NCBI RefSeq assembly: GCF_017487345.1
Contig: NZ_CP062006.1
Coordinates: forward strand, 1,494,001-1,558,000
Direction: 5' to 3'
Source of the DNA: Brevundimonas pondensis
Lineage (GTDB): Bacteria > Pseudomonadota > Alphaproteobacteria > Caulobacterales > Caulobacteraceae
DNA: 64,000 nucleotides
Positions 1 through 64,000 of this stretch are shown here, piece by piece. The position numbers were made by a program, and so were the translations under genes. How positions within the stretch are numbered: the first letter of the stretch is position 1; each line of letters starts with the position of its first letter. The notes under the pieces are model-generated. The model was not told the origin of the DNA. It worked only from the letters and a program-made list of their open reading frames with translations, and did not search any database.

Positions 1-2
1 CC

Positions 3-341
3 GGCGCCGGTCGAGAAAGCGGGGCGACAGTCATCCGGGCGCGAACTGCAGGCGGCGGCTTGCCGCCGGCCGGCGCGGCGGTGGCGGGAGTCATCATCAC
101 TGGCGAATCGCTAGGCGGCTTCTTTGTGCCGTCCGAGGCGGTGCAGACCGTGGATGGAGGGGCCGTGGTCTTTGTTCAGGTTGACGGAGGTTTCCGCGCT
201 CAACCCGTCCTCACGGGGCGACAGGCGGGGGGGCGAACCGAGATCCTTCGCGGTCTGACCGGGACCGAGCGCGTCGCTTCGACCAACGCCTTCCTGCTCA
301 AGGCCGAACTGGCCAAGGGCGAAGCCGAGCACGGTCACTAG
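3..341 (+). CDS. Heavy-metal RND efflux periplasmic adaptor, C-terminal part (CzcB/CusB-like)
   Basis: The reading frame is open from the left edge, so only about the last 112 residues are present. The visible part fits the end of a membrane-fusion protein: a beta-barrel segment followed by a FFVPSEAV strand and a DGGAVVFVQVDGGFRAQPV stretch, as seen where adaptors of heavy-metal RND pumps close their barrel and membrane-proximal domains. The tail ends in a His-containing EAEHGH. It stops 12 nt before the pump gene, so the two are surely one transcription unit. The adaptor would link the inner-membrane pump to an outer-membrane channel, whose gene is presumably further left. Substrate class is inferred from the neighbours. 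Confidence 0.8.
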   Translation, partial: GAGRESGATVIRARTAGGGLPPAGAAVAGVIITGESLGGFFVPSEAVQTVDGGAVVFVQVDGGFRAQPVLTGRQAGGRTEILRGLTGTERVASTNAFLLKAELAKGEAEHGH

Positions 342-353
342 GGGAGGGCGATC

Positions 354-3300
354 ATGTTCAAAATCATCATTGAGGCGTCCGTCCGCTTCCGCTGGTTCAT
401 CGTCCTGGCCACGACGCTGGTCGCGGCCTGGGGCCTGTTCCAGCTGACCAGGCTGCCGATCGACGCCGTGCCGGACATCACCAACCGCCAGGTGCAGATC
501 AACACCGTGGCCCCGGCCCTGGCTCCCGAACAGATGGAGCGTCAGGTCACCTACCCGCTGGAAACGGCGATGGCGGGCATTCCGGGGATACAGAGCACCC
601 GTTCCCTGACCCGCAACGGCTTCAGTCAGGTGACGGTCATCTTCACCGACGCCACCGACATCTACTTCGCCCGTCAGCAGGTGGCCGAACGAATGGCGCA
701 GGCGCGCGAAAACCTGCCTGAGGGCGTCGAACCGGCGCTGGCCCCGATCACCACCGGCCTGGGCGAAGTCCTGATGTGGACCGTCGACCTCAAGCCCTTC
801 GACGCAAAGACCGCACGGGCGGGCCGTCCCGGCTGGCAACCCGACGGCGCCTATCTGACGCCCGAGGGCGAGCGGCTGGACACGCCGCAGGCGCGGGCCA
901 CCTATCTGCGCACCGTGCAGGACTGGATCATCGCGCCCCGGATGCGGACCGCGCCCGGTCTGGCGGGCGTCGACGTCAACGGCGGCTATGTGAAGGAATA
1001 CGCCGTCCGCCCCGATCCGGCGCGACTGGCTGGCTATGGCCTCAGCCTGAACGACCTGATCCAGGCGCTGGACCGCGCCAACACGCAAGCGGGCGCTGGC
1101 TATATCCAGCGTGCGGGCGAGGCCCTGACCGTGCGTACCGACGCCCTGGCCCAGACGGTCGAGGATCTGGCCCAGGCGCCCGTGGTCAACCGCAATGGTC
1201 TGGTGGTCCGGGTCGCCGATGTGGCGACGGTCGAGATCGGCCAGGCGCCGCGTCTGGGCGGGGCCAGCCGCGACGGTCATGAAGCGGTCATTGGCACCGC
1301 CCTGATGCTGGCGGGCGAAAACAGCCGCACCGTGGCCCAGGCCGCCGCCGAACGGCTGGAACAGATCAGCGCCAGCCTGCCGCCCGACATCGTGGCCGAG
1401 CCGGTGCTGAACCGCAGCGCCCTGGTCAACTCCACCATCAAGACCGTGGCCAAGAACCTGACCGAAGGGGCGCTGCTGGTTATCGTCGTGCTGTTCCTGC
1501 TGCTGGGGAACATCCGCGCGGCGACGATCACGGCCCTGATGATCCCGATCAGCTTCCTGTTCGCGGTCATCGGCATGAACCGTTTCGGCATCAGCGGAAA
1601 CCTGATGAGTCTGGGGGCGCTGGACTTCGGCCTGCTGGTCGACGGCGCCGTGGTGGTGGTCGAGAACACCCTGCTGCGTCTGGGCCAGAAGCGCGCCGAT
1701 CTGGGCCGCGCCCTGACCCGCAACGAACGGCTGGGCGTCGCCGCCTCGGCCGCGCGCCAGATGGTCAAGCCCGCCGCCTTCGGCCAGCTGATCATCCTGC
1801 TGGTCTTTACCCCCCTGTTGATGCTGGAAGGAGTCGAGGGCAAGACCTTCATTCCCATGGGCGCCACGGTCATGCTGGCCCTGGTCGGCGCCTTCATCTT
1901 CTCCTTCACCTTCGTCCCGGCGATGGCCGCCCTGCTGGTGAAAGAACCCAAGACCGTCCACGTCGACGAGAACGGCGAGGCGGAGGAGCACGAGACCTTC
2001 CTGCTGCGCCACGCGCGTCGCTGGATCGAACCGGCCATTCGCGCCGCCGTCTCGCATCCGAAGACGGTGCTGGCCTCGGCCTTCGGCGCCCTGCTGATCG
2101 GCGCCCTGGCCTTCACCCTGTTGGGGCGCGAGTTCATCCCGACGCTGGACGAAGGCGACATCGCCATGCAGGCGTTGCGCGTGCCCTCAGCCTCGCTGGA
2201 GCAGTCGCTCGCCATGCAGATGGCGCTGGAGCGCGCCATCAAGGCCCAGCCGGAGGTGAAGACCGTCTTCTCGCGCACCGGTACGGCCGAGGCGGCGGTG
2301 GACCCCATGCCGCCGAACATCTCGGACGCCGTCATCGTGCTGAAGAAGCACAAGGAATGGCCCGATCCGCGCCTGCCGAAGGAGGAGCTGATCGCCCGCA
2401 TCGAGAAGGCCGCCTCGACCCAGTTGGGCAACGCCTTCGAGTTCAGCCAGCCGATTGAGCTGCGCTTCAACGAGCTGATCTCGGGCGTCCGGACCGATCT
2501 GGCGGTCATGGTCTATGGCGACGACTTCGCCCAGCTTCAGAAGACGGCCGATCAGGTGGCTGGCGCCCTGCGCGACACGCCGGGTTCGGCCGACGTGCGG
2601 GTGGAGCAGGCGTCCGGCCTGCCGACCCTGACGGTCAGCGTCGACCGCTTCGCCGCCGCCAACTACGGCCTGTCGGCGGCGGACGTGTCCGAAGCCGTCT
2701 CGGCGGCGATCGGCGGCGCCGAGGCCGGTCAGATCTTCGAGGGCGACCGCCGCTTCGACGTGGTGGTCCGCCTGTCGGACGCGGAACGCAACGATCCCGC
2801 CGCCCTGAACGCCCTGCCGGTCACGACGGCGACGGGGATGACGGTGCCCCTGTCCTCAGTCGCCCGTATTCAGGTGGCGGAAGGCCAGAACCAGATCAGC
2901 CGCAATGACGGCAGCCGCCGCATGGTGGTTCAGGCCAATGTGCGCGGCCGCGATCTGGGCGGCTTCGTCGCTGACGCCCAGAAACAGGTCGATCAGCAGG
3001 TCAGCCTGCCCGCAGGCTATTCGCTCAAATGGGGCGGCCAGTTCGAGAACCTGAAGCGGGCCGAGCAGCGTCTGGGTCTGGTCATCCCCGTGGTCTTCGT
3101 CCTGATCGGCATCCTGCTGTTCATGGCGTTAGGATCATTCGCGGAGGCGGGGCTGGTGTTCGCCTGCGTGCCTCTGGCGCTGGTCGGCGGGGCGCTGTCG
3201 CTGTTGCTGCGGGGGATGCCCTTCTCGGTCTCGGCGGCGGTTGGCTTCATCGCCGTGTCGGGCGTCGCGACCCTGAACGGCTTGGTGCTGATGCAGGCCA

Positions 3301-3575
3301 TCCGTGAGCGGCTTCAGGCGGGTCAGGCCCCGCGAGACGCCGCCCTGTTCGGCGCCTTCAGCCGTCTGCGCGCGGTGCTGACGACGGCCCTGGTGGCCAT
3401 TGTCGGCTTCATCCCCATGGCCATCGCCACCGGGGCGGGCGCCGAGGTGCAGAAGCCGTTGGCGACCGTGGTCATCGGCGGCCTTCTGACCGCCACCGCC
3501 CTGACGCTCTTGGTGCTGCCTACGTTTGCAGCCCTGACGGTCAGGCGTAATCGTATTGAGGGCGGCGAAGGTTGA
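354..3575 (+). CDS. Heavy-metal efflux RND pump (CzcA/CnrA type)
   Basis: This 1073-residue protein has the full length of HME-RND transporters: an N-terminal membrane helix (FRWFIVLATTLVAAWG), a large periplasmic domain, helices TM2-6, a second periplasmic domain and TM8-12. The TM4 signature DFGLLVDGAVVVVEN (near residues 425-440) is the DFGxxxDGAxxxxEN form known for pumps exporting divalent cations (Co, Zn, Cd, Ni) and not the Cu/Ag form. It uses the proton gradient to expel metal through the adaptor and an outer-membrane channel. The ATG at 354 follows an AGGGGAGGGCG ribosome-binding site. The gene converges on a cnrYXH-like regulatory unit, which suggests Ni/Co as substrate; this is an inference. 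Confidence 0.93.
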   Translation: MFKIIIEASVRFRWFIVLATTLVAAWGLFQLTRLPIDAVPDITNRQVQINTVAPALAPEQMERQVTYPLETAMAGIPGIQSTRSLTRNGFSQVTVIFTDATDIYFARQQVAERMAQARENLPEGVEPALAPITTGLGEVLMWTVDLKPFDAKTARAGRPGWQPDGAYLTPEGERLDTPQARATYLRTVQDWIIAPRMRTAPGLAGVDVNGGYVKEYAVRPDPARLAGYGLSLNDLIQALDRANTQAGAGYIQRAGEALTVRTDALAQTVEDLAQAPVVNRNGLVVRVADVATVEIGQAPRLGGASRDGHEAVIGTALMLAGENSRTVAQAAAERLEQISASLPPDIVAEPVLNRSALVNSTIKTVAKNLTEGALLVIVVLFLLLGNIRAATITALMIPISFLFAVIGMNRFGISGNLMSLGALDFGLLVDGAVVVVENTLLRLGQKRADLGRALTRNERLGVAASAARQMVKPAAFGQLIILLVFTPLLMLEGVEGKTFIPMGATVMLALVGAFIFSFTFVPAMAALLVKEPKTVHVDENGEAEEHETFLLRHARRWIEPAIRAAVSHPKTVLASAFGALLIGALAFTLLGREFIPTLDEGDIAMQALRVPSASLEQSLAMQMALERAIKAQPEVKTVFSRTGTAEAAVDPMPPNISDAVIVLKKHKEWPDPRLPKEELIARIEKAASTQLGNAFEFSQPIELRFNELISGVRTDLAVMVYGDDFAQLQKTADQVAGALRDTPGSADVRVEQASGLPTLTVSVDRFAAANYGLSAADVSEAVSAAIGGAEAGQIFEGDRRFDVVVRLSDAERNDPAALNALPVTTATGMTVPLSSVARIQVAEGQNQISRNDGSRRMVVQANVRGRDLGGFVADAQKQVDQQVSLPAGYSLKWGGQFENLKRAEQRLGLVIPVVFVLIGILLFMALGSFAEAGLVFACVPLALVGGALSLLLRGMPFSVSAAVGFIAVSGVATLNGLVLMQAIRERLQAGQAPRDAALFGAFSRLRAVLTTALVAIVGFIPMAIATGAGAEVQKPLATVVIGGLLTATALTLLVLPTFAALTVRRNRIEGGEG

Positions 3576-3582
3576 TGATGCG

Positions 3583-3609
3583 CCGGCGGCGGGGCTGCCC
3601 CGTCGCCGG
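3583..3609. terminator. Bidirectional hairpin between the RND pump and the ECF sigma gene
   Basis: CCGGCGGCGGGG (3583-3594), loop CTG, CCCCGTCGCCGG (3598-3609) forms a 12-bp stem with a single G-T wobble. It fills the gap between the pump stop (3575) and the sigma-factor stop (3610-3612) almost exactly. On the plus strand a TTTTT run follows about 20 nt later. The placement suits a terminator serving both convergent units. Confidence 0.65.
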
Positions 3610-4167
3610 TCAGGTCGAAGACGGTAGTTTTTCCGCTAGCTTCTTGCGGGCTCGCGCGATGCGGGTTTCGACGGCCTTGGGGGTGATGCCTAAAAGATCG
3701 GCGACCTGGGCATGGGATCGTCCTTTCAGGGCGGCCAGCAGAAGCGGTGCCTTCAGTGCGTCCGGTAGTTCGGCCAGGGCGTGCTGAAGGGCCTGGGCGC
3801 GCCGGCGATCATCCAGAGTCGATTCCATCAATGGCGTGTCGTCGTCTACAGTCAGGGCTTCAGGGGCATCCAGACCCATGATTCCCCGGACCACGCGACG
3901 CACGGCCCGACGCCGGCTCCAGTCTCGGCACTTGTTCAACGCAATTGCGCGCAGCCAGACATCAAACGGCCGCGCGGGGTCGTAGCGCTTCATGGCGAAC
4001 CAGGCGGCTGCGTAGGTTTCCTGCAGAAGGTCCTGGGCGTCGTCGGCGGCGCCGACATAGCGACCCACGAAGCGATGCAGATCAGCCTTGGTCGCGGTCA
4101 TCAGGGCGGTGAAGGCCGCCTGATCTCCGTTCGCGGCTTGCGTTTCAAGGCTTGGCTGGGAAGTCAC
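3610..4167 (-). CDS. ECF sigma factor, CnrH-like
   Basis: A 185-residue sigma-70 protein of ECF size. Region 2 is seen as DDAQDLLQETYAAAWFA and region 4 as QVADLLGITPKAVETRIARA. It starts with GTG at 4167, 6 nt after the upstream gene. It is the last gene of a Y-X-H unit. In the known cnr/ncc systems the sigma factor is held by a membrane anti-sigma (Y) and a periplasmic metal sensor (X), and released by Ni or Co to transcribe the efflux genes. The homologous gene order and lengths here support the same role. The sequence by itself reads only as a generic ECF factor. Confidence 0.85.
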   Translation of the reverse strand: MTSQPSLETQAANGDQAAFTALMTATKADLHRFVGRYVGAADDAQDLLQETYAAAWFAMKRYDPARPFDVWLRAIALNKCRDWSRRRAVRRVVRGIMGLDAPEALTVDDDTPLMESTLDDRRRAQALQHALAELPDALKAPLLLAALKGRSHAQVADLLGITPKAVETRIARARKKLAEKLPSST

Positions 4168-4173
4168 GTGGGC

Positions 4174-4614
4174 CTAGCCGGCGTCCTGACTGAGGGCGTC
4201 GACCACGGCCTCGTCGAAGATCCGGGCCTGGGCCGGCGTCAGGACGGCGCGCATTTCAAAGACGTGGGCGATCGTGGCCTTTTGCAAGTCGCCCATGGCG
4301 ACATGGAAATGATCAACGGCCGCCTGAACCTCGGGCGTGTCGCCCTTGCTGGCGGCGATGGCGGCGGCGAGTTCCCGATTGGCCTTGCGGACCTCCGCTT
4401 CCAGCGCCGGACGTCGCGCCGCGAAGCGGGCCTCAATGGCGTCAAGCGCGTGGTCCTGTTGCGCGGTCAGATCCAGCTTCTGATGAACAATGGCGTGCAG
4501 GTTGGCGGGTTGGCGTTCCCGCATGATCCATACAGCGCTTGTCCAGGTCACAGCGCCGCTGACAACAGCCGCCATGAGGGCGGTGAAAATGACGGACTTC
4601 CAGCCAGAGCTCAT
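4174..4614 (-). CDS. CnrX-like periplasmic metal sensor
   Basis: A 146-residue membrane-anchored sensor with one N-terminal helix (residues 8-30) and a periplasmic helical-hairpin domain. The five metal ligands I remember for Cupriavidus CnrX (H42, H46, E63, H119, M123) all appear here shifted by exactly two positions: H40, H44 (LHAIVH), E61, H117 and M121 (HVFEM). The segment GDLQKATIAHVFEMRAVL is particularly close to CnrX. It would bind Ni/Co and relieve inhibition of the sigma factor. Its start overlaps the stop of the upstream gene by 4 nt, so translation is coupled. Spy/CpxP-like chaperones share the fold but lack this ligand set. Confidence 0.85.
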   Translation of the reverse strand: MSSGWKSVIFTALMAAVVSGAVTWTSAVWIMRERQPANLHAIVHQKLDLTAQQDHALDAIEARFAARRPALEAEVRKANRELAAAIAASKGDTPEVQAAVDHFHVAMGDLQKATIAHVFEMRAVLTPAQARIFDEAVVDALSQDAG

Positions 4615-4889
4615 CGACGAGCATCCATGCCGGCGAGCGGCGACAGGCCCGAGGCAGCGACAGAGAAGATCCGCATTTCGGACGGCTGCGGTTTCGGCGC
4701 GAGCAGCATCAGGCTTCCGTTGGTCAGGCCGACGACCAGGGCCAGCGCCATGGCCGCGCCCTGGATGCGGCCCATGTGAGCCTCAGTCTTGCGCCGGTCG
4801 ACCAGACTCCAGACCGCGTCTTCCAGATCATCCAGTTGCGGCTCATCGGACAGCCTTGTCCGGATCAGGTGTTCCATATCATCAGCCAT
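4611..4889 (-). CDS. CnrY-like membrane anti-sigma factor
   Basis: 92 residues: a cytoplasmic N-terminal part (about 1-43) with LSDEPQLDDLEDAVWSLVDRR, one membrane helix (about 44-64, MALALVVGLTNGSLMLLAP), and a short periplasmic tail. CnrY is about the same length with the same single-helix topology, and a tail pattern AASxLSPL/AASPFG may be shared. It opens the three-gene unit and overlaps the sensor gene by 4 nt. In the model system the N-terminal segment clamps the sigma factor. Direct sequence similarity is weak; the call rests mainly on topology, size and gene order. Confidence 0.7.
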   Translation of the reverse strand: MADDMEHLIRTRLSDEPQLDDLEDAVWSLVDRRKTEAHMGRIQGAAMALALVVGLTNGSLMLLAPKPQPSEMRIFSVAASGLSPLAGMDARR

Positions 4890-5082
4890 AGCTCGCCTGC
4901 GTCTCTTGTTTGATCATACGCATCGCCGCCAGCCTTCCCTCACGGAGAGGAGTATGACGAGCGGAAACTGTCGAACGGACACCGATGGTCATGATCGGCG
5001 CCAGAAGCAGGTCTGAGATATGCAGGGATGGTCTATGTCGACCGGATGCTCAGCCCAGTAAAACCTAGACTAACCCCCCGAG

Positions 5083-5127
5083 TGGCTCCGCGGGTAGGAT
5101 TCGAACCTACGACCAGCCGATTAACAG
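5083..5127 (-). other. 3' fragment of tRNA-Asn (GTT): integration attachment site
   Basis: Read on the minus strand, this gives the anticodon loop CTGTTAA (anticodon GTT at 5125-5123), the 3' anticodon stem, the T arm GTAGG-TTCGAAT-CCTAC, the 3' acceptor strand CCGCGGA, discriminator G, and CCA. The 5' half (acceptor TCCGCGG, D arm) is missing from 5128 onwards, so it is not a working tRNA. Such 3' duplicates are left when an element integrates into a tRNA gene. The CCA side faces the metal-resistance genes and the broken side faces the integrase. The element therefore lies to the right, and the intact tRNA-Asn should be at its far end. Confidence 0.8.
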
Positions 5128-5273
5128 CGACCGTTCTCCTAGCTTCCGATCACCGCCGTTTGCACGCTGGAGCACGACACAAGCAATTGACTGTATTGAC
5201 TAATTTCGAACCACCTCGCACCGTCGCGTAGTGCGGAGCGGTCATCCCAAGTTGACGTCCGGGGAAGAGTTCA

Positions 5274-5317
5274 CCGTTCTAATACCGTTCTAAACGGGTC
5301 TGAAAACGCCGTTCTAA
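5274..5317 (+). repeat. Three direct copies of CCGTTCTAA upstream of the integrase
   Basis: Exact 9-mers lie at 5274-5282, 5285-5293 and 5309-5317. A related ACCGTTCT (5130-5137) lies 3 nt inside the tRNA fragment. The spacings of 11 and 24 bp and the position between att and the integrase start suit arm-type binding sites for the integrase or an excision factor, or operators controlling the integrase gene. Function is inferred. Confidence 0.55.
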
Positions 5318-5335
5318 CGCCCCTGGAGTCAGCAG

Positions 5336-6769
5336 ATGAGCGACCCCAAACTCAACCTGACGGACCGCAATCTGATCGGCCTGGCCTACGCCCGCGAAGG
5401 CCAGTACCGCGTCCGCGACACCGAAACGCCCGGCTTCTTCGTCCTCATCGGCAGCCGCACGAAAAGCTTCATGATCCAGTCGGATCTGAGGGTCGAAAAG
5501 AAGCGCACCACCATCCGAATGAAGGTCGCCGAGGTCGGCGAGATTTCCGCTCGGGAGGCGCGGTCACGAGCCAAGGGACTGCTGGCTCGGATCGCCGCCG
5601 GCGAAGATCCGCGGCCTCCGCGCGTCGATCCGATCCCCGTTCTTCAGGACGCCGGCGTGCCGACGCTGCGGGAGGCCTGGGAACGCTTCAAAGCGTCCCA
5701 CCTTGAGCGCAAGGGCCGTGCTCACGGCACCTTCCGCAACTATACGGACCACATGGAGCGGCTCTTCGCCGACTGGCTCGATCAGCCCTTGTCGGTCATC
5801 GGAGAAATGCCCCGCCTGCTGGCCGACCGCCACGACCACATCACCAGGAACCACGGTCCCGCCATCGCCAACGGCGCCGCGCGCAGCTTCCGGGCCGTCT
5901 ACAATCACGCCCGCAAGACCTGCCGTCAGCTTCCGGCTGAGAATCCGGCGATCGGCGTCGATTGGAACCCGGATCGGCGCAGGAACACCGCCATGGGCGC
6001 GGCCGATCTGCCGGGTTGGTTCGAGCAGGCCGCCCTGATCCCCAATCCCATACGACGGGAGTTTCAACTGCTGACGCTGCTATCCGGCTCCCGGCCGGAG
6101 GCGCTGAAGAACGTCAGGGTGGAGGACCTCGATCTGCGCCGCCGCGTCATGCACATCCGTCTTCCGAAAGGCGGACCGGACAAGGCGTTCGATGTGCCGC
6201 TGTCACGGGCGATGCTGGAATCCATTTTCCGCCTGCGTCGGCTCGGTCCCGTCATCTATCCGCAGAGCGGCCGGGAGTGGTTGTTCCCGAGCGACGCGGC
6301 GTGCGGTCACATGACCGAACACAAGGAAAAGCGCGAGGTCCTAAGCCACTATGGAAACGACCTGCGCCAGACCTATCGGACCATCGGGCAGGCGGCGGAA
6401 GTGTCCGAGATCGACATGCACCTGCTGATGAACCACTCGCTGCCGGGCGTGAACGCCGGCTACATCACGCGATCCAAGCTGATGCGCGACCACCTGCGGG
6501 CCCAGCAGGAGAAGCTGTCGCAGTTCATCGTCGGATCCGCCGTGGGGCGAGGCAGGCGGCCCAGCGCCGAGCTCAGTCGTTGGTTGAACAGCACGAGCCG
6601 GATGATGCTGCAGGAGCTGTTGGACGAGCATCCGGATACGGCCCGGCTGAGGGCGGGGCCGAGATCCGCGCTGCGCAGACTCGAAGTGCAGGCAGCGCGG
6701 ATGGCGGTGCACGAACTGCCTGGAGCTCTGCTCGACGCCCCGTCACGCAGAAGTCGACGCTACGCCTAG
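5336..6769 (+). CDS. Tyrosine integrase of the element
   Basis: A 477-residue site-specific recombinase. The N-terminal part (residues 1-90, RDTETPGFFVLIGSRTKSFMI, REARSRAKGLLARIAAGEDP) matches the DUF4102-like arm-binding domain of tRNA-targeting integrases. A core-binding domain follows (about 105-205). The catalytic domain shows the first Arg in LSGSRPEALKN (about 251), Lys in LPKGG, an NDLRQTYR box (about 340), LMNHS (about 366) and the nucleophile candidate Tyr in AGYI (about 375). The usual His of HxxR is Asn here. A C-terminal extension of about 90 residues follows. It sits beside a tRNA-Asn fragment, so it most likely integrates and excises this element there. Confidence 0.9.
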   Translation: MSDPKLNLTDRNLIGLAYAREGQYRVRDTETPGFFVLIGSRTKSFMIQSDLRVEKKRTTIRMKVAEVGEISAREARSRAKGLLARIAAGEDPRPPRVDPIPVLQDAGVPTLREAWERFKASHLERKGRAHGTFRNYTDHMERLFADWLDQPLSVIGEMPRLLADRHDHITRNHGPAIANGAARSFRAVYNHARKTCRQLPAENPAIGVDWNPDRRRNTAMGAADLPGWFEQAALIPNPIRREFQLLTLLSGSRPEALKNVRVEDLDLRRRVMHIRLPKGGPDKAFDVPLSRAMLESIFRLRRLGPVIYPQSGREWLFPSDAACGHMTEHKEKREVLSHYGNDLRQTYRTIGQAAEVSEIDMHLLMNHSLPGVNAGYITRSKLMRDHLRAQQEKLSQFIVGSAVGRGRRPSAELSRWLNSTSRMMLQELLDEHPDTARLRAGPRSALRRLEVQAARMAVHELPGALLDAPSRRSRRYA

Positions 6770-7003
6770 GCTATCGCAGGACATCATCTCGGGCCTGCAG
6801 CTCGAGGCGTGCGGCGACCGAAACTGACGTATCGTCCAGGCAGATCAAGCGATGCGGATGAGGCGCGGCTGGGATCGCGCCTTCGTCGATGAGATCGGGA
6901 GTGTTAGGAGACCCTGGCCCGCTGATCATCATTATGCCGAGGTCCTATCGCCGATCGGACGGCGGCCGTGCGTCGAATCGATTTCCTAGGCAGGATGGAG
7001 TTT

Positions 7004-8053
7004 ATGTCTTACCGTTTGATCGATCTGTTTTCCGGTGCGGGCGGCATGTCGCTCGGCTTCGCTCGAGAAGGCATCGAGTCGATCCTGGCGCTCGACAACG
7101 ATGCAGCGGCCATCGGCACCCACAAGGCGAACTTCCCCGGGGAAGCCTATTGCGCCAACATCGAAGACTGGCTGGAGACGGCTGAGGTGCCTGAAGCCGA
7201 CGTCGTCATCGGCGGTCCGCCCTGTCAGGGGTTCAGCCTCCTGAACAAGAAGCGGGACGGGGATAGCCGTCGAGCGCTTTGGGAGCCCTATCTCGAGATC
7301 GCCAATCGTTCGAATGCGCGGGTCTTCATTATGGAGAACGTCGCCGAACTATTCCGGTCGCCGGAGCTGGATGCGATCAAATCCAAGGCGCTGGAATTCG
7401 GGTTCGAGACCAAGGCTGCCATCGTCAATGCCGCCGACTACGGCGCACCGCAGACGCGCCGCCGGACCATCGTCGTCGGTTGGCGCCGGATCGCCGAGCC
7501 GGACTTCCCCCCGCGCCCGACCCATGCGGAGCCGAACAAGGGGCTCAATCTTCCACCCTGGCGCACCGTCCGCCAGGCCATCGGCGACCTCCCTAAGCCG
7601 ATCGGCACCGAGATCGGCGTCGGCGCCCCCATGGATCTTCATTTCGGACGGACCCCGACCGCCCGCAGCATCGCCCGCTATAAGGTGGTGCCGCCCGGCG
7701 GCAACCGCTTCGACCTGCAGCGCATCGCGCCGGAACTGACGCCGGCCTGCTGGATCCGCAAGACCTCGGGGGGAACGGATTTGTTCGGCCGTCTCTGGTG
7801 GGATCGCCCGTCGGTCACCATCCGCACCGAGTTCTTCAAGCCCGAGAAGGGCCGCTACCTTCATCCGGATCAAGACCGGCCGATCACGCATCGCGAAGCG
7901 GCGCGTCTGATGGGCTTTCCTGATGATTTCCGGTTTGTCGGCAACAAGACGCAGATCGCGCGCCAGATCGGCAATGCCGTGCCGCCCGACCTGGCGGCCG
8001 CGCTCGGCCGGATGGTGATGCGTATGCTCAATCCTTTGGCAATGAGCGCCTGA
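7004..8053 (+). CDS. DNA (cytosine-5) methyltransferase
   Basis: A complete C5-methylase with motif I (DLFSGAGGMSLGF), the catalytic PC of motif IV (GGPPCQGFS, about residue 74), ENV of motif VI, the QTRRR of motif VIII, and motif X near the end (QIGNAVPP). It would methylate the recognition site of the adjacent nuclease and protect host DNA. The ATG at 7004 puts motif I close to the N-terminus as usual; in-frame starts at 6968 (GTG) and 6995 (ATG) are also possible. It is followed within a few bases by the HNH nuclease and then vsr, a common layout for type II systems. Confidence 0.92.
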   Translation: MSYRLIDLFSGAGGMSLGFAREGIESILALDNDAAAIGTHKANFPGEAYCANIEDWLETAEVPEADVVIGGPPCQGFSLLNKKRDGDSRRALWEPYLEIANRSNARVFIMENVAELFRSPELDAIKSKALEFGFETKAAIVNAADYGAPQTRRRTIVVGWRRIAEPDFPPRPTHAEPNKGLNLPPWRTVRQAIGDLPKPIGTEIGVGAPMDLHFGRTPTARSIARYKVVPPGGNRFDLQRIAPELTPACWIRKTSGGTDLFGRLWWDRPSVTIRTEFFKPEKGRYLHPDQDRPITHREAARLMGFPDDFRFVGNKTQIARQIGNAVPPDLAAALGRMVMRMLNPLAMSA

Positions 8054-8057
8054 CCCC

Positions 8058-9044
8058 TTGAGCGATCCGCTTTCCCTTCTGCCGATGGACCGTTCGAACG
8101 AAGTCGCGCGGCTTAAGGAGATGTTGGACGCCTTCGCTGCGCGCCTTGAGGGCGCGGACCTGCGTGATCAGGTGCGCAGTCTGGTCCCGGTCTTTCACGA
8201 ACTGCGCGCCTTGGGCGTCAGCCTGCTGCCCGAGGCGAAGACTTCCGCGCGGGAGCGGATCATCGGCTATCTCCGGCGCTATCCGATGACGCTGATCGAC
8301 GGGGATGAACTTCTCGTCGTGTCCGGCATCGGGGAATGGGCCCGCCGCGTCCGCGAGCTTCGCGTCCAATTCGGCTGGTGGATCTATACCGGCATGACAC
8401 TGAGGGAGCTCGCCGAGGAGAACCCTGAGGCGGCGCAAGAACTGACGGCGGCGTTGGGGGTCGAACTGGATGCGATCCGACCCGACCACTACTTCCTCGC
8501 GCGCGCCGAACAGGATCGTGACGCCGCGCATCGCTGGAACCTGCTCAACACCATCCGCAAGGAGAAGTGGGGCGTAAAGGCGAAGATCCTGGCCTATCTG
8601 CGGGCCAATGTCGGCGCGCCGGTGACGCTGGAGGAGCTGCGCTACCTGGCCGGCGACAAGAGTGAATGGGCCCGCCGCGTCCGTGAACTCCGCACCGAGG
8701 ATGGGTGGCCGATCTTCACTCGGATGCAGGGGCGTCCGGATCTGCCGGTGGGGAGCTATGTCCTGGACGAGGATAAACAGGCCCCCGAACATGATCGACG
8801 TATTCCGGACGACGTGCGCGTCGCCGTCCTCGAGCGCGACGGCTTCGCCTGCCGTCACTGCGGTTGGACGCGGGCTCAGTTGCGGCCGGAGGATCCGCGC
8901 AAATTCCTCGAGCTGCACCATGTGACGCATCACAAGGACGGCGGAGCCAATACGGTCGATAATCTGGTGACGCTGTGCAACGTCCACCACGATCAGGTTC
9001 ACGCCGGAAAACTTGTCGCGCCGGATCCCGCACGGACGGACTGA
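8058..9044 (+). CDS. HNH restriction endonuclease with two repeated helical modules
   Basis: 328 residues. The C-terminal HNH nuclease reads CRHCGW, LELHHVTHHKDGG, NTVDNLVTLCNVHH (about residues 265-320): two Cys-x2-Cys/His metal sites and the catalytic HH. In front are two copies of one module, each with YLRxx and EWARRVRELR (near residues 93-102 and 203-212). The underlying DNA is identical over GAATGGGCCCGCCGCGTCCG at 8334 and 8664. The modules probably recognise DNA. The TTG at 8058 starts 4 nt after the methylase stop; an ATG at 8085 is the alternative start. By position it is the nuclease of the restriction-modification pair; the target site cannot be read from sequence. Confidence 0.85.
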   Translation: MSDPLSLLPMDRSNEVARLKEMLDAFAARLEGADLRDQVRSLVPVFHELRALGVSLLPEAKTSARERIIGYLRRYPMTLIDGDELLVVSGIGEWARRVRELRVQFGWWIYTGMTLRELAEENPEAAQELTAALGVELDAIRPDHYFLARAEQDRDAAHRWNLLNTIRKEKWGVKAKILAYLRANVGAPVTLEELRYLAGDKSEWARRVRELRTEDGWPIFTRMQGRPDLPVGSYVLDEDKQAPEHDRRIPDDVRVAVLERDGFACRHCGWTRAQLRPEDPRKFLELHHVTHHKDGGANTVDNLVTLCNVHHDQVHAGKLVAPDPARTD

Positions 9045-9046
9045 CG

Positions 9047-9502
9047 ATGGTCGATAAGCTCGACCCTGTGCGGCGCAGCGCCAATATGGCGAGGGTTAGG
9101 GGCAAGGACACCGGTCCTGAGCTGCGCGTGCGTCGCACCGCACACCGCATCGGGCTGCGTTTCCGGCTCCATCGCAAGGATCTGCCCGGAAGGCCGGATC
9201 TCGTCTTTCCCAAACATCGGCTGGCGGTCTTCGTCCATGGCTGTTTCTGGCATCGGCATCCGGGATGTCCACGAGCAAGCATGCCGTCCACGCGGCTCGA
9301 TTTCTGGGAGGCCAAGTTCGCCGCGAATGTTGAACGGGACGCCCGCCAGGCAGCCGCTCTTGAGGCGCAGGGCTGGAGGGTGCTCGTGCTGTGGGAATGC
9401 GGGCTCAAGGATGAAGCGCTCGTCGAAACGGCGCTGCGCGAAGCCGTCTTCGCGGCAAGGCCGGCTTCGGATAGAGTTCCGCACAAGGAGACGACGCAAT
9501 GA
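9047..9502 (+). CDS. vsr: Very short patch repair (Vsr-like) endonuclease
   Basis: 151 residues from the ATG at 9047, directly after the stop of the HNH gene. The family pattern is clear: RRSANMARVRGKDTGPE near the start, GLRFRLHRKDLPGRPDLVFP with the catalytic Asp, the zinc-site region VHGCFWHRHPGC, and FWEAKFAANVERD followed by WRVLVLWECGL. Vsr nicks at T:G mismatches that arise when 5-methylcytosine deaminates, so it counters the mutagenic effect of the neighbouring C5-methylase. Length and motif order are normal. Confidence 0.93.
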   Translation: MVDKLDPVRRSANMARVRGKDTGPELRVRRTAHRIGLRFRLHRKDLPGRPDLVFPKHRLAVFVHGCFWHRHPGCPRASMPSTRLDFWEAKFAANVERDARQAAALEAQGWRVLVLWECGLKDEALVETALREAVFAARPASDRVPHKETTQ

Positions 9503-9774
9503 CCACGCCTCGGTTGCCGGAAGGCGAGTACCCCTTTGCAAGTGCGCGCTTTCCATTGTCCGAAATGGCGATGATGGAGGCTCCGGCGGACCTCGAGCGT
9601 TTGCTTAAGAAGGCGGCGGAAGAGAACGGGATGGAGATCATCCGCGATGATCCCGTGGAGCTGACCTGCCGCGCGCCGGGCTTTCCCGATGCGACCTTCT
9701 TGGCTTGGTTGCCGTCCGACAGCGACCGCCTGCACATTCTTGCCCCCAAGGATAAGGTGCGCGGCAGAGCTTAG
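9499..9774 (+). CDS. 91-aa protein of unknown function in the restriction operon
   Basis: Overlaps the vsr stop by 4 nt (ATGA), so it is translationally coupled to the restriction-modification genes. The protein is acidic in the middle (DLERLLKKAAEENGMEIIRDDPVELTC) and ends APKDKVRGRA. No known motif, signal peptide or membrane helix is visible. It may be a controller, inhibitor or structural partner of the nuclease; I do not recognise the family. Confidence 0.65.
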   Translation: MTTPRLPEGEYPFASARFPLSEMAMMEAPADLERLLKKAAEENGMEIIRDDPVELTCRAPGFPDATFLAWLPSDSDRLHILAPKDKVRGRA

Positions 9775-9857
9775 GAGGTAGCGGGCAGGCTTGGAGCGCG
9801 AGGTCGGGCAGGCGGTATGCCGTCGATGCGCCGACCTGGAAGTGGGGACAGCGGTCG

Positions 9858-10238
9858 TCATGACTGAAGGTCCTCGATCAGCTTGAGCATCTCGTGCAGC
9901 TTGTCGCGTGCACCGGACAGCCTGCGGGCCGTCACCAGCTCCTGGCGACCGGCGAGTTGCAGGATGGTCTCCAGAACCTCGTCCGATCGCCCCATCAGGA
10001 TGACAAGGTTTTCGCCGCTGGGCGCATTGCGAGCTTCGAACCAGTTGCGGACGGCGCGTTCGTTCGCGCCGGTGATCCGGACCACTTGTTTAACCGATCC
10101 GGGGACGGCTCCGAACTCCCGCCGGAGCGCGCCGGCGACGGCCTCGGCGAACCGGTCGACATGATCGGAGGCGGGGGGCGGAAGAATACTTCTTCCGTTA
10201 TTCGACCGAAGTTTTCGGTCGTTCTGTGTAGACGACAT
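9858..10238 (-). CDS. Small putative DNA-binding (HTH-like) protein
   Basis: 126 residues. The central part KQVVRITGANERAVRNWFEARNAPSGENLVILMGRS reads like a helix-turn-helix in which the second helix follows GANERAVRNW, and a helical tail follows (ARDKLHEMLKLIEDL). Similar small proteins occur in integrated elements beside recombinases. It is divergent from the serine recombinase, separated by about 80 bp, and could regulate it. The family assignment is by motif reading only. Confidence 0.6.
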   Translation of the reverse strand: MSSTQNDRKLRSNNGRSILPPPASDHVDRFAEAVAGALRREFGAVPGSVKQVVRITGANERAVRNWFEARNAPSGENLVILMGRSDEVLETILQLAGRQELVTARRLSGARDKLHEMLKLIEDLQS

Positions 10239-10316
10239 TCAGGGCTCCTCATCGCTAGCTTGACTGCGAAGCCAACTGACGAGGACCGAGACGCCCGAGA
10301 AGGCGTGTGACCCTGA

Positions 10317-11885
10317 ATGAACAAAGCAACAATCAGCACCGTCGGCCCTGAACCCGCGCGCTCGATCCGGGCCGCCCAGTATGTGCGGATGTCCACCGAG
10401 CATCAGAAATACTCGACCGAAAATCAGGCGGAGATCATCGCCCGATACGCCGCCCAGCGCGGTTTCGAAATCGTCGAGACCTATGCAGACAACGGCAAGA
10501 GCGGCCTGAGACTGGACGGCCGCGACGCGCTCAAGCGTCTGATCGCCGACGTTCAGACGGGGCGGACCGACTTCGAGGTCGTGCTGGTCTACGACGTCAG
10601 CCGCTGGGGCCGGTTCCAGGACGCCGACGAGAGCGCCTACTACGAGTTCCTGTGTCGCGAGGCGGGCATCAGCATCCACTACTGCGCTGAGCAGTTCGAG
10701 AACGACGGCAGCCTCAGCGCCACCATCATCAAGAGCATGAAGCGGGCGATGGCCGGCGAGTACAGCCGCGAGCTCTCGGTCAAGGTATTCACCGGCCAGT
10801 GCCGTCTGATCGGCCTTGGATACCGCCAGGGCGGGCCGGCGGGATACGGCCTGCGGCGACAGCTGGTGGATGAGCAGCGGCGGCCCAAGGCGACGCTTAC
10901 TCGGGGGGAGCACAAAAGCCTGCAGACCGACCGCGTGGTTCTGACGCCGGGACCTGCCGACGAGATCGACGTCGTCCAACGCATCTATCGGATGTTCGTG
11001 CTGAACCGCCGCTCCGAACGTGAGATCGCGGCCCTGTTGAACGGCGAAGGCTTGGTGACTGACCTGGGCCGTTCGTGGACTCGCGGCGTGGTCCACCAGA
11101 TTCTGACCAATGAGAAATACATCGGCAACAATGTCTACAACCGCGTGTCCTTCAAACTGAAGAACAAGCGGGTGGTCAATGCGCCGGACATGTGGGTGCG
11201 GGCTGACGGTGCGTTCGAGGGCATCGTCGATCCGGATTTCTTCGCAGCGGCGCAGCGCATCATCGCCGAGCGTTGCCGTCGCTATACCGACACTGAGATG
11301 CTGGAGCGGCTGACCGAACTGCTCGAGCGTCGGGGATGTCTGTCCGGTCTCATCATCGACGAGCTGGAGGATATGCCGTCCAGTTCGACCTATCGACAGA
11401 GGTTCGGAAGTCTGATGCGGGCCTATGAGCTGGTCGGCTGGTCTCCGTCGCGCGACTACCGCTTTCTGGAGACCAATCGCTTCCTGCGGACCCTCCATCC
11501 GGAGGTGGTGTCGGGAACAGTCGCAGAGATCGAGCGCCTGGGCGGCGCCGTCAGGGTCGATCCCGTCACCGACCTGCTCACCATCAATGAGGAGTTCACC
11601 GCCTCCCTGGCGATCGTGCGATCCACCCGTACGACTGCAGGCGACCTGCGATGGAAGATCAGGCTCGACGCTGGTCTCAAGCCGGACATCACCATCGCGG
11701 TGCGGATGGACGGCGCCAACGCCGCCGTCCGGGACTACTATCTTCTTCCCTGGATCGATCTGGGAGCGCTCGACCGGGTTCGGCTGGCGGAGGCGAATGC
11801 GGTGTCGCTGGACGCCTACCGGTTCGACGATCTCGACCGTTTCTTCGAACTCACCGGCCGTACCGCCCTGAGGAGCGCCGCATGA
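10317..11885 (+). CDS. Large serine recombinase
   Basis: 522 residues. The N-terminal resolvase domain carries the nucleophile Ser in AAQYVRMSTEHQ, then TENQAEIIARYAAQRG and DVSRWGR with the catalytic Arg residues. A recombinase domain follows (EREIAALLNGEGL, W-TRGVVHQILTNEKYIGN), then a long C-terminal region without a clear zinc-ribbon Cys pattern. It would cut and rejoin DNA through a Ser-linked intermediate. It overlaps the ParB-like gene by 4 nt. The recombinase/ParB/RepB unit is recurrent in alphaproteobacterial accessory DNA as far as I know, and might be a mobile unit inside the larger element. Confidence 0.9.
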   Translation: MNKATISTVGPEPARSIRAAQYVRMSTEHQKYSTENQAEIIARYAAQRGFEIVETYADNGKSGLRLDGRDALKRLIADVQTGRTDFEVVLVYDVSRWGRFQDADESAYYEFLCREAGISIHYCAEQFENDGSLSATIIKSMKRAMAGEYSRELSVKVFTGQCRLIGLGYRQGGPAGYGLRRQLVDEQRRPKATLTRGEHKSLQTDRVVLTPGPADEIDVVQRIYRMFVLNRRSEREIAALLNGEGLVTDLGRSWTRGVVHQILTNEKYIGNNVYNRVSFKLKNKRVVNAPDMWVRADGAFEGIVDPDFFAAAQRIIAERCRRYTDTEMLERLTELLERRGCLSGLIIDELEDMPSSSTYRQRFGSLMRAYELVGWSPSRDYRFLETNRFLRTLHPEVVSGTVAEIERLGGAVRVDPVTDLLTINEEFTASLAIVRSTRTTAGDLRWKIRLDAGLKPDITIAVRMDGANAAVRDYYLLPWIDLGALDRVRLAEANAVSLDAYRFDDLDRFFELTGRTALRSAA

Positions 11886-12760
11886 ATCCCGTCCTTCCCG
11901 AAATCCGTTCCGTGCCGGTCGCGGCCATCACCATCCTCAATCCGCGCGTGCGCAACCGGCGTATCTTCGAGGAGCTCGTCGACAGCATCGCCAACTTGGG
12001 GCTCAAGAAGCCGATTACGGTGAGCCCGCGCGAGGACGGCGGCTATGACCTCATCTGCGGCCAGGGACGGCTGGAGGCCTTCATCGCCCTGGGTCAGGCT
12101 GAAATCCCGGCGGTGATCGCCGAGGCCTCGCCGGAGGACTGCTATGTCATGAGCTTGGTGGAAAACCTCGCCCGCCGCCAGCACCGGCCCCTGGAGCTCG
12201 TGCGCGAGATCGGCGCCTTGAAGACCCGGGGCTATTCCACCCAGGAGATCGCCGCCAAAACCGACTCCAGTCCCGAATGGGTCTGGGCCATCTGCTTCCT
12301 CCTGGACAACGGCGAGGAGCGGCTGGTCGCCGCTGTCGAGCGCGGGCTTATTCCGCCTTCGGTCGCCGTGGAGATCGCCAAGGCCGGGGACGGGGAGGTG
12401 CAGGCGGCCTTGGCCGACGCCTATGAGCAGAAGGCCCTGCCGGGAAACCAGGTGCTCGCCATCCGGCGGATCATCGAGCAACGCCGCACCAGCGGCAAGG
12501 CCGGTCTGAGCGGGACAAGGGGGCCGCGACCCAACCGGCCGGTGACAGCCGATGCATTGGTTCGGGCCTACCGTCGCGAAACCGACCGTCAGAAGCTTCT
12601 GGTGAAAAAGGCCGCCCTGGCACAGAGCCGCCTGCTGTTCGTCGTCAACGGCCTGAAACAGCTGCTGGACGACGAACATTTCGTGACGCTGCTGCGCGCT
12701 GAAGCCATGCACACCCTTCCCAGACCGCTGGCTCAGCGGCTCGGCCGTGCGGAGAACTGA
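11882..12760 (+). CDS. ParB/RepB/Spo0J-like nuclease-domain protein
   Basis: 292 residues from the ATG at 11882 (4-nt overlap with the recombinase). The ParB N-terminal domain is plain: the PVAAITILNPRVRNRRIFEELVDSI start, GLKKPITVSPR, the box-I-like ICGQGRLEAFIALG, and box II VENLARRQHRPLELV. A helix-turn-helix follows (GYSTQEIAAKTDSSPEWVW). CTPase-type ParB folds bind parS and slide on DNA; whether this one does is unknown, since no ParA is encoded here. It is coupled to the serine recombinase and a second ParB-like gene, so a role in guiding or regulating recombination is as likely as partition. Confidence 0.85.
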   Translation: MNPVLPEIRSVPVAAITILNPRVRNRRIFEELVDSIANLGLKKPITVSPREDGGYDLICGQGRLEAFIALGQAEIPAVIAEASPEDCYVMSLVENLARRQHRPLELVREIGALKTRGYSTQEIAAKTDSSPEWVWAICFLLDNGEERLVAAVERGLIPPSVAVEIAKAGDGEVQAALADAYEQKALPGNQVLAIRRIIEQRRTSGKAGLSGTRGPRPNRPVTADALVRAYRRETDRQKLLVKKAALAQSRLLFVVNGLKQLLDDEHFVTLLRAEAMHTLPRPLAQRLGRAEN

Positions 12761-12761
12761 G

Positions 12762-13757
12762 ATGGAAAGACGCGTCAAAGCGGCCTTCGAGCAGAACCTC
12801 AAGGTCCTGCCGATGGATGAGATCCTGCCCATGCGGCGGTTGGAGGACAGCATCCTGCGCTCGGTCAAATACCGTCGCATCGCTCGATCCGTCGCCGAAG
12901 TCGGGGTGATCGAACCGCTGGTGGTCGCCAGGCCGCGAGGGCAGGGGCCTTGGATGCTGCTCGACGGCCATGTCCGTCTGTCGATCCTGAAGGAACTCGG
13001 CGAGCGGGACGTCCGCTGCCTGATCTCCGACGATGACGAAGCCTTCACCTACAACCGCCGGGTCAATCGGCTGGCGACCATTCAGGAGCATTACATGATC
13101 GTCCGTGCGCTGGAGCGGGGCGTGCCGGAAGAGAAGCTGGCGCGGGCGCTGGATGTGGACGTGAAGGCGATTCAGAGAAAGCGCGACATGCTGTGTGGAA
13201 TATGCCCCGAGGTGGTCGAAATGCTGAAGGACCGCTCGGTGAACCCATCGACCTTCACCATGCTTCGCAAGATGCGGGCGGTTCGCCAGATTGAGGCGGC
13301 GGAGCTGATGATCTCGGCCGGAAACTTCACCGGCTCCTACGCCCGAGCCCTGCTGGCCGCAACCCGACAGTCGGATCTGGTTCGGCCCGATAAACCTAAA
13401 AAAATCGGCGGTATGACTCCGGAGCAGATGGCGCGGATGGAGCGGGAGATGGCTTCGCTCACCGCGGACTTCAAAGCGCTGGAATCCTCCTACGGCGATG
13501 ATGTCCTGCAGCTGGTTATCGCGTCGGGTTACCTGTCGCGGCTGACCGCCAATCCGGCGATCGAACAATGGCTTGCCGGACGCCATCCGGAGATTCTGTC
13601 GGGATTTCGGGCAATCATCAGTGTGGCTTCGTTGGATGAGGCGGTCGAAGAGGGAAGCGATGACGACGCGGAGGCGTCCGACGACGGCGAAGGTGTCCGT
13701 GCGATTTCTTCATGGCAGAAGTCTTGGCCAGAGGAGGAAGATTCTAATCAGGTTTAG
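12762..13757 (+). CDS. RepB-like plasmid-partition family protein
   Basis: 331 residues from the ATG at 12762, 2 nt after the ParB-like gene. A ParB-like N-terminus (ILRSVKYRRIARSVAEVGVIEPLVV, LLDGHVRLSILKELG) is followed by an HTH region (EEKLARALDVDVKAIQRKRDML) and a helical C-terminal part with an acidic tail. This matches the RepB family found beside recombinases. It is about as long as its partner and may pair with it. It ends by overlapping the helicase gene on the other strand by 4 nt, a compact convergent junction with no room for a terminator. Confidence 0.82.
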   Translation: MERRVKAAFEQNLKVLPMDEILPMRRLEDSILRSVKYRRIARSVAEVGVIEPLVVARPRGQGPWMLLDGHVRLSILKELGERDVRCLISDDDEAFTYNRRVNRLATIQEHYMIVRALERGVPEEKLARALDVDVKAIQRKRDMLCGICPEVVEMLKDRSVNPSTFTMLRKMRAVRQIEAAELMISAGNFTGSYARALLAATRQSDLVRPDKPKKIGGMTPEQMARMEREMASLTADFKALESSYGDDVLQLVIASGYLSRLTANPAIEQWLAGRHPEILSGFRAIISVASLDEAVEEGSDDDAEASDDGEGVRAISSWQKSWPEEEDSNQV

Positions 13758-16700
13758 TGTTGAAGTCGACGCGCTAGTTCTCCAAAGACGCCAGCATCTT
13801 TCCAGGCTGTCCGGTTTCCTATGACATACAGCCGCTCTTGAGCGCGGGTGATGGCTACGTTGAGCAGATTGGGCTGTCCGCCGGCCCAGCCGCGAGCGCC
13901 CCGTTGCTGGGCTAGCGGGGCGCCCAGTACGAAGATCACCGCCTCGGCCTCGCGCCCTTGAACTGTATGGACAGTGCCGACGCGTTCTTTGACCCACTCC
14001 TTGGGATCGGCGACCCAACCTTCGAGGACTCGACTTTCTAGGATCGCCCGACGTAGGCCGTCTTTCACAGCGACGAAGGGAGACACGACATAAAGAGCCG
14101 GATCGACGCCCCGGCTCCGAAGCTCCATGAGGAGCGCCATCGTAGCCTCGCCCTCCTCGGGCGACCATTTGTCCGTAGCGCCGCCCTCGACGTCGATCCA
14201 CCGGGAAGGGCCCAGGACATCGCCGATGGGCGATTGGCCGGGCCGCTTAGCCTGCACCATCAATCTGCCGTAAGCGACGGCATTTGCGATGCTGAACATC
14301 GGGTCAGCGCACCTTCGGTGGACGAGCAGGGGAACGCCGACTGTCCGCGTACCAGCGCCTGCCGTGAACTCCGCCATGTAGGGCGTTGCGGCGTCTGCCA
14401 GGGTTTGTGTCGATGCCGCTGGCGCATTGAAGCGATCAGGATCAACGCCGAAATGACGTTGGATCGCATCGGTCAGCGTATCGGGTAGAGTGACGACCGG
14501 TGGAATTTGTATGGGGTCGCCGACGACAACGGCCCGCCGGCTGCGGATCAGGCCTCCCACGGCCGATTGGGGCGTGGCCTGACCAGCTTCATCAACGAGA
14601 AGCCACCCCAGACTGTCGGGTGGCAGACCCTCGAACATGCGGTCCATCGACGCGAAGGTCGTCGAGATCACGGGGGTGATCAGGAACAGGGTGGACCAGA
14701 GGTGTGGAAGCAGGGCGCGCTTGTCCGGTGTGGTTAGGGCGGTTCCCGCGAACACATTCATCAAGGCGCCGACATTGTGGCGAACCGGACGGGCCGCGGC
14801 GTCGATGAAGGCCTTATGAAGGTCTAGGGCGGCGACGAACACCTGGTCGCGACTGCGCTGGGTCACGGGGTTCAGCCAAGGTGTGCTCGTGTGACGATCC
14901 TCATGGGCTTGATCGAAGAAGGCACGATCTACGAAGCTGGAGCCAATCTCCTCGCGACGAACCACTACAGCCGCCACGATTGTTGATAGCGCGTCAAGAA
15001 TCTGTTGGCCTTCTCGGCTCGGTGGGTCTCCGAGTCTGCACCACTGCGACAGCTTGTTCAGCAACGGCGTCGGCAGCGTCTTGCCCTCCGTCGTCGCCGT
15101 CAGCGGCGCTTCCAGTTCCGCTCGAGCTTCTTCCAGGGCCGAGCGCCACGCCCGCCACTTACTAAGCCTGAAAAGACGGCTCCAAAATCCCGGCCGAAGC
15201 GTGGAGGCTTGGTGCAGCTTCTCGACGGCTTCTAACAAGCGCGGCAGGGTCGCCCACCGGCGTCGCACTGTTTCGAGCTCGGCAAGATTCGCCTCGCTCT
15301 CCTGCAAGGCAGTAGAAAAGCGTCGTCTAGCTTCCTCCCAGCGCTGAAGCGCCTCGCTGCGGCTGGTCGGCGCGTTCTCGGCCGTGACGACGCGCGGCGG
15401 ACGCTCCATGACGGGGGCGTTTACCCCGTCACCCTCTTCTTCCACCACCGGCTTCGATCCTCGGGCGGCATCGAGATAGGTGGAGAGGCCGACATCCTTG
15501 TCCCACCAGAAGGTCTGCCGGAAACGATAACGGTTGGCGGCGTTGCCGAGTACGGCGGCGATCAAGCCCCAGCTGTCTCTTTGGAGCAAAGCGTCCGACG
15601 TGGTCTTCCAGTATCTCAAACCAGGCTCGTCATCGGCGATGGCGCTGGAGGCGGGCAGTTCGGCACTAATGTTTTCGACAGCCTTGTTGTTGGACGAAGC
15701 GACAAGCAGCTCATGGCCGCGTAGGCTTGACGCCAGTGAGTAGAGGTGAAGCCAATTGTTGCCGGCCTTGAGGCGCTGGTTCGACGAGGTGAACGCGTCC
15801 TCGGGATCATCGAACGCGACCATCTCTCGCGCACGGTCGGTGACGACAGCGGCGACGAGGTCGCGTAGCAGAGTGGTTTTGCCGGTTCCTGGCGGGCCGT
15901 TGACGCCGACGATGCCGCCGTCCCGTGTTTCTTGCCGGGCTAGATTGACCGCCGCCTGCTGCAGCAGGACCAGTGGATGGCGTCCCCGACCCGGCCAACG
16001 CACCGGCGGATGAAGGTGGGGCGCGACTGCGCCGCTGAGCGCCGCTCGGCTGTCTAGGAGATCTCTTTGCCCGGTGGGCGCGATCAGCCCCAGGTATTGT
16101 TGCAGGGCCCGCGGCGCTCTGCCGGTCCGAACCAGAGTTCGAGCAGTGTCGAGGTCGCGCAGGAAGAAGCTGTTGATCAGTAGAGGGGAGGGCGTTTCGG
16201 CGCTCTTGAAACCCACATAGCTGCGGACGGCGAACGCTGGCGGGCTGACCAGGTCGGTCGGAACATCGAGCGCAGCGACCAGGTCTCGATAGGCCCGCGT
16301 CAGCATTTCCGAGGTGACGGGTATGGGATCGCTCGACTTGTCTTGTCGCCGTACGATCTTCTCGACCCGTTCGATCAACGCGGGCTCTGCGTCAGCCCAG
16401 TTCGCTAGCGAACTGACCCGCCCTGCCAGCGCCTGGGGCAGGCCCCAGCCGAAGCTGGCTATGGCGACGGGATCGTCCTCGATGGGGCGCCCCCGCTGAT
16501 CGACGATCAGGATGGCCAGCGGAGCTTTGCCCCGTGCCGAGGGACGCTCCGCACGGGAGTCGCTGAAGACCCGTGTCAGCCGCTCCACCGCCTTCGGCAT
16601 GTCGATGGCGCCGAGCACGATCTGATAGTAGACGCGCGTGCCGGGTTTGGCCTTGTCGCCCCGCTCCCACGGCAAACCGCGGTCCAACTGAGCGATGTTG

Positions 16701-17131
16701 CGCCGATCGTCTCCAGCCAAGGCCTCAGGCCTCACATAGGCCTGGGGCGACAGCACCTCCAGGGCCGTCCACGCCTGAAGGATATCGACGGCGTCGTTGG
16801 TGATGGATTTAGCCGATTGGGGTGTCGACTTGGTGGGATGCTCCTGTTCCAGCTGGATCGACGGTACGACGGGTTCGGACGGTGCAGGCGTTGCCGCTAC
16901 AGTTTCCCGCGGAGGCGCCTCCAAGCTGTCGAGTGCGGACCGCACTTTGCCGGCCAGGATACGCGCACGATTGGTCGTGCGGTGATCAAGCTCCTTGGCC
17001 AGGGCCTGCAGCTGGCGAGGATCGGCTGATCCGTTTTCGAAAAGCTGCTCTAGATCAGCGATGGTGGAACTCAGGTATGGCCGCAAAGAAACTTTCCCCC
17101 CGGACGTCGGGCGCGCGGTGCGCCATTTCAC
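13754..17131 (-). CDS. Superfamily 1 DNA/RNA helicase (UPF1/DNA2-like), probable defence gene
   Basis: 1125 residues. Walker A GVNGPPGTGKTTLL lies near residue 410. Walker B with the Gln motif, LLVDEAGQATPQ, lies near 845, followed by VVVGDPIQIPPVV. Motif V is VHTVQGREAEAVIF and motif VI NVAITRAQERLYVIGN (about 1095). Large helical insertions occur between the motifs, including a predicted coiled-coil stretch (about 560-640). The long N-terminal region (1-400) has no motif I can name. It starts with GTG at 17131, immediately after the stop of the nucleotidyltransferase-HEPN gene, so the two are co-translated. Similar helicases with a HEPN or nuclease partner are common in phage-defence islands; this function is inferred. 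Confidence 0.85.
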   Translation of the reverse strand: MKWRTARPTSGGKVSLRPYLSSTIADLEQLFENGSADPRQLQALAKELDHRTTNRARILAGKVRSALDSLEAPPRETVAATPAPSEPVVPSIQLEQEHPTKSTPQSAKSITNDAVDILQAWTALEVLSPQAYVRPEALAGDDRRNIAQLDRGLPWERGDKAKPGTRVYYQIVLGAIDMPKAVERLTRVFSDSRAERPSARGKAPLAILIVDQRGRPIEDDPVAIASFGWGLPQALAGRVSSLANWADAEPALIERVEKIVRRQDKSSDPIPVTSEMLTRAYRDLVAALDVPTDLVSPPAFAVRSYVGFKSAETPSPLLINSFFLRDLDTARTLVRTGRAPRALQQYLGLIAPTGQRDLLDSRAALSGAVAPHLHPPVRWPGRGRHPLVLLQQAAVNLARQETRDGGIVGVNGPPGTGKTTLLRDLVAAVVTDRAREMVAFDDPEDAFTSSNQRLKAGNNWLHLYSLASSLRGHELLVASSNNKAVENISAELPASSAIADDEPGLRYWKTTSDALLQRDSWGLIAAVLGNAANRYRFRQTFWWDKDVGLSTYLDAARGSKPVVEEEGDGVNAPVMERPPRVVTAENAPTSRSEALQRWEEARRRFSTALQESEANLAELETVRRRWATLPRLLEAVEKLHQASTLRPGFWSRLFRLSKWRAWRSALEEARAELEAPLTATTEGKTLPTPLLNKLSQWCRLGDPPSREGQQILDALSTIVAAVVVRREEIGSSFVDRAFFDQAHEDRHTSTPWLNPVTQRSRDQVFVAALDLHKAFIDAAARPVRHNVGALMNVFAGTALTTPDKRALLPHLWSTLFLITPVISTTFASMDRMFEGLPPDSLGWLLVDEAGQATPQSAVGGLIRSRRAVVVGDPIQIPPVVTLPDTLTDAIQRHFGVDPDRFNAPAASTQTLADAATPYMAEFTAGAGTRTVGVPLLVHRRCADPMFSIANAVAYGRLMVQAKRPGQSPIGDVLGPSRWIDVEGGATDKWSPEEGEATMALLMELRSRGVDPALYVVSPFVAVKDGLRRAILESRVLEGWVADPKEWVKERVGTVHTVQGREAEAVIFVLGAPLAQQRGARGWAGGQPNLLNVAITRAQERLYVIGNRTAWKDAGVFGELARRLQH

Positions 17132-18049
17132 TCAGTCGCCGGTGGTCACAGCAGCGCGAAGTTCTTCGATCCGAGCCTCGCAGGCCTCGCGCACCACTTC
17201 GCGCAGCACCTCAATGCGTTCAGTGAGGAAGGCCAATTCTTCGTCGGTGATGCGGTAGTGGCGTGAGTAGCGGGCTTTGACGTAGGCCGCGCGGAGGAGT
17301 TCGAAGCAGCGCTTCTGGAACTTGGTGTCGTGGGGCCAGACGTCGCGGAGCTTCGGCTCCAGCGGCTCCGTCATGTTGCGGAGGCGGATGAGGTTGTGGC
17401 TCTTGGGGGAGTAGAAGGTCAGGACCTGCAAGAGGCCCTGATAGATGGTTTCGGTCGTCTGATGCAGAAGGAAGGCGGCCTTTTTCGTAAAGCCTCGCTT
17501 GCGCGCAGCGTCGGCCAGAAAGAAGAACTCTTCGGCATCCTCCTGCCATTCCTCGAAGTATCCCGAGGCCTCTTCCAGAGCTGTTGCCGGGGGCAGGGGC
17601 TGCGGCTCGGAAAAGGTCGCGCCGGGCGTGTCCTTCAGGACCACGCCGTCGCGGGCGATGTCGATGAAGAAGCCGCGCCCGTGCTCCAGCTTCCAGTTCA
17701 CGTCGTCCAGGCTATGGACGATCAGGCTGACGGGCGTGCGCATGGCGCCCACCGACAGTTCGGCCAGCAGTCGCTTCTCCACATCTTCCCAGAACTCGAA
17801 GTCGGTCAGGTCCTCGTGGTCCACGACGACAAGAAGGTCGAAGTCCGAGAAATACCGCCCGACCGGATCGTGGACCCAGTCGCCGCGCGCATAGCTGCCG
17901 AACAGGATGATCTTGAGGATGCGGCCGTTCTTCAGCCGGTCGGCGCGCCGCGTGGAGATGGCCTTGGCGAAGCCGTCCTGAATGATCTCGACGGCGGCGT
18001 CGAGTTCACGCTGTTTCGCGAGCGGCAATTTCCTCAGCGGACGTTTCAT
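17132..18049 (-). CDS. Nucleotidyltransferase-HEPN fusion protein
   Basis: 305 residues. The N-terminal minimal nucleotidyltransferase has the GS motif ILFGSYARG (G51, S52) and the metal pair D69/D71 (SDFDLLVVVD). The C-terminal all-helical HEPN domain (about 165-300) includes LLHQTTETIYQGLLQ and KARYSRHYRI, where R-x3-H resembles the HEPN RNase motif in a shortened form. In MNT/HEPN toxin-antitoxin pairs the first modifies (AMPylates) and silences the second, an RNase. Here both are in one chain. It is the first gene of a two-gene unit with the SF1 helicase. A typical toxin pair would be two genes, so regulation by fusion is notable. Confidence 0.85.
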   Translation of the reverse strand: MKRPLRKLPLAKQRELDAAVEIIQDGFAKAISTRRADRLKNGRILKIILFGSYARGDWVHDPVGRYFSDFDLLVVVDHEDLTDFEFWEDVEKRLLAELSVGAMRTPVSLIVHSLDDVNWKLEHGRGFFIDIARDGVVLKDTPGATFSEPQPLPPATALEEASGYFEEWQEDAEEFFFLADAARKRGFTKKAAFLLHQTTETIYQGLLQVLTFYSPKSHNLIRLRNMTEPLEPKLRDVWPHDTKFQKRCFELLRAAYVKARYSRHYRITDEELAFLTERIEVLREVVREACEARIEELRAAVTTGD

Positions 18050-18635
18050 GCCCGGAGTCTCCGAAATGCGGAGCCGACATGCAAGAGTCGAAACGCCCCG
18101 ATTAGCGTATACCTAGGCTGTCGCGCCCATCATCGCTACGCTGGCCGATGCGGGCGCCGGTTCCATAGGGCGTCGTCTGTTCGCCGTAGGGCCGGTTCGC
18201 CGGAGAATCGTCGCGGCGCCGCCTGAAAGTCCCGGGCCTCCACACAGAGGTTCCAACGCCCGCACCTTTTCCTCTTTCGACATTGGCTTCGGTCTGGGGC
18301 TCCAAGCGTCAGAGAGGGTCGTGATCTTTGGGGGCATGTCGCCTGCGTCCGTGATGCTCCGACGGTCTGTGGGTCTTTCCCCTGATTGCGCGCGCCACGG
18401 CGCGGCCTCTCGAAAAGGCGGATCTGACCGGAAGCCGGTCGGCTGAGCGCAACCGCGCGCTCGACTTTCTTCCCCGGCCTGACGGCCTCCTCGCGCGACA
18501 AGAGACTCTCGCTTCCGGTCCTCCGCTTCGCTGCGGGGGCTCGCCTGCGCTCGCCCTGCGCGCCGACCGGCCTCCGGTCTCCCGATCGCCATTGAGGCCG
18601 CGACAGGCGTGGCTCGACAGCAAGGAGAGACTGAC
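18050..18635 (+). other. 586-bp gene-free region upstream of the DUF736 gene
   Basis: No open frame here has coding character or a recognisable product. The stretch is the divergent control region between the HEPN fusion gene and the transfer genes. A long GC-rich leader, with several short inverted repeats of CCGG type, precedes the DUF736 gene. The only clear signal is the ribosome-binding site AAGGAGAG just before 18636. An origin of transfer could lie here or at 19.9-20.1 kb. Confidence 0.4.
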
Positions 18636-18929
18636 ATGGCCGCCATCGGAACCTTCACCGCCCAGGGCGACGGCTACACCGGGTCGATCAAGACCCCGAC
18701 CCTCAACGTCAGGAGCGCGACCCTGCGCCCTAACGAGAAGTCGGACGACAAGGCCCCGGACTACCGCATCTTCGCAGGCCAGACCGAGTTCGGCGCCGCC
18801 TGGAAGAAGACCTCCCGCGAGAACCGGGAATACCTCTCGGTCAAACTGGACGATCCCAGCTTTCCGGCGCCGATCTACGCCTCGCTGGTCGAGGTCGAGG
18901 GCGGGCACAGCCTGATTTGGTCCCGCTGA
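18636..18929 (+). CDS. DUF736 family protein
   Basis: 97 residues from the ATG at 18636, preceded by AAGGAGAG. The family signature is complete: [19 protein letters not shown] at the start, APDYRIFAG in the middle, [19 protein letters not shown], then LVEVEGG-SLIWSR at the end. DUF736 proteins are small, compact beta-rich proteins found almost only on conjugative plasmids and integrated elements of Alphaproteobacteria, typically next to ArdC. Function is unknown. It marks the start of the transfer-associated block. Confidence 0.92.
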
Positions 18930-18998
18930 ACCGAAGCGGCGGCGCGCCCGGCGCGCCGGCGCCCTTCATCCGAACAATCCAACCTTGAGGAGGCCGCC

Positions 18999-19874
18999 AT
19001 GACGCGCCCCGCCGATCCCGCTCGTCCGGACATCTACGCCCGGATCACCAACCAGATCATCGACCAGCTGGAGGCCGGCGTTCGGCCGTGGACCCAGCCC
19101 TGGACCGGAGGCCATCCGGTCACCCGTCCGCTCCGCCACGACCGCACGCCCTATAGCGGCATCAACATCCTGCTGCTGTGGTCGGAGGCCTTCAGCCGAG
19201 GGTTCGCCTCGCCCACCTGGATGACCTTCCGTCAGGCGCTGGCGCTGGGCGCCCATGTCCGCAAGGGCGAGAAGAGCTCCACCGTGGTCTACGCCAACCA
19301 GATCGTCCGCACCGAAACCGATGACGCGGGCGATGAGGTCGAACAGCGCATCCCGTTCCTGAAGGCCTACACCGTCTTCAACGTCGAACAGATCGACGAC
19401 CTGCCGGACGGCTATCGTCCGATGTCACCTGAGCCGGTCAATCCCGACGAACGGCTGGAGGCGGTCGAACGCTTCTTCGCCGGACTGGCCGCCGAAATCC
19501 GCCACGGCGGGTCGGCCGCCTATTACGTCCCGGCGTCGGATCATGTGCAGATGCCGCCGTTCGAGACTTTCCGCGACGCGGGCGCCTACTACGCCACGCT
19601 GGGTCATGAGTGCGTTCATTGGACCGGCCACGGGTCACGACTGGCCCGCGACTTCAGCCGCTCGACCCAGGCCTACGCCCGCGAGGAACTGGTCGCCGAA
19701 TTGGGCGCAGCCTTCCTCTGCGCCGATCTCGGGCTCGAACTGGAACCGCGCGAGGATCATGCCGCCTATCTCGGCCACTGGCTCAAGGTGCTGAAGGCCG
19801 ACAAGCGGTTTCTCTTCTCGGCGGCGGCGCATGCCCAGAAGGCGGTCGCCTGGCTGCATAAAGCGCGTCCCTGA
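18999..19874 (+). CDS. ArdC-like antirestriction protein (ssDNA-binding N-terminus, zincin C-terminus)
   Basis: 291 residues. The N-terminal ArdC domain (RPDIYARITNQIIDQLEAG, WTMT-like region SPTWMTFRQALALGAHVRKGEK) binds single-stranded DNA in the family. The C-terminal part is a metallopeptidase-like domain with HECVHWTGH (HExxH) and the third-ligand region REELVAELGAAFL. ArdC proteins protect the entering strand during conjugation from host restriction. Good ribosome-binding site TTGAGGAGG. It forms an operon with DUF736 and ends in a rho-independent terminator. Confidence 0.92.
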   Translation: MTRPADPARPDIYARITNQIIDQLEAGVRPWTQPWTGGHPVTRPLRHDRTPYSGINILLLWSEAFSRGFASPTWMTFRQALALGAHVRKGEKSSTVVYANQIVRTETDDAGDEVEQRIPFLKAYTVFNVEQIDDLPDGYRPMSPEPVNPDERLEAVERFFAGLAAEIRHGGSAAYYVPASDHVQMPPFETFRDAGAYYATLGHECVHWTGHGSRLARDFSRSTQAYAREELVAELGAAFLCADLGLELEPREDHAAYLGHWLKVLKADKRFLFSAAAHAQKAVAWLHKARP

Positions 19875-19901
19875 TGGCCTGACATGTCGCTTTGAGCCTG
19901 A

Positions 19902-19933
19902 GCCGCGTCCTGACCGGGCGCGGCTTCTTCTTT
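19902..19933 (+). terminator. Rho-independent terminator after ArdC
   Basis: Arms GCCGCGTCC (19902-19910) and GGGCGCGGC (19916-19924) form a 9-bp stem with one wobble pair and a 5-nt loop. TTCTTCTTT follows. It lies 27 nt after the ArdC stop on the same strand, which fits transcription termination of the DUF736-ArdC unit. Confidence 0.8.
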
Positions 19934-20011
19934 GCTCGGATGGGGACGGATGGCGATGAGATGCGGGAAGTCGTCGCCCTCGGTTGGGGCGCCCTTCAGG
20001 GCGGCGGGCGA

Positions 20012-20029
20012 GCGGCCGATTGCGGCCGC
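20012..20029. repeat. Perfect GC hairpin upstream of the mobilisation genes
   Basis: GCGGCCG-ATTG-CGGCCGC forms a 7-bp perfect stem with a 4-nt loop, 105 bp before mobC. There is no following T tract, so it is not an obvious terminator. Inverted repeats beside the nic site are usual in origins of transfer, and oriT commonly lies just upstream of mobC/relaxase genes. The assignment is tentative. Confidence 0.4.
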
Positions 20030-20133
20030 CGAGGGGAGGGCGGGGAACCTCCGTAGGCCTGCGGGGCGAGGCGGTTCGCGGTCTAGGGCAGGATAGGCTT
20101 TGCGCCGGCAATGTCTGACAGACCCGCTTCTCT

Positions 20134-20655
20134 ATGGACCGCATCACCCTCCGCCTTCCGCCCGACCTGGCCCGCCGCTTCGACGCGGCGGCGGCCGCGC
20201 GTGGCGGACGGTCACGCTACCTGCGGACGATCATGGAGGCGGCCGCACAAGCATCTTTGCCTGCGCCCCAGCCGGGCCCGTCAGGCGCGAAGTCGGCCAA
20301 GCTGACCATTCGACTGACGGACGCGGACATGGGCTTGCTGGAGGCGGAGGCAGGCCGCGCGGGAGTATTGCGGACACAGTGGGCGGTCATGCTTATCCGT
20401 CGCCGGCTACATGGGCGCCTGCAGCTGACGCCGCCGGAAGCGATGGCGCTGATCAACATTCGGCGCGAGCTCCACCGCATCGGAGTCAACGTCAATCAGA
20501 TCACCCGGGCGTTGAACACGGCTGTCATGGAAGGGGCCGTACTCAACTTGGAGATCACGCAACTCGCCGCCTTCGCTGCCGAGATCCGAGGACATCTGAG
20601 CGGGCTGGAACAAGCCTTCGCGGGCAATCTGGCCTACTGGTCGACCGAACCGTGA
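20134..20655 (+). CDS. MobC-like relaxosome accessory protein
   Basis: 173 residues. The start MDRITLRLPPDLARRFDAAAAARGGRSRYLRTIM is a ribbon-helix-helix-type DNA-binding segment. The second half carries the MobC signature NIRRELHRIGVNVNQITRALN. Such proteins bind oriT and help the relaxase open the strand. It overlaps the relaxase gene by 4 nt (GTGA), so the two are made together. Family, position and length agree. Confidence 0.85.
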   Translation: MDRITLRLPPDLARRFDAAAAARGGRSRYLRTIMEAAAQASLPAPQPGPSGAKSAKLTIRLTDADMGLLEAEAGRAGVLRTQWAVMLIRRRLHGRLQLTPPEAMALINIRRELHRIGVNVNQITRALNTAVMEGAVLNLEITQLAAFAAEIRGHLSGLEQAFAGNLAYWSTEP

Positions 20656-21635
20656 GCGACCTGCGCCGACCGCTCGGGTTCGAAGAGGCGCTGCGTCCGC
20701 CCATCGACGTGCGTCGGGCGCGCATCACTCAGCCGGTGCTGCGTCCGCCGGGGCGAGCGGGTGATGCGGCGGCCTATGCGCAGCTCGCTCGGATTATTCG
20801 GCGAGCGCCCGAAGTGATGGTCAAGATAACCGGCAGAACCAAGGACGGCGGCCATCTGCGCAGCCACCTTGACTACATCAGCCGCAACGGAAAACTGAAG
20901 CTGGAAGGACCGGATGGAGAGCGGTTTGAAGAGCGTGCGGAAATAAAGGCGCTGGCTGCCGCATGGACTCTGGAGGCAGCGCTTGAGCCGGGCGGTCGGA
21001 GGGATCGGCCACTGTCACGGTCCATCGTTCTGAGTATGCCGAGAGGTACGGATGTGATGCGGGTGCACGATGCGGCGCGAGCTTTCGCAGCTGAGGCGTT
21101 CGGTGATCGTTTCCCCTACGTGTTCGCCCTTCATGATGAAGGCGGTCATCCGCACGTGCATCTGACGGTGAGGGCATTGGGGTCGGACGGCAGTCGGCTC
21201 AATCCAAGAATGGCGGACCTGGAGGTTTGGCGCCAGCGCTTCGCTCAGGCTCTGCGCGACCGCGGTGTGGAGGCGGAGGCCAGTCCGCGTCGTGCGCGTG
21301 GCGTCTTGCACAAGTGCGAGCGTATGAAAGTGCGGAAGATGCGGCAGCGGGGGGCGGGGCCACCAGCGCCGCTCGCCTTGGTCGTCGCCGATCAGGAGAA
21401 TGCTGCGAGAAGCAGAAAAGCTGCTCCATGGGAATCCAGCCGGCAGAGGAGGCAGGGGCTGATATGCCGGGCGCTTGCCGCCGAAGCCGTCGCCCTGTCG
21501 CGCTCGGATAGGCCTGAGGATCGGAGTCTGAGCTTCGCCTTGATGAAGCACGTCCGAGGTCGGGCAAAAGAACGCCGGGGTGACGAGAGCTCGCTGAGAA
21601 CGATTGAACGGCAGCCCGATCGTGGGAATCGCTGA
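20652..21635 (+). CDS. Relaxase / mobilisation nuclease (VirD2-like)
   Basis: 327 residues from the GTG at 20652, overlapping mobC by 4 nt. HUH-type metal motif HDEGGHPHVHLTVR (about residues 160-173). The segment RSHLDYISRNGKL near residue 75 probably contains the catalytic Tyr. A basic C-terminal third (RRARGVLHKCERMKVRKMRQR) could bind DNA. It nicks oriT and pilots the strand to the coupling protein. It is short compared with multidomain relaxases; the LPD7 domain that often forms the C-terminus of such proteins is present as a separate gene at 34.1 kb. Confidence 0.87.
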   Translation: MSDLRRPLGFEEALRPPIDVRRARITQPVLRPPGRAGDAAAYAQLARIIRRAPEVMVKITGRTKDGGHLRSHLDYISRNGKLKLEGPDGERFEERAEIKALAAAWTLEAALEPGGRRDRPLSRSIVLSMPRGTDVMRVHDAARAFAAEAFGDRFPYVFALHDEGGHPHVHLTVRALGSDGSRLNPRMADLEVWRQRFAQALRDRGVEAEASPRRARGVLHKCERMKVRKMRQRGAGPPAPLALVVADQENAARSRKAAPWESSRQRRQGLICRALAAEAVALSRSDRPEDRSLSFALMKHVRGRAKERRGDESSLRTIERQPDRGNR

Positions 21636-21800
21636 GTGACGCTGTTTGACTCAGAGCGGCGGTTCATGATGTCCGTTCTCTGACGACAGTCGACGCTGTG
21701 CGAAGACGGCTGACCGGACCTGACCCAAGGGGCGCGAAACAGGTCCGCGGTTCGCGCTAGAATTGACTTACGTTCACGATTTGATCTCAGCGATCGAGGC

Positions 21801-21811
21801 GGGGGGGGGGG
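21801..21811 (+). repeat. G11 homopolymer in the gap after the relaxase
   Basis: Eleven consecutive G in the 299-bp gene-free stretch 21636-21934 between the relaxase and the GTPase operon, which converge. No gene crosses it, so it would not shift a frame. Nothing else definite is seen in the gap. Confidence 0.9.
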
Positions 21812-21934
21812 TGAAATCTGCGATAGCAATCCCATCTTCTTGGGGATCACGGTGACGCTTGGTCTCCCGGCGGTTCGGAGGGGCCGCTTATCAATGTCGT
21901 TGGGATGTGCCACGCTCGTCCCATAAAGCGTTGC

Positions 21935-23953
21935 TCATTTAATTTTCGTGGCGATGTAGTCTGCGCGAGCTTTCATGCCCTTTTCGTCGTCGTTCTTGAG
22001 GGATTTTCTCACGTCGGCCAGATAGCGCCGTCCGCGATTGGTTCGCGCAGCCTCGTCGAATAGGTTCAAAACAATGGCCCCCTCGTCGGCGAGACGCGCG
22101 AACGTCGCCGGATTAAGAGGGCCGCTGATAAAACGGTCTACGACGGTCTGCCGAAGCCGTTCATGCGGCTCCCATCCAAACCAATTTCCCCAGTCCAAAC
22201 GCCACAGGACAAGCCGCTCGGCTTCATAGGACAATCGACGTTTCTCCAGCGCCCTGTATAGCCGCGCATAGGCGTATTGCATCAGTTGCGCAGGTGCGCC
22301 GGAACGCCGCCCCAGCGCCCGGGACATGGCGAACGCAGCGAGATAGTCCTTGTCTTGATCCGGCACGCTGCCCGATGTGCTATTGATCGCAGCCAGCCAA
22401 GCGTCCTGTCCTTGAAAGTCACTGATCTGGTCAGGGTCCATGCTTCGCGCGAGCGAAACTACGATCCACAGGTGCTGAAGACGGCCGGTTCTTAGCAGTG
22501 CCTCCGCCTTCGCCGGGTTACGGCCAAGCGCAGTCACCCAATGACGGCTCACGTCGTCCGCCTCGTTCGACGCATTCAAGACATCCGCCAAGCCATTGGC
22601 GTCAGCCAACGCGATGATCGCCTGGGCCGGCTGAAGGCGACCTGAGGCGATCAAGGCGGTCGCCACCTTTGACGCGGTCTCTGGCGTCACGAGAGACACA
22701 AGGTCGTCGCCCCCGTCGATGCGCCAGAACGCCGATGTCTCCAGAAGGTCGGGACGCCGCTCAACGATCATCGGGGCCAGTTCGACGTGCTCGCGAAGAC
22801 CTTCGATCACATCTTCGGACGTCAGGAGCCGCAATCCAGCATCGGCGGCGGCGCTCAGTGCGCCAACCTCCGACAGCGCGGCGGCGAACCTGGTCGGGGA
22901 ACGCCGCCACAAAGCGGCGCCCAGTTGTGCATCCATAGCGTCGGCGGTCGGCAACACACCCTGCTCATAGGCACTGACTAGGAACATGAAGACATCATCA
23001 TCCACCCTTTCCGGGTGTCGCATCGCTTCGCGCGCGATTAACGCGCGCACCGATCGAGCTTGCGGCCGGCCCTCCTCGTCCAGTCGTTCGAGCGCCTTCA
23101 CCGCGCCGCTCAGATCGGGCTCCTGGTGCGTGAAGGCAGAGTCGTAGAGCCTGCACAGAGAGATCATCGCGCGTCGACCGCCTTCGACGTCGCCCCCGAC
23201 CCGTCGTAAAAACTCGCGCAGATCGGACGCGGTTGGATCTACGAGATCAGCAAGTAGAGGCTCTAAAGCGGGGTCGGCTCCGACCTCGTCCGGAAAAGCG
23301 GACTGCGGGAAGCGTGTGCGGGACGAGCGCTGAGGGCCAGCGGCCAGTTGGAGGTCGAGCGGTCCGCTTCGCAGACTGCGCTCCACGCCGGACAAGGTGC
23401 AAAAGCTGAATGCGCGTCGCAGGCGCGGCCACTGCTGCATCCAGATCGCAAGCACGAGCGTCTCGTCATGCGAGGGCTCAGCGGCGTCCGCGGCGATCCC
23501 TCGATCCGGCACCGTATAGAGGGCGTTTAAAATCAGGCGAACGCGCTCATCGACATCGATCCGAAGTGGCGCACCCTTGACGTCGAGTTCGATCGGCGAC
23601 GCATACGATCGAAGCGCGCCAGCGTCCGGGCGGCGGAAGCTCTGCCGCAAGGTGTTAGTCGACGTCATCGCCGCGAGGTCGGCGTTGTCGATCAGCAGGG
23701 AATGCGTCCACACGCAGCCCGGTCGCGGCATTTCCGGCGCAGCCCAGGTCCGGGCCAGGACGTACTTTCCGACCCCCTCAAGCGGATAGCCCGTGAGGTA
23801 GCCGTCGACTCCGGGTTTCACGCCAGGTCCGGAGAGGTCGCTCATCACCTGCATCGTACGGGCATCTTGACCGGCGAGCGAAAGCGACGACGAGATCAGG
23901 CGATGCCCGTCGCTGTAGCCATGCAGCGTCTGGTGCAGAACCGCACCCGTCAT
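21935..23953 (-). CDS. GAP1-N1-like protein of a GTPase-associated conflict system
   Basis: 672 residues. The N-terminal domain opens with VLHQTLHGYSDGHRLISSS and continues with PLEGVGKYVLARTWAAPEMPRPGCVWTHSLLI. This HGYxxGH...WTHSL pattern is the hallmark of GAP1-N1 (GTPase-associated protein 1, N-terminal domain type 1), followed by an alpha-helical remainder that may correspond to the GAP1-M and GAP1-C regions. It is the last gene of a five-gene minus-strand operon and overlaps the upstream GTPase gene by 4 nt. From published comparative genomics it is predicted to act with the GTPases in immunity; its biochemical activity is unknown to me. Confidence 0.75.
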   Translation of the reverse strand: MTGAVLHQTLHGYSDGHRLISSSLSLAGQDARTMQVMSDLSGPGVKPGVDGYLTGYPLEGVGKYVLARTWAAPEMPRPGCVWTHSLLIDNADLAAMTSTNTLRQSFRRPDAGALRSYASPIELDVKGAPLRIDVDERVRLILNALYTVPDRGIAADAAEPSHDETLVLAIWMQQWPRLRRAFSFCTLSGVERSLRSGPLDLQLAAGPQRSSRTRFPQSAFPDEVGADPALEPLLADLVDPTASDLREFLRRVGGDVEGGRRAMISLCRLYDSAFTHQEPDLSGAVKALERLDEEGRPQARSVRALIAREAMRHPERVDDDVFMFLVSAYEQGVLPTADAMDAQLGAALWRRSPTRFAAALSEVGALSAAADAGLRLLTSEDVIEGLREHVELAPMIVERRPDLLETSAFWRIDGGDDLVSLVTPETASKVATALIASGRLQPAQAIIALADANGLADVLNASNEADDVSRHWVTALGRNPAKAEALLRTGRLQHLWIVVSLARSMDPDQISDFQGQDAWLAAINSTSGSVPDQDKDYLAAFAMSRALGRRSGAPAQLMQYAYARLYRALEKRRLSYEAERLVLWRLDWGNWFGWEPHERLRQTVVDRFISGPLNPATFARLADEGAIVLNLFDEAARTNRGRRYLADVRKSLKNDDEKGMKARADYIATKIK

Positions 23954-24822
23954 TCCCGGATCAACCAGTGAATTGGCTTGGTAATATCGCTGCTTTGCGT
24001 GTCGCCATCGACGAGACGTATTCGGTCAGACGGGCGCTCCAACTCACGGATGGTCTCGGTCTCCTGGAAATGCTCGCCCTTGTCAGCGTCCTCATAGACA
24101 CCGCCCTGCGCGCTCACGCCCCAAACTCGCCACATCCAGCGGTCTCTTCCGCTCCTCAGATACTGATCGACCAAGGGCATTCGCGCCTTCAGAAACGCTT
24201 CGGGCTCAAGCTCCTCGGCGGCGACCTTGTCCCATGCCGAGATCAGGATCGCGAGGCGACGAGGGCCGATGCCGAGTTGGTCGGACATCAGCATCTGGAG
24301 AAGTTCGACGACCTGCACCTGTGTCGGCGCCAACTCGGGCGACCAGTCAACCGGTTCGGGCTTGACGGCGGGTGTGCCAAGCCCCGCCGCCTGGGCGATG
24401 GCCATGCGCTCGACGACCCAAGCCGGGTACTGGATGGTGTCGCCATTCACGAGAAGGACCAGAGCGGGGCGACGCAGCGTCTCCGTCATCTCCTCTTCGA
24501 TTTCCCGCGCCTCCCACATCCGGCTGAACTCTTCGCCAGGGATGTCGGGAAAGGCCACATCCACCGATGCGTCGTCGCTGTCCTTCAGACGCATCTCGAC
24601 CGTCTTCATTCCGGTCTGCTGGGTCCGTTGTTGGATTTTGCCTGCCCGCCACCGCTTGGCCAGGGCGTTCAGATGTTCGTAATTGCCCCGGCTCAACCGA
24701 TCGAACGACAGCGCCGTGACCGCGCCCTCTTCTCGAACGAGGTGCCAAAGCGCGGCCAGCAGCGTGGTCTTGCCTGATCCCGGCAGACCGATGATCGAAA
24801 CCTGTGACACGACGCCGCTCAC
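23950..24822 (-). CDS. TRAFAC-like GTPase (double-GTPase type 1-like)
   Basis: 290 residues. P-loop GLPGSGKTT (residues 12-20), a switch-II-like DIPGEEFSRMW, and a G4-like ISAWDKV in place of NKxD. The middle part carries VLLVNGDTIQYP. These match the DO-GTPase-like proteins of GAP1 operons. It overlaps both neighbours by 4 nt, so it is translationally coupled to the second GTPase gene before it and to the GAP1 gene after it. Two different GTPases in a row suggest they work as a heteromeric switch that senses infection and controls the partner proteins; this is inference. Confidence 0.75.
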   Translation of the reverse strand: MSGVVSQVSIIGLPGSGKTTLLAALWHLVREEGAVTALSFDRLSRGNYEHLNALAKRWRAGKIQQRTQQTGMKTVEMRLKDSDDASVDVAFPDIPGEEFSRMWEAREIEEEMTETLRRPALVLLVNGDTIQYPAWVVERMAIAQAAGLGTPAVKPEPVDWSPELAPTQVQVVELLQMLMSDQLGIGPRRLAILISAWDKVAAEELEPEAFLKARMPLVDQYLRSGRDRWMWRVWGVSAQGGVYEDADKGEHFQETETIRELERPSDRIRLVDGDTQSSDITKPIHWLIRE

Positions 24823-25850
24823 GACTGCGTATCCTCCGATGCGGTGAACTGATCGATCTGCCGCTTCAGATGCAGCGACGGCGAGGGGAGGCTTGCCGGT
24901 GCCGCGCTCACCCGAAGCCAGCTCGCGAGCAGTTCGGAAAGGCCTTCGCCGCGCTGTACATCTTTCAGCGCCTTTGGCGACGCCGCAATGACAAAGGACT
25001 CCACCGCTTCAAGCTTGGCGTCATGGCGGTTCCGAATGCTAGTCACGATCCCCTCGAATTCCGACATGGCGCGCTCCGCGTTCGCGGACGCGAGCACCAT
25101 GTCCTTCTTGGTCAGAACCAGCACCAGGCGTTGGCGGGAGCCCAGAACCGCCGCCTCAATCAGAGCGTCCACGATCTGCGGCGTGATCGCCTTGACCTCA
25201 TGGCGCTGCTCGGAATCGATCAGATGCGCGCCATCGACCAGCACAGTGACGACATTGGCCCGGCGAAGCTCGAACAAGCCGTCAGCGTTGGCGAGATCAT
25301 CGGTGACCGTGAGATAGTCCTCCCCCGATCGGTCGCCGATGAACAGCGAAAGGATCTCTGCGCTGGAGGAGCCGCTGAAGTCGAGATGAAAAAAACTCGC
25401 AGCCGCCCCGCGGATCGTGCGGTCGGTGAAGGGCTCCTCGCGCTGAGATTCACTGCGCGCGTGATGGCAAACCATCTCGAAGCCCACCAGAGTTGACGAC
25501 CCTGCAAACGCGTAGGCGCCGACAGGCCCTTCCTGCAACTGATCATAGAGGCCGGCGATCAGGCTGGTTTTGCCGGAGTCATGCGGACCGACCACCCCCA
25601 CGGAAAGGGACAGGAACCTCTGCTGCAGGCGCGCCGCCTGCGTGCGGTCAAGCGGCGTGCCGGCGTCCAGCGCGATCAGCACCGTTTCCGGCACAGGCGG
25701 AGCGACCTCCACGTGCTGGGGCTCCGGGATCGCATCGACCGAAAGCTTGCCGTAGTGCGGACACTCCGGTAGCTCGTAGCCTTCAACGCACTTTCCGTCT
25801 TCCGCTACGCGGCAGTCGTGGTTCGAGCAGGTTGGCGTGTCCGATGTCAT
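24819..25850 (-). CDS. TRAFAC-like GTPase with N-terminal Cys cluster (double-GTPase type 2-like)
   Basis: 343 residues. An N-terminal zinc-finger-like cluster (C8, C13, C21, C30, H32) is followed by a linker and the GTPase domain with P-loop GPHDSGKTSLIAGLYDQL (88-105), FIGDRSGEDY as the switch region and VLTKKDM as G4 (TKKD). It starts 4 nt after the GASH-like gene ends and overlaps the next GTPase by 4 nt. The Cys cluster may tether the switch to a partner or nucleic acid. The paired GTPases are the core of this predicted conflict system. Confidence 0.75.
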   Translation of the reverse strand: MTSDTPTCSNHDCRVAEDGKCVEGYELPECPHYGKLSVDAIPEPQHVEVAPPVPETVLIALDAGTPLDRTQAARLQQRFLSLSVGVVGPHDSGKTSLIAGLYDQLQEGPVGAYAFAGSSTLVGFEMVCHHARSESQREEPFTDRTIRGAAASFFHLDFSGSSSAEILSLFIGDRSGEDYLTVTDDLANADGLFELRRANVVTVLVDGAHLIDSEQRHEVKAITPQIVDALIEAAVLGSRQRLVLVLTKKDMVLASANAERAMSEFEGIVTSIRNRHDAKLEAVESFVIAASPKALKDVQRGEGLSELLASWLRVSAAPASLPSPSLHLKRQIDQFTASEDTQS

Positions 25851-25854
25851 GGCC

Positions 25855-26946
25855 TTAATCGTTCACATAGAGGAACAGATGCTCGCGGTAGAACTGCTCG
25901 GCCAGGTCCAGGGCGGTCATTTTACCCGTCGCCGAGAGCCCGGTGAGCGCTTCCCAGCCGGCTTGCCAGGCGTCCGTCGAATCCACTTCCGATCGTTTCT
26001 CCAACGCAAAATGGATCGGCGTCGTCGCAGGTGAAATGGCCGAACGATCCGAGGCGGCTCTGGCCCAGTCGATGCCCACTGAATTGACGACATCAGCCAG
26101 CTTGAGCGCGTTTGCCGATAGACCCGCTTGCGCCAGCATTGCGCCAACCGAAACCGGCCCCGGCGAAACGGTCGTCATCCGACCCAGCTCACGTCCCAGG
26201 ATGAGCGGTTGTTTGACCGCCTCGATGTCACCAAAGGCTTGCTGAAGCTCCCGGCTTCGCCCGCCCATCAGCCACCAGAGCATCTGCAACTCCTCATCGC
26301 TGAGCGCGATGCGCCGAAGCAGCGCTGTGGTCGTCGCATTCTGCCGCTTGATCAACTCGCCCAAAGCTTCGTCAACCGCGTCCTTTAGCGCGCCGAGATC
26401 ATCCCTGTGCGCGGCGGTGTCGGCGTCGTCCGTCGCCTCTTCCATTTCGAAGTCCACGCTCGGCGCTTCAATCAGCAAGGTCGCCAGATCGACGCGTTCG
26501 TGTTGCTTCGCGGACAGGGCGATGAGCGCGCGCCCGGCGAGATTGACCAGATCCATAGGCAAGTTGGGCTTGCGGGCCCCGGCGAACGCCGTGGTCGTGA
26601 CCGCCAGCGCTGCCGCAGGACGGTTGCTGAACAGTTTTACCAGCACCGCAGCGCAGACCACCTGAAAATCTCGAGCTGATTTGGCGGGATCAAACGCCGG
26701 ATCGTGGTCTTTGAAAGCCTGAACCACCCTTTGGTACGCGGCGTCCAGGTCTGCGTTCTTGTGGCCGCTGGCCGGCGCCTTCGTCGCAAACGCGAGGCGC
26801 ACCAGAACCTCGACGAGCGGAGCCGTCGGGTTCGCCAAGAGGTCGCAGAGGGTTTTCCAACGCTGGTCCCGCGTGGAGGTCTCGTCCATGAACTCCTGGG
26901 CGTACCATCCCGCGAAGTCGCTGCTAATCAGCGGATACTTGGCCAT
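25855..26946 (-). CDS. GASH-like all-helical GTPase-system protein
   Basis: 363 residues, predicted almost wholly helical. The opening MAKYPLISSDFAGWYAQEF and the closing AEQFYREHLFLYVND, together with ELQMLWWLMGGRSREL in the middle, resemble the GTPase-associated system helical protein (GASH) of these operons. It has no catalytic motif. It lies 2 nt after the metallophosphoesterase gene and 4 nt before the Cys-cluster GTPase gene. A scaffold or adaptor joining the GTPases to the effector is the natural guess. Confidence 0.7.
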   Translation of the reverse strand: MAKYPLISSDFAGWYAQEFMDETSTRDQRWKTLCDLLANPTAPLVEVLVRLAFATKAPASGHKNADLDAAYQRVVQAFKDHDPAFDPAKSARDFQVVCAAVLVKLFSNRPAAALAVTTTAFAGARKPNLPMDLVNLAGRALIALSAKQHERVDLATLLIEAPSVDFEMEEATDDADTAAHRDDLGALKDAVDEALGELIKRQNATTTALLRRIALSDEELQMLWWLMGGRSRELQQAFGDIEAVKQPLILGRELGRMTTVSPGPVSVGAMLAQAGLSANALKLADVVNSVGIDWARAASDRSAISPATTPIHFALEKRSEVDSTDAWQAGWEALTGLSATGKMTALDLAEQFYREHLFLYVND

Positions 26947-26948
26947 CG

Positions 26949-28259
26949 TCAGTTCTCCCGCTTGGCGACTTCAGCCGCCACCTTATCCATCAAACCTTGC
27001 TGGCCGGCTCGGATCAGCGCTTGTCCGTATCGTTGAGGCTCGGGCAGCTTCATTTCACCATCCTCAAGAAGGCCGAGAGCCTGTACGATCTCACGGCGCT
27101 GGCTGCTGGAGAGGCGCCAGAACCGGTAGAGCAGATCACGCGTATGCTCCTCGCCCATGGCAGCCTCCGCGTCGTATGAGTCAGTGTCGCTTTCGGGCGC
27201 CGGCGGTGCCTGGCCCGGGGCGGCCGGCGCGCCCGCAAAACCGCCATCGATTTTTGGTAGGGGCGGTTCCTCGGGGACCGCAATGGTCGAGCGGAACACC
27301 GTATCCCCAGCTTGGGTTTCGATCGCGACAAACTTCTCGGGATTGGTCTGCCAGCGCCGCTGGTGCAACTCTACCCGGATTAGGCGGTCGGCCCCAGTTC
27401 CTTCGACGGCCAGATTAATCAGATTATAGCCGGGCTCATACGGCTTCTCCGAGCGCGACGGGTTCACAGCGCCCGCACCAAGCCGAACGTAGTTGGATTC
27501 CAGAACCGCCCGCTGCTTGTGCTTGTGACCGAACAGATGAAATGCGGCGCGCGTCGTGAGGACGTCGTCGACCTCCTCACCGTCCTCAAGCCAATCGAGG
27601 GGGTGATGCATGAGAACTAGGTTGGCCGTGTTCGGCGCAGGATCGAGCACCGTCTGGATGCCGCTCAGATACAATGAACCGAGCACATCGTCCTCGCCGC
27701 CGCGACCTGACAATAGTGTCGACGTCAATCCGTAGAGGCGCAAGTTCACGCCCCCGCCCAGATCAACGTCCTGATGCCAGAACGGCTTCTTCGGCCAGAT
27801 CTGGCAGCCCAGCGGCGCGGCAAAGTCATTGTAAGCGGCATGCGGCTTGAGAAGGTTCTGCCCCGCTTCCTCATCCCGCAACTGTTGACGCAATTTCCAT
27901 TCGCGCCCGTTCAACGGTTCTGAACCGATGGCGTGCTGAACGTTCTGGATCGACACGCCTGAGCGGATAATCCCTCGATCAACGTCGTGATTGCCCGGCA
28001 CGACGAAGATGCGCTCCATGGGACAGTGTGAGATCACGGCGAGCTGCTGGATCCAGACCCATGCCGTCTTGTACTCATCCGGATGAGCCTTGTAGGCGAC
28101 ATCGCCGCCGATCAGGATTGCGCCAACGGGGCCCTGTTTTTCAATTTGCTGGGTCAGGTCGCGCATCATCCGTGTCCGCACGGGAAAATGCGGATCGGTA
28201 TCTTGATCGAGGCATTCCGGCGCCTGGAAGTGAATGTCCGAGATATGAAGGATGAGCAC
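26949..28259 (-). CDS. Calcineurin-like metallophosphoesterase with C-terminal adaptor-like domain
   Basis: 436 residues and the first gene of the five-gene operon. All metal-binding blocks of the family are visible: SDIHF near the start, GGDVA, PGNHDVD, MHHPLDW and FGHKHK. A beta-rich segment and a Pro/Ala-rich linker (APAAPGQAPPAPES) lead to a helical tail (about 365-436, TRDLLYRFWRLSSSQRREIVQALGLL) that resembles the small adaptor domains linking effectors to GTPases. The phosphoesterase is the only evident enzyme effector in the operon; it may cleave nucleotides, RNA or a signal molecule once released by the GTPases. Confidence 0.82.
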   Translation of the reverse strand: MLILHISDIHFQAPECLDQDTDPHFPVRTRMMRDLTQQIEKQGPVGAILIGGDVAYKAHPDEYKTAWVWIQQLAVISHCPMERIFVVPGNHDVDRGIIRSGVSIQNVQHAIGSEPLNGREWKLRQQLRDEEAGQNLLKPHAAYNDFAAPLGCQIWPKKPFWHQDVDLGGGVNLRLYGLTSTLLSGRGGEDDVLGSLYLSGIQTVLDPAPNTANLVLMHHPLDWLEDGEEVDDVLTTRAAFHLFGHKHKQRAVLESNYVRLGAGAVNPSRSEKPYEPGYNLINLAVEGTGADRLIRVELHQRRWQTNPEKFVAIETQAGDTVFRSTIAVPEEPPLPKIDGGFAGAPAAPGQAPPAPESDTDSYDAEAAMGEEHTRDLLYRFWRLSSSQRREIVQALGLLEDGEMKLPEPQRYGQALIRAGQQGLMDKVAAEVAKREN

Positions 28260-28463
28260 CGCGATTTCCCCGACCCCGCCGGGGCGATTCTCGCCTCTCA
28301 GCTAATCTGCTGATATTTCATCAAAAGAGATTCGTGTCCAAGTCGAGCGCAACTCTAGGGCATTCGCGCGTGATTGCGTGTTTTTCCAGTGATGGCGGCA
28401 GCCCCTGCTTCTCGCGAATAAATGTCCGCTTTGAGCTGCCGCTTACATGACCGCTCTTGATGC

Positions 28464-28478
28464 TGTGGACGGCTCTCC
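28464..28478 (+). repeat. Left subterminal inverted repeat of the IS
   Basis: TGTGGACGGCTCTCC matches the reverse complement of 29793-29807 at 14 of 15 positions. Its inner part GGCTCTCC (28471-28478) also pairs with GGAGAGCC just before the transposase ATG (28516-28523), so the leader can fold into a hairpin that may limit transposase translation. Confidence 0.75.
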
Positions 28479-28523
28479 AACCCACCGGCGGCGTTAGGCC
28501 TCCGGCAGAGCTGGAGGAGAGCC

Positions 28524-29543
28524 ATGGGACAGGTAGCCACGATTGGTTTGGACATCGCGAAGTCGGTGTTTCAGGTGCACGGCGTCGATGCTGAGGGCGG
28601 CGTCGTCATTCGACAGAAGCTGACGCGAGCGCGGCTGCTGAAGTTCTTCGAAAAGCTGTCCCCCTGTCTGGTCGGGATCGAAGCTTGCGGAACGGCGCAT
28701 CACTGGGCCCGCGAACTGATTGGCCTGGGCCACGACGTGCGGCTGATGCCGCCGAGCTATGTGAAGCCCTATGTGAAGCGCCAGAAGAACGACATGGCCG
28801 ACGCAGAAGCGATCTGCGAGGCGGTCACCCGGCCGACCATGCGCTTCGTGCCGGTGAAGTCGCCGGAACAGCAGAGCGTGATGGTGTTGCACCGGACCCG
28901 GTCGATCCTGATCCGGCAACGCATCCAGATCTCCAACGCAATCCGCAGCCACATGGCGGAGTTCGGCATGGCCGCCGCCGTCGGCAGGCAGGGATTGCAC
29001 TCGCTGATCGAGGTGGTCCACGACCCTGCTGACGAGCGCGTTCCAGTTGAGGCGAGGGGGTGCCTCGCCATGCTCGCCCCGCAGCTGCGGCTGGTGAACG
29101 AGCAGGCTCTAGAGACCGATCGACTGATCCGGACCAACGCCCGATCGACCGAGGTCGGGCGGCTGATGGAGATCCCCGGGGTGGGCCCGCTGCTGGCCAG
29201 CGCTCTGGTCGGCACGATCGCCGATCCAAGGGCCTTCAAGACCGGTCGCAATCTCGCGGCGTGGATCGGCCTCGTTCCGAAACAGAATTCCAGCGGCGGC
29301 AAGGAGCGGCTGGGCGGGATCACCAAGCAGGGCGACCGATATCTGCGACAGATGCTGGTCGTCGGCGCCTTGGCGGTCGTGCGCTACGCCGTGAGGAACG
29401 GCACGCGCCGGCCGTGGCTGGTCCAGTTGCTCGCTCGGCGAACGCCTAAGGTCGCGGCCGTCGCTCTCGCCAACAAGACCGCGCGAATGGTCTGGGCGAT
29501 CATGACTTCGGGTGAGCGCTACAGGGAGCCGCTGGCGGCATAG
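28524..29543 (+). CDS. IS110-family (IS1111-type) transposase
   Basis: 339 residues, full length. The N-terminal DEDD RuvC-like domain begins TIGLDIAKSVFQVHGVD, then LVGIEACGTAHHWARELIGLGH and KRQKNDMADAEAICEA. The C-terminal transposase_20 domain shows IPGVGPLLASALVGTI and the catalytic-Ser region FAAWIGLVPKQNSSGGKERLGGITKQGD-like block (split by NLAAW). Such enzymes recombine DNA guided by a short RNA encoded by the element. A GGAGG-type site precedes the ATG. No frameshift or stop is seen, so it may be active. Confidence 0.93.
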   Translation: MGQVATIGLDIAKSVFQVHGVDAEGGVVIRQKLTRARLLKFFEKLSPCLVGIEACGTAHHWARELIGLGHDVRLMPPSYVKPYVKRQKNDMADAEAICEAVTRPTMRFVPVKSPEQQSVMVLHRTRSILIRQRIQISNAIRSHMAEFGMAAAVGRQGLHSLIEVVHDPADERVPVEARGCLAMLAPQLRLVNEQALETDRLIRTNARSTEVGRLMEIPGVGPLLASALVGTIADPRAFKTGRNLAAWIGLVPKQNSSGGKERLGGITKQGDRYLRQMLVVGALAVVRYAVRNGTRRPWLVQLLARRTPKVAAVALANKTARMVWAIMTSGERYREPLAA

Positions 29544-29792
29544 AGACAGGTCGAGGCTCAGCGCCGAGGCCAACGAACTTGGGAAGGGCGGACAGGATGT
29601 AATGCGACAGCCGGTCGATACCGGAAGGCGGGAAAACCCACTTGCGCCAGAGCGCCTCGAGCGCGTGCTTTTGGTCGGGACCCGGCTTCGCGGAAGGCAT
29701 TATGGCCAGCGGTCATGCATACCGCACCAACAGGTCGAACACATGGCCGCACCGACCAGGCTCAGCAGAACGTCAGATCAACCCTTGCCAAC
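29544..29792 (+). ncRNA. Candidate guide (bridge/seek) RNA region of the IS
   Basis: A 249-nt gene-free right end between the transposase stop and the right inverted repeat, where IS1111-type elements encode their guide RNA. AGCGGTCATG (29708-29717) is the exact reverse complement of CATGACCGCT at the left edge (28446-28455). ACACATGGC (29739-29747) is identical to the right edge (29805-29813). Guides pairing with opposite strands of the two junctions are what the bridge-RNA model predicts. Exact RNA ends cannot be read. Confidence 0.45.
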
Positions 29793-29807
29793 GGGGAGCC
29801 GTCCACA
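29793..29807 (-). repeat. Right subterminal inverted repeat of the IS
   Basis: GGGGAGCCGTCCACA on the plus strand; its complement differs from the left repeat by one base. It lies 2-4 nt from the probable right end of the element. Confidence 0.75.
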
Positions 29808-29963
29808 CATGGCGCTACTTGGAAGCTAAATCCGCTGAGCGGTGGAAGCTCTCGAGGGCCGCATGCTGCTCGTCGAACGGACCGAGGACGGGCTGATCAT
29901 TAAGCAGTCACCCGGCTGGACGTGGTCAACTCTCTCTCAACGAGGAAGAGGTAGCCTGCGATT

Positions 29964-30524
29964 ATGAATCGCTTTCGCCCTCATCGTGGCAGGATCCACG
30001 TCCATAACGTTCATAAGAAGCGTCGCGCCGGCCGTCCAATTCGGTTCTCGGCGGTCGTCGCGGGTCTTGCGGCCGCAGCGTTTGCGATTGTCTTCTACTG
30101 GCCCTCGGACGACGAACCGCAGCCTCTGGTTCAGAACTTCGAGCGGATGCTGGAGGCCAGGGCGGCGCCGAATCCCGTCGACCGCTTCATCTGTGATGTT
30201 GCCTATGTAAACGACGGCGACACCCTTCGCTGCGAGGACGGCACGCGCGTTCGGCTACACGCCGTCGCCGCCCGGGAAACAGACGAAACGTGCTCCCCTG
30301 GCCATCCCTGTCCCGCCGCATCAGCCGCTTCCGCGACGGCGGAGCTCCGGCGGCTCGCGGCAAACCGAACGATCAGTTGCGAGCGGGTAGGGCAGAGCTA
30401 TAGCCGCGTCACGGCGATCTGCTGGACGTCGGAACAGGAGGAGATCAACTGCGCCATGATCCGCAGCGGGACTACACTACTGTGGGAGCGGTTCGACCGG
30501 GAACGTGCGATATGTCGATCCTAA
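29964..30524 (+). CDS. Membrane-anchored thermonuclease-like (SNase fold) protein
   Basis: 186 residues. A basic N-terminus and one membrane helix (about residues 28-46, FSAVVAGLAAAAFAIVFYW) precede a small nuclease-like domain: VNDGDTLRCEDGTRVRLHAVAARETDE matches the beta-barrel start of staphylococcal-nuclease proteins, with Arg and Asp/Glu in active-site positions. Four to six Cys suggest an oxidising compartment. The family cleaves DNA or RNA; the second half is short and degenerate, so activity is uncertain. AGGAAGAGG precedes the ATG. It stands alone between the IS element and McrBC. Confidence 0.75.
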   Translation: MNRFRPHRGRIHVHNVHKKRRAGRPIRFSAVVAGLAAAAFAIVFYWPSDDEPQPLVQNFERMLEARAAPNPVDRFICDVAYVNDGDTLRCEDGTRVRLHAVAARETDETCSPGHPCPAASAASATAELRRLAANRTISCERVGQSYSRVTAICWTSEQEEINCAMIRSGTTLLWERFDRERAICRS

Positions 30525-30593
30525 CGTCGAACGTGCGCTGCCCGCCGCGTTTGGCGACGCGCAAACCGGAAATGCCGTGACGATGTCGCTTTC

Positions 30594-31667
30594 TCAGGCC
30601 GGGACTGTGGGCTGGCGGTCCGACGTTGCGGCGCTGCTCGGGTGCAGAACGTCCAGCATGTCCGCATGAACGGCGGGCCAGGGCTGTGAGAGATCGATGG
30701 TCGCTACCGTCACGTCATGGTCGTCAATCTGATATCTCTGGATCGAACGCCCGCGTGGGGAGGCGTAGACGAGGGCGCCGGCGACGGGTTTGTCTGTCGT
30801 CCCGCGTCCGGCGTGCTTGAGGTAGGCGTACAATTGGTAGAGGTGCGACGAATTGATTTTCGGCGCACCGTGAGACCACCGGAATGGTTCCGCATAGAAC
30901 TTCGCGTCCATCACTAGAATCCTGGTGTCTGATCGAAGGGTCAGATCGGTGCGCATGATCGGGATGAGAGAGTGATCGCCCGAACCGTTGCGATCGACGT
31001 TCCAGCGCATGTTCTCGGGCCCGGCGGTGTATCCGACGGCGTGGAGACGGAAGAAATTCTGGACGAACAATTCGAAGATCGCGGACATCCTGATCTCGTC
31101 CCGGATGATGTCCCCGAAGCGGGATCCGTCGCCGCCCTCCTGCGGCATCGCCGCACGCCAGACGAACTCGCAAAGGCGGAGGAGTTCTCCATACTGACCG
31201 GTGTTTCTGGAGAGCTGAACCCGGCTGAACAGGTCCGTGGTGACCCGGATGTCGCTGACCCAGCTCAGACGCTTCTCGACGGCGCTCAGGGCGGCGGACA
31301 GATGGGGGAGGACCAGGGCGTCGCACCGCAGGAGACGCACCGTGGCCTTGAGCAGTTGGTTGTGCAGCACGTCGACGCTGAGCTCGTCGAAGCGGCAGAC
31401 GACGGCGCCCCTGTCCAAGCTGCCGGATTTGAGGGTCTCGTCCAGCAGCAGTCGCCCCCGGGGCGCGCGCAGCTCGTCTTCCGCTGACAGGTATTGACGA
31501 TCGAGGCCTCGACGCAGCAGGCGATTCAGTCCGTTCACGAGCACTTGCGCGAACAGATTGGGTAGGTCGGGGCAGTCCTCGATGCCGACCTCGACCGCGC
31601 CGTTCTCGGGATAGCGCTCCCAGGCGTAGCAGAAGAGATAATAGAGGTTCCGGATCGGAATGGTCAC
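30594..31667 (-). CDS. mcrC: McrC-like nuclease subunit of a methyl-directed restriction system
   Basis: 357 residues. The N-terminal block RNLYYLFCYAWER is the family hallmark, followed by LRAPRGRLLLDETL and FDELSVDVLHNQLLKAT. The C-terminal PD-(D/E)xK nuclease reads RTDLTLRSDTRILVMDAKFY (about 245-257). McrC cuts DNA when driven by the GTPase McrB bound at modified cytosines. Its start overlaps the stop of the McrB-like gene by 4 nt. It ends 70 bp from the oppositely oriented nuclease-like gene. Confidence 0.9.
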   Translation of the reverse strand: MTIPIRNLYYLFCYAWERYPENGAVEVGIEDCPDLPNLFAQVLVNGLNRLLRRGLDRQYLSAEDELRAPRGRLLLDETLKSGSLDRGAVVCRFDELSVDVLHNQLLKATVRLLRCDALVLPHLSAALSAVEKRLSWVSDIRVTTDLFSRVQLSRNTGQYGELLRLCEFVWRAAMPQEGGDGSRFGDIIRDEIRMSAIFELFVQNFFRLHAVGYTAGPENMRWNVDRNGSGDHSLIPIMRTDLTLRSDTRILVMDAKFYAEPFRWSHGAPKINSSHLYQLYAYLKHAGRGTTDKPVAGALVYASPRGRSIQRYQIDDHDVTVATIDLSQPWPAVHADMLDVLHPSSAATSDRQPTVPA

Positions 31668-33925
31668 GGCGCCGGCGCGAGCAGTCTGTGGCGGGCCTCG
31701 GCTTCCTTGTCGCTGTCGTCGAACCAGTACTCCGCCAGCAGAGGCGCGATCTCGGTCTTCACGATCCGTTCGTACCAGGCCTCCCCGAACACGTCACCGC
31801 GGCCCGGCACGAAGAAGCTGTGGCCGATTTCGAAGCCCGGACCCAGGTTTCTGACGTCTGCGGCGATCTCGTCGTTCAGCGCGCACATCCGGGCGACGAT
31901 GCGCTCTATGATCTCGTCCGGAACACCCTTGCCGCGCAGGTGCGCCGTGAAGCGGTCGGATCGGTACTGGGGTCTGAGCGGCACGAAGGCGAAGCGGCGG
32001 CGCAGCGCGTAGTCGACCATCGAGAGCGACCGGTCGGCTGTGTTCATCATGCCGATGATGAAGAGGTTGTCGGGGATGTGGAAACACTCAGCGGCCGTGT
32101 CCGCGTAGGCAAGCCGCGCGGCCCATTCGACCCCCCGTTTGTCGGGCTCGATCAGCAGCATGAGTTCGCCGAAGATCTTCGACAGATTGCCGCGGTTGAT
32201 CTCGTCGATGATCAGGACGTGGCGGCGGCTCCGATCTTTGCGGGCGGCGTCGCATACGCGCAGAAACACGCCGTCGCGCAGCGCGAAGCCTCGGTCCGGC
32301 GTCGGACGATAGCCCTGGACGAAATCCTCATAGGCGTAGGACTGGTGGAACTGGACGGTCTCGACCCGATCCGGATCCGCTTCGCCGATGAGGGCGTAGG
32401 CCAGCCGCTTCGCCATGAACGACTTGCCGACACCCGGCGCGCCCTGAAGGATGATGTTGAGCTTCGCTTCCCAAAGCTCGAGAATCTCATCGATTTCCGA
32501 CTTGGGGATGAAGGCTTCTTCAGCGGCGTCGGCGCTGGTGTAGGGTCGACGATCACCCGCATCGGCAGGCGCTGCATCGGCTTCAGGATCGTCGAACGGC
32601 GACGCCAGGGCGGATGCCAGGCGATGGGAGAGTTTCGAGAGGTAGATCCCCTGGCTGCCGCGGAAGTCTGCGCCGTATCTGGCGTAGGGATAGTGTTTCG
32701 GGCGCTCGTTCAGATCTTCCAGGATGTCGTCCCGGTGGCGCGTTTCGATCTCGTCCATCGGGATCGGCGTGCTCAGGGGTTCACAGCCCTCCAGGGCGAT
32801 CTTGTAGTAGGCCTCAGCGTCGCCCCATGATCCCGGCGCGCTCGGGCGCTCGCTGACGGTTTCAAAAGGCTTGGCGACGACCGAGCGGCCCCAGAGCCAG
32901 CGTTGTCGCGGCGGGCGGCCGGGAAGACCGGCGACCAGGTGATAGACGGTATCGCCCGGAGCGGGCCCGCGCATGACCGAATAACGGTCTGCGCCGTCCG
33001 TCGACGTCGTGGGACTCCACAGCCATGACCCCAGCTCCCAACCGGGTCCGCCGTGGCCGTGTTCAAGCGACGTGACCTCCGCCCAGACCGCTGCATCTTC
33101 GGGGGCGGACGGTTGCGGCGCGGCCTTGCCGGCATCACGCCATCTGCTGCTGAATTCTTCATCGTAGAAATCGAAGCGGGGGCCGCGCTCTTCCGTGATC
33201 CGCCGGCGCAGCGCCGACAGACTCCGATCCCGATCCGCCCGGTCCATAGCCTTGATCTTCGCAGGCGGCTCGTCGGTCAGACCGATCAGCACCCGCCCCT
33301 TGTCCGTACCGCTCGAGATGCGTTCGAACGTATCAGGAAACAAGAGGTGCTCGAGGATGTGGGCCAGCTGCTTTCCGGGAGCGTTAACCCGGGTCAGAAA
33401 ACGGGAGAAGGCCCAGGGTTCGCTGAGGATCTCGCGACGTTCGTCCGGCGTCGTCGATTTGAGAGCCGTCATCAGATCGAGGAAGTAGCCGAACTCGAAG
33501 GGCCGGTTCTGGTTGTAGCCCATCCCGGCGGAGCCGACGCCGCCGAGCACGCCGTCTTCGAGCAGGGCCGTGTTCAGGGCGGCGGGGCTCGAGCGCCAGC
33601 TCAGGATGACGTCCAGATTCTCGCGCTTCTTCCTCGCTCCTATATTCGAAGGGAAAAGAAGCATGACATAGAGCATGTCGGCGGCGAGCTGCTTGGCCGC
33701 GTCGTCCAGAGCGGCGAGTTGCCTTTCCAGCTTCACCAGGAAGGTGTCGGAACCTGCGTCGGGATTGCCTTTGAAGGCCGAAGACACCCGGTCGATGTTC
33801 TGCGACGACCAGACCCCCGTCTCATCGGTCAGCAGCGCTTGGTCGCCGATCAGCGAGCGGTCCCGCCAGGTCTCGACGATCGCATAGATCGGCTCGACGT
33901 CGTGATGAGGATTGTATCGGGCCAT
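31664..33925 (-). CDS. mcrB: McrB-like AAA+ NTPase
   Basis: 753 residues. The C-terminal AAA+ domain carries Walker A GAPGVGKSFMAKRLA (about 498), Walker B LIIDEINRGNLSKIFGELM (about 573) and NTADRSLSMVDYALRRRF, which includes sensor 1 and the Arg finger. The N-terminal 450 residues are the recognition region; they do not look like the DUF3578 domain of E. coli McrB, so the target modification may differ. GTP or ATP use cannot be told from these motifs alone. Coupled to mcrC downstream. Confidence 0.88.
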   Translation of the reverse strand: MARYNPHHDVEPIYAIVETWRDRSLIGDQALLTDETGVWSSQNIDRVSSAFKGNPDAGSDTFLVKLERQLAALDDAAKQLAADMLYVMLLFPSNIGARKKRENLDVILSWRSSPAALNTALLEDGVLGGVGSAGMGYNQNRPFEFGYFLDLMTALKSTTPDERREILSEPWAFSRFLTRVNAPGKQLAHILEHLLFPDTFERISSGTDKGRVLIGLTDEPPAKIKAMDRADRDRSLSALRRRITEERGPRFDFYDEEFSSRWRDAGKAAPQPSAPEDAAVWAEVTSLEHGHGGPGWELGSWLWSPTTSTDGADRYSVMRGPAPGDTVYHLVAGLPGRPPRQRWLWGRSVVAKPFETVSERPSAPGSWGDAEAYYKIALEGCEPLSTPIPMDEIETRHRDDILEDLNERPKHYPYARYGADFRGSQGIYLSKLSHRLASALASPFDDPEADAAPADAGDRRPYTSADAAEEAFIPKSEIDEILELWEAKLNIILQGAPGVGKSFMAKRLAYALIGEADPDRVETVQFHQSYAYEDFVQGYRPTPDRGFALRDGVFLRVCDAARKDRSRRHVLIIDEINRGNLSKIFGELMLLIEPDKRGVEWAARLAYADTAAECFHIPDNLFIIGMMNTADRSLSMVDYALRRRFAFVPLRPQYRSDRFTAHLRGKGVPDEIIERIVARMCALNDEIAADVRNLGPGFEIGHSFFVPGRGDVFGEAWYERIVKTEIAPLLAEYWFDDSDKEAEARHRLLAPAP

Positions 33926-34091
33926 GAGTGCGAAAGGTCCGTCTGATCTGAGAAGCGCCCGAACGAATCGGCAGAGGATAGAGAATAGGCCGTTCCGGCG
34001 CGGACCTCACGATTGGGCGACCGTCGGTTCGTCGTTTCGGCGGAATGCACGGAGCATGCGCCGGCGATGGAGGCTCGTGCTGGTCGATGCA

Positions 34092-34685
34092 TTATCGGAA
34101 GCGATCCGACGCCCGAGGGGGAGGGTCGCGCCGGAGCACTTGCTCCCGTAGACCTGCAAGGCGGGCGGCATGGTCGATAAGACGTCGTTGAGCGTCGATA
34201 TCGGGGATCAGAGCTCGAACCACGGCGGCGGCTCTCATGAGTCGCGTACCACGATCCGGAGGCAGGCCGGCGGCCTGGCGGTCACGATCCCTGGGACGGT
34301 AGCCGCTTACGTCCAGGCCCTGAGCGCGGGCCTGGATCCAGACCTCGCGGCGGAAGGCTTCGTCGCCCTCGACCTTCAGCCGCGTCCAGCCGCGGTGCCG
34401 GGCGACCTTGAGCATGTCGGCGATCGTGTCGGGATAGGCCTGGCCGGCGCTCAGCCTTCGACCGGTGTCGGTGAAGGCGGGGTCGGGCGTGCGGTGGTCT
34501 CGGTAGAAGCGTTCGGCGCGTCCGCGCAGGTCCCGTTCGATCAGATAGCGGTCCAAGATCGGCTGAGGCACGTCGCCCTTTACGGTCGAACGGGCCTTGG
34601 CTTCCCCGACGCGCGCGCGCTCGGGACCGATCCGGTTGGCGGACGCGTCGTCTGCAAGTTGGCGGGCTTGCTGCGGTCCGGTCAT
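34092..34685 (-). CDS. LPD7-domain protein of the transfer region
   Basis: 197 residues. The central part AFTDTGRRLSAGQAYPDTIADMLKVARHRGW-TRLKVEGDEAFRREVW (residues about 75-120, broken here) is the LPD7 domain, which is normally the C-terminal part of large relaxases and of polyvalent mobile-element proteins. Here it stands alone as the last gene of the transfer operon and overlaps virD4 by 4 nt. It could work in trans with the short relaxase at 20.7 kb. Confidence 0.75.
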   Translation of the reverse strand: MTGPQQARQLADDASANRIGPERARVGEAKARSTVKGDVPQPILDRYLIERDLRGRAERFYRDHRTPDPAFTDTGRRLSAGQAYPDTIADMLKVARHRGWTRLKVEGDEAFRREVWIQARAQGLDVSGYRPRDRDRQAAGLPPDRGTRLMRAAAVVRALIPDIDAQRRLIDHAARLAGLREQVLRRDPPPRASDRFR

Positions 34686-36532
34686 GGTTCATGCTCCATC
34701 CGTGGGGGCTGAGACGCGTCCATGACGCGGTCGAGCCAGTCGCGGACCTCCCGTTCCGAAGAGCCGTGAGCCGGCGGCGGCAGCCCCTCCTCGGCGAAAG
34801 CCCGGACGATCGCGTCCAGATCCGCGTCCACGTCCTCTTCCGACGTCGGCGGCGGCGGTACGGGGGGACCGGGAGGACATTGTGGGAGCTGAGGGACGTC
34901 CGGCGGCGGACGCAGGCGGCGACGGAAGACCGCCTCGCGGTAGTAGGCGATCTTCCGGCCCCGAACGGCGGGGAGACCCGCCTTGAGGACTAGGAGGGTG
35001 GAGGCGGGCAGGCGCATGAGCTCCTGAGGCAGCATCAGGGGGCGCCGCTGGTCCGAGACGGTGATCATCCTTCGACCGGCGCCTAGCCCCCGGGGGCGGC
35101 TGCGGCTGAGGGCGGCATAGGTGTAGGCGCCCAGGCGTTCGCTGAGGTCCTGAGCCGTCTTCAGCTCCTTGGGCGCAAAGACCACTTCAATGCCGCAGTT
35201 GGCGAAGATGTCTTCAGCCATATCGACGCCGTAGATCGCTCTCAGCTGGGCCGGGCTCTGGATCACCGGCAGCAGCCGAATGCCGTAGCCCGCGACCCAG
35301 GAGAAGGCATGGGCCAGGACCGGAGCCGGACCGAGCCGGGCGAATTCGTCGAGCAGCACGAGAACGGGCCTGTCGTCGGGACCCGGCAGAGCGCGACTGT
35401 TGAGGTCGACCAGCTGCTGAAACAGCAGGCTGTAGAGGGGCGCGACGCGAAGCAGGTTGTCGGGCGTGGCGCCGAGATAGAGCGACATGCGTCCCTGTCT
35501 CAGGTCCCGGAGGTCGAAGTCGCTGTCGGCCGTCGCCGCATCCACCCTCGGGTTCAGCCATAGCCCCATGCGGGTCGTGATGGTCTGGCGGATCGAGGCG
35601 AAGGTGTTCTCGCTCGATGCGCAGAAATCGTTGAGGGCGGAGACGCAGGCGGGGGGCAGAGGCGCGCCGGAGCGGCGTCGGGCTTCCACGACCTTGGGAA
35701 AACGGGTGCGCGGGTCGTCGGCGGTCAGCTGACGGAAGATCCCGCCCAGGGTGAAGGGCAGGGGCGGGCTCGCCGCCACATAGGCGCCGACGCCGATGAA
35801 GCCTATGCGGGCGGCCTCCGACCAGAAGGGATCGGCGTGGTCATGGCCCGGAAACAGCATGACCGCCATCCGCTGAAGCTCGTCGAGCACGGCGTTGGCG
35901 TCCGAGCGGTCGATGTGTCCGAGCGGATTGAACCGGACGGTGCGGCCGGCCGACGCCAGAGGATCGAACATGAGGATACGCTGACCGTGTTCGGCGCGGT
36001 AGCCGGCCGTGGCCGTGAAGTTCTCGCGTTTGATGTCGAGCACCACGACCGAATGGGGCCAGGCCAGGAGATTGGGGATCACGATCCCGACCCCCTTTCC
36101 CGTGCGGGTCGGTGCATGGAGCATCACATGCTCCGGACCTTCGGCGATCAGGAAACCGCCGCCCGGAACGCGACCGAGGATGATCCCCTCGCGGGCGCGC
36201 AGGCCCGCCGCGCGCTGTTCGGCCGCCGTGGCCCATCGGGCCGCGCCGTGAAGAGGACGGCGGCGGGATAGGGCGAGAACGGCTACCGCGGGCAGGACGG
36301 ACAGGCCGGTGGAGGCGCCGCCGATCATCAGCCAGCGGCGGACATCGGGATCATGGCGGTAGTACAGGAACCAGGCAGGCGCCCTCAGGGGATCCAGATC
36401 CGGCGTGAATCGGCCCAGACCGATCAGGGCTATGGTTCCGCCGCCGATCGCCATGAGCAGGAAGGCGGCCAGGAGACCGACGACCCACCGTGCGGCGTCA
36501 GGACCCGACGCGGCGCTTGCGGAGCGGGTCAT
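34682..36532 (-). CDS. virD4: Type IV coupling protein (VirD4/TraG)
   Basis: 616 residues. Two N-terminal membrane helices (about 18-38 and 63-82), then the hexameric ATPase with Walker A APTRTGKGVGIVIPNLL (about 146) and Walker B VLVLLDEFARLG (about 397). It links the relaxosome to the transfer channel and drives the strand through. The C-terminal tail is Pro- and acid-rich. It overlaps virB11 by about 35 nt and the LPD7 gene by 4 nt. Confidence 0.92.
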   Translation of the reverse strand: MTRSASAASGPDAARWVVGLLAAFLLMAIGGGTIALIGLGRFTPDLDPLRAPAWFLYYRHDPDVRRWLMIGGASTGLSVLPAVAVLALSRRRPLHGAARWATAAEQRAAGLRAREGIILGRVPGGGFLIAEGPEHVMLHAPTRTGKGVGIVIPNLLAWPHSVVVLDIKRENFTATAGYRAEHGQRILMFDPLASAGRTVRFNPLGHIDRSDANAVLDELQRMAVMLFPGHDHADPFWSEAARIGFIGVGAYVAASPPLPFTLGGIFRQLTADDPRTRFPKVVEARRRSGAPLPPACVSALNDFCASSENTFASIRQTITTRMGLWLNPRVDAATADSDFDLRDLRQGRMSLYLGATPDNLLRVAPLYSLLFQQLVDLNSRALPGPDDRPVLVLLDEFARLGPAPVLAHAFSWVAGYGIRLLPVIQSPAQLRAIYGVDMAEDIFANCGIEVVFAPKELKTAQDLSERLGAYTYAALSRSRPRGLGAGRRMITVSDQRRPLMLPQELMRLPASTLLVLKAGLPAVRGRKIAYYREAVFRRRLRPPPDVPQLPQCPPGPPVPPPPTSEEDVDADLDAIVRAFAEEGLPPPAHGSSEREVRDWLDRVMDASQPPRMEHEP

Positions 36533-37505
36533 GCCAGACCTCGGTCATGCGGAAACAGCCCCCTGTCTTCTTCATCTGCACCACCACATCGACCAGGAGG
36601 TGCAGCAGAGCGCGGATGTCGTCGCGGGGCAGATCGCGCCCGCCGTCGGATTCCCGCACAAGCAGGGTCAGCTGCTCGAAGGCGAGAGCGGCGGAATCGG
36701 CATGGACCGTGGTGATCGAGCCCGGGTGGCCGGAATTGACGTTGCGCAGGTAGAAGAAGGCCGTGCCGTCGCGGAGCTCCTGGAGCAGAATGCGGTCCGG
36801 CCGCATCCGCAGCGCGCTTTCCAGCAGGGCCTTGGGCCCGACCTGTGCCGAGCCCTGTCCGTCCTTGGAATAGGTCATGTGGACGATGTTGCGATGAGGG
36901 GCGACGAGTTCGCGCGCATCCTCGATGGTCAGAAGCCGCTCTTCGGGCGGGATCAGCGCGATCAGTCCCTTGGCGAAGGTGGTCTTTCCCGAGCCGGTGG
37001 CTCCGGACACCAGGATGTTGCGGCGGGCTTCTACAGCCAGGCGGAAGAAGGCGGGCCAGTCGCTCCGGTCGCGCAGGCGCATCAGCTCGGCATCGGTCTC
37101 ATCGACCCGGCTGCCGCACGCCGCGGCCGTCCGGTCGAACAGCCCTCCGGCCCTGAAGTCCTCAAGCGTCAGCTGACGCTTTGAGGGCTTGCGGATGGTG
37201 AGCGACACCGTGCCCTGCGGGGCCACGGGCGGCAGGACGATCTGGCAGCGGGCCTCGTCCGGCAGAACGGTGGAGCAGATCGGACGGTCGTCGCCGATGT
37301 CCTGACGGGTGTAGGCGGCCGCCGCCACGGCCAGGGTCCGCAGCCAAGCCTCGGACAGCGTCGGGATCTCATGCCAGACCCAACGCCCTGCGCGCTCCAC
37401 CCCGACCTCTCCGGGGCGGTTGACGACCAGCTCGGTCACGTCGTCCGGAGCCAGCAGCGGCTGGAGCGGCGCGAGGTAGTGATCAAGGACGGCCGTGTCG
37501 CCCAT
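36498..37505 (-). CDS. virB11: VirB11-like transfer ATPase
   Basis: 335 residues from the ATG at 37505; a GTG one codon earlier is also possible. N-terminal domain, then Walker A SGATGSGKTTFAKGLI (about 172), the Asp box LTIEDARELV, Walker B-like ALRMRPDRILLQELRDGTAF and the His box GHPGSITTVHAD. It is a cytoplasmic hexameric ATPase that powers pilus assembly and substrate transfer with VirB4 and VirD4. Its start shares one base with the stop of virB10 (TGATG). Confidence 0.92.
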   Translation of the reverse strand: MGDTAVLDHYLAPLQPLLAPDDVTELVVNRPGEVGVERAGRWVWHEIPTLSEAWLRTLAVAAAAYTRQDIGDDRPICSTVLPDEARCQIVLPPVAPQGTVSLTIRKPSKRQLTLEDFRAGGLFDRTAAACGSRVDETDAELMRLRDRSDWPAFFRLAVEARRNILVSGATGSGKTTFAKGLIALIPPEERLLTIEDARELVAPHRNIVHMTYSKDGQGSAQVGPKALLESALRMRPDRILLQELRDGTAFFYLRNVNSGHPGSITTVHADSAALAFEQLTLLVRESDGGRDLPRDDIRALLHLLVDVVVQMKKTGGCFRMTEVWHDPLRKRRVGS

Positions 37506-38644
37506 CACCGCGCCCTCAGGCGGTAGACCGAGGCGAAGTCGAGATCCCGGGCCACGAAGATGGAGACCTCGCCGCCCTGTTCCTTCCTCAGGGTGGGCGG
37601 GATGCCGACGGAGTCCTCAAGGGCCGTCGAAGCGGCGTCGGAGGTGACGCGGACGCCGGACCGGTCGGCGCCGAGATCGACTGCGGCTGAGGTCGCTCCG
37701 CCGACGATGCTGAGCAGCAGGGCGCCGCCGAAGCGCTCCCAGAAATGGGTCTCGATGCGGCCGTCGAAGCCGCCTCGGCCGAGCGCATCGGCGGCCGGCG
37801 AGGCCAAAGTCACGGTCACCCCGTCCGGGGTGACGGCGCGGGTCCAGAGCACGAACAGCCGGCCGCGTCCCCGCTGAAGGCCCGAGCGGTATTCCCCCAG
37901 AACCCGGGTGCCGCGCTCCATCAGCACCACGGAACCGTCGTCGGACCAGACGTCTTGGGGCGTGATGCAGCTGACGAAGCCGGGCGTCACGCTGTCCATC
38001 GCCGTCTGCAGCACGCATGGAACGCTCGATCCGGCGGTGATGAGGAAGCGACGGTCGGACAGGCGATCCGCCCGGACCCTGTCGATGGGGCCAGCCTGAC
38101 GCAACCGATCCAGGTCGGTCGGTGCGGTCGGCTCGGAAGATGCGGGCGCCCAACCCTGTGCAGGGTCCGAGCGCGGCGCGGCGCCGGAGCGGCTGTAGGC
38201 GAGGACCGGCGCCCGCCGGGCGCTTTCCGCCAGAGCACGGCGCTGCTCGTCGAGCGACGGATCGGCCTCCGGGGATGCCGAGGCGGCGCCGTCGATCGCG
38301 GGGACCAGTGGTTCGCCGGTCAATGACGGGGCGGACGGGTCCGGCGTGCTCAGCAGGGGCGGCTCGGCGCGGCGCCGGGCGGGTTCGAACGGCACGAACT
38401 GGCGGGCCGGTTCGTCTGCGCGTTCGGGGGGCGGGCGGTCGCCCCGGTCCCAGCCGGCGAAGAGGAGGACGCCGCAACCTGCCGCCAGGGCGGCCAGGAT
38501 GATCCATCGGCCTCTCGGACCTCCCAGCCGACCTGCCACCGGCGAGATGGTCCGGTCGCCCGCAGGCCGCTTCTTTGCGCGCGTCGGGGGCCCCGAAGCG
38601 TCGGCGTCGCCGTGGGGGGCGATCGGATCGTCGGGGCCGTTCAT
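37505..38644 (-). CDS. virB10: VirB10-like core-complex protein
   Basis: 379 residues. Cytoplasmic N-terminus, one membrane helix (about 46-64, WIILAALAAGCGVLLFAGW), a Pro/Ala-rich periplasmic linker, and the TrbI/VirB10 beta-barrel domain (about 195-379) with LITAGSSVPCVLQTAMDSVTPG-like and SVVLMERGTRVLGEYRSGLQ-like blocks (both shortened here). It spans both membranes and passes the energy signal to the outer-membrane pore. Overlaps virB9 and virB11 by a few bases. Confidence 0.92.
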   Translation of the reverse strand: MNGPDDPIAPHGDADASGPPTRAKKRPAGDRTISPVAGRLGGPRGRWIILAALAAGCGVLLFAGWDRGDRPPPERADEPARQFVPFEPARRRAEPPLLSTPDPSAPSLTGEPLVPAIDGAASASPEADPSLDEQRRALAESARRAPVLAYSRSGAAPRSDPAQGWAPASSEPTAPTDLDRLRQAGPIDRVRADRLSDRRFLITAGSSVPCVLQTAMDSVTPGFVSCITPQDVWSDDGSVVLMERGTRVLGEYRSGLQRGRGRLFVLWTRAVTPDGVTVTLASPAADALGRGGFDGRIETHFWERFGGALLLSIVGGATSAAVDLGADRSGVRVTSDAASTALEDSVGIPPTLRKEQGGEVSIFVARDLDFASVYRLRAR

Positions 38645-39447
38645 GACCCGCCTCTCTTGCGGACGCGCTCGACCCGCGGGGACGCTGTTCCTGTGCCCGT
38701 TGCGCCCGCCCGGTCGTCGAAGGCTTCGTTAAAGAGGCAGAGGACCGCCCGGCCGCGCCTCAGACGCAGACCGCGCACCACGCTGTGGATGACCACGAAT
38801 TCGCCCCGCACGTCATAGGGAACAAGCCGCTCGGTCCCGCCGTCGGTCTCGAAGATGGCCGGAACGGCCTGGCTGCCGGGAAAGCGCAGAACGGTGAAGC
38901 GGCCGTTGTCGCTCACCTCGCTGGGCTGCAGGGCGGCGTCGCCCTGGGCGGACCAGGCGAAGTTGCGGGGCCCTTCGATCGCGCCTTGGGACAGTTCCAG
39001 CCCGATCAGGCGGTTCTCGGCCGTCCGGGCGGCCTCAGCCAGAGCTGCTTCGGCGACGGCGCGCTCGTCGGCCGGATAATGGAAGCGGACCTGATGGACG
39101 GCGGCGGCCGTCGCCCGCGCGTCGAGCGCGAAGGCGTAGTGGCGGAGTTCGCCGCCCGCGCGTTCCGTGACCACCAGCAGGTTCGTCGGCGCGTGTCGTT
39201 CGCGGGGCTTCAGGAACAGGACGGAACCCTCCGCCGCCACCTCCCAGGCGACGCTGTCGCCGACAGCGGCATGGCGGATGGTTTCGTCCGGCGAAAAGAT
39301 GATCTGGGTCGCGGTGCGGAAGGCGCCGTCGATGCGGTGGACGACGTCGGGCGCATAGACCAGGTCGCGGATGCGGGCGTCCTGGGCGACGGCGGGCGCG
39401 GCCAGGGCGAGAAGGCATGCGCCGAGCAGGGCGGCGGGCGGTCTCAT
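38641..39447 (-). CDS. virB9: VirB9-like outer-membrane core protein
   Basis: 268 residues from the ATG at 39447. Signal peptide ALLGACLLALAAPAVAQ, then the N-terminal VirB9 domain (IRDLVYAPDVVHRIDGAFRT, IIFSPDETIRHAAVGDS) and the C-terminal outer-membrane part (NRLIGLELSQGAIEGPRNF-like, PSEVSDNGRFTVLRFPG, DVRGEFVVIHSVVRGLRLRRG, separated). It forms the outer-membrane pore with VirB7 and VirB10. It overlaps virB8 and virB10 by 4 nt each. Confidence 0.92.
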   Translation of the reverse strand: MRPPAALLGACLLALAAPAVAQDARIRDLVYAPDVVHRIDGAFRTATQIIFSPDETIRHAAVGDSVAWEVAAEGSVLFLKPRERHAPTNLLVVTERAGGELRHYAFALDARATAAAVHQVRFHYPADERAVAEAALAEAARTAENRLIGLELSQGAIEGPRNFAWSAQGDAALQPSEVSDNGRFTVLRFPGSQAVPAIFETDGGTERLVPYDVRGEFVVIHSVVRGLRLRRGRAVLCLFNEAFDDRAGATGTGTASPRVERVRKRGGS

Positions 39448-40127
39448 CGGATCACCTCCGGATCGGAACGGTAGGAGAGAACCTGGAAGCCCAGGGGATT
39501 GCGCAGCCGGTCGGCCTCGGTCATCGGCGCCCGCGTGTAGGAAAAGCCGATGGTCGCGATCCAATCGCTCTCCTCGACCTGCTGCGCGCGGCGGACCGTC
39601 CGACGGTAGCGGACGTTGGCCACTTCGGGATTGATGAAGCCGACGGCCCGGATCGACACAGAGGCCTCAGCCTGAGGGCCGTAGAGGTTCTGCGGGCTCG
39701 CGGGGTTGGTTCCTCGGAACAGGTCGGCCCAGCGCCGCTGTTCCGTCGGCCCGGACAGAATGGAGACCAGCCGGAAATTCTCTTCCGCGGCGGCGTCGAG
39801 ATAGCCCTCGCGGGCGCGGACGTACTGCGCCAGAAAGTACTTGCTGACAGCTTCCTCATATCGGACCGGGCCGGTCTCCTGCGACAGGCTCCGGGCCAGA
39901 TCGACCGCGCCGGTCGTCTGATCGACGCGGATGACGAAGGGCTCGACCGTCTTCAGGGGCGTCAGTCCCGCCACGGCGAGGACGGCGGCGCCGGCCAGGG
40001 CGGCGGATGCCGCGGCTGCGGTCCAGGCCAGACGTCGGGAGCGGACAGCAGAGGCCAACCGATCCTGGTCCCAGCGCTTCGCCTCCGCGAAATAGCGCTT
40101 CAGCTCGTCGGAGGGGACGCCGGTCAT
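39444..40127 (-). CDS. virB8: VirB8-like inner-membrane assembly protein
   Basis: 227 residues from the ATG at 40127. Short cytoplasmic start (ELKRYFAEAKRWDQDRLAS), one membrane helix (about 33-54), and the periplasmic NTF2-like VirB8 fold with YEEAVSKYFLAQYVRAREGY, FRGTNPASPQNLYGP and RYRRTVRRAQQVEESDWIAT-like segments. It nucleates the channel and binds VirB9/10. Overlaps the lipoprotein gene by 4 nt. Confidence 0.92.
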   Translation of the reverse strand: MTGVPSDELKRYFAEAKRWDQDRLASAVRSRRLAWTAAAASAALAGAAVLAVAGLTPLKTVEPFVIRVDQTTGAVDLARSLSQETGPVRYEEAVSKYFLAQYVRAREGYLDAAAEENFRLVSILSGPTEQRRWADLFRGTNPASPQNLYGPQAEASVSIRAVGFINPEVANVRYRRTVRRAQQVEESDWIATIGFSYTRAPMTEADRLRNPLGFQVLSYRSDPEVIR

Positions 40128-40333
40128 GCGCAGCCTCCCGACGCGCCGCCGGCGGACGGCAAGGTCTCCGCCTGCGTATCGACCGACGTAGGGGAGGGCG
40201 GCAGAAGCGCCGATCCGTGCGGATTGGCCGGCCGTCGGGCCCGGCCGTCGCAGACCGGCAAAGGGTCGGCCTTGATCGCGGCGCAGCCGGCGGCGGGCAG
40301 GAGGAGGGCGATGAGAAGAAGCGGAATGCGCAT
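40124..40333 (-). CDS. Small lipoprotein, VirB7-like
   Basis: 69 residues. A type II signal peptide with the lipobox LPAAGC (lipid-modified C17) is followed by a Pro/Ser-rich tail with two more Cys (C29 and C68). VirB7 proteins are small lipoproteins that hold VirB9 at the outer membrane through Cys or contacts. The position between virB6 and virB8 and the 4-nt overlap support this role; the sequence itself is too short to assign by similarity. Confidence 0.75.
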   Translation of the reverse strand: MRIPLLLIALLLPAAGCAAIKADPLPVCDGRARRPANPHGSALLPPSPTSVDTQAETLPSAGGASGGCA

Positions 40334-40336
40334 GGA

Positions 40337-41257
40337 TCAGCGTCCTTGAGGTCGGATGGAGCCGCCGCCGCGCGGCGGCGCCCGGCCCGCCTCGACGGGA
40401 CCGGAGGCGCGGCCGGCACGGCCGGAACCGAGAGCTGCGGCGTTGGCGAAGTCGGCGAGGCCGGCGCTTGCGCCGCCCGCCACCCCTGCGGCGATGGCCG
40501 GGGTCTGGAGAAAGAAGATCGCGCCGAGCAGGCACAAGGCGATGAAGATCAGCCCGCCCACCATCGGGTCATGGCCTTCGATGGCGCTCCACTGATCGCG
40601 CACCAGGGCCAGCACCAGCTGAAAGATGGTGATCATGAGGGCGAATAGGACAAGGTAGTTCACCGCCTGGCTGAGCCAGCCGAAGAAATAGCGGCGGGTG
40701 GCGTCGAACAGGGCCGCGGCGATGAAGATCGGCCCGAGCGCCACGAGCAGCGCCAGGGCCAGCTTGGCGACCATGACGACGCCGAATCCCAGGGCGCAGG
40801 CGAGAGCCCCGATGACCAGCACGGCCGCCGCGACGATGTAGGGCGCGGGGTCGAAGGCCGAGCCCTCCCGGGCGATGGTCTCGCTGAGATAACCCGCATA
40901 GGCCAGGAATTGATCGAAGGCCGCTCCTACATTGGGCGCGGCTGAGCCGCTGATCGCCTGGGTCAGGGCGTTCGGCAGGTCCACGAATAACGGCTGGGTG
41001 ACGAAGCCGGAATAGGCCGCCGTGGTCGCCAGCGCATAGAGAAGCGCCAGCTTGATGGAGCGGATCGCGAAATCCATGACCGGTTCGCTGATGGCCCCGC
41101 GCAGTATGGCGTAGCCGTAGAGCAGCACATAGAGAACCAGGGCGACGCGCAGCGGGCCTTCGACCGCGGCTATCACGGACGACAGTCTATCGCCGAGGAA
41201 GGTGTTCAGCCGCTCGTCGATGAAGAGATAGCTGGGCTCGAAGACGCGCAGGCTCAT
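40337..41257 (-). CDS. virB6: VirB6/TrbL-like polytopic membrane protein
   Basis: 306 residues with about six to seven membrane helices (for example VALVLYVLLYGYAILRG, ALLYALATTAAYSGF, ILVIGALACALGFGVVMVAK-like, LALLVALGPIFIAAALF, ALCLLGAIFFLQTPAIAAG). A Gly/Ala/Arg-rich tail follows. VirB6 lies at the base of the channel and contacts the moving DNA. ATG at 41257 with a GAGGAG site that lies over the end of the preceding small gene. Confidence 0.88.
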   Translation of the reverse strand: MSLRVFEPSYLFIDERLNTFLGDRLSSVIAAVEGPLRVALVLYVLLYGYAILRGAISEPVMDFAIRSIKLALLYALATTAAYSGFVTQPLFVDLPNALTQAISGSAAPNVGAAFDQFLAYAGYLSETIAREGSAFDPAPYIVAAAVLVIGALACALGFGVVMVAKLALALLVALGPIFIAAALFDATRRYFFGWLSQAVNYLVLFALMITIFQLVLALVRDQWSAIEGHDPMVGGLIFIALCLLGAIFFLQTPAIAAGVAGGASAGLADFANAAALGSGRAGRASGPVEAGRAPPRGGGSIRPQGR

Positions 41258-41269
41258 GGCGGGATCTCC

Positions 41270-41410
41270 TCAGCGGAGCTGCCGGTAGAGGGCTTCGCGG
41301 TTCAGGCGCTCGGCCTCGACCGGACCCCGGGGGACGAAGCGGTCGACGGGGCCGTCGGTGTCCGGACAGGCGGCGGGAACCGGGGCCGTGAGGTACGGGG
41401 CGGCCTTCAC
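41270..41410 (-). CDS. Predicted 46-aa protein between virB5 and virB6
   Basis: GTG at 41410 overlaps the virB5 stop (GTGA), and the frame runs to a TGA at 41270-41272. The product is 46 residues, Pro-rich at first (AAPYLTAPVPAACPDTDGP) and charged at the end (VEAERLNREALYRQLR), with one Cys. No membrane helix or signal. The tight overlap and the shared reading direction favour a real gene; the stretch could also just be leader for virB6. No family recognised. Confidence 0.5.
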   Translation of the reverse strand: MKAAPYLTAPVPAACPDTDGPVDRFVPRGPVEAERLNREALYRQLR

Positions 41411-42135
41411 CGGATGGTCTCCCTGTAAGTCGCCAGCCGGGCGTCCCTGGCCGCGGCGGCGCGCTCGCGGGCGCGCTGTTCCTCGAGCCGCGCCTCGGCG
41501 GCCTGTGTCAGAGCCAGTCCCTGAAGCCGGACCTGTTCGTTCTGGATCAGCGCCTGTTCGGCCGCTAGACGCGCCTCCAGGTCCATCACCGCCCGGGCGT
41601 TGGGCGCGGTGTCGAGCGCGCGGCGCAGGGCTTCCAGCCCTTTCAGCCGCCGGTCGGCCGCCTCCCCAAGAGCCTCGCCGAGGGCGAGGTCGCGGGCGGT
41701 GCGCGCCCCGGCCCGCTCCAGGGCGTCACGATAGTAGCGTTCGGTCTCCGGGACGTTTCCGGGCGGGGGTGCGTAGACACGGGTTCCGGCGCGGATGGCG
41801 TCGGCCCGTTCGGCAAGGGCGCCGAGCGCCGACAGATCACCTTCGGCGGCGCTCCGCAGCGCCCGCAGGTCGGGAAGCGGATTGCGCACCTCGGGAAAGC
41901 CCAGCTCTGAGGCCACCCGGTTGACGTCGGACAGGTCGTTCAAGCTCTCGAACAGCTGCCGGCCCTGGCGCACCTGTTCGCGCAGCTGCTCGAGCTGGTC
42001 GAGGGCGGTCCGCGCCTCGCGCACCAGTTGGGCGTAGGAGGTCGGATCGTGGACGATCTGCTGTGCTCGGGCGCCGTCCGCGACGCTCAGGAGGGCGGCG
42101 GCGGCCGAAACCGCGCCGAGGATGCGGCGGATCAT
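41407..42135 (-). CDS. virB5: VirB5-like pilus-tip protein
   Basis: 242 residues with a signal peptide (ILGAVSAAAALLSVADGARAQ) and a long helical body: SYAQLVREARTALDQLEQLREQVRQG (split), LSDVNRVASELGFPEVRNPLPDL, and a coiled-coil end rich in Glu and Arg (LTQAAEARLEEQRARERAAA). This is the P-type conjugative VirB5/TrbJ family, a minor pilus component exported to the periplasm. Overlaps virB4 by 4 nt. Confidence 0.87.
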   Translation of the reverse strand: MIRRILGAVSAAAALLSVADGARAQQIVHDPTSYAQLVREARTALDQLEQLREQVRQGRQLFESLNDLSDVNRVASELGFPEVRNPLPDLRALRSAAEGDLSALGALAERADAIRAGTRVYAPPPGNVPETERYYRDALERAGARTARDLALGEALGEAADRRLKGLEALRRALDTAPNARAVMDLEARLAAEQALIQNEQVRLQGLALTQAAEARLEEQRARERAAAARDARLATYRETIR

Positions 42136-44507
42136 GGAAGTCTCCTCTGCTCATGGAAGGCGTCGCGCCATTGCGCATAGGCGTCGCCGTGCTCCGCCCG
42201 GAGACGGTCGAGAAGGGCGACGGTCTCGGCGCGGCCGGACAGGACCGCCAGGGCGTCGTCCATGCCGGTGAGATCGAGTTCGACCACGACGCCGGCATGC
42301 CCCTGCTTGACCAGAAAGCGGTGGGACTCCGGGGTCAGTTCATCCCGGATCAGGCGGAACTCGGTCTCGCTCAGGCCCAAGCCGTCGACATAGTCGCGTG
42401 CCCGGCCGTGGGCGTTGGGCAGGAAGATGCGGGTCGCGCACTGCTCGAGGATGGCCGGGGCGATCGGCGAGGCGAGCGCATCCGACGGCGACTGGGTGCC
42501 GAACACCATCATCGCGTTCTGCTTGCGCCAGGTCTTCAGGCCGTCCCGGATCAGATCGGTGAAGGCCGGATCGCCCAGCGCCTTCCAGAACTCGTCGATG
42601 TCCAGCACCAGGCGGCGGCCGTCCGCTCGTGCGCCGATCCGGTGCAGCAGATAGAGCATCACCGGCGCGCGGACCTCGGGGTCGTCGAGGATGGTCGTGA
42701 TGTCGAAACCGATCAGGCGGGCGTCCAGGTAGACGGCGTCCTCGGGATTGTCGAGCACCCAACCGAGCGGTCCGCCCCTGACCCAGCGTTCGAGCCGGGC
42801 CCCGATCCCGCCGGCGTCGGCCTGGCCCAACAAGCTCCTCAGCGCCGATAGAGACCGCTGAGCCTCGGGCAGGGCCTCGAGCGCACGTACGCCGTCGTCG
42901 ATGGCGCGCGCCTGCGTCACGGTCAGCGGGTCGTCCGGACGCTCCACCAGGGCGCGTACGAGCCGGGAGAGGAAGGCGCGGTTGGCAGGAGACGGCTCCA
43001 AGGCTTTGAACGGGGCGAAGCCGGTCGGCTCGCCGGCCTTCAGGGCCAGGTAGACGCCGCCCGAGGCGCGCACGAAGATCTCGGCGCCGCGATCCTTGTC
43101 GATGAAGATCTGCTGGACGCCGAACCGTTCGAACTGAGCCAGGATGAAGTTCTGAACCACGGTCTTGCCCGAGCCGGACGGGCCGCAGATGAAGGTGTGC
43201 CCCAGGTCGCCGACGTGAAGGTTCAGGTGATAGGGCGAAGCGGCCGTGGTCTTCAGCACCGCCAGGGCGTCGCCCCAGTGATGGCCCGATGGACGTCCGA
43301 CCGGAGGGGCGTGGAAGGGCGCGAGCGCCGCGAAATTGCGCGAGGTGACGACGGCGGGGCGTGTGCGCCTGCTGAAGTTGCCGGGAAACTGGGCCCAGAA
43401 GGCCGCCTCCAGCCCGAGATCCTCGCGGGCGACCACCAGACCGCTGTCGGCCAGGATGCTGCGCGCCTTCGCCAGATGATCGACCAGGGCCGGCTGATCG
43501 TCGCCGTGGACCAGAACCGAGGCGTGATGTTCGCCCATGACGAAGCGGTTGCTGATCAGATCGTCCAGGGCCGCGGTCAGCCCGTCGATCTGGGAGGCCG
43601 CCCGGTCCCGTGATGAGACCATCTGGTTCTGTTTGCGCTCCATGACGGCGCGGGCTGCGGGCTTGGACAGAAAGGCGAAGGACTGGGCGGCCACGAAGGG
43701 GAAGGGGGCGTCGAGCAGTCCGTCCCACAGACCCGGTCGCGTGACGGACGGATACTCCTTGACCGCCAGGACGCCCGCGAACCGCGTGTCGGCGGCATCG
43801 CGCAGCTCCAGGGTCTCGCGGCCGAAGATGATGCGCGTCGTATAGGCGGCGTCGCCGAGCTGGCCGCAGGTCAGCGGAACCCGCTCGGCGCGGCCCGTCA
43901 GGATCAGCCGGATCATCTCAAGCGGTTCGGAGAACCATAGACCCCTATGCTCATAGAGGCCGAGGCGCCGAGGAGCGTACGGGGCGAGGAACTGCATCAG
44001 GTCGCGGCCCGCGTCCTCCAGGCGTTTCAGCGAGGCGGCGTCGACTTCGGTCCCGCCCCGCCGCGCGGCGCGCAGACGCCGCATCAGGGCGCCGGCGCGG
44101 TCCCCCGCCTCACGTCCCGGATGAAGCACAAGGGTGACGTAGAGCTCGTTGACGAACAGGCGCTGCGTGGACAGCCGGGCGTCATAGGCGGCCGACAGCT
44201 CGCGTGCGAAGTCCGAGACGTGCCCCGTCGCCGGGACGGTTCGGATCCGACGACGGACGACGTGGTGCCAGACGGCCAGCCGATCATCGGCCAGGTTGCG
44301 CCAGGCCTGATTGAGCTTGATGTGCCGGTCGTTGAGGTCGCGGGCGTCGACCGTCTCGAAGGGCGCGCCGTCCAGCTTCAGGCTGAGCATCAGGGCGCCG
44401 CTGTCCAGGACCACGATCCCATCGGCGGCATGGCGGGCATAGGGCAGCGCCGCACGGACGTCCGGTTCGCGCTTCATCAGCCGCAGGGAGACGGAGCCTT
44501 CAGCCAT
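42132..44507 (-). CDS. virB4: VirB4-like transfer ATPase
   Basis: 791 residues from the ATG at 44507, overlapping virB3 by 8 nt. The N-terminal CagE/TrbE/VirB domain (ALPYARHAADGIVVLDSGAL, LFVNELYVTLVLHP) precedes the ATPase: Walker A CGPSGSGKTVVQNFIL (about 446), Walker B RLVLDIDEFWKALGD (about 636), and TQSPSDALASPIAPAILEQC after it. It energises pilin extraction and substrate passage at the inner membrane. Confidence 0.93.
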   Translation of the reverse strand: MAEGSVSLRLMKREPDVRAALPYARHAADGIVVLDSGALMLSLKLDGAPFETVDARDLNDRHIKLNQAWRNLADDRLAVWHHVVRRRIRTVPATGHVSDFARELSAAYDARLSTQRLFVNELYVTLVLHPGREAGDRAGALMRRLRAARRGGTEVDAASLKRLEDAGRDLMQFLAPYAPRRLGLYEHRGLWFSEPLEMIRLILTGRAERVPLTCGQLGDAAYTTRIIFGRETLELRDAADTRFAGVLAVKEYPSVTRPGLWDGLLDAPFPFVAAQSFAFLSKPAARAVMERKQNQMVSSRDRAASQIDGLTAALDDLISNRFVMGEHHASVLVHGDDQPALVDHLAKARSILADSGLVVAREDLGLEAAFWAQFPGNFSRRTRPAVVTSRNFAALAPFHAPPVGRPSGHHWGDALAVLKTTAASPYHLNLHVGDLGHTFICGPSGSGKTVVQNFILAQFERFGVQQIFIDKDRGAEIFVRASGGVYLALKAGEPTGFAPFKALEPSPANRAFLSRLVRALVERPDDPLTVTQARAIDDGVRALEALPEAQRSLSALRSLLGQADAGGIGARLERWVRGGPLGWVLDNPEDAVYLDARLIGFDITTILDDPEVRAPVMLYLLHRIGARADGRRLVLDIDEFWKALGDPAFTDLIRDGLKTWRKQNAMMVFGTQSPSDALASPIAPAILEQCATRIFLPNAHGRARDYVDGLGLSETEFRLIRDELTPESHRFLVKQGHAGVVVELDLTGMDDALAVLSGRAETVALLDRLRAEHGDAYAQWRDAFHEQRRLP

Positions 44508-44835
44508 GACGCAGATCTCGGGCCGAGGCGCGGCGAGCCGGCGGCAGAGGCGTCGGCGAAGACCCGCCCCAGGTCGCGCCGTTGCGCGCCCGGCCCTTGG
44601 TGTCGACATAGGCGAACAGCAGACGGAAGGCGTTGTGATCCGTCCTGCAGACGGCGCGGAACACCAGATGCAGCGCCGGCGCGATGAGCAGGTTCAGAAG
44701 GCTGCCGCCGACCAGAAAGACGACGCCTGAAAGGATGACGTTGACGCCCATGGCCTCCATGGGCACGCCCATGATCATGGCTGGCCGGGTGCAGGCCAGG
44801 AAGAGCGGGTCCTCGATCAGCCGTTCTTCAGCCAT
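44500..44835 (-). CDS. virB3: VirB3-like inner-membrane protein
   Basis: 111 residues. The start LIEDPLFLACTRPAMIMGVPM is the VirB3 signature, followed by two membrane helices (about 25-60). The C-terminal third is basic (RARNGATWGGSSP...ARRASARDLRHG), and its last codons overlap virB4. VirB3 anchors VirB4 to the membrane. Confidence 0.9.
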   Translation of the reverse strand: MAEERLIEDPLFLACTRPAMIMGVPMEAMGVNVILSGVVFLVGGSLLNLLIAPALHLVFRAVCRTDHNAFRLLFAYVDTKGRARNGATWGGSSPTPLPPARRASARDLRHG

Positions 44836-44998
44836 GACCGCCTCCGAGGGCGTTGTTCGCCGCGACGACGAGAAGCGTGCCCAGCCCGAGCCCGCCGGCC
44901 CACCGGGCGAAGCGCCCCGGACCGATCAACCGCCGCCACATCATGACGGCCAGGCCCGCGCAGGCGGCGGCGGGCAGGACGATCCAGGCGGCCGACAT
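44828..44998 (-). CDS. Small two-helix membrane protein in the virB operon
   Basis: 56 residues from the ATG at 44998. Two hydrophobic segments, AAWIVLPAAACAGLAVMMW and WAGGLGLGTLLVVAANNAL, joined by a basic loop, and a tail GGGHG. It overlaps virB3 by 8 nt and shares one base with the end of virB2. The position is between pilin and VirB3. Size and topology suit a pilin-assembly or entry-exclusion membrane protein; I do not recognise a family. Confidence 0.7.
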   Translation of the reverse strand: MSAAWIVLPAAACAGLAVMMWRRLIGPGRFARWAGGLGLGTLLVVAANNALGGGHG

Positions 44999-45300
44999 CA
45001 GCCGCCCCCGGTGATGAGGTTGACGATCTCGGCCGCGCCGAAGACCACCACGATGCCCAGCACGACGATGGCGGCCCGGCGCAGGTCGAACAGACCGAAC
45101 ATCCACAGCACGCCCACGATCACCACCGCCAGGACGGCGAGGAGCCGGGCGGTGTTGCCGGTCAGCATGTCCACCACGTTCTGGAGCAGGCCTTCGACGT
45201 TGGCGGAGGCGAAGGCCGGTCCGGCGCCCGCAAGGCTCGCGGCTCCGGCGATCGTCGCGGCCGCCGCACGGCGGCGCAGTCGTGAGAGAGGTCGGTTCAT
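44998..45300 (-). CDS. virB2: VirB2-like pilin
   Basis: 100 residues. A long signal sequence ending ASLAGAGPAFA|SANVEGLLQ and two membrane helices (about 50-70 and 75-95: LLAVLAVVIVGVLWMFGLFDL and AIVVLGIVVVFGAAEIVNL). This is the TrbC/VirB2 major pilin pattern. It overlaps virB1 by 4 nt. Confidence 0.92.
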   Translation of the reverse strand: MNRPLSRLRRRAAAATIAGAASLAGAGPAFASANVEGLLQNVVDMLTGNTARLLAVLAVVIVGVLWMFGLFDLRRAAIVVLGIVVVFGAAEIVNLITGGG

Positions 45301-45917
45301 GACAGGGAACTCCGTAAGGGCGAGGCATTGAAGGCGGCGACAGGGGCGCCGCGCGCCCGGGCGAAGACGTCCCAGTGCGGGGGCGGGACCTCGGCGGTGA
45401 TCGGGACGGGCTGCGTCCGGACCGTCGCGTCAGGCGCTGGGAGGGCGAGGGAGAGGCGGACGGCGGCGGCCTCCACGCGGCCGACGTAGCCGTTGCGGAA
45501 ACCCCGTTCGGGATGGCCGGTGTTGTATCGGGACAGAGCGGCCCGCAACGCCGCCTGCCGTTGGTCGGGGCGGTCGCCGGCGGGGCGGTAGCCGGCCCGA
45601 AGGACCTCGGCCGAGGCGGCCAGGTTGCGGCACGGGTCGAAGACGTCCTCGATGCTGAGACCCAACCAGGCGAGGTTGCCGCTGTTGATCTGGCCGATGC
45701 CGAGATCAAGGTCGGCGCCGCGCGCCAGAAGATCGCGGGCGATCCGCGCGGCGTCCCCCCGGTCCTGCGGCCGCCGCGACGGACGCGGGCCGCGGTTCAC
45801 CCCGATGGCCAAGGGATCGAAACGGCTTTCGACATAGGCGATGGCCGCAAGCGTCTCCGGGGCCGCAGCGGGGGCGCAGGCCTGAGCCAGGCTGAGGACG
45901 ATCGCGAGATCGAGCAT
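45297..45917 (-). CDS. virB1: VirB1-like lytic transglycosylase
   Basis: 206 residues. The SLT-fold core shows the catalytic Glu in LAAIAYVESRFDPLAIG (about 29), then DLGIGQINSGNLAWLG and a C-terminal LSRYNTGHPERGFRNGYV. It cuts peptidoglycan so the channel can pass. The N-terminus looks like a short signal peptide (AIVLSLAQACAPAAA). First gene of the virB operon; transcription runs leftward from the region near 45.95 kb. Confidence 0.9.
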   Translation of the reverse strand: MLDLAIVLSLAQACAPAAAPETLAAIAYVESRFDPLAIGVNRGPRPSRRPQDRGDAARIARDLLARGADLDLGIGQINSGNLAWLGLSIEDVFDPCRNLAASAEVLRAGYRPAGDRPDQRQAALRAALSRYNTGHPERGFRNGYVGRVEAAAVRLSLALPAPDATVRTQPVPITAEVPPPHWDVFARARGAPVAAFNASPLRSSLS

Positions 45918-45996
45918 GGGGATCGCTCCGCTGAAGACCTCTCGATCTCATCTCAGCCGGGGCGTTCCCGCGACCCGCGGGCTCACCGGGGGAGAT

Positions 45997-46263
45997 CTAC
46001 GGTAGGAAGCTGCGCTTCTCCCGCGCCCGGCGTTCTCCGAGCGCGAGCAGAGCGACCGCCTGGATCCGGGTGCGCACGCCGAGCACCCGGCATGCGCCCG
46101 TGAGATGCTCGTCGACGGTGCGGGAGGAAAGGCCAAGACGCGCGGCGATGGCCGCAGACGTCAGCCCCGCTGCGGCCAGGTCGAGGCATTCGGCCTGACG
46201 CGACGAAAGACGAGCCAAGCGGTCGCCCGGTGTCTGACTGTTCGTGGGTGTGATCAGCGTCAT
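45997..46263 (-). CDS. Small LuxR-type (GerE) HTH regulator
   Basis: 88 residues from the ATG at 46263; an upstream in-frame start at 46395 is less likely. Nearly the whole chain is one GerE helix-turn-helix: LSSRQAECLDLAAAGLTSAAIAARLGLSSRTVDEHL, then VLGVRTRIQAVAL. No signal-binding domain. It is transcribed in the same direction as virB and sits 80 bp before it, so it probably controls the transfer operon. A paralogue lies at 57.9 kb. Confidence 0.8.
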   Translation of the reverse strand: MTLITPTNSQTPGDRLARLSSRQAECLDLAAAGLTSAAIAARLGLSSRTVDEHLTGACRVLGVRTRIQAVALLALGERRAREKRSFLP

Positions 46264-46363
46264 GCGCGGAATCGAGCCGGCCCGGCCCTGAAGACGCAAG
46301 GCCGTACGGAGGCGACCGGAGGTGGACGACCGCAGACCTACGGCGGTGAGACCTGAGCGGCGA

Positions 46364-46864
46364 TCATCCGCCTTCGTCGTCGGCGGACGGATCATCCGAT
46401 CCGGGGGTCACGAGGCGGCGCCGACGCTCTTCAAGCCAGGCTTCGGCGTGGGCGTCCCGGGTGACGGCAAGGCCTGCGAGGTCCTTCAAAGCCCGCGTGA
46501 AGACGTTGATGATCGTCCGCCCATCCAGCTCGGCCATGGCATCGCCGACCTCCTCGTCGAATTCCTGCAGCACGACCATGAGGATGGTCGCCAGCTTGTT
46601 GTCGGCGGACCGCACGGCGAAGGCGGGAGAACCCAGCGAGAGCGCCGAGATGATCGCGTGAGGGTCGCTGTCGGTGACGTCGGCGAAGCGGTGGATACGC
46701 TCGAGATTGATGCGGCCCGCCCCGGCTTCGAAATGCTCGTAGGACCGGAGCGCCATGTTCATGCCTTGAGCCACGTCGGCGGCGCGCAGGCGCCGGTGTG
46801 AACGGATCAGTCGCAGGCTCGCGGAAAGGACTGCATTCGGCGACGGATGCTGCTCTGTCTCCAT
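46364..46864 (-). CDS. XRE-type HTH protein
   Basis: 166 residues. The N-terminal third fits a Cro/CI-like DNA-binding domain (LRLIRSHRRLRAADVAQGMNMALRSYEHFEAG-like, INLERIHRFADVTDSDP). A helical region and a charged tail follow. It may be a repressor of the transfer genes or of the element. It lies upstream of the LuxR-type gene and diverges from the GntR-like gene across 271 bp of non-coding DNA. Confidence 0.7.
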   Translation of the reverse strand: METEQHPSPNAVLSASLRLIRSHRRLRAADVAQGMNMALRSYEHFEAGAGRINLERIHRFADVTDSDPHAIISALSLGSPAFAVRSADNKLATILMVVLQEFDEEVGDAMAELDGRTIINVFTRALKDLAGLAVTRDAHAEAWLEERRRRLVTPGSDDPSADDEGG

Positions 46865-47135
46865 CTCCCGGTCATCCCCTTGATGATGGGCTTAAGAATC
46901 GTCCGGTTCCTGACGCTCCTGCAGGTTGAAAAATGCCCCAGGCTTGCGTCAAATGAAAGTCCATAAAGATCAACGTCATAAAAACTACGGCCATGGCGCA
47001 AATAACTTGCGGACGACAGTATAGGCTTCACGGCCCGAAGCGGGCCTGCCTTAATCCTACGACCGCAGACCTGCGGGGCAGTCGCGGAATGTTGTCGGAC
47101 GTCCGGCGGAGAATGCCTCATGGACGCGGCGGGCC

Positions 47136-47702
47136 ATGAGAACGCGCGACCCGTTCGGAACGGCGCTGGGAAGCCTCCGCGCGGCGCTCGACCAGGGGCT
47201 GGCGCCCGGACGACACCTGCCGGTCGCGGATATCGCGGCTGCGCTCAAGCTGAGCGCTTCGCCGGTGCGTGAAGCCCTGTCGCGGCTGTGTGGAGAAGGC
47301 CTGATCGAGGACCGTCGCGGCTTCGGCTATTTCACGCGCAGCACGCCCCAGGAGGACATCATCGGTCTTCTCGACCTGGAGGAGGTCCATATCCTTCTGG
47401 CGGCGAAAACATCTGCGGTCCCGCTGCCTGGTCCCGCATCCGACAGGGTGATCGAGGCCTGGATGCTCAGTCTCATGGAAGGCTGCGCCAACCTTCCGCT
47501 CGTGGAAAGCCACCTCCGCGTCCGCCGACAGCTCGATCCCTTGAGGCGGCTGCATGGTCCGAGAGACCTCTCTTCACCTGCTTCGGACGAGAATGGCGTC
47601 GAGGCCTATTATGATCGATGGCGTCTCGCATCCGTCGAGCTGGCCGCGCGTCTGAGGCGCATGGACCCGGCGCCGCCCGAATATACGACGAATAGAGTTT
47701 GA
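47136..47702 (+). CDS. GntR-family regulator preceding the lasso locus
   Basis: 188 residues. The winged HTH is clear: LGSLRAALDQGLAPGRHLPVADIAAALKLSASPVREALSRLCGEGL (split) and EDRRGFGYFTRS. The C-terminal effector domain is shorter than an FCD domain (helical, about 75-185). It lies 70 bp before the first lasso precursor, on the same strand, and may control it. Confidence 0.8.
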   Translation: MRTRDPFGTALGSLRAALDQGLAPGRHLPVADIAAALKLSASPVREALSRLCGEGLIEDRRGFGYFTRSTPQEDIIGLLDLEEVHILLAAKTSAVPLPGPASDRVIEAWMLSLMEGCANLPLVESHLRVRRQLDPLRRLHGPRDLSSPASDENGVEAYYDRWRLASVELAARLRRMDPAPPEYTTNRV

Positions 47703-47772
47703 ATCGATTCCGGTTCCGGCGCTGATGGTGCGTCGTCGATGTTCCTGTCGACCTTCGGAAATGGAGACGACC

Positions 47773-47901
47773 ATGACTGCCCGACCCAACTCACGCCTCG
47801 TCCGCCTGGGCGCCGCCCGCCGGCTCACCCGCGCGGTCAACGACGCGACCTACCTCGAACTGAACTCGCCCAAGGAATACGACATCCCCCCGGGCGAGTG
47901 A
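47773..47901 (+). CDS. Lasso-peptide precursor 1
   Basis: 42 residues, preceded by GGAGA. The leader holds L9-x3-G13-x5-T19-x, the recognition pattern of proteobacterial lasso leaders, though the Tyr and Pro that often precede it are absent. T19 is at the -2 position, so the core should be residues 21-42, starting with Ala. Glu9 of the core would close a nine-residue ring (A1-E9), leaving a 13-residue tail with L10-N11-S12-P13, a bulky Tyr16 as a possible plug and a C-terminal PPGE. Ala1 cores are known from caulonodins. The assignment rests on the adjacent B and C genes, the twin precursor and this register. Confidence 0.82.
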   Translation: MTARPNSRLVRLGAARRLTRAVNDATYLELNSPKEYDIPPGE

Positions 47902-47999
47902 CGTGGAGGCCGCTCGACGGCCCCAAGGAACGCCCGGTCAACGGCCTCGCCCGGACGTCCAAGATCAGAGGTCGATGCCGACGGAAGAGGAGACGGATC

Positions 48000-48125
48000 A
48001 TGTCGATCCCGACCGCAACCCGCCTGCTGCGGCTGGGCCGGGCGCGTCGCCTGACGCGCGCCGGCCATGACGGGGAGTTCTTCGAACTGAACTCTCCGCG
48101 CAAGTGGGACATGCCGTCCGAATGA
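48000..48125 (+). CDS. Lasso-peptide precursor 2
   Basis: 41 residues, preceded by GAGGAGA. The leader again shows L9-x3-G13-x5-T19-R20, and RRLTR is identical to precursor 1. The predicted core (residues 21-41) begins A1-G2-H3 with Glu9 as ring acceptor, then L10-N11-S12-P13, Trp16, D17 and a C-terminal PSE: 9-residue ring plus 12-residue tail. Core positions A1, D4, E9, L10-P13, D17 and P19 agree with precursor 1, while ring residues 2, 3 and 5-8 differ. It probably arose by duplication. An alternative core starting at Gly (E8 ring) would put Thr at -3, which is less likely. Confidence 0.82.
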   Translation: MSIPTATRLLRLGRARRLTRAGHDGEFFELNSPRKWDMPSE

Positions 48126-48133
48126 GGACGGAA

Positions 48134-48155
48134 GGGCCGCCGCATTCGGCGGCCC
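48134..48155 (+). terminator. Perfect hairpin between the precursors and the processing genes
   Basis: GGGCCGCCG-CATT-CGGCGGCCC forms a 9-bp perfect stem and 4-nt loop, 8 nt after the second precursor stop. There is no T tract, so it may be a partial terminator or an mRNA 3'-end stabiliser. Either would raise precursor mRNA relative to B and C. Confidence 0.6.
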
Positions 48156-48209
48156 GATCCCCTGTGTTCGAAGGGATGACGCGGCCCGCCCCGATCGGAG
48201 GAGATGACG

Positions 48210-48872
48210 ATGCCTGCACGCCCCCGCCTAGCCTCCATCGACCGTCAGGCTCGGCTTGCTCCGGACATTCATGCGGTTCGAACCGGACGCGACCTCATTC
48301 TCCTCGACCTGGCCGCGGATGACTACCTCTGTCTGCCCGAGTGCGGTCCGCTCGAAATATCGGGCGCTGTCATCCGCGGCCCGATGGAGACGCTCCTGAG
48401 GATGGCGTCCGAGGAACTGCTTCAGCCCGAACACGCCCCGGCGCCGGCTCGAAAGGTTCCGCCTGGGCTTCCCAAGACGCCGTCGGCTCTGCCGACCACA
48501 GTGCGTCCGACCATCGGCGATCTGGCGACTTTCACCCTGATCTGGCTCGACGCCGTACGCCGCCGCCCGACCCTCGCGGGTCTCGCCCGGCGGATGCAGG
48601 GGCGTCGCGGTCGTCGGAACGACCCGGCGGCAGTCGCCGCGCGGGTGGAGATCTTCAACCGCATTCTGCCGCTGGCGCCGTGGACGGGCGCCTGCCTGCT
48701 GCAGGCGGAGCTCCTTTTGCGATTCCTGAACGCCGCCGACCTCGACGCCGATTGGGTTTTCGGCGTCCGAACCTGGCCCTTTCTGGCGCACTGTTGGCTG
48801 CAGAACGGAGATGTCTGCGTCAGCCAGGCTCCGGAGACCCTGACGATCTACCGGCCGATACTGGTGATTTGA
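48210..48872 (+). CDS. Lasso-peptide B protein (leader-binding plus peptidase)
   Basis: 220 residues from the ATG at 48210, 7-9 nt after GGAGGAG; the ATG at 48204 is too close to that site. The N-terminal about 80 residues suit the leader-binding RRE-like domain (IHAVRTGRDLILLDLAADDYLCLP). The C-terminal transglutaminase-like Cys protease has the catalytic Cys in PWTGACLLQAELLLRFL (about 160), His in FLAHCWLQ (about 193), and NGDV following. It cuts the leader off at T-R|A. B1 and B2 activities are thus in one chain, usual in Alphaproteobacteria. Confidence 0.9.
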   Translation: MPARPRLASIDRQARLAPDIHAVRTGRDLILLDLAADDYLCLPECGPLEISGAVIRGPMETLLRMASEELLQPEHAPAPARKVPPGLPKTPSALPTTVRPTIGDLATFTLIWLDAVRRRPTLAGLARRMQGRRGRRNDPAAVAARVEIFNRILPLAPWTGACLLQAELLLRFLNAADLDADWVFGVRTWPFLAHCWLQNGDVCVSQAPETLTIYRPILVI

Positions 48873-48874
48873 CG

Positions 48875-50587
48875 ATGAGCGCGGAGGCTGCTGTCATCCT
48901 TGTTGCGGATCACCCTGCGGCGCTCGCGGATCTTACGGCGCCGCTCCGAGGTCGCCTGGCCCGGGCGGGGTGGTCCTGCAGGGCCGATCATCCCTTCATC
49001 AGAGCCTATGCTCCCACGGAAGGCCGGCTGGCCATCACGCCTGCTTTCGACGGTCACGGCCTGCTCATCGGGGACGTCTTCGACACGGAGGGGCGGCCTC
49101 TGTCGATGGATGCACGTTGCAGCCTGGGTTGCGGGGTTCTGAACGTCGTTCGGGCGAACATGCTCATCGGTTCGGTTTGGGGAAGATATGTCCTGATCCG
49201 CAGAGCGGCGGACGGCGTCTCCATCCTGCGTGACCCGTCCGGCGCCCTGGAGGCGATGGTCTGGCGTAAGGCCGGCGTGACGGTGATCGCCACCGCGGCC
49301 GATCCCGTTCTAGATCCCCTCCTTCCAGACGATCTCGACATCGACCCGGAAGGCGTCGCCGCGCTGGTCGAACGTCCCGGTGAGTTTTTTCACAGTCCCG
49401 CCCTCCGCGGCGTCAATCCGATCGCGGCCGGCGAACTGCGCACGATGGAGGCGGGCGGGGCGCGCTCGAAACAGATCTGGACCCCGGCCGGGGCCTATCG
49501 GGCGGGGCGAGCAACGCCGCCGCCACTGCGCGAAACAGTCGAGCGGGCGGTCCGCGCGATGGCCGGAGACCGCTCCTGGGTGGCTGAGCTCTCCGGCGGA
49601 CTGGATTCGGCCATCGTAGCGGCGGCCCTGTCCGACGGGCAGCGCCGCCGCGTGACCGCCTGGGTCAACCACTATGTCGACCAACCCGAGGGGGATGAAC
49701 GGACCTACGCTCGAGCCGTCGGCGACCGGCTCGGCTTCAGCCTCACCGAAGTCAGGCGCAACGCCCTTCTGATCGATGAAGCGAGGCTGGCCCGGACGGC
49801 GGAAGGGTTCCGGCCTGCCGTCAACGACCTCGACCTCACCTACAATGACGATATCGCCGACCGCATCGACGCTTCAGGAGCCTGGGGCTCCCTGACCGGC
49901 CAAGGCGGCGACGCCGTCTTCTTCCAGATGCCGACGCCTCTGATCGCTCTGGATGAGATACGGGAACGCGGGCTGCGCGCCCGGGCGTCCGTCATCCACC
50001 GGACCGCGCGGTGGACGCGTCGCTCGGTCTGGCCGCATGCCTGGTGGAGCGCCTGGCGCGATCACCGTAGGAGCCGCGCCGGCTGGGACCATCCCTGGCT
50101 GACCGATCTGCGCGGCGTTCCGCCCGCCAAGGCGTTGCAGATATCGGTCCTGGCCTTCTGCCAGACCTTCCAAGGACTGGCAGGGCGGAGCCGGCGCGGT
50201 CCCTGCTTCAATCCGCTGCTGAGCCAGCCGGTGATGGAGGCGGGACTGGCGTGGTCCAGCGTCGAGCTCACCCGCGGCGGCCGCGACCGCGCCGCGGTCC
50301 GCGCAGCCTTCTCCGATGTCCTGCCGTCCTCGCTGATCGCACGCCGGTCGAAGGGCGAACTGGGCGTCTTCTACGGCGAGGCCGTTTCGGCCCGGTTGGA
50401 TTTCCTGCGCGATTATCTGCTCGGAGGCGCGCTCGCCGAGGCCGGACTGATAAGGCCCGGCCTCGACGAGCTTCTCGTCCGCGAAACCCTTCTGTGGCGA
50501 GGAGGCTTCCAGAAGGTGCTCGGTCTAGCCCTTACGGAAGCCTGGCTGCGGTGTTGGACGGAGCGTCTGCGTCGCCGTCGGGCCTGA
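48875..50587 (+). CDS. Lasso-peptide C protein (macrolactam synthetase, asparagine synthase-like)
   Basis: 570 residues from the ATG at 48875, 2 nt after the B gene. The N-terminal part resembles the glutaminase-like half of asparagine synthetase (residues 1-200). The synthetase half carries the PP-loop AELSGGLDSAIVAAAL (about 237-250) and GSLTGQGGDAVFF. It adenylates the ring Glu side chain and joins it to the core N-terminus. Its 3' end overlaps the oppositely oriented isopeptidase gene by 56 nt. Confidence 0.92.
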   Translation: MSAEAAVILVADHPAALADLTAPLRGRLARAGWSCRADHPFIRAYAPTEGRLAITPAFDGHGLLIGDVFDTEGRPLSMDARCSLGCGVLNVVRANMLIGSVWGRYVLIRRAADGVSILRDPSGALEAMVWRKAGVTVIATAADPVLDPLLPDDLDIDPEGVAALVERPGEFFHSPALRGVNPIAAGELRTMEAGGARSKQIWTPAGAYRAGRATPPPLRETVERAVRAMAGDRSWVAELSGGLDSAIVAAALSDGQRRRVTAWVNHYVDQPEGDERTYARAVGDRLGFSLTEVRRNALLIDEARLARTAEGFRPAVNDLDLTYNDDIADRIDASGAWGSLTGQGGDAVFFQMPTPLIALDEIRERGLRARASVIHRTARWTRRSVWPHAWWSAWRDHRRSRAGWDHPWLTDLRGVPPAKALQISVLAFCQTFQGLAGRSRRGPCFNPLLSQPVMEAGLAWSSVELTRGGRDRAAVRAAFSDVLPSSLIARRSKGELGVFYGEAVSARLDFLRDYLLGGALAEAGLIRPGLDELLVRETLLWRGGFQKVLGLALTEAWLRCWTERLRRRRA

Positions 50588-52907
50588 GGTGGCGATCGAA
50601 CCAGGTCAGCACCTGCTCGTAGTAGACACGGGCGTTCCCGGGGCCGTGAATACCGTGCGCCTCGCCGAACAACAGGGTGAGGGCGGCCGGTCGGTGAAGA
50701 CGACGCAGGGCCGCATACATCTGTCCGGCTTGATCCGGGGCCGTATCCAGTTCCCCGTGGACCAACAGGACGGGCGCGTTGATCCGGTCGGCCGCTTCGA
50801 AAGGACTGTTGCGTCTGTAGCGCTCGGGATCTCTCCAGTAGGCGCGCAGCATTCGCGCCTGACCCGTCTCCAGCCATCTCGCGTTGCCCGAGTTAGTGTA
50901 GTCGTTCGCACCGGCTATCCGGTCGGACGACGAGGTGTCGCCGATTGCGGAGGCCAGCTGATAAATGCCGTTGTGCGCTACGATCGCGCCGAACCGGGAT
51001 GACTGGCTCGCGCTCATCGCGACGGTCCAGGCCCCGAAGCTGTGTCCCCATAAGCCGATGCGGAGCGGATCGACCAGACCTTCGTCGGCTGCTGCGTCGA
51101 CAACCGCGAGAAGGCGGTCCGCCAGGCCGTCGGCCGGCTCCGGCGTCTCCGGGAGATCGGGATAGAGGACGGCATAGCCGGCCGCGACGAGAAGCGCGCC
51201 GTTCTGAACCAGATTGACGGATTCCGGGATCATGGCGGCCGGCGGCGAAGCGTAGGTCTTTCCCGGATATGGGATGACCACCACGGGCGGCGGGGCCGCC
51301 CCGGTCCTCTGCGGAAGATAGAGCCAACCTCTTGCGCCCGAAGCCCCGCGGACCTCCCGGGGGAGGATCCGTTCGACGGCGTCGAGTTCGGGATTGAGGC
51401 GGATTACGATCCGCGTTCCGTCGGCGGTGCGCAGGGTCAGGGTGTTGAGGCCCCGTCCTTCAGCACCCCGTTCCAGAACGGCGCCGCTCGCCCATCCGAC
51501 GGCGGCCCCCGGGGCGGCGTGCAGGCATGCCTCCGCCTGCGGATCATCCGCCCGTATCCGGCATAGGCGGTCTCCGTCACGTGCGACGACCGCCTCTCCG
51601 CTCTTCAACGGATCAAACCGGCTGCGCTGGCCGAAAGGCCCGTCCGGACGGACGGCGGTCGCCGCGGCGCCGACGTCGCGGGCGAGGCGGTCGGGCCCGA
51701 CCCGGAGGATGCGGCCGCCGTCGGCGAACAACAGCGATGAGCGGCCCTGCGCCGTGAGACGCGCCTGACGGCGCACGCCTTCGAGCGGAACGGCGCCGTC
51801 CGGGCCCTGCAGGAACCATCCCGGCGTCCCGTTGAGGCTGCCGAGGACGACCGGCGCGCCACCCGACCAGCCCGCCTGGACCGTCGGACTGCCGTACACG
51901 TCAACGGCCGTATCCAGCGACACCCCCTTGGGCGTCACTTGCCGTGCGGTCCCGCCGGGCGCGACCGCAAACAGGGTAGGGCGGTCGCCCAGGGCGGCGA
52001 CGAGCAGGGCTTCGGACGAGGGCGCCCAGGACAGCAGGCTTGTCGAGATGTCAACCGCAGCGGACGGATCGATCGCCGCTCCGGTCTCCAGGTTCACCAG
52101 CCTCAACGTCCTCGCCCGGCGCAATTCGGTCGCCGTGTCGGCGTCCGGAGGCGGCAGGATCGGACCGTCCTGGAGGAGCGCTGCATGCTTCCGGTCCGGC
52201 GAGACCTCGAAATCAAGGAACGGCCCTTCTGAAAGCGACTCCGCTGCGCCGGTGCGGGCGTCGATCCGCCACAGACGACGCGCGGGCGGCGGCGGGGGCG
52301 GGACATCCGAGCCGGACGTGACGTACGCCGCTTGTCCGGAGGCGGCCCGCGCCCAGAGACCTGGAGCCTGCTGTTGCAGGGCGTTCATCTGCTCCAGGCG
52401 CGGCGGAAGTCCGCCGTCCGGCATGCCCAGGACGAGGAGCGCATCATCCGACAGCCATTCGACGGCACGTCCCCAGGCTCCGCTTTCCGGCGATACGTCG
52501 GTCCAGGTCACCGCGCCGGTATCGAGCTCAACCAGTCCGAGCCGCAGCGAAAGCCCTTGCAGCCGGTAGACTACGAGACGGCTTCCCCCCGGGGAGAAGG
52601 GGCCCATCCGATACCCCGCGTCGTCCGCCTGCGGCAGGAGGGGGCGGCTCCTCCCGGACGACCCCAGGTCGATGCGGTGGAGCCTGGCGTACCAGAGCGC
52701 GCCTTCCGCCTGGAGGTCGAAGCGCGGAAGATCGTTCCGGGCGCGCCGTTCTTCGAACACGCCGACCCTGCCGGTCGGATCCACGGCGATCCGACCGAAG
52801 GTCTCGAGGCCCAGAAGGGTGTCGAGGGTGAGGGGATCGGCCCGCACGGGACCGGCTCCGGCCATGACGGAGAGGGCGCAGACCGCGCCGAGCAGCATTG
52901 ATCGCAT
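50532..52907 (-). CDS. Lasso-peptide isopeptidase (S9 prolyl-oligopeptidase-like)
   Basis: 791 residues. Signal peptide (GAVCALSVMAGAGPVRA), a beta-propeller region (about 40-530), then an alpha/beta-hydrolase domain with Ser in LWGHSFGAW (about 620), Asp in VHGELDTAPD (about 720) and His in GEAHGIHGPG (about 750). Enzymes of this type in astexin-like loci hydrolyse the ring isopeptide bond and linearise the peptide in the periplasm. It is 7 nt downstream of the TonB receptor gene in the same operon, which supports uptake and breakdown of the peptide. A general dipeptidyl-peptidase role is the alternative. Confidence 0.85.
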   Translation of the reverse strand: MRSMLLGAVCALSVMAGAGPVRADPLTLDTLLGLETFGRIAVDPTGRVGVFEERRARNDLPRFDLQAEGALWYARLHRIDLGSSGRSRPLLPQADDAGYRMGPFSPGGSRLVVYRLQGLSLRLGLVELDTGAVTWTDVSPESGAWGRAVEWLSDDALLVLGMPDGGLPPRLEQMNALQQQAPGLWARAASGQAAYVTSGSDVPPPPPPARRLWRIDARTGAAESLSEGPFLDFEVSPDRKHAALLQDGPILPPPDADTATELRRARTLRLVNLETGAAIDPSAAVDISTSLLSWAPSSEALLVAALGDRPTLFAVAPGGTARQVTPKGVSLDTAVDVYGSPTVQAGWSGGAPVVLGSLNGTPGWFLQGPDGAVPLEGVRRQARLTAQGRSSLLFADGGRILRVGPDRLARDVGAAATAVRPDGPFGQRSRFDPLKSGEAVVARDGDRLCRIRADDPQAEACLHAAPGAAVGWASGAVLERGAEGRGLNTLTLRTADGTRIVIRLNPELDAVERILPREVRGASGARGWLYLPQRTGAAPPPVVVIPYPGKTYASPPAAMIPESVNLVQNGALLVAAGYAVLYPDLPETPEPADGLADRLLAVVDAAADEGLVDPLRIGLWGHSFGAWTVAMSASQSSRFGAIVAHNGIYQLASAIGDTSSSDRIAGANDYTNSGNARWLETGQARMLRAYWRDPERYRRNSPFEAADRINAPVLLVHGELDTAPDQAGQMYAALRRLHRPAALTLLFGEAHGIHGPGNARVYYEQVLTWFDRHLRPDGDADAPSNTAARLP

Positions 52908-52913
52908 GGCGGC

Positions 52914-55859
52914 CTACCAGCGCTTGACGAGCTGGAGGGAGATGCGGCGACCGAAGATGTCGGTGTTGGCGGCGTCGTAACCGTAGCCCGAAGGAGAATC
53001 GTAGAAGGGCGGCTCGCTGTTCGCCAGATTGATGACGTCCAGGGTGACCGAGACCCCTTCGCCCCAGCCCTCGGCGAAGTCGTAGCGGATCTGACCGTCG
53101 AAGGTGGTCCAGTCGTCTATGCTGCGCCCGCCGACCGGATCGCGACCGCCGCTCACATGGTTGGCGTTGAGGCCCAAGGTCACCGGACCGCTCGTCCACC
53201 GGCCGCCGATCCGGCCCCGCCATCGCGCCGGAAAGTTCGGCGTTCCGACCAGAGCTTCCGTCGGCGAGGTCTCGGTCAGCTCCCGATCGTATCGCAGCAG
53301 CCGTGTGATCGAGCCGTCGACGGAGGCCTCGCCCGGCCCCAGATCGAAGGCGTAGCGCGCTGAGATGTCGACGCCCTCGACCTCAAGGCGCGAGGCGTTG
53401 ACGAAACGATTGTCGATAACGGCGCCGTAGGACGTTGCAGGGAAGACGTTGGGGTTGAAGTTTCCGGGGTGATCCAGAAGCGATTGGACCAGGGCCCTGT
53501 CCTCGGCGTTCGAAACCGGGTTCACGAACCGCACGAAGGGCGCAAGGGTGGGGTCGTTGAGAGCGTTGGCGACGTTCTCCGACACCGGGTTGCCGATGCG
53601 GTCGTCGAAGCGCGTCCGGAACCAGCCGGCCTCCAACCTGAAGCCGTCGGCCGCGGCCGGCGTCCAGACGAAGCCCGCGGTCGTCGATTCCGCCGTTTCC
53701 GGATCCAGATCGGGATTCCCGCCGTACCGGATCACCGAGAGCACATTGGCGCCGTTTCGGTTCAGAAACGCCGGACCGAGCTGATAGGTGGTGTAGAGTT
53801 CCCGCAGCGACGGCGCGCGGAAGGACGTGCCGTAGCTGGCGCGCAGCAGAAGGTCCGAGGTCGGGCTGTAGAGAAGGCCGACCTTAGGATTGGTGGTCCG
53901 GCCGACGCCTTGGTGATCTTCGATGCGGGCCGCCAGGGACAGTTCCAGTCGCTCGATGCCGGGGCGGGGGTTGTCCGCGCCGACGATCGGCGCACGGAGC
54001 TCGACGAAGGCGGCCGAGACATCCCGCTCGTATATGGTCGGGGCCGTCAGTCGAGGCGTCTGACCGGACGTGAAGTTTTCGCCTTCGGTCTCGAAGCGTT
54101 CGCGCCTGACGTCGACGCCTGCAGCCGTCCGCAGCGGTCCGCCGGGCAGATCCAGGATCGTGCCGTCGATCTTGAAGTTGAAGGATCCGACCGTGCTGAC
54201 GTTCTCGACCCGGGTGTAGCCTGAACCGATAAAGGCCAGGACGGCGGCGCTGTTTGCGGCCGGATCGCCGTAGGGGTTGAAGAAGCCGTCCACGGCGGTG
54301 CTGAAGGGCGTCGCCGGATTGTCCGGCGTTCTTCCCAAGGCTTCCGCCAGGTAGGTGGTCTGGACACGGTTGGACAGGGTCCGGCCGCTGATCTCGCGCG
54401 CCCCGCTCACATAAGCGGCGAGATTCCATCCGAGAACCCGACCCTCAAGACCTGCGGCGCCGCCCAGACTGCGGGTTCGGCCGTCCGACCGGCCGGGCCC
54501 GAGATCCCGGATGTAGGAATAGGCGATCTCCTGCATCGTCTCTCCGGTCGGGGAGGCGAAATAGGGGTTGGCCGGCGTCACGACGATCGTGCCGATGTCG
54601 GCCGGGGTCGCCAGAACGTAGTCCCGCTCGGTGTAGCGGAGATCACCGTCCAGGCTGAACCCGCCGGGCAGGTTCTGGCGCGCCGCCGCGAACACGCTCT
54701 GGCGACGCTGGTGCGGCAGCATCCACTGGCCTTCGTTCTGATTGGTGAGATTGACCTCACCGGCGAGGAAATCGCCCGGCGCCAGACCTACGCCGTTCTG
54801 ACCTCTGGGGATGGCGTAGACCGGGTCGAAGGACCCGGTGACGGGGTCGAAGTACATGATGTTGCCGGGCGCGGCGTGGAACAGCCGGTGGTCCGATCCG
54901 CCCAGCGGACGAAGGTCGGCGCTGCGGGTGGCGCGACGGTCCTCCGCCCGCAGTTCGCCGCGGTCGTGGACCTCGTAGGACGCCACCAGACTGCCGCTCG
55001 ACCAGTTGAAGCCGTCGGTATGGGAGAAGAGAACCTCCTCGGCGCCGCCGTCGCTCGTGCCGCCTACCCGCAGTCGGCTCTCCGCGCCGTCGAAGCGGGA
55101 CTTCAGGATGATGTTGACCACGCCGCCTACGGCGTCGGCTCCGTAGAGAGCCGAGGCGCCGTCGAGCAGAACGTCCGCCCGCTGGACGACGCTGGACGGC
55201 AGGTTGGACACGTCGGCGAAATCGCCCGCGCTGCCTGTCCCGGCGATCCGGCGGCCGTTGACCAGGACCAGGGTGGCGTCGGCGCCCAGGCCGCGCAGAT
55301 TGACGCCGGTCGCATAGCCGAGATTGCGCCCCGAGCGGTCGGCGCCGGTTCCGGCCGAACCCTCGAACGCGCTTCCGGTGAAGTTCTGGGGCAGGGCGGC
55401 CAAGGCGTCCGCCACCGTGGCCCGTCCGCTCCGCGCGACATCGTCCTGCGTCATCATGATCACCGGAGACGGGCTGTCGGCGCCGCGAAGATAGCTGCCG
55501 GTGACGACGACCTCATCCAGCTCCGTCACCTCCGTCTCGGCATCCGCACGGGCGCTCGGATCGACGAGGACGTAGACGTTCGGCCGGCTGCGCCTATAGG
55601 TCAGGCCCGTGTCGCGCAGGAGCAGACCCAGCGCGGCTTCCGGCGTGAACTCGCCCGCCACGGCCGTGGAGCTCCGCCCGGCCACGAGGGCGCTGGGGTA
55701 GAGGATCTGCTGCCCGCTCTGTCTGGCGAAGGCCGGAAGGGTCCGTTCGAGCGGACCCGGCGCGATGTCGAAACGACGCATCGCTTCGACCTGCGCCGTC
55801 GCAGGCGTCGCCGCCATTATGAGCGCCGCCAGGGCGGCTGAAGTGAATTCCGGTCTCAT
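52914..55859 (-). CDS. TonB-dependent receptor/transducer of the lasso locus
   Basis: 981 residues from the ATG at 55859. Signal peptide, then an STN signalling domain (about 30-90: FDIAPGPLERTLPAFARQSG, EFTPEAALGLLLRDTGL), a TonB-box region (TELDEVVVTGSYLRG), the plug (about 140-260) and the barrel ending ISLQLVKRW. The STN domain marks a receptor that signals through FecR to an ECF sigma factor, both encoded just upstream. It probably imports the mature lasso peptide or a metal complex of it. The 91 bp upstream contain the A/T tract AAAAAATTTCC in a GC-rich setting, a possible promoter element for the ECF factor. Confidence 0.9.
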   Translation of the reverse strand: MRPEFTSAALAALIMAATPATAQVEAMRRFDIAPGPLERTLPAFARQSGQQILYPSALVAGRSSTAVAGEFTPEAALGLLLRDTGLTYRRSRPNVYVLVDPSARADAETEVTELDEVVVTGSYLRGADSPSPVIMMTQDDVARSGRATVADALAALPQNFTGSAFEGSAGTGADRSGRNLGYATGVNLRGLGADATLVLVNGRRIAGTGSAGDFADVSNLPSSVVQRADVLLDGASALYGADAVGGVVNIILKSRFDGAESRLRVGGTSDGGAEEVLFSHTDGFNWSSGSLVASYEVHDRGELRAEDRRATRSADLRPLGGSDHRLFHAAPGNIMYFDPVTGSFDPVYAIPRGQNGVGLAPGDFLAGEVNLTNQNEGQWMLPHQRRQSVFAAARQNLPGGFSLDGDLRYTERDYVLATPADIGTIVVTPANPYFASPTGETMQEIAYSYIRDLGPGRSDGRTRSLGGAAGLEGRVLGWNLAAYVSGAREISGRTLSNRVQTTYLAEALGRTPDNPATPFSTAVDGFFNPYGDPAANSAAVLAFIGSGYTRVENVSTVGSFNFKIDGTILDLPGGPLRTAAGVDVRRERFETEGENFTSGQTPRLTAPTIYERDVSAAFVELRAPIVGADNPRPGIERLELSLAARIEDHQGVGRTTNPKVGLLYSPTSDLLLRASYGTSFRAPSLRELYTTYQLGPAFLNRNGANVLSVIRYGGNPDLDPETAESTTAGFVWTPAAADGFRLEAGWFRTRFDDRIGNPVSENVANALNDPTLAPFVRFVNPVSNAEDRALVQSLLDHPGNFNPNVFPATSYGAVIDNRFVNASRLEVEGVDISARYAFDLGPGEASVDGSITRLLRYDRELTETSPTEALVGTPNFPARWRGRIGGRWTSGPVTLGLNANHVSGGRDPVGGRSIDDWTTFDGQIRYDFAEGWGEGVSVTLDVINLANSEPPFYDSPSGYGYDAANTDIFGRRISLQLVKRW

Positions 55860-55950
55860 CGAACTCCCCCGATGTCTTATCCGCCTGACTGCGGAGTGGG
55901 GAAGAGACGGTGCGTTGCGGAGCACACCCTAACCGGCGAGGAAATTTTTT

Positions 55951-56928
55951 CTACGGAGCGCCGGCGAGGACGATACGGCCGTCCGGGGCGCGCCGGACTT
56001 CGAGCGGATAGAGATCCGTCAGCGCCGCGACGAAGCCGTCGACGTCTCCGGCGTCGAACGCGCCGCTGACGCGGTTGGCGGCGACGCCGCCGTCGCGGAT
56101 CTCGATCGGGTTGCGTGTGTAACGGTTGACCTCTGCGACGGCGACGGCGACGGGCGTATCCTCGAAGATCAGCCGACCGGTCGTCCAACTGGTCGCTACG
56201 GGGATGCTGACGCTCGCCACGACCGGTTGCGGGGCCGAGGTGACCACCTGCTGGCCCGGGTTCAGCGACCACGTCCGTTCAGGCGTTGCGGCGTCCCGCA
56301 CCGCCACACGTCCCTCGATGAGGACCACGCGCGCGCCGTCCGTCAGGCGGCGTACGTCGAAACGGGTGCCCAGGGCGGTGACCTCCGCATCGCCGGCCGT
56401 CACGACGAACGGCCGCGCCGGATCGCCTTCAACGTCGAACAGAGCTTGCCCTTCAGTCAGAGAAACGGACCGGCGCTCTCCGGTGTAGCGGACACGGATG
56501 CTCGACGCCGTGTCCAGAGTGATCCGGGAGCCGTCGTCGAGAACCACGACCCGTTGCTCGCCCACCTCGGTTGCGTAGGTGACGGGCTGCTGGAGAAACC
56601 AGACCCAGCCGAGCCCCGCCGCCACGACCAGGGCGGCGCCGGCCGCACCCAGCGGTTTGAGAACCCCGACGAGGCGCTCGCGACGCGGCTGACCGGCTGC
56701 GCGTGTCCGGGCGTCTTCGACCAGCGCGGCCATGTTCGGCGCGCCGGCCAGATTTCCGGCGGTGTCCCACAGCGCTTCGATACCGGCATAGGCGGCCGCA
56801 TTCTCGGGATCCCGACGCCAGGCGCTGAACGCCTTCACGTCGTCGGCCGTGACCCGGCGCTGATTGAGCCGCGCGAACCAGTCCGCGGCTTGCTTGCGCC
56901 TGCTTTCGGCAGCTTCGATCGTCATCAA
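55951..56928 (-). CDS. FecR-like anti-sigma/signal-transduction protein
   Basis: 325 residues. An N-terminal DUF4880-type segment (residues 1-45, ADWFARLNQRRVTADDVKAF), one membrane helix (about 92-112, GAALVVAAGLGWVWFLQ) and a periplasmic FecR domain with GEQRVVVLDDGSRITLDTAS and ALFDVEGDPARPFVV. A C-terminal STN-like end (about 245-325) would meet the receptor. It relays receptor occupancy to the sigma factor, whose gene ends 7 nt before it. Confidence 0.9.
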   Translation of the reverse strand: MMTIEAAESRRKQAADWFARLNQRRVTADDVKAFSAWRRDPENAAAYAGIEALWDTAGNLAGAPNMAALVEDARTRAAGQPRRERLVGVLKPLGAAGAALVVAAGLGWVWFLQQPVTYATEVGEQRVVVLDDGSRITLDTASSIRVRYTGERRSVSLTEGQALFDVEGDPARPFVVTAGDAEVTALGTRFDVRRLTDGARVVLIEGRVAVRDAATPERTWSLNPGQQVVTSAPQPVVASVSIPVATSWTTGRLIFEDTPVAVAVAEVNRYTRNPIEIRDGGVAANRVSGAFDAGDVDGFVAALTDLYPLEVRRAPDGRIVLAGAP

Positions 56929-56935
56929 TCTTCGC

Positions 56936-57427
56936 CTAGAGGTCCAACCGGGAAGCGCAGTACTCGAGCGCCCTGGACATCCGCCATTCCACCGTCTTGA
57001 CGCTGATGCCGAGGGTCCGGGCGATCTCCGGATAAGTCATACCGCTAAAGCGGCTCAACACGAAGACATCGCGATAGAGTTGCGGCATGGCGGCGATGAC
57101 GTCGCTCAGCATGATCTGGTCGATCTGCGGCGCGTTCTCCGACTCGGCAGGACGATGCCGCTCCAGCGCACGGCTGCGTCGGACCTCACGGCGATGCTCG
57201 TCGCGCACCAGATTCATGGCCACCGTGAGAAGGAAGGCCTTGGGGTGCCGGATGTCGTCCGCAGCATGGGGGGCGATCCGGAGATAGGTCTCCTGCACGA
57301 CGTCTTCGGCCGCATCGGAGCCGATACGCGCCCGCAGGCGTCGGTTGAGCCAAGCCGCGTAGCGCCGATAAAGACGGCTCAATCCGTCATCGGCGGCGTC
57401 TGCTCCTATATGCTCCGCTTCGGTCAC
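56936..57427 (-). CDS. FecI-like ECF sigma factor
   Basis: 163 residues when started at the GTG at 57427, preceded by GGAGAGG; the open frame reaches 57613 but the extra N-terminus is unlike the family. Region 2 is GSDAAEDVVQETYLRIA, region 4 is MTYPEIARTLGISVKTVEWRMSRAL. It should direct transcription of the receptor/isopeptidase genes, and possibly of the precursors, when the receptor is occupied. Confidence 0.88.
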   Translation of the reverse strand: MTEAEHIGADAADDGLSRLYRRYAAWLNRRLRARIGSDAAEDVVQETYLRIAPHAADDIRHPKAFLLTVAMNLVRDEHRREVRRSRALERHRPAESENAPQIDQIMLSDVIAAMPQLYRDVFVLSRFSGMTYPEIARTLGISVKTVEWRMSRALEYCASRLDL

Positions 57428-57914
57428 GTGCCTCTCCGGCCTCAGAACGAGAGCCTCGGAATCCGGGACGTGGACGAGCAGCGTCGAACACGCGCGCGTG
57501 CTCGGAGCCCCGCAAAAGGCCGCAGAACCCGCACGCAGGGCGGCGGGTCGAAGTCGGGTGTCGCACAGGGGATTCCAAGCCCCTACCGACGCAGGCGTCG
57601 GCGGCATCAGCATGAATCAAACTGAATCGGGGCGCAAGCGGGAGGGGTCGGGCGTTGGAATCCTCTGCGTTCGCGAGGCCCGCTGCTTCGGCCTGCGGCA
57701 CCGCCTCCGCCTTGAAGACGGACCCCGGCTCCCGCTGCACGCCTATCTCACGGCGCCCGACATCCATGCGTCTACGATCGGCCTGCGGACGCCGCAAGTC
57801 CTGCACGTGGGCAGTCTGATCTCCGCAAAAACCTGGCGGGCGACCCGCAATTCACTGTCGTTGCGGTTCAGATGAGTCGCGCGTTACGGGACTGACGTAC
57901 TCGGGGAGGTGAAG
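57428..57914 (+). other. 487-bp gene-poor region between the sigma factor and the LuxR-type gene
   Basis: This is the divergent control region for the FecI-like gene and the small LuxR-type gene. An 87-codon plus-strand frame is open at 57612-57875, but its composition is unlike the neighbouring genes and no domain is seen. GGGGAGG at 57903-57909 is the ribosome-binding site of the next gene. No other signal is clear. Confidence 0.4.
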
Positions 57915-58151
57915 ATGAGCGTCCGTCCGAATGATGATTATTTTGATACGCCGGGCCTGAGCCCGCGTGAATCCGAATGCCTGATATGGGTCAGTCGTGG
58001 GAAAAGTTCTTCCGATGTTGGAGCGATCGTGGGGCTGTCTCCGCGCACGGTGGACAGTTACCTCGAAAAGGTCTGCGCCAAACTTCGCGTCAGGACTCGG
58101 ATCGAAGCGGTCGCCGTCGCCGTCAGGACAGGACTGATCGATCCGGAATAG
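57915..58151 (+). CDS. Small LuxR-type (GerE) HTH regulator, second copy
   Basis: 78 residues from the ATG at 57915, 5 nt after GGGGAGG. The whole protein is a GerE domain: LSPRESECLIWVSRGKSSSDVGAIVGLSPRTVDSYLEKVC, then LRVRTRIEAVAV (split here by AK). It shares RTVD and VRTRI-AVA with the copy at 46.0 kb. There is no ligand domain. It lies at the end of the lasso block on the opposite strand to FecI and may regulate the element or the lasso genes. Confidence 0.8.
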   Translation: MSVRPNDDYFDTPGLSPRESECLIWVSRGKSSSDVGAIVGLSPRTVDSYLEKVCAKLRVRTRIEAVAVAVRTGLIDPE

Positions 58152-58190
58152 CTGCTCTCTACGGATCTTCGCCTGAGCCGCCGCATGCAA

Positions 58191-58213
58191 TTCGTTTCCG
58201 CGTGTGAAACGAA
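58191..58213. repeat. 8-bp perfect inverted repeat between convergent genes
   Basis: TTCGTTTC-CGCGTGT-GAAACGAA, with a 7-nt loop, lies 40 bp after the LuxR-type gene and 38 bp after the receiver gene on the other strand. It could be a weak terminator or an operator. A/T-rich arms and no T tract make a strong terminator unlikely. Confidence 0.45.
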
Positions 58214-58250
58214 GTGGACGGAAGGGGCCTCTGTCGGTGCGATCAACTCT

Positions 58251-60170
58251 TCACGCGCGCGGCAGGAAGTCCAAGCCCACCCGGGTGAGCGAGCCGCCTA
58301 GCTTGTGCATCATGCTCAGCGCATACTCATATCTTAGCTGGGTTATCATCTCCGCCTCGACGACTTCGATGACTGGGACGGAGAGGACGCTTGCCTGAGG
58401 TACGGCGCCCGCGGACTTGCCTATGTCAGCCTCGTCCACTCTCTCGGCTCCGGTGTCTTCTGCGGCGATCTTGGGCGTCTTGATCCTATAGAGGTTGAAG
58501 GAGCCGTTTCTGAACCTGCCTTCGTTCGCGGCGTAAAGGGTGAACCATTCCGGGTTGGAGGATTCACTGGCCTTGCCGATCCGCAGCCACTTTAGCTTGC
58601 CGTCGATCCTGGCCATCGCGACACGGCCGGACATGATCTCCGTCGAAGGCTTGTCACCGTCGCCGTCGTCGAGCCGGACCGCCATGAAGGGCAGGGCGTC
58701 ACCTACAATCGAATATCGCCCCCGACCGGGAACCAGATCGCACATCGGGGACAGACATACCCAGTAATGGCCGTCGGCCCGGAACACGTGGCCCGTGGCC
58801 AGGTGATGGCCCTCCCAGGGTTTGGTTGAGACGAAAACGTTATGCTCGCTGGAAGCGCGGTCACGTTTTGCCTTGTCCGAAAGGTCCACGCCGAAATAGT
58901 CGTGGCACAGCTGCACGGCGTCGCCGTCGGCATCCGCGCCAACCAGTCGTCCCGCGAACTCGCGAACTTCAGGTAGGACTTCCGAGATCAGCATTTCAGC
59001 ATGGCGGGAAACCGATTCCGACACCATGAAGTCCCGCTCGGCTCCCTCTTTGTCGAAGAGTCGACGGTACCATTGAGCTAGGGCGTAGTGGCTCTCCATA
59101 GCCTTGCTCTCCGCAGCAAAGCCGGCCTTGTTAATCGAAGCCCTGAGCTTGGCCCAGAAGAGCTGGGACGGTGTAGGCTTGGAGCTGACCAGAGCCCGCA
59201 ATACTTCGTTGATTAGCTCGGATCCGACCCCCTTCGCCGTGAAGGCGATGAAGCCTTCGTCACAGCGGATCCATCGGGGCTCGGCGGCCGACCAGGCTAG
59301 ATTGCTCGGAGTGCTTGGTGCCAGGATGTCGCTAAGAAGACCTTGGCGAAGCTCAAGCGCCCGCCGAAAGACGATGTCTCTGAGGGCTTTGTTTCTCAGG
59401 CCGTGCTGATTGCAGAACTGCTCAAATGCATCGCGGCTCGGCGCTGCTGCGTCGTCTTTCCAGCCGTTGTTCAGACGATAGTGCTCATAGTGTTCGCGGA
59501 GCACAGTCTCGACCAAACCCAGAGTGCGATCGATGCCTTCATCCTCTCCCGCATCCGTCCAGGCCCGGAACTCTTTACGCTCCGCTTCCGACAGAAACCC
59601 ATCGACGGGTCCGAGCACGCCTGCAAGGACATCGCGGAACACCTTGTCCAGATTTTCCTGAGTGTGCAGCGCAACGAGATTAAACTGCTTATTGTTAAGA
59701 ATGGTCCGCAGGATCTCGATCGCCCGCGTGCCATCGTGTCGGGCGGCTCGGTCCAGCTCGAAGTCGAGCACAAGCAGGTCGCTCTGATGCAGGTGTCCTA
59801 TCGTCTGCTGTTCGCCGTCCTCATCGACATTCGCCCCATCGTGAATGTCGACGATCATCGGAGGGCTGGCTTTGTGAAAACCCCGGATCACCCCTCTGAC
59901 CTCTGTGCGGCGTTGCTCCCAGCGCTTGCCACTCGTTTGCGCGTTCGCGGTCGAGGTCCTTACACTCGACGCAGGCTGGGTAGGGCCGGACGCAACTGGT
60001 ACCGGTTCTCCACCAATGCTGCCATCCGCCGTGACCGCTTCGACCGTGGGAAGGGGCGGCTTTGCGATCAACTCTTCCATCGTTGGGTAGTCGTCATCGA
60101 CGATCAGGACGGATCGGATCGGGTCAAGGAAAACCTCCCGCACGAAGGTTTCGTAATCAGCTGCCTTCAT
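58251..60170 (-). CDS. Receiver-domain protein of a GHKL/receiver conflict system
   Basis: 639 residues. An N-terminal receiver-like fold: RSVLIVDDDYPTMEEL (residues 18-33) supplies the acidic pocket, and LLVLDFELDRA near 135 the phospho-acceptor Asp. Between them lies a roughly 75-residue insertion rich in Pro, Thr and Ser. The rest (about 190-639) is a helical region and a beta-rich C-terminal domain (GHVFRADGHYWVCLSPMCDL) that matches no output domain I know. It overlaps the upstream GHKL gene by 14 nt and is made with it. Such atypical receivers paired with GHKL ATPases have been noted as candidate immune systems; here it is probably the effector or switch. Confidence 0.7.
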   Translation of the reverse strand: MKAADYETFVREVFLDPIRSVLIVDDDYPTMEELIAKPPLPTVEAVTADGSIGGEPVPVASGPTQPASSVRTSTANAQTSGKRWEQRRTEVRGVIRGFHKASPPMIVDIHDGANVDEDGEQQTIGHLHQSDLLVLDFELDRAARHDGTRAIEILRTILNNKQFNLVALHTQENLDKVFRDVLAGVLGPVDGFLSEAERKEFRAWTDAGEDEGIDRTLGLVETVLREHYEHYRLNNGWKDDAAAPSRDAFEQFCNQHGLRNKALRDIVFRRALELRQGLLSDILAPSTPSNLAWSAAEPRWIRCDEGFIAFTAKGVGSELINEVLRALVSSKPTPSQLFWAKLRASINKAGFAAESKAMESHYALAQWYRRLFDKEGAERDFMVSESVSRHAEMLISEVLPEVREFAGRLVGADADGDAVQLCHDYFGVDLSDKAKRDRASSEHNVFVSTKPWEGHHLATGHVFRADGHYWVCLSPMCDLVPGRGRYSIVGDALPFMAVRLDDGDGDKPSTEIMSGRVAMARIDGKLKWLRIGKASESSNPEWFTLYAANEGRFRNGSFNLYRIKTPKIAAEDTGAERVDEADIGKSAGAVPQASVLSVPVIEVVEAEMITQLRYEYALSMMHKLGGSLTRVGLDFLPRA

Positions 60171-63144
60171 GGAACTCGCCCCCGCGAAACTCGATAATGA
60201 AGTTGGCGCCGGTCAACGGGTGATCGTCCTCTTTCGAGGCATAGCGGATGCGATGTCCGCCACCGGCCAGATTGGCGCGGCTTAGATAGAGACCCACACC
60301 GCGACCTCCCCGAACGCGTCGGGTGAAGAACAGGCTAAAAAGGCTGCTTATGTCCTCCTCGGTCACGCCGGGGCCGTTGTCCGAGACGATGACCTGATTG
60401 TCCGCGGTGCTGAGAAGGATGCGGCGATCGTCGATTTCAGACGCGCTCAACCAGTAGACGCTGTTATTCAACAGGTTGATGAATACGGGCAACAATCGCG
60501 ACTTCTGGTCGTAGACGCGAAAAGCGCGGAAGCCGTCCGTCGCGTCCAGCTGAATACGGTTCTTAGCCAGTGGCAGTTTGAAGAAGTTTGAGAGGTAGTC
60601 GACGAAATATTCGCCCGTGATCCACTCGTGAACGCGTTCACCGGCAAGGCGGAGCGGCGACAGGAAGCGCAGTTGATCGGCGAGGCCCTCGTGTCCGAAG
60701 GCGATGTTTCCGGCGGCCTGTGAGACGCGAATGTCCGGCGGAAGCGCGTTCAGGCCTGAGACGATCATTTCATCGTAGCTTTCAAGCTCGTGACCGACAA
60801 TCTCAACGGCTATGCCCAGCTGGGCAAGGCCGTTGAGACGTTCGAGATCCGCGCGCAACTCTGAGATCTCCTCCATGCCGGCGGACGCCAAGCTCTGAAG
60901 GTCAATGCTCTCGCCTAGGCTTTCGAGCGCTCCGATATAGGGAACGAAAATGTCGGCGCTTTCCCTGTCCATCCGCTGCTGGACCTCGGCCAGAAGCCGC
61001 GAGGCCTCCAGTAGGCCTATAGCGCCGCTCTTCAGCCTCAGTTCGATGGCCTCGGCTGCCTGGTCAAAGGCCTCCTTCCGGCTCTGTAGCAGCTGCCGGA
61101 GCCGGTTAAACTCGCCTTTTTGGCGGGTGTCGATCTCGGCGCGCCAGGTCTCCACTCGGGCCGCGAACCTGTTGACCGCGCGCCGCCTTTGCTCAGCCAA
61201 CACGACCTCGGGCTCCGCGAGCACGGCGGCTTCAAGCGCTGCGTCGACGCCCGCGGCGAGATCGGCGATCCCTCGCTGAACTTCGCCGATCTCCCGGCGG
61301 TAATCATTGTACTCGTCCTCCAGAGCTCCCAGGGGTTTTGGCACCTCCGGAAGTTGATACTGCATCAGCTGCTGCTGGAGCCTTTCGACGGCGGCCTGGG
61401 CAGCGATCGCCGTACTTTCGTTGCTAACGGACAGAACACCCGCCTGGGCCGTCACCTCGGCCGCGAGTGCCGGAAGGCGGTCGCGATTGGCGCGCAGAGT
61501 TGTGCGGAATTGCAGGCGCAGGCGCTTCATCATCTTCTCGCGATCCACGACGGCCCTCGCCTTGGCGTTCGCGTCCTGGATGTCGGGAAGCAGCTCTTTG
61601 CGCAGGTCGGAAGCGGTGCCGAAGAAGCGACGCGCCGACACCATCAGGATGTTACTGACGATGCCCTTGAGCGCCTTGGCCGCGCGGTTGTCGAGCAGCC
61701 CTTCCCGGCCTGCCTTGTCCCGCAGGTTCGGATTTCGCCGCCGGCTGAGGGCGATGCGGCCGAACATCTGCCGGTGATTCCAGAACTCTCGGCCAGCGTG
61801 TCGGGTACGCCGGGATTCGATCTCGAAAAAGTCGTTGTCGGGACGACCGAACGGCAGGACTCGAAGACCGTCGCGGTACATTAGAAACCCCGCGTATCGC
61901 TCCGCCAGATCATCATATAGCCTGAACTCGTCGGCAGTCTGCGTCGTGTTCCGTTTCGAGAACTCCATTGAGGCGATGAAAAGGTCAAACGGCCCGACGA
62001 AGGTGTCGGCACGATCGGGTATGCCGATGTCGCTGGCCGGCCGAATCTCGACCTCCTCCTCAAGCCACCTGCCGAAAGCCTTCACGCGGCCGCGGAAGAC
62101 GCCAGCCGCGTCAATTTGGCCTTCGATATGGTGTTCCAACTGCTCGAGCTGGAAGCGCGAAAGCTGTCGATCCGAACCCAGAACCCAGTGTTCTCCCACG
62201 AGCGGGATGGTGCGGACGGCGTAGCGGAAGTGCGGATCGACTGCGTTGAGCTCTGGACGCGTCGGATCAACGTAGGGGTCCACGAAACCGGCGAGCGTCT
62301 CGTGGAATCGATCAATGGCAGCCACAGCGGACTGGTCTGCGGTCTTCCGATCCAGGCACAGGGCGGTAAGATCATAGCCAACGCCAGCCAGGATTAGGGC
62401 CGTGCCCTGGGCGTCGCCGTCCGACCACACGCTCCAGCGCTCCAAATGCCTCTCGTCTAGCCAAAGGTTGCTCAGGCCCGCACGAATGGCCTCCGAGGGT
62501 GCCGTGGTCCGCCCGGCCGAACCGGCCTCCCGCTCAGCCTCGTAGAGGGCATCGAATGAAGCCCAGGCGGCCGAGACCCGTGCCGCTCGGACGGGATCCG
62601 TTCCGCCCGACAGATTCTCCAGCAGCTGCGACACGAGGGCGGGGAGACTCCGTAGGATCTCGACAGGATCGTCGATCTCGATAACCGGGACGCGGATGTC
62701 GGCCAGCGTCAGAAAAGGATTCTCGAACAGGCGCCAATCCACCAGGGCGCCGACACAGGGTTGACCGCGCCGCTTTGACAGCAACAGCAGCACCGGGGCC
62801 AGGTTTGCGCAGGACAACCGGCCGATGCCCTTTTGGCCCTGTTTGGGGCGGATCGGCAGGCCGTTGCGATCGCTAGCAGGCGTATCGCCGGAGGTCGCCT
62901 TGGATTCGGTGCCGACTACTAGCCAGCGGCGGATGAACTCGTCGCGGTTCATGCCGTGGCCGTCGTCAAGGATCGTCGCCACCCCGCTACCGTCGTCGTG
63001 GATGTTCAGCTCGACGTTGCGAGCGTAGGCGTCGAATGCATTCTTCCAGAGCTCCGACACAGCGGTCGGCGCATCAGCGATCTGTTCGCGTCCAAGGTGA
63101 TCGACCGTTCGGGCGGCGGTCTGGAAGGAAATCTGATTGATCAT
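60157..63144 (-). CDS. Large protein with two GHKL ATPase modules, sensor of the receiver pair
   Basis: 995 residues. The N-terminal Hsp90/MORC-like ATPase has the N box ELWKNAFDAYA (about 31), G1 DDGHGMN (about 60) and G2 GQKGIGRLS (about 104-112). A long helical, coiled-coil-rich middle part follows (about 540-760). The C-terminal unit looks like a histidine kinase: AVEIVGHELESYDE with a candidate phospho-His (about 785), the second N box INLLNNSVYWL (about 890), SDNGPGV (about 923) and GRGVGLYLS (about 951). Two such ATPases in one chain is unusual. It probably detects a signal through the N-terminal clamp and phosphorylates the receiver protein, whose gene follows. This function is inferred. 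Confidence 0.75.
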   Translation of the reverse strand: MINQISFQTAARTVDHLGREQIADAPTAVSELWKNAFDAYARNVELNIHDDGSGVATILDDGHGMNRDEFIRRWLVVGTESKATSGDTPASDRNGLPIRPKQGQKGIGRLSCANLAPVLLLLSKRRGQPCVGALVDWRLFENPFLTLADIRVPVIEIDDPVEILRSLPALVSQLLENLSGGTDPVRAARVSAAWASFDALYEAEREAGSAGRTTAPSEAIRAGLSNLWLDERHLERWSVWSDGDAQGTALILAGVGYDLTALCLDRKTADQSAVAAIDRFHETLAGFVDPYVDPTRPELNAVDPHFRYAVRTIPLVGEHWVLGSDRQLSRFQLEQLEHHIEGQIDAAGVFRGRVKAFGRWLEEEVEIRPASDIGIPDRADTFVGPFDLFIASMEFSKRNTTQTADEFRLYDDLAERYAGFLMYRDGLRVLPFGRPDNDFFEIESRRTRHAGREFWNHRQMFGRIALSRRRNPNLRDKAGREGLLDNRAAKALKGIVSNILMVSARRFFGTASDLRKELLPDIQDANAKARAVVDREKMMKRLRLQFRTTLRANRDRLPALAAEVTAQAGVLSVSNESTAIAAQAAVERLQQQLMQYQLPEVPKPLGALEDEYNDYRREIGEVQRGIADLAAGVDAALEAAVLAEPEVVLAEQRRRAVNRFAARVETWRAEIDTRQKGEFNRLRQLLQSRKEAFDQAAEAIELRLKSGAIGLLEASRLLAEVQQRMDRESADIFVPYIGALESLGESIDLQSLASAGMEEISELRADLERLNGLAQLGIAVEIVGHELESYDEMIVSGLNALPPDIRVSQAAGNIAFGHEGLADQLRFLSPLRLAGERVHEWITGEYFVDYLSNFFKLPLAKNRIQLDATDGFRAFRVYDQKSRLLPVFINLLNNSVYWLSASEIDDRRILLSTADNQVIVSDNGPGVTEEDISSLFSLFFTRRVRGGRGVGLYLSRANLAGGGHRIRYASKEDDHPLTGANFIIEFRGGEFHEGS

Positions 63145-63785
63145 GAGGCCGATTCATACCGGGATTCAGTCACGGCAAAGCGTATCATCGATGTTCGATC
63201 GAACACCTTGATTTTTCACTTCCGGCTACCCGCCCATTCTTTGCCGATGCATCGTTGCCTTGGGAGGCGTCAAATGCAACCGAAGATTTTCTGTCGTTTG
63301 CGTCTGCAACTCTCGATCCGAACATCCAGGTCCAGGTGCGCTGGCTAGGCGGTCGGCGATACTCTTGCCCTTCATCTCGGGCTATCCAAGAAACTAACCG
63401 CACGCGAATTCGCGACCCATGCGGCCCAGACACGAGCTGCTTATCGTCGTCATGTCCAATGATCTGGAGAAATGGCCCGGTTGATCGCGCCTGCCAGCGC
63501 CCTGCGCCCGCCTTAGGTCAACTGCCTCGCAGAATTCTTCGCAGTCTGCGAGCCGTAAGTCCAACGCCGATCTGAAGACCAACTTCGGTGTCGGGGCATT
63601 CGGACCTTTGGCGCGGAGAAAAATTTAGGACCGTCTCTGACATCCTGCCGCTAGCATTTAGGGGCCAAGTCGCGCCAATTCGTCTCTCCACTGCGATGTT
63701 TCGAGTGGAGTTTTTGTGCGCGGTCCGAACCTGTCGTCTCTTCTACAAGTTGCGAGGCGGACTAGCCGGGCTGGCGCGCCCAACC
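63145..63785 (+). other. 641-bp region without a recognisable gene
   Basis: It holds the promoter side of the GHKL gene and then sequence of lower coding quality. Short open frames occur on both strands (for example 63255-63575 plus), but none shows a family motif or a good ribosome-binding site. It may be the decayed right margin of the accessory block. Confidence 0.4.
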
Positions 63786-63902
63786 TCAATCACTGTCCTG
63801 GGCGTCGACCAGTTCCTCGGCATGGGCCGCAGCGCCACCAACGTGGTTGGCAACGCCGTAGCCGCCGGCGTCATCGCCAAATGGGAGCAAGCCCCGCACT
63901 GA
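63786..63902 (+). pseudogene. C-terminal remnant of a DctA/GltP-like dicarboxylate symporter
   Basis: The last 38 codons before a TGA read LGVDQFLGMGRSATNVVGNA and VAAGVIAKWEQ, which match the conserved end of the dicarboxylate/amino-acid:cation symporter family (LGxDRFxxxxRxxxNxxGNxxAxxxVAKWE). The frame upstream shows none of the symporter body, so only the tail survives. It suggests that the accessory DNA has been inserted into, or recombined next to, a chromosomal transporter gene. Confidence 0.65.
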
Positions 63903-64000
63903 CGTGGCCGAACAGTCATCGGCCCTCGGTGCCGACGACGGGGCGACGCTGGCGCCGGAGGCTGCTGTCGCTGCGACCCAGCTGAGCCTTCTCATGTTTG

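Follow-up and report, generated by a model that had tools for sequence, protein, structure and literature searches.

Caulonodins VI and VII are reportedly products of Caulobacter sp. K31, with the description credited to Zimmermann et al. in 2014. Lasso precursors carry, as a highly conserved signature, a Thr two residues before the core, and the first core residues observed include, for example, Gly, Cys, Ser and Ala, and also Asn (PMC12670498, accessible passages). In the accessible text of PMC12427821, the core of caulonodin VI is given as AGTGVLLPETNQIKRYDPA and that of caulonodin VII as SGIGDVFPEPNMVRRWD, and both peptides are listed as produced in E. coli in the available part of PMC7549694. 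The passages of these two papers also provide brevunsin from Brevundimonas diminuta, a lasso peptide with an acidic core, Gly1, Glu9 and a proline-rich end (YPPAG). At the level of gene clusters, GntR-A-B-C accompanied by an S9 isopeptidase, a TonB receptor and FecI/FecR constitutes the isopeptidase-type lasso layout, and the lasso loop is named as the main recognition element for isopeptidases (PMC9266682, in the passages available).

The window, that is, the whole 64 kb stretch of Brevundimonas pondensis DNA analysed here, very probably contains a two-precursor Brevundimonas lasso peptide cluster of the isopeptidase type, a reading built on observed genes, motifs, gene order, conservation and selection. 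The precursor genes A1 and A2 stand in tandem, separated by 98 bases (Table 1), and have in common L-x3-G-x5-T-R followed by Ala1 and, further on, Glu9; in the numbering of each precursor, Leu9, Gly13, Thr19 and Arg20 are followed by Ala at residue 21 (core 1) and Glu at residue 29 (core 9). Both have the Thr two residues before the core and the Asp or Glu at core 7-9 by which a lasso precursor was defined, and neither matched a Pfam or NCBIfam model. Core residues 10-13 are L-N-S-P in both, position 16 is occupied by Tyr in A1 and by Trp in A2, and the C-termini are PPGE and PSE, respectively. The preliminary description, which had reported two short genes before B and C with this leader motif, these first and ninth core residues and these shared and differing tails, is borne out by direct reading in all of these points.

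Comparison with the described peptides, as far as their sources are accessible, places A1 and A2 as a twin of the caulonodin VI/VII type, comprising two precursors, the Glu9 register, and Tyr16-Asp17 alongside Trp16-Asp17. Caulonodin VI shares Ala1, Glu9, Asn11, Lys14, Tyr16 and Asp17 with A1, while caulonodin VII shares Gly2, Phe7, Glu9, Asn11, Arg14, Trp16 and Asp17 with A2. Differences lie in the first residue (Ala1 in caulonodin VI and Ser1 in VII, whereas both window peptides have Ala1), in the longer window tails with their Pro-Pro-Gly-Glu and Pro-Ser-Glu, and in Leu10 and Ser12-Pro13 of the window, where caulonodins VI and VII have Thr or Pro at position 10 and Gln or Met at position 12. 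Brevunsin resembles the window peptides in its acidic core, Glu9 and proline-rich end and differs in having Gly1 instead of Ala1; its core was absent among the precursors read at the compared loci. The earlier statement that the acidic second half of the cores was unlike any lasso peptide is not supported, given the register, ring size, Asn11 and Tyr16-Asp17/Trp16-Asp17 shared with caulonodins VI and VII and the YPPAG end of brevunsin. Additionally, a metagenome-assembled Caulobacter (locus L099) encodes a core identical to that of caulonodin VI and a second precursor resembling VII, followed by B, C and then an opposed S9 peptidase and TonB receptor, with a C protein 34% identical to that of the window.

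A precursor pattern (ATG 3-25 codons before [LIVM]-x3-G-x5-T-x-[GASC], the core being 14-30 residues long with an acid at position 7-9) matched exactly 2 sites on both strands of the 64 kb, those of A1 and A2, while 60 dinucleotide shuffles yielded a mean of 0.15 matches and a maximum of 1. Since this pattern was designed after the finding had been seen, the homologues weigh more than the shuffle test. The protein collection contains 4 relatives of A1 (86-97% identical) and 2 of A2, one of them identical to A2. A PDB search with the A1 core gave one chance match only, and searches of plasmid and viral contigs gave no match. Between A2 and B, the intergenic fold was not clearly better than that of shuffles (z -1.06), and a promoter and terminator scan provided nothing useful, the stem-loop there not being terminator-like.

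Table 1. Features of the lasso peptide cluster and its upstream regulators, in window coordinates
Feature	Position	Strand	Basis and remarks
Small LuxR-type HTH protein	45997..46395	-	Labelled by eye; same place in relatives (tblastn synteny)
XRE/Cro-type HTH regulator	46364..46864	-	Pfam HTH_31 24.5 bits, under cut-off 27; syntenic in relatives
GntR-type regulator	47136..47702	+	5' of A1; Pfam GntR 38 bits, cut-off 27
Precursor A1	47773-47901	+	42 codons + stop; ORF list, homologues, selection analysis
A1 leader MTARPNSRLVRLGAARRLTR	47773-47832	+	
A1 core AVNDATYLELNSPKEYDIPPGE	47833-47898	+	Predicted Ala1-Glu9 ring, Tyr16 plug candidate
Precursor A2	48000-48125	+	41 codons + stop; ORF list, homologues, selection analysis
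A2 leader MSIPTATRLLRLGRARRLTR	48000-48059	+	
A2 core AGHDGEFFELNSPRKWDMPSE	48060-48122	+	Predicted Ala1-Glu9 ring, Trp16 plug candidate
Stem-loop	48134..48155	+	Between A2 and B; GC-rich; stem of 9 bp and loop of 4 bases; lacks a U run
B protein, leader peptidase	48204..48872	+	222 aa; NCBIfam lasso_biosyn_B2 62.3 bits, cut-off 33; Pfam Transglut_core3
C protein, asparagine-synthetase-like macrolactam cyclase	48875..50587	+	570 aa; Pfam Asn_synthase 72.3 bits; SGGLDS at residue 240
S9 (prolyl-oligopeptidase) peptidase, candidate lasso isopeptidase	50532..52907	-	791 aa; Pfam Peptidase_S9
TonB-dependent receptor with N-terminal STN signalling domain	52914..55925	-	1003 aa; Pfam barrel, Plug, STN
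FecR-type anti-sigma regulator	55951..56928	-	Pfam FecR
FecI-type ECF sigma factor	56936..57613	-	Pfam Sigma70_r2/r4_2; NCBIfam sigma70-ECF above cut-off

The genes around the precursors follow the isopeptidase-type layout. GntR-A-A-B-C is opposed by the S9 peptidase, the TonB receptor with STN, FecR and FecI, so that a GntR gene precedes the A genes and the four opposed genes come after C; no exporter, of the ABC type or other, was found by Pfam in the span from GntR to FecI. The B2 transglutaminase-like domain that identifies B as a leader peptidase forms its C-terminal half, while the N-terminal stretch of about 100 residues, presumed to be the leader-binding B1 part, had no Pfam or NCBIfam match and can be aligned to the B protein of a fused-type relative. 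C is an asparagine-synthetase-like protein homologous to the C proteins beside caulonodin VI (L099) and caulosegnin-like (L118) precursors; it remains below the NCBIfam lasso cyclase cut-offs (lass_lactam_cya 18.7 against 525), and a PDB search with it gave no match. On the upstream side, conjugation-type (T4SS) genes at 41407-45917, including a TrbE/VirB4-like protein, a T4SS protein and an SLT transglycosylase, end beside the lasso cluster.

The S9 peptidase displays, by eye, the Ser-Asp-His motifs GHSFGAW, HGELD and HGIH. Because its score of 59.8 bits against the NCBIfam Atxe2 family (NF033523) does not reach the cut-off of 400, it is not filed as an Atxe2 member; the S9 peptidase of the caulonodin VI-type locus L099 is also under this cut-off, at 65.8 of 400. 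A profile of 24 sequences hits AtxE2 (7e-21), with an S9 family peptidase ranked above it (5e-39). The AlphaFold model (pLDDT 88.9) has the two-domain S9 fold, composed of a propeller and an alpha/beta-hydrolase domain. According to Foldseek, its closest solved folds are S9 carboxypeptidases and other S9 peptidases, ahead of the lasso isopeptidases, of which SpI-IsoP (5jrk) was matched with an E value of 2.4e-25 at rank 22. Lasso isopeptidases were absent among the 50 VIA-align matches listed for the model, which was not taken as counter-evidence. Taken with the position of its gene, the modelled fold fits an enzyme that probably works like a lasso isopeptidase.

To place the cluster among its relatives, 131 Brevundimonas genomes were searched with C, and 69 gave a match at E 0.001 or better. 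Loci with a C match of at least 57% identity over most of the protein were regarded as window-type, yielding 24 loci in 22 genomes, the window included; many of these are near copies, so the counts below do not represent independent events. Reading beside C gave precursors in 22 of the 24 loci, with two intact ones in 21 (the window counted in both). Among the intact precursors, Glu9 is present in 42 of 42 and Ala1 in 40 of 42, the two with Ser1 both belonging to L041, and in all 21 loci with two intact precursors the first core has Tyr16 and the second Trp16. These counts lend support to the earlier proposal of lasso precursors with Ala1 and a predicted Glu9 ring and to that of Tyr16 and Trp16 as plug candidates. 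In L039, which shares its C with L038 (compared over the last 400 residues or the whole overlap), the leader of A2, the Trp16 precursor, is interrupted by a stop codon (TGA), and no precursor was found in L214 and L222 within the 2.2 kb examined; the precursor pair is therefore not indispensable. Of the 11 window-type loci L033-L043, 10 carry the whole array, upstream XRE and LuxR-like genes included; in the eleventh, L036, it stops at a contig end. A third, uncounted precursor was observed in L073, L211, L212, L215 and L217, with Gly after T-R (Arg in L215) and the acid shifted.

Selection across nine of the window-type loci is concentrated on the leaders, with pN/pS of 0.22 (A1) and 0.27 (A2). 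Rings are nearly free to change (0.85 and 0.82), and loops (0.77 and 0.45) and tails (0.69 and 0.93) are weakly constrained. Since Glu9 is kept in every intact precursor while the rings otherwise change almost freely, the predicted Ala1-Glu9 ring is well supported, though not proven. A separate Brevundimonas lasso family was encountered upstream of C in L057, L058, L061, L062, L064, L065, L067, L068, L097 and L103, with Asp1 and Glu9 in all 12 aligned precursors and an invariant G-x5-T-x-D and E. As the examples in the accessible passages of PMC12670498 comprise Gly, Cys, Ser, Ala and Asn, Asp1 would be new. The profile of this family matches 44 of the 131 genomes at E 0.001, the precursors of the window itself being among its weaker hits.

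The genome of the window carries a second C homologue (G000:C1:606685), and the ORF before it (7508-7741 of locus L003; G000:C1:605507-605740) comprises 78 codons with leader, core, leader and core in one frame, reading MLKTLSGLIRLGSAAVHTR and AEIGIEKAELNPVYRYDDLGARAD for the first unit and IVRLGGAEQQTR and ADSPDGHFELIPVQRWEMNGATR for the second. Fused precursor ORFs of this kind are present in 21 of the 131 Brevundimonas genomes (loci L154-L174), with two units in 14 and three in 7; in G101, the start and the first leader are unclear. All fused units in the 21 genomes have T-R directly before Ala1, with Glu9. The Tyr16 unit comes first and the Trp16 unit last, sometimes with a third unit between; the last unit has Trp16 in 18 genomes and Tyr16 in 3 (G033, G136 and G165), and these three carry a separate one-unit precursor as well. 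Loci L046, L228 and L229, which combine a two-unit fused precursor with a separate one-unit precursor, all with Tyr16, were noted as an exception to the Tyr-then-Trp order. A three-unit query against 390 genomes of the family matched 24, namely the same 21 together with G275, G265 and G303; G275, from another genus, also has a two-unit precursor, and G265 and G303 have separate one-unit genes. Across 80 compared loci, multi-unit ORFs were found in only 4 (L081, L087, L088 and L089), all from Brevundimonas.

A tree of 68 C proteins, built by a quick method with SH-aLRT support only and without rows under 440 aa, unites the 11 fused rows in one clade of 14 (SH-aLRT 99), the other three being loci without a precursor found. 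Its neighbour is L045, whose split cluster has Phe16/Trp16 (support 93); the window-type clade comes next, with a support of 92. Labels of split and fused were assigned by regular expression, with rows lacking a precursor left unlabelled; L045 was set to split by hand, its double match being an over-long ORF, the split label of L058 derives from a chance match, and L070, a fused locus with C in two frames, is absent from the tree. In nine of the 11 fused loci examined, the full set of GntR, B, C, the S9 peptidase, the TonB receptor, FecR and FecI is present, with B and C each in one frame. The window genome's own second cluster (L003) is damaged, with B in two frames (7794-8416) and with C and the S9 gene set about 6 kb apart by a stretch (10152-16331) that holds a serine recombinase, a Resolvase/Recombinase protein with an HNH-associated repeat.

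Assembly errors or a stop loss in one strain were considered as a source of the fused ORFs and rejected, as these ORFs are found in 21 of 131 genomes and their divergence is that of coding sequence. Counted per site, nonsynonymous change lags behind synonymous change, with dN/dS between 0.13 and 0.48 in those five pairs that have over four differences, the raw counts of the two kinds of change being similar in several. Segment values were pooled from nine two-unit sequences in three groups of three, whose pairs are not independent. In this pooled set, pN/pS is lowest in the loops (0.09 and 0.06 for units 1 and 2) and amounts to 0.46 and 0.33 for the rings and to 0.47 for the unit 1 tail with its linker; it is 0.88 in the first residues, which are nearly unconstrained, and 1.90 in the short, unconstrained tail of unit 2. 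The most constrained part is accordingly the loop in the fused units and the leader in the window-type precursors.

A multi-core precursor in the full sense, understood as at least two leader-core units in one ORF with no start between them, was found in L003 and L052, where no ATG, GTG or TTG occurs between codon 3 and unit 2 and unit 2 must therefore come from the upstream start. Seven other checked fused ORFs may have a second start because of in-frame internal start codons, an ATG inside core 1 in L053 and L055 and an ATG or GTG before or in the leader of a later unit in L044, L046, L047, L049 and L051. This bears on an alternative that is considered unlikely: that a fused precursor gives a lasso peptide from one unit only, the last, the earlier ones merely extending the leader as dead or structural sequence. 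In its favour, no core but the last ends in a free C-terminus, and unit 1 would retain the following leader as a tail if it is not trimmed; the first leader, with a pN/pS of 0.58, looks less constrained than the internal one at 0.23; and where internal starts precede unit 2, this unit might be made alone. Against these points, unit 1 keeps Ala1, Glu9 and Tyr16, its loop and the internal leader are among the segments with low pN/pS, and L003 and L047 differ by the in-frame gain or loss of one whole 36-codon unit. The two loci without an internal start also argue against it.

A bolder reading, which appears reasonably probable, takes the window twin to be one version of a two-peptide lasso system that has been conserved, of which the sister clade would encode the pair as a single multi-core precursor, with one translation yielding two or three lasso peptides in fixed ratio and B cutting at the internal leaders. 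Judged by the sequences, the Tyr16/Trp16 pair is an old unit kept together, in two genes in window-type clusters and in one polypeptide in the sister clade, to which the second cluster of the window's genome also belongs. As the plug residues and their order are kept across split and fused clusters, both members are suggested to act together; the kept order and pairing argue for such joint action, and the loop constraint in the fused units is consistent with a pair of peptides using the same receptor and the same S9 peptidase and differing in ring and plug. Joint action of the pair would narrow its function to a two-part signal or carrier.

By analogy with the protein families concerned, cleavage, cyclisation, threading, uptake, signalling and ring opening may be outlined as follows. 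B would recognise the L-x3-G-x5-T leader of A1 and A2 and cleave after T-R, and C would link the Ala1 amine to the Glu9 side chain, trapping the tail, which Tyr16 (A1) or Trp16 (A2) would hold in its threaded position as the plug. The TonB receptor with its STN domain would most likely re-import the peptides and signal through FecR to FecI, and the S9 peptidase would open the ring in the periplasm. In the fused precursors, cuts after T-R would free the last unit, while earlier units would keep the next leader as a tail unless trimmed.

Many lasso peptides are antibacterial, and reviews treat them so; the proposal that the window encodes antibacterial lasso peptides against competitors, which are not re-imported and opened, is nonetheless quite improbable, with no ABC exporter in the gene span from GntR to FecI and with the peptides known from isopeptidase clusters, except astexin-1, being without antimicrobial activity in the available passages of PMC9266682. 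Decay of the window cluster, with genes present and no peptide made, is less probable still. The damage to the second cluster of the same genome and the stop codon in A2 of L039 give it some ground, whereas all eleven genes listed in Table 1 are open reading frames and purifying selection acts on the leaders across species. Scarcely credible is a lasso ring closed at Asp4, which is present in A1 and A2, or at Glu6 of A2, or a core that starts elsewhere, as these acids are not conserved among relatives in which Glu9 is kept throughout, the conserved Thr two residues before the core fits the core start assigned here, and lasso rings of 4 or 6 residues, which such closures would entail, are not known.

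Taken by itself, the isopeptidase-type lasso cluster of the window is a new example of an already-known lasso kind. Its gene layout is the same as that of the astexin-2/3, benenodin-1 and sphingopyxin I clusters, as far as the sources on these are accessible, and it differs from them in its core family and in an S9 peptidase far under the Atxe2 cut-off. The peptides of isopeptidase-type clusters are mostly no antibiotics, yet genes for uptake and ring opening are present.

The fused sister precursors extend this comparison. As far as the open-access literature searched extends (titles, beginnings of abstracts and passages, with subscription papers outside the search), tandem leader-core lasso precursors, or multi-core lasso precursors of any kind, are not described. 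If the multi-core reading is true, these would be the first tandem leader-core precursors of any lasso system, and a lasso could form on a segment still bearing the next leader as its tail. The fused precursors would also serve as natural templates for obtaining several lasso peptides from one gene and as a test case for the action of B and C on internal segments. Among other RiPPs, cyanobactins are a multi-core class. Graspetides and fungal repeat precursors, in the passages available on them, carry several cores per polypeptide, as the fused sister precursors do; what distinguishes the latter from multi-core RiPPs of other classes is that they are composed of lasso-type units, each with its own leader.
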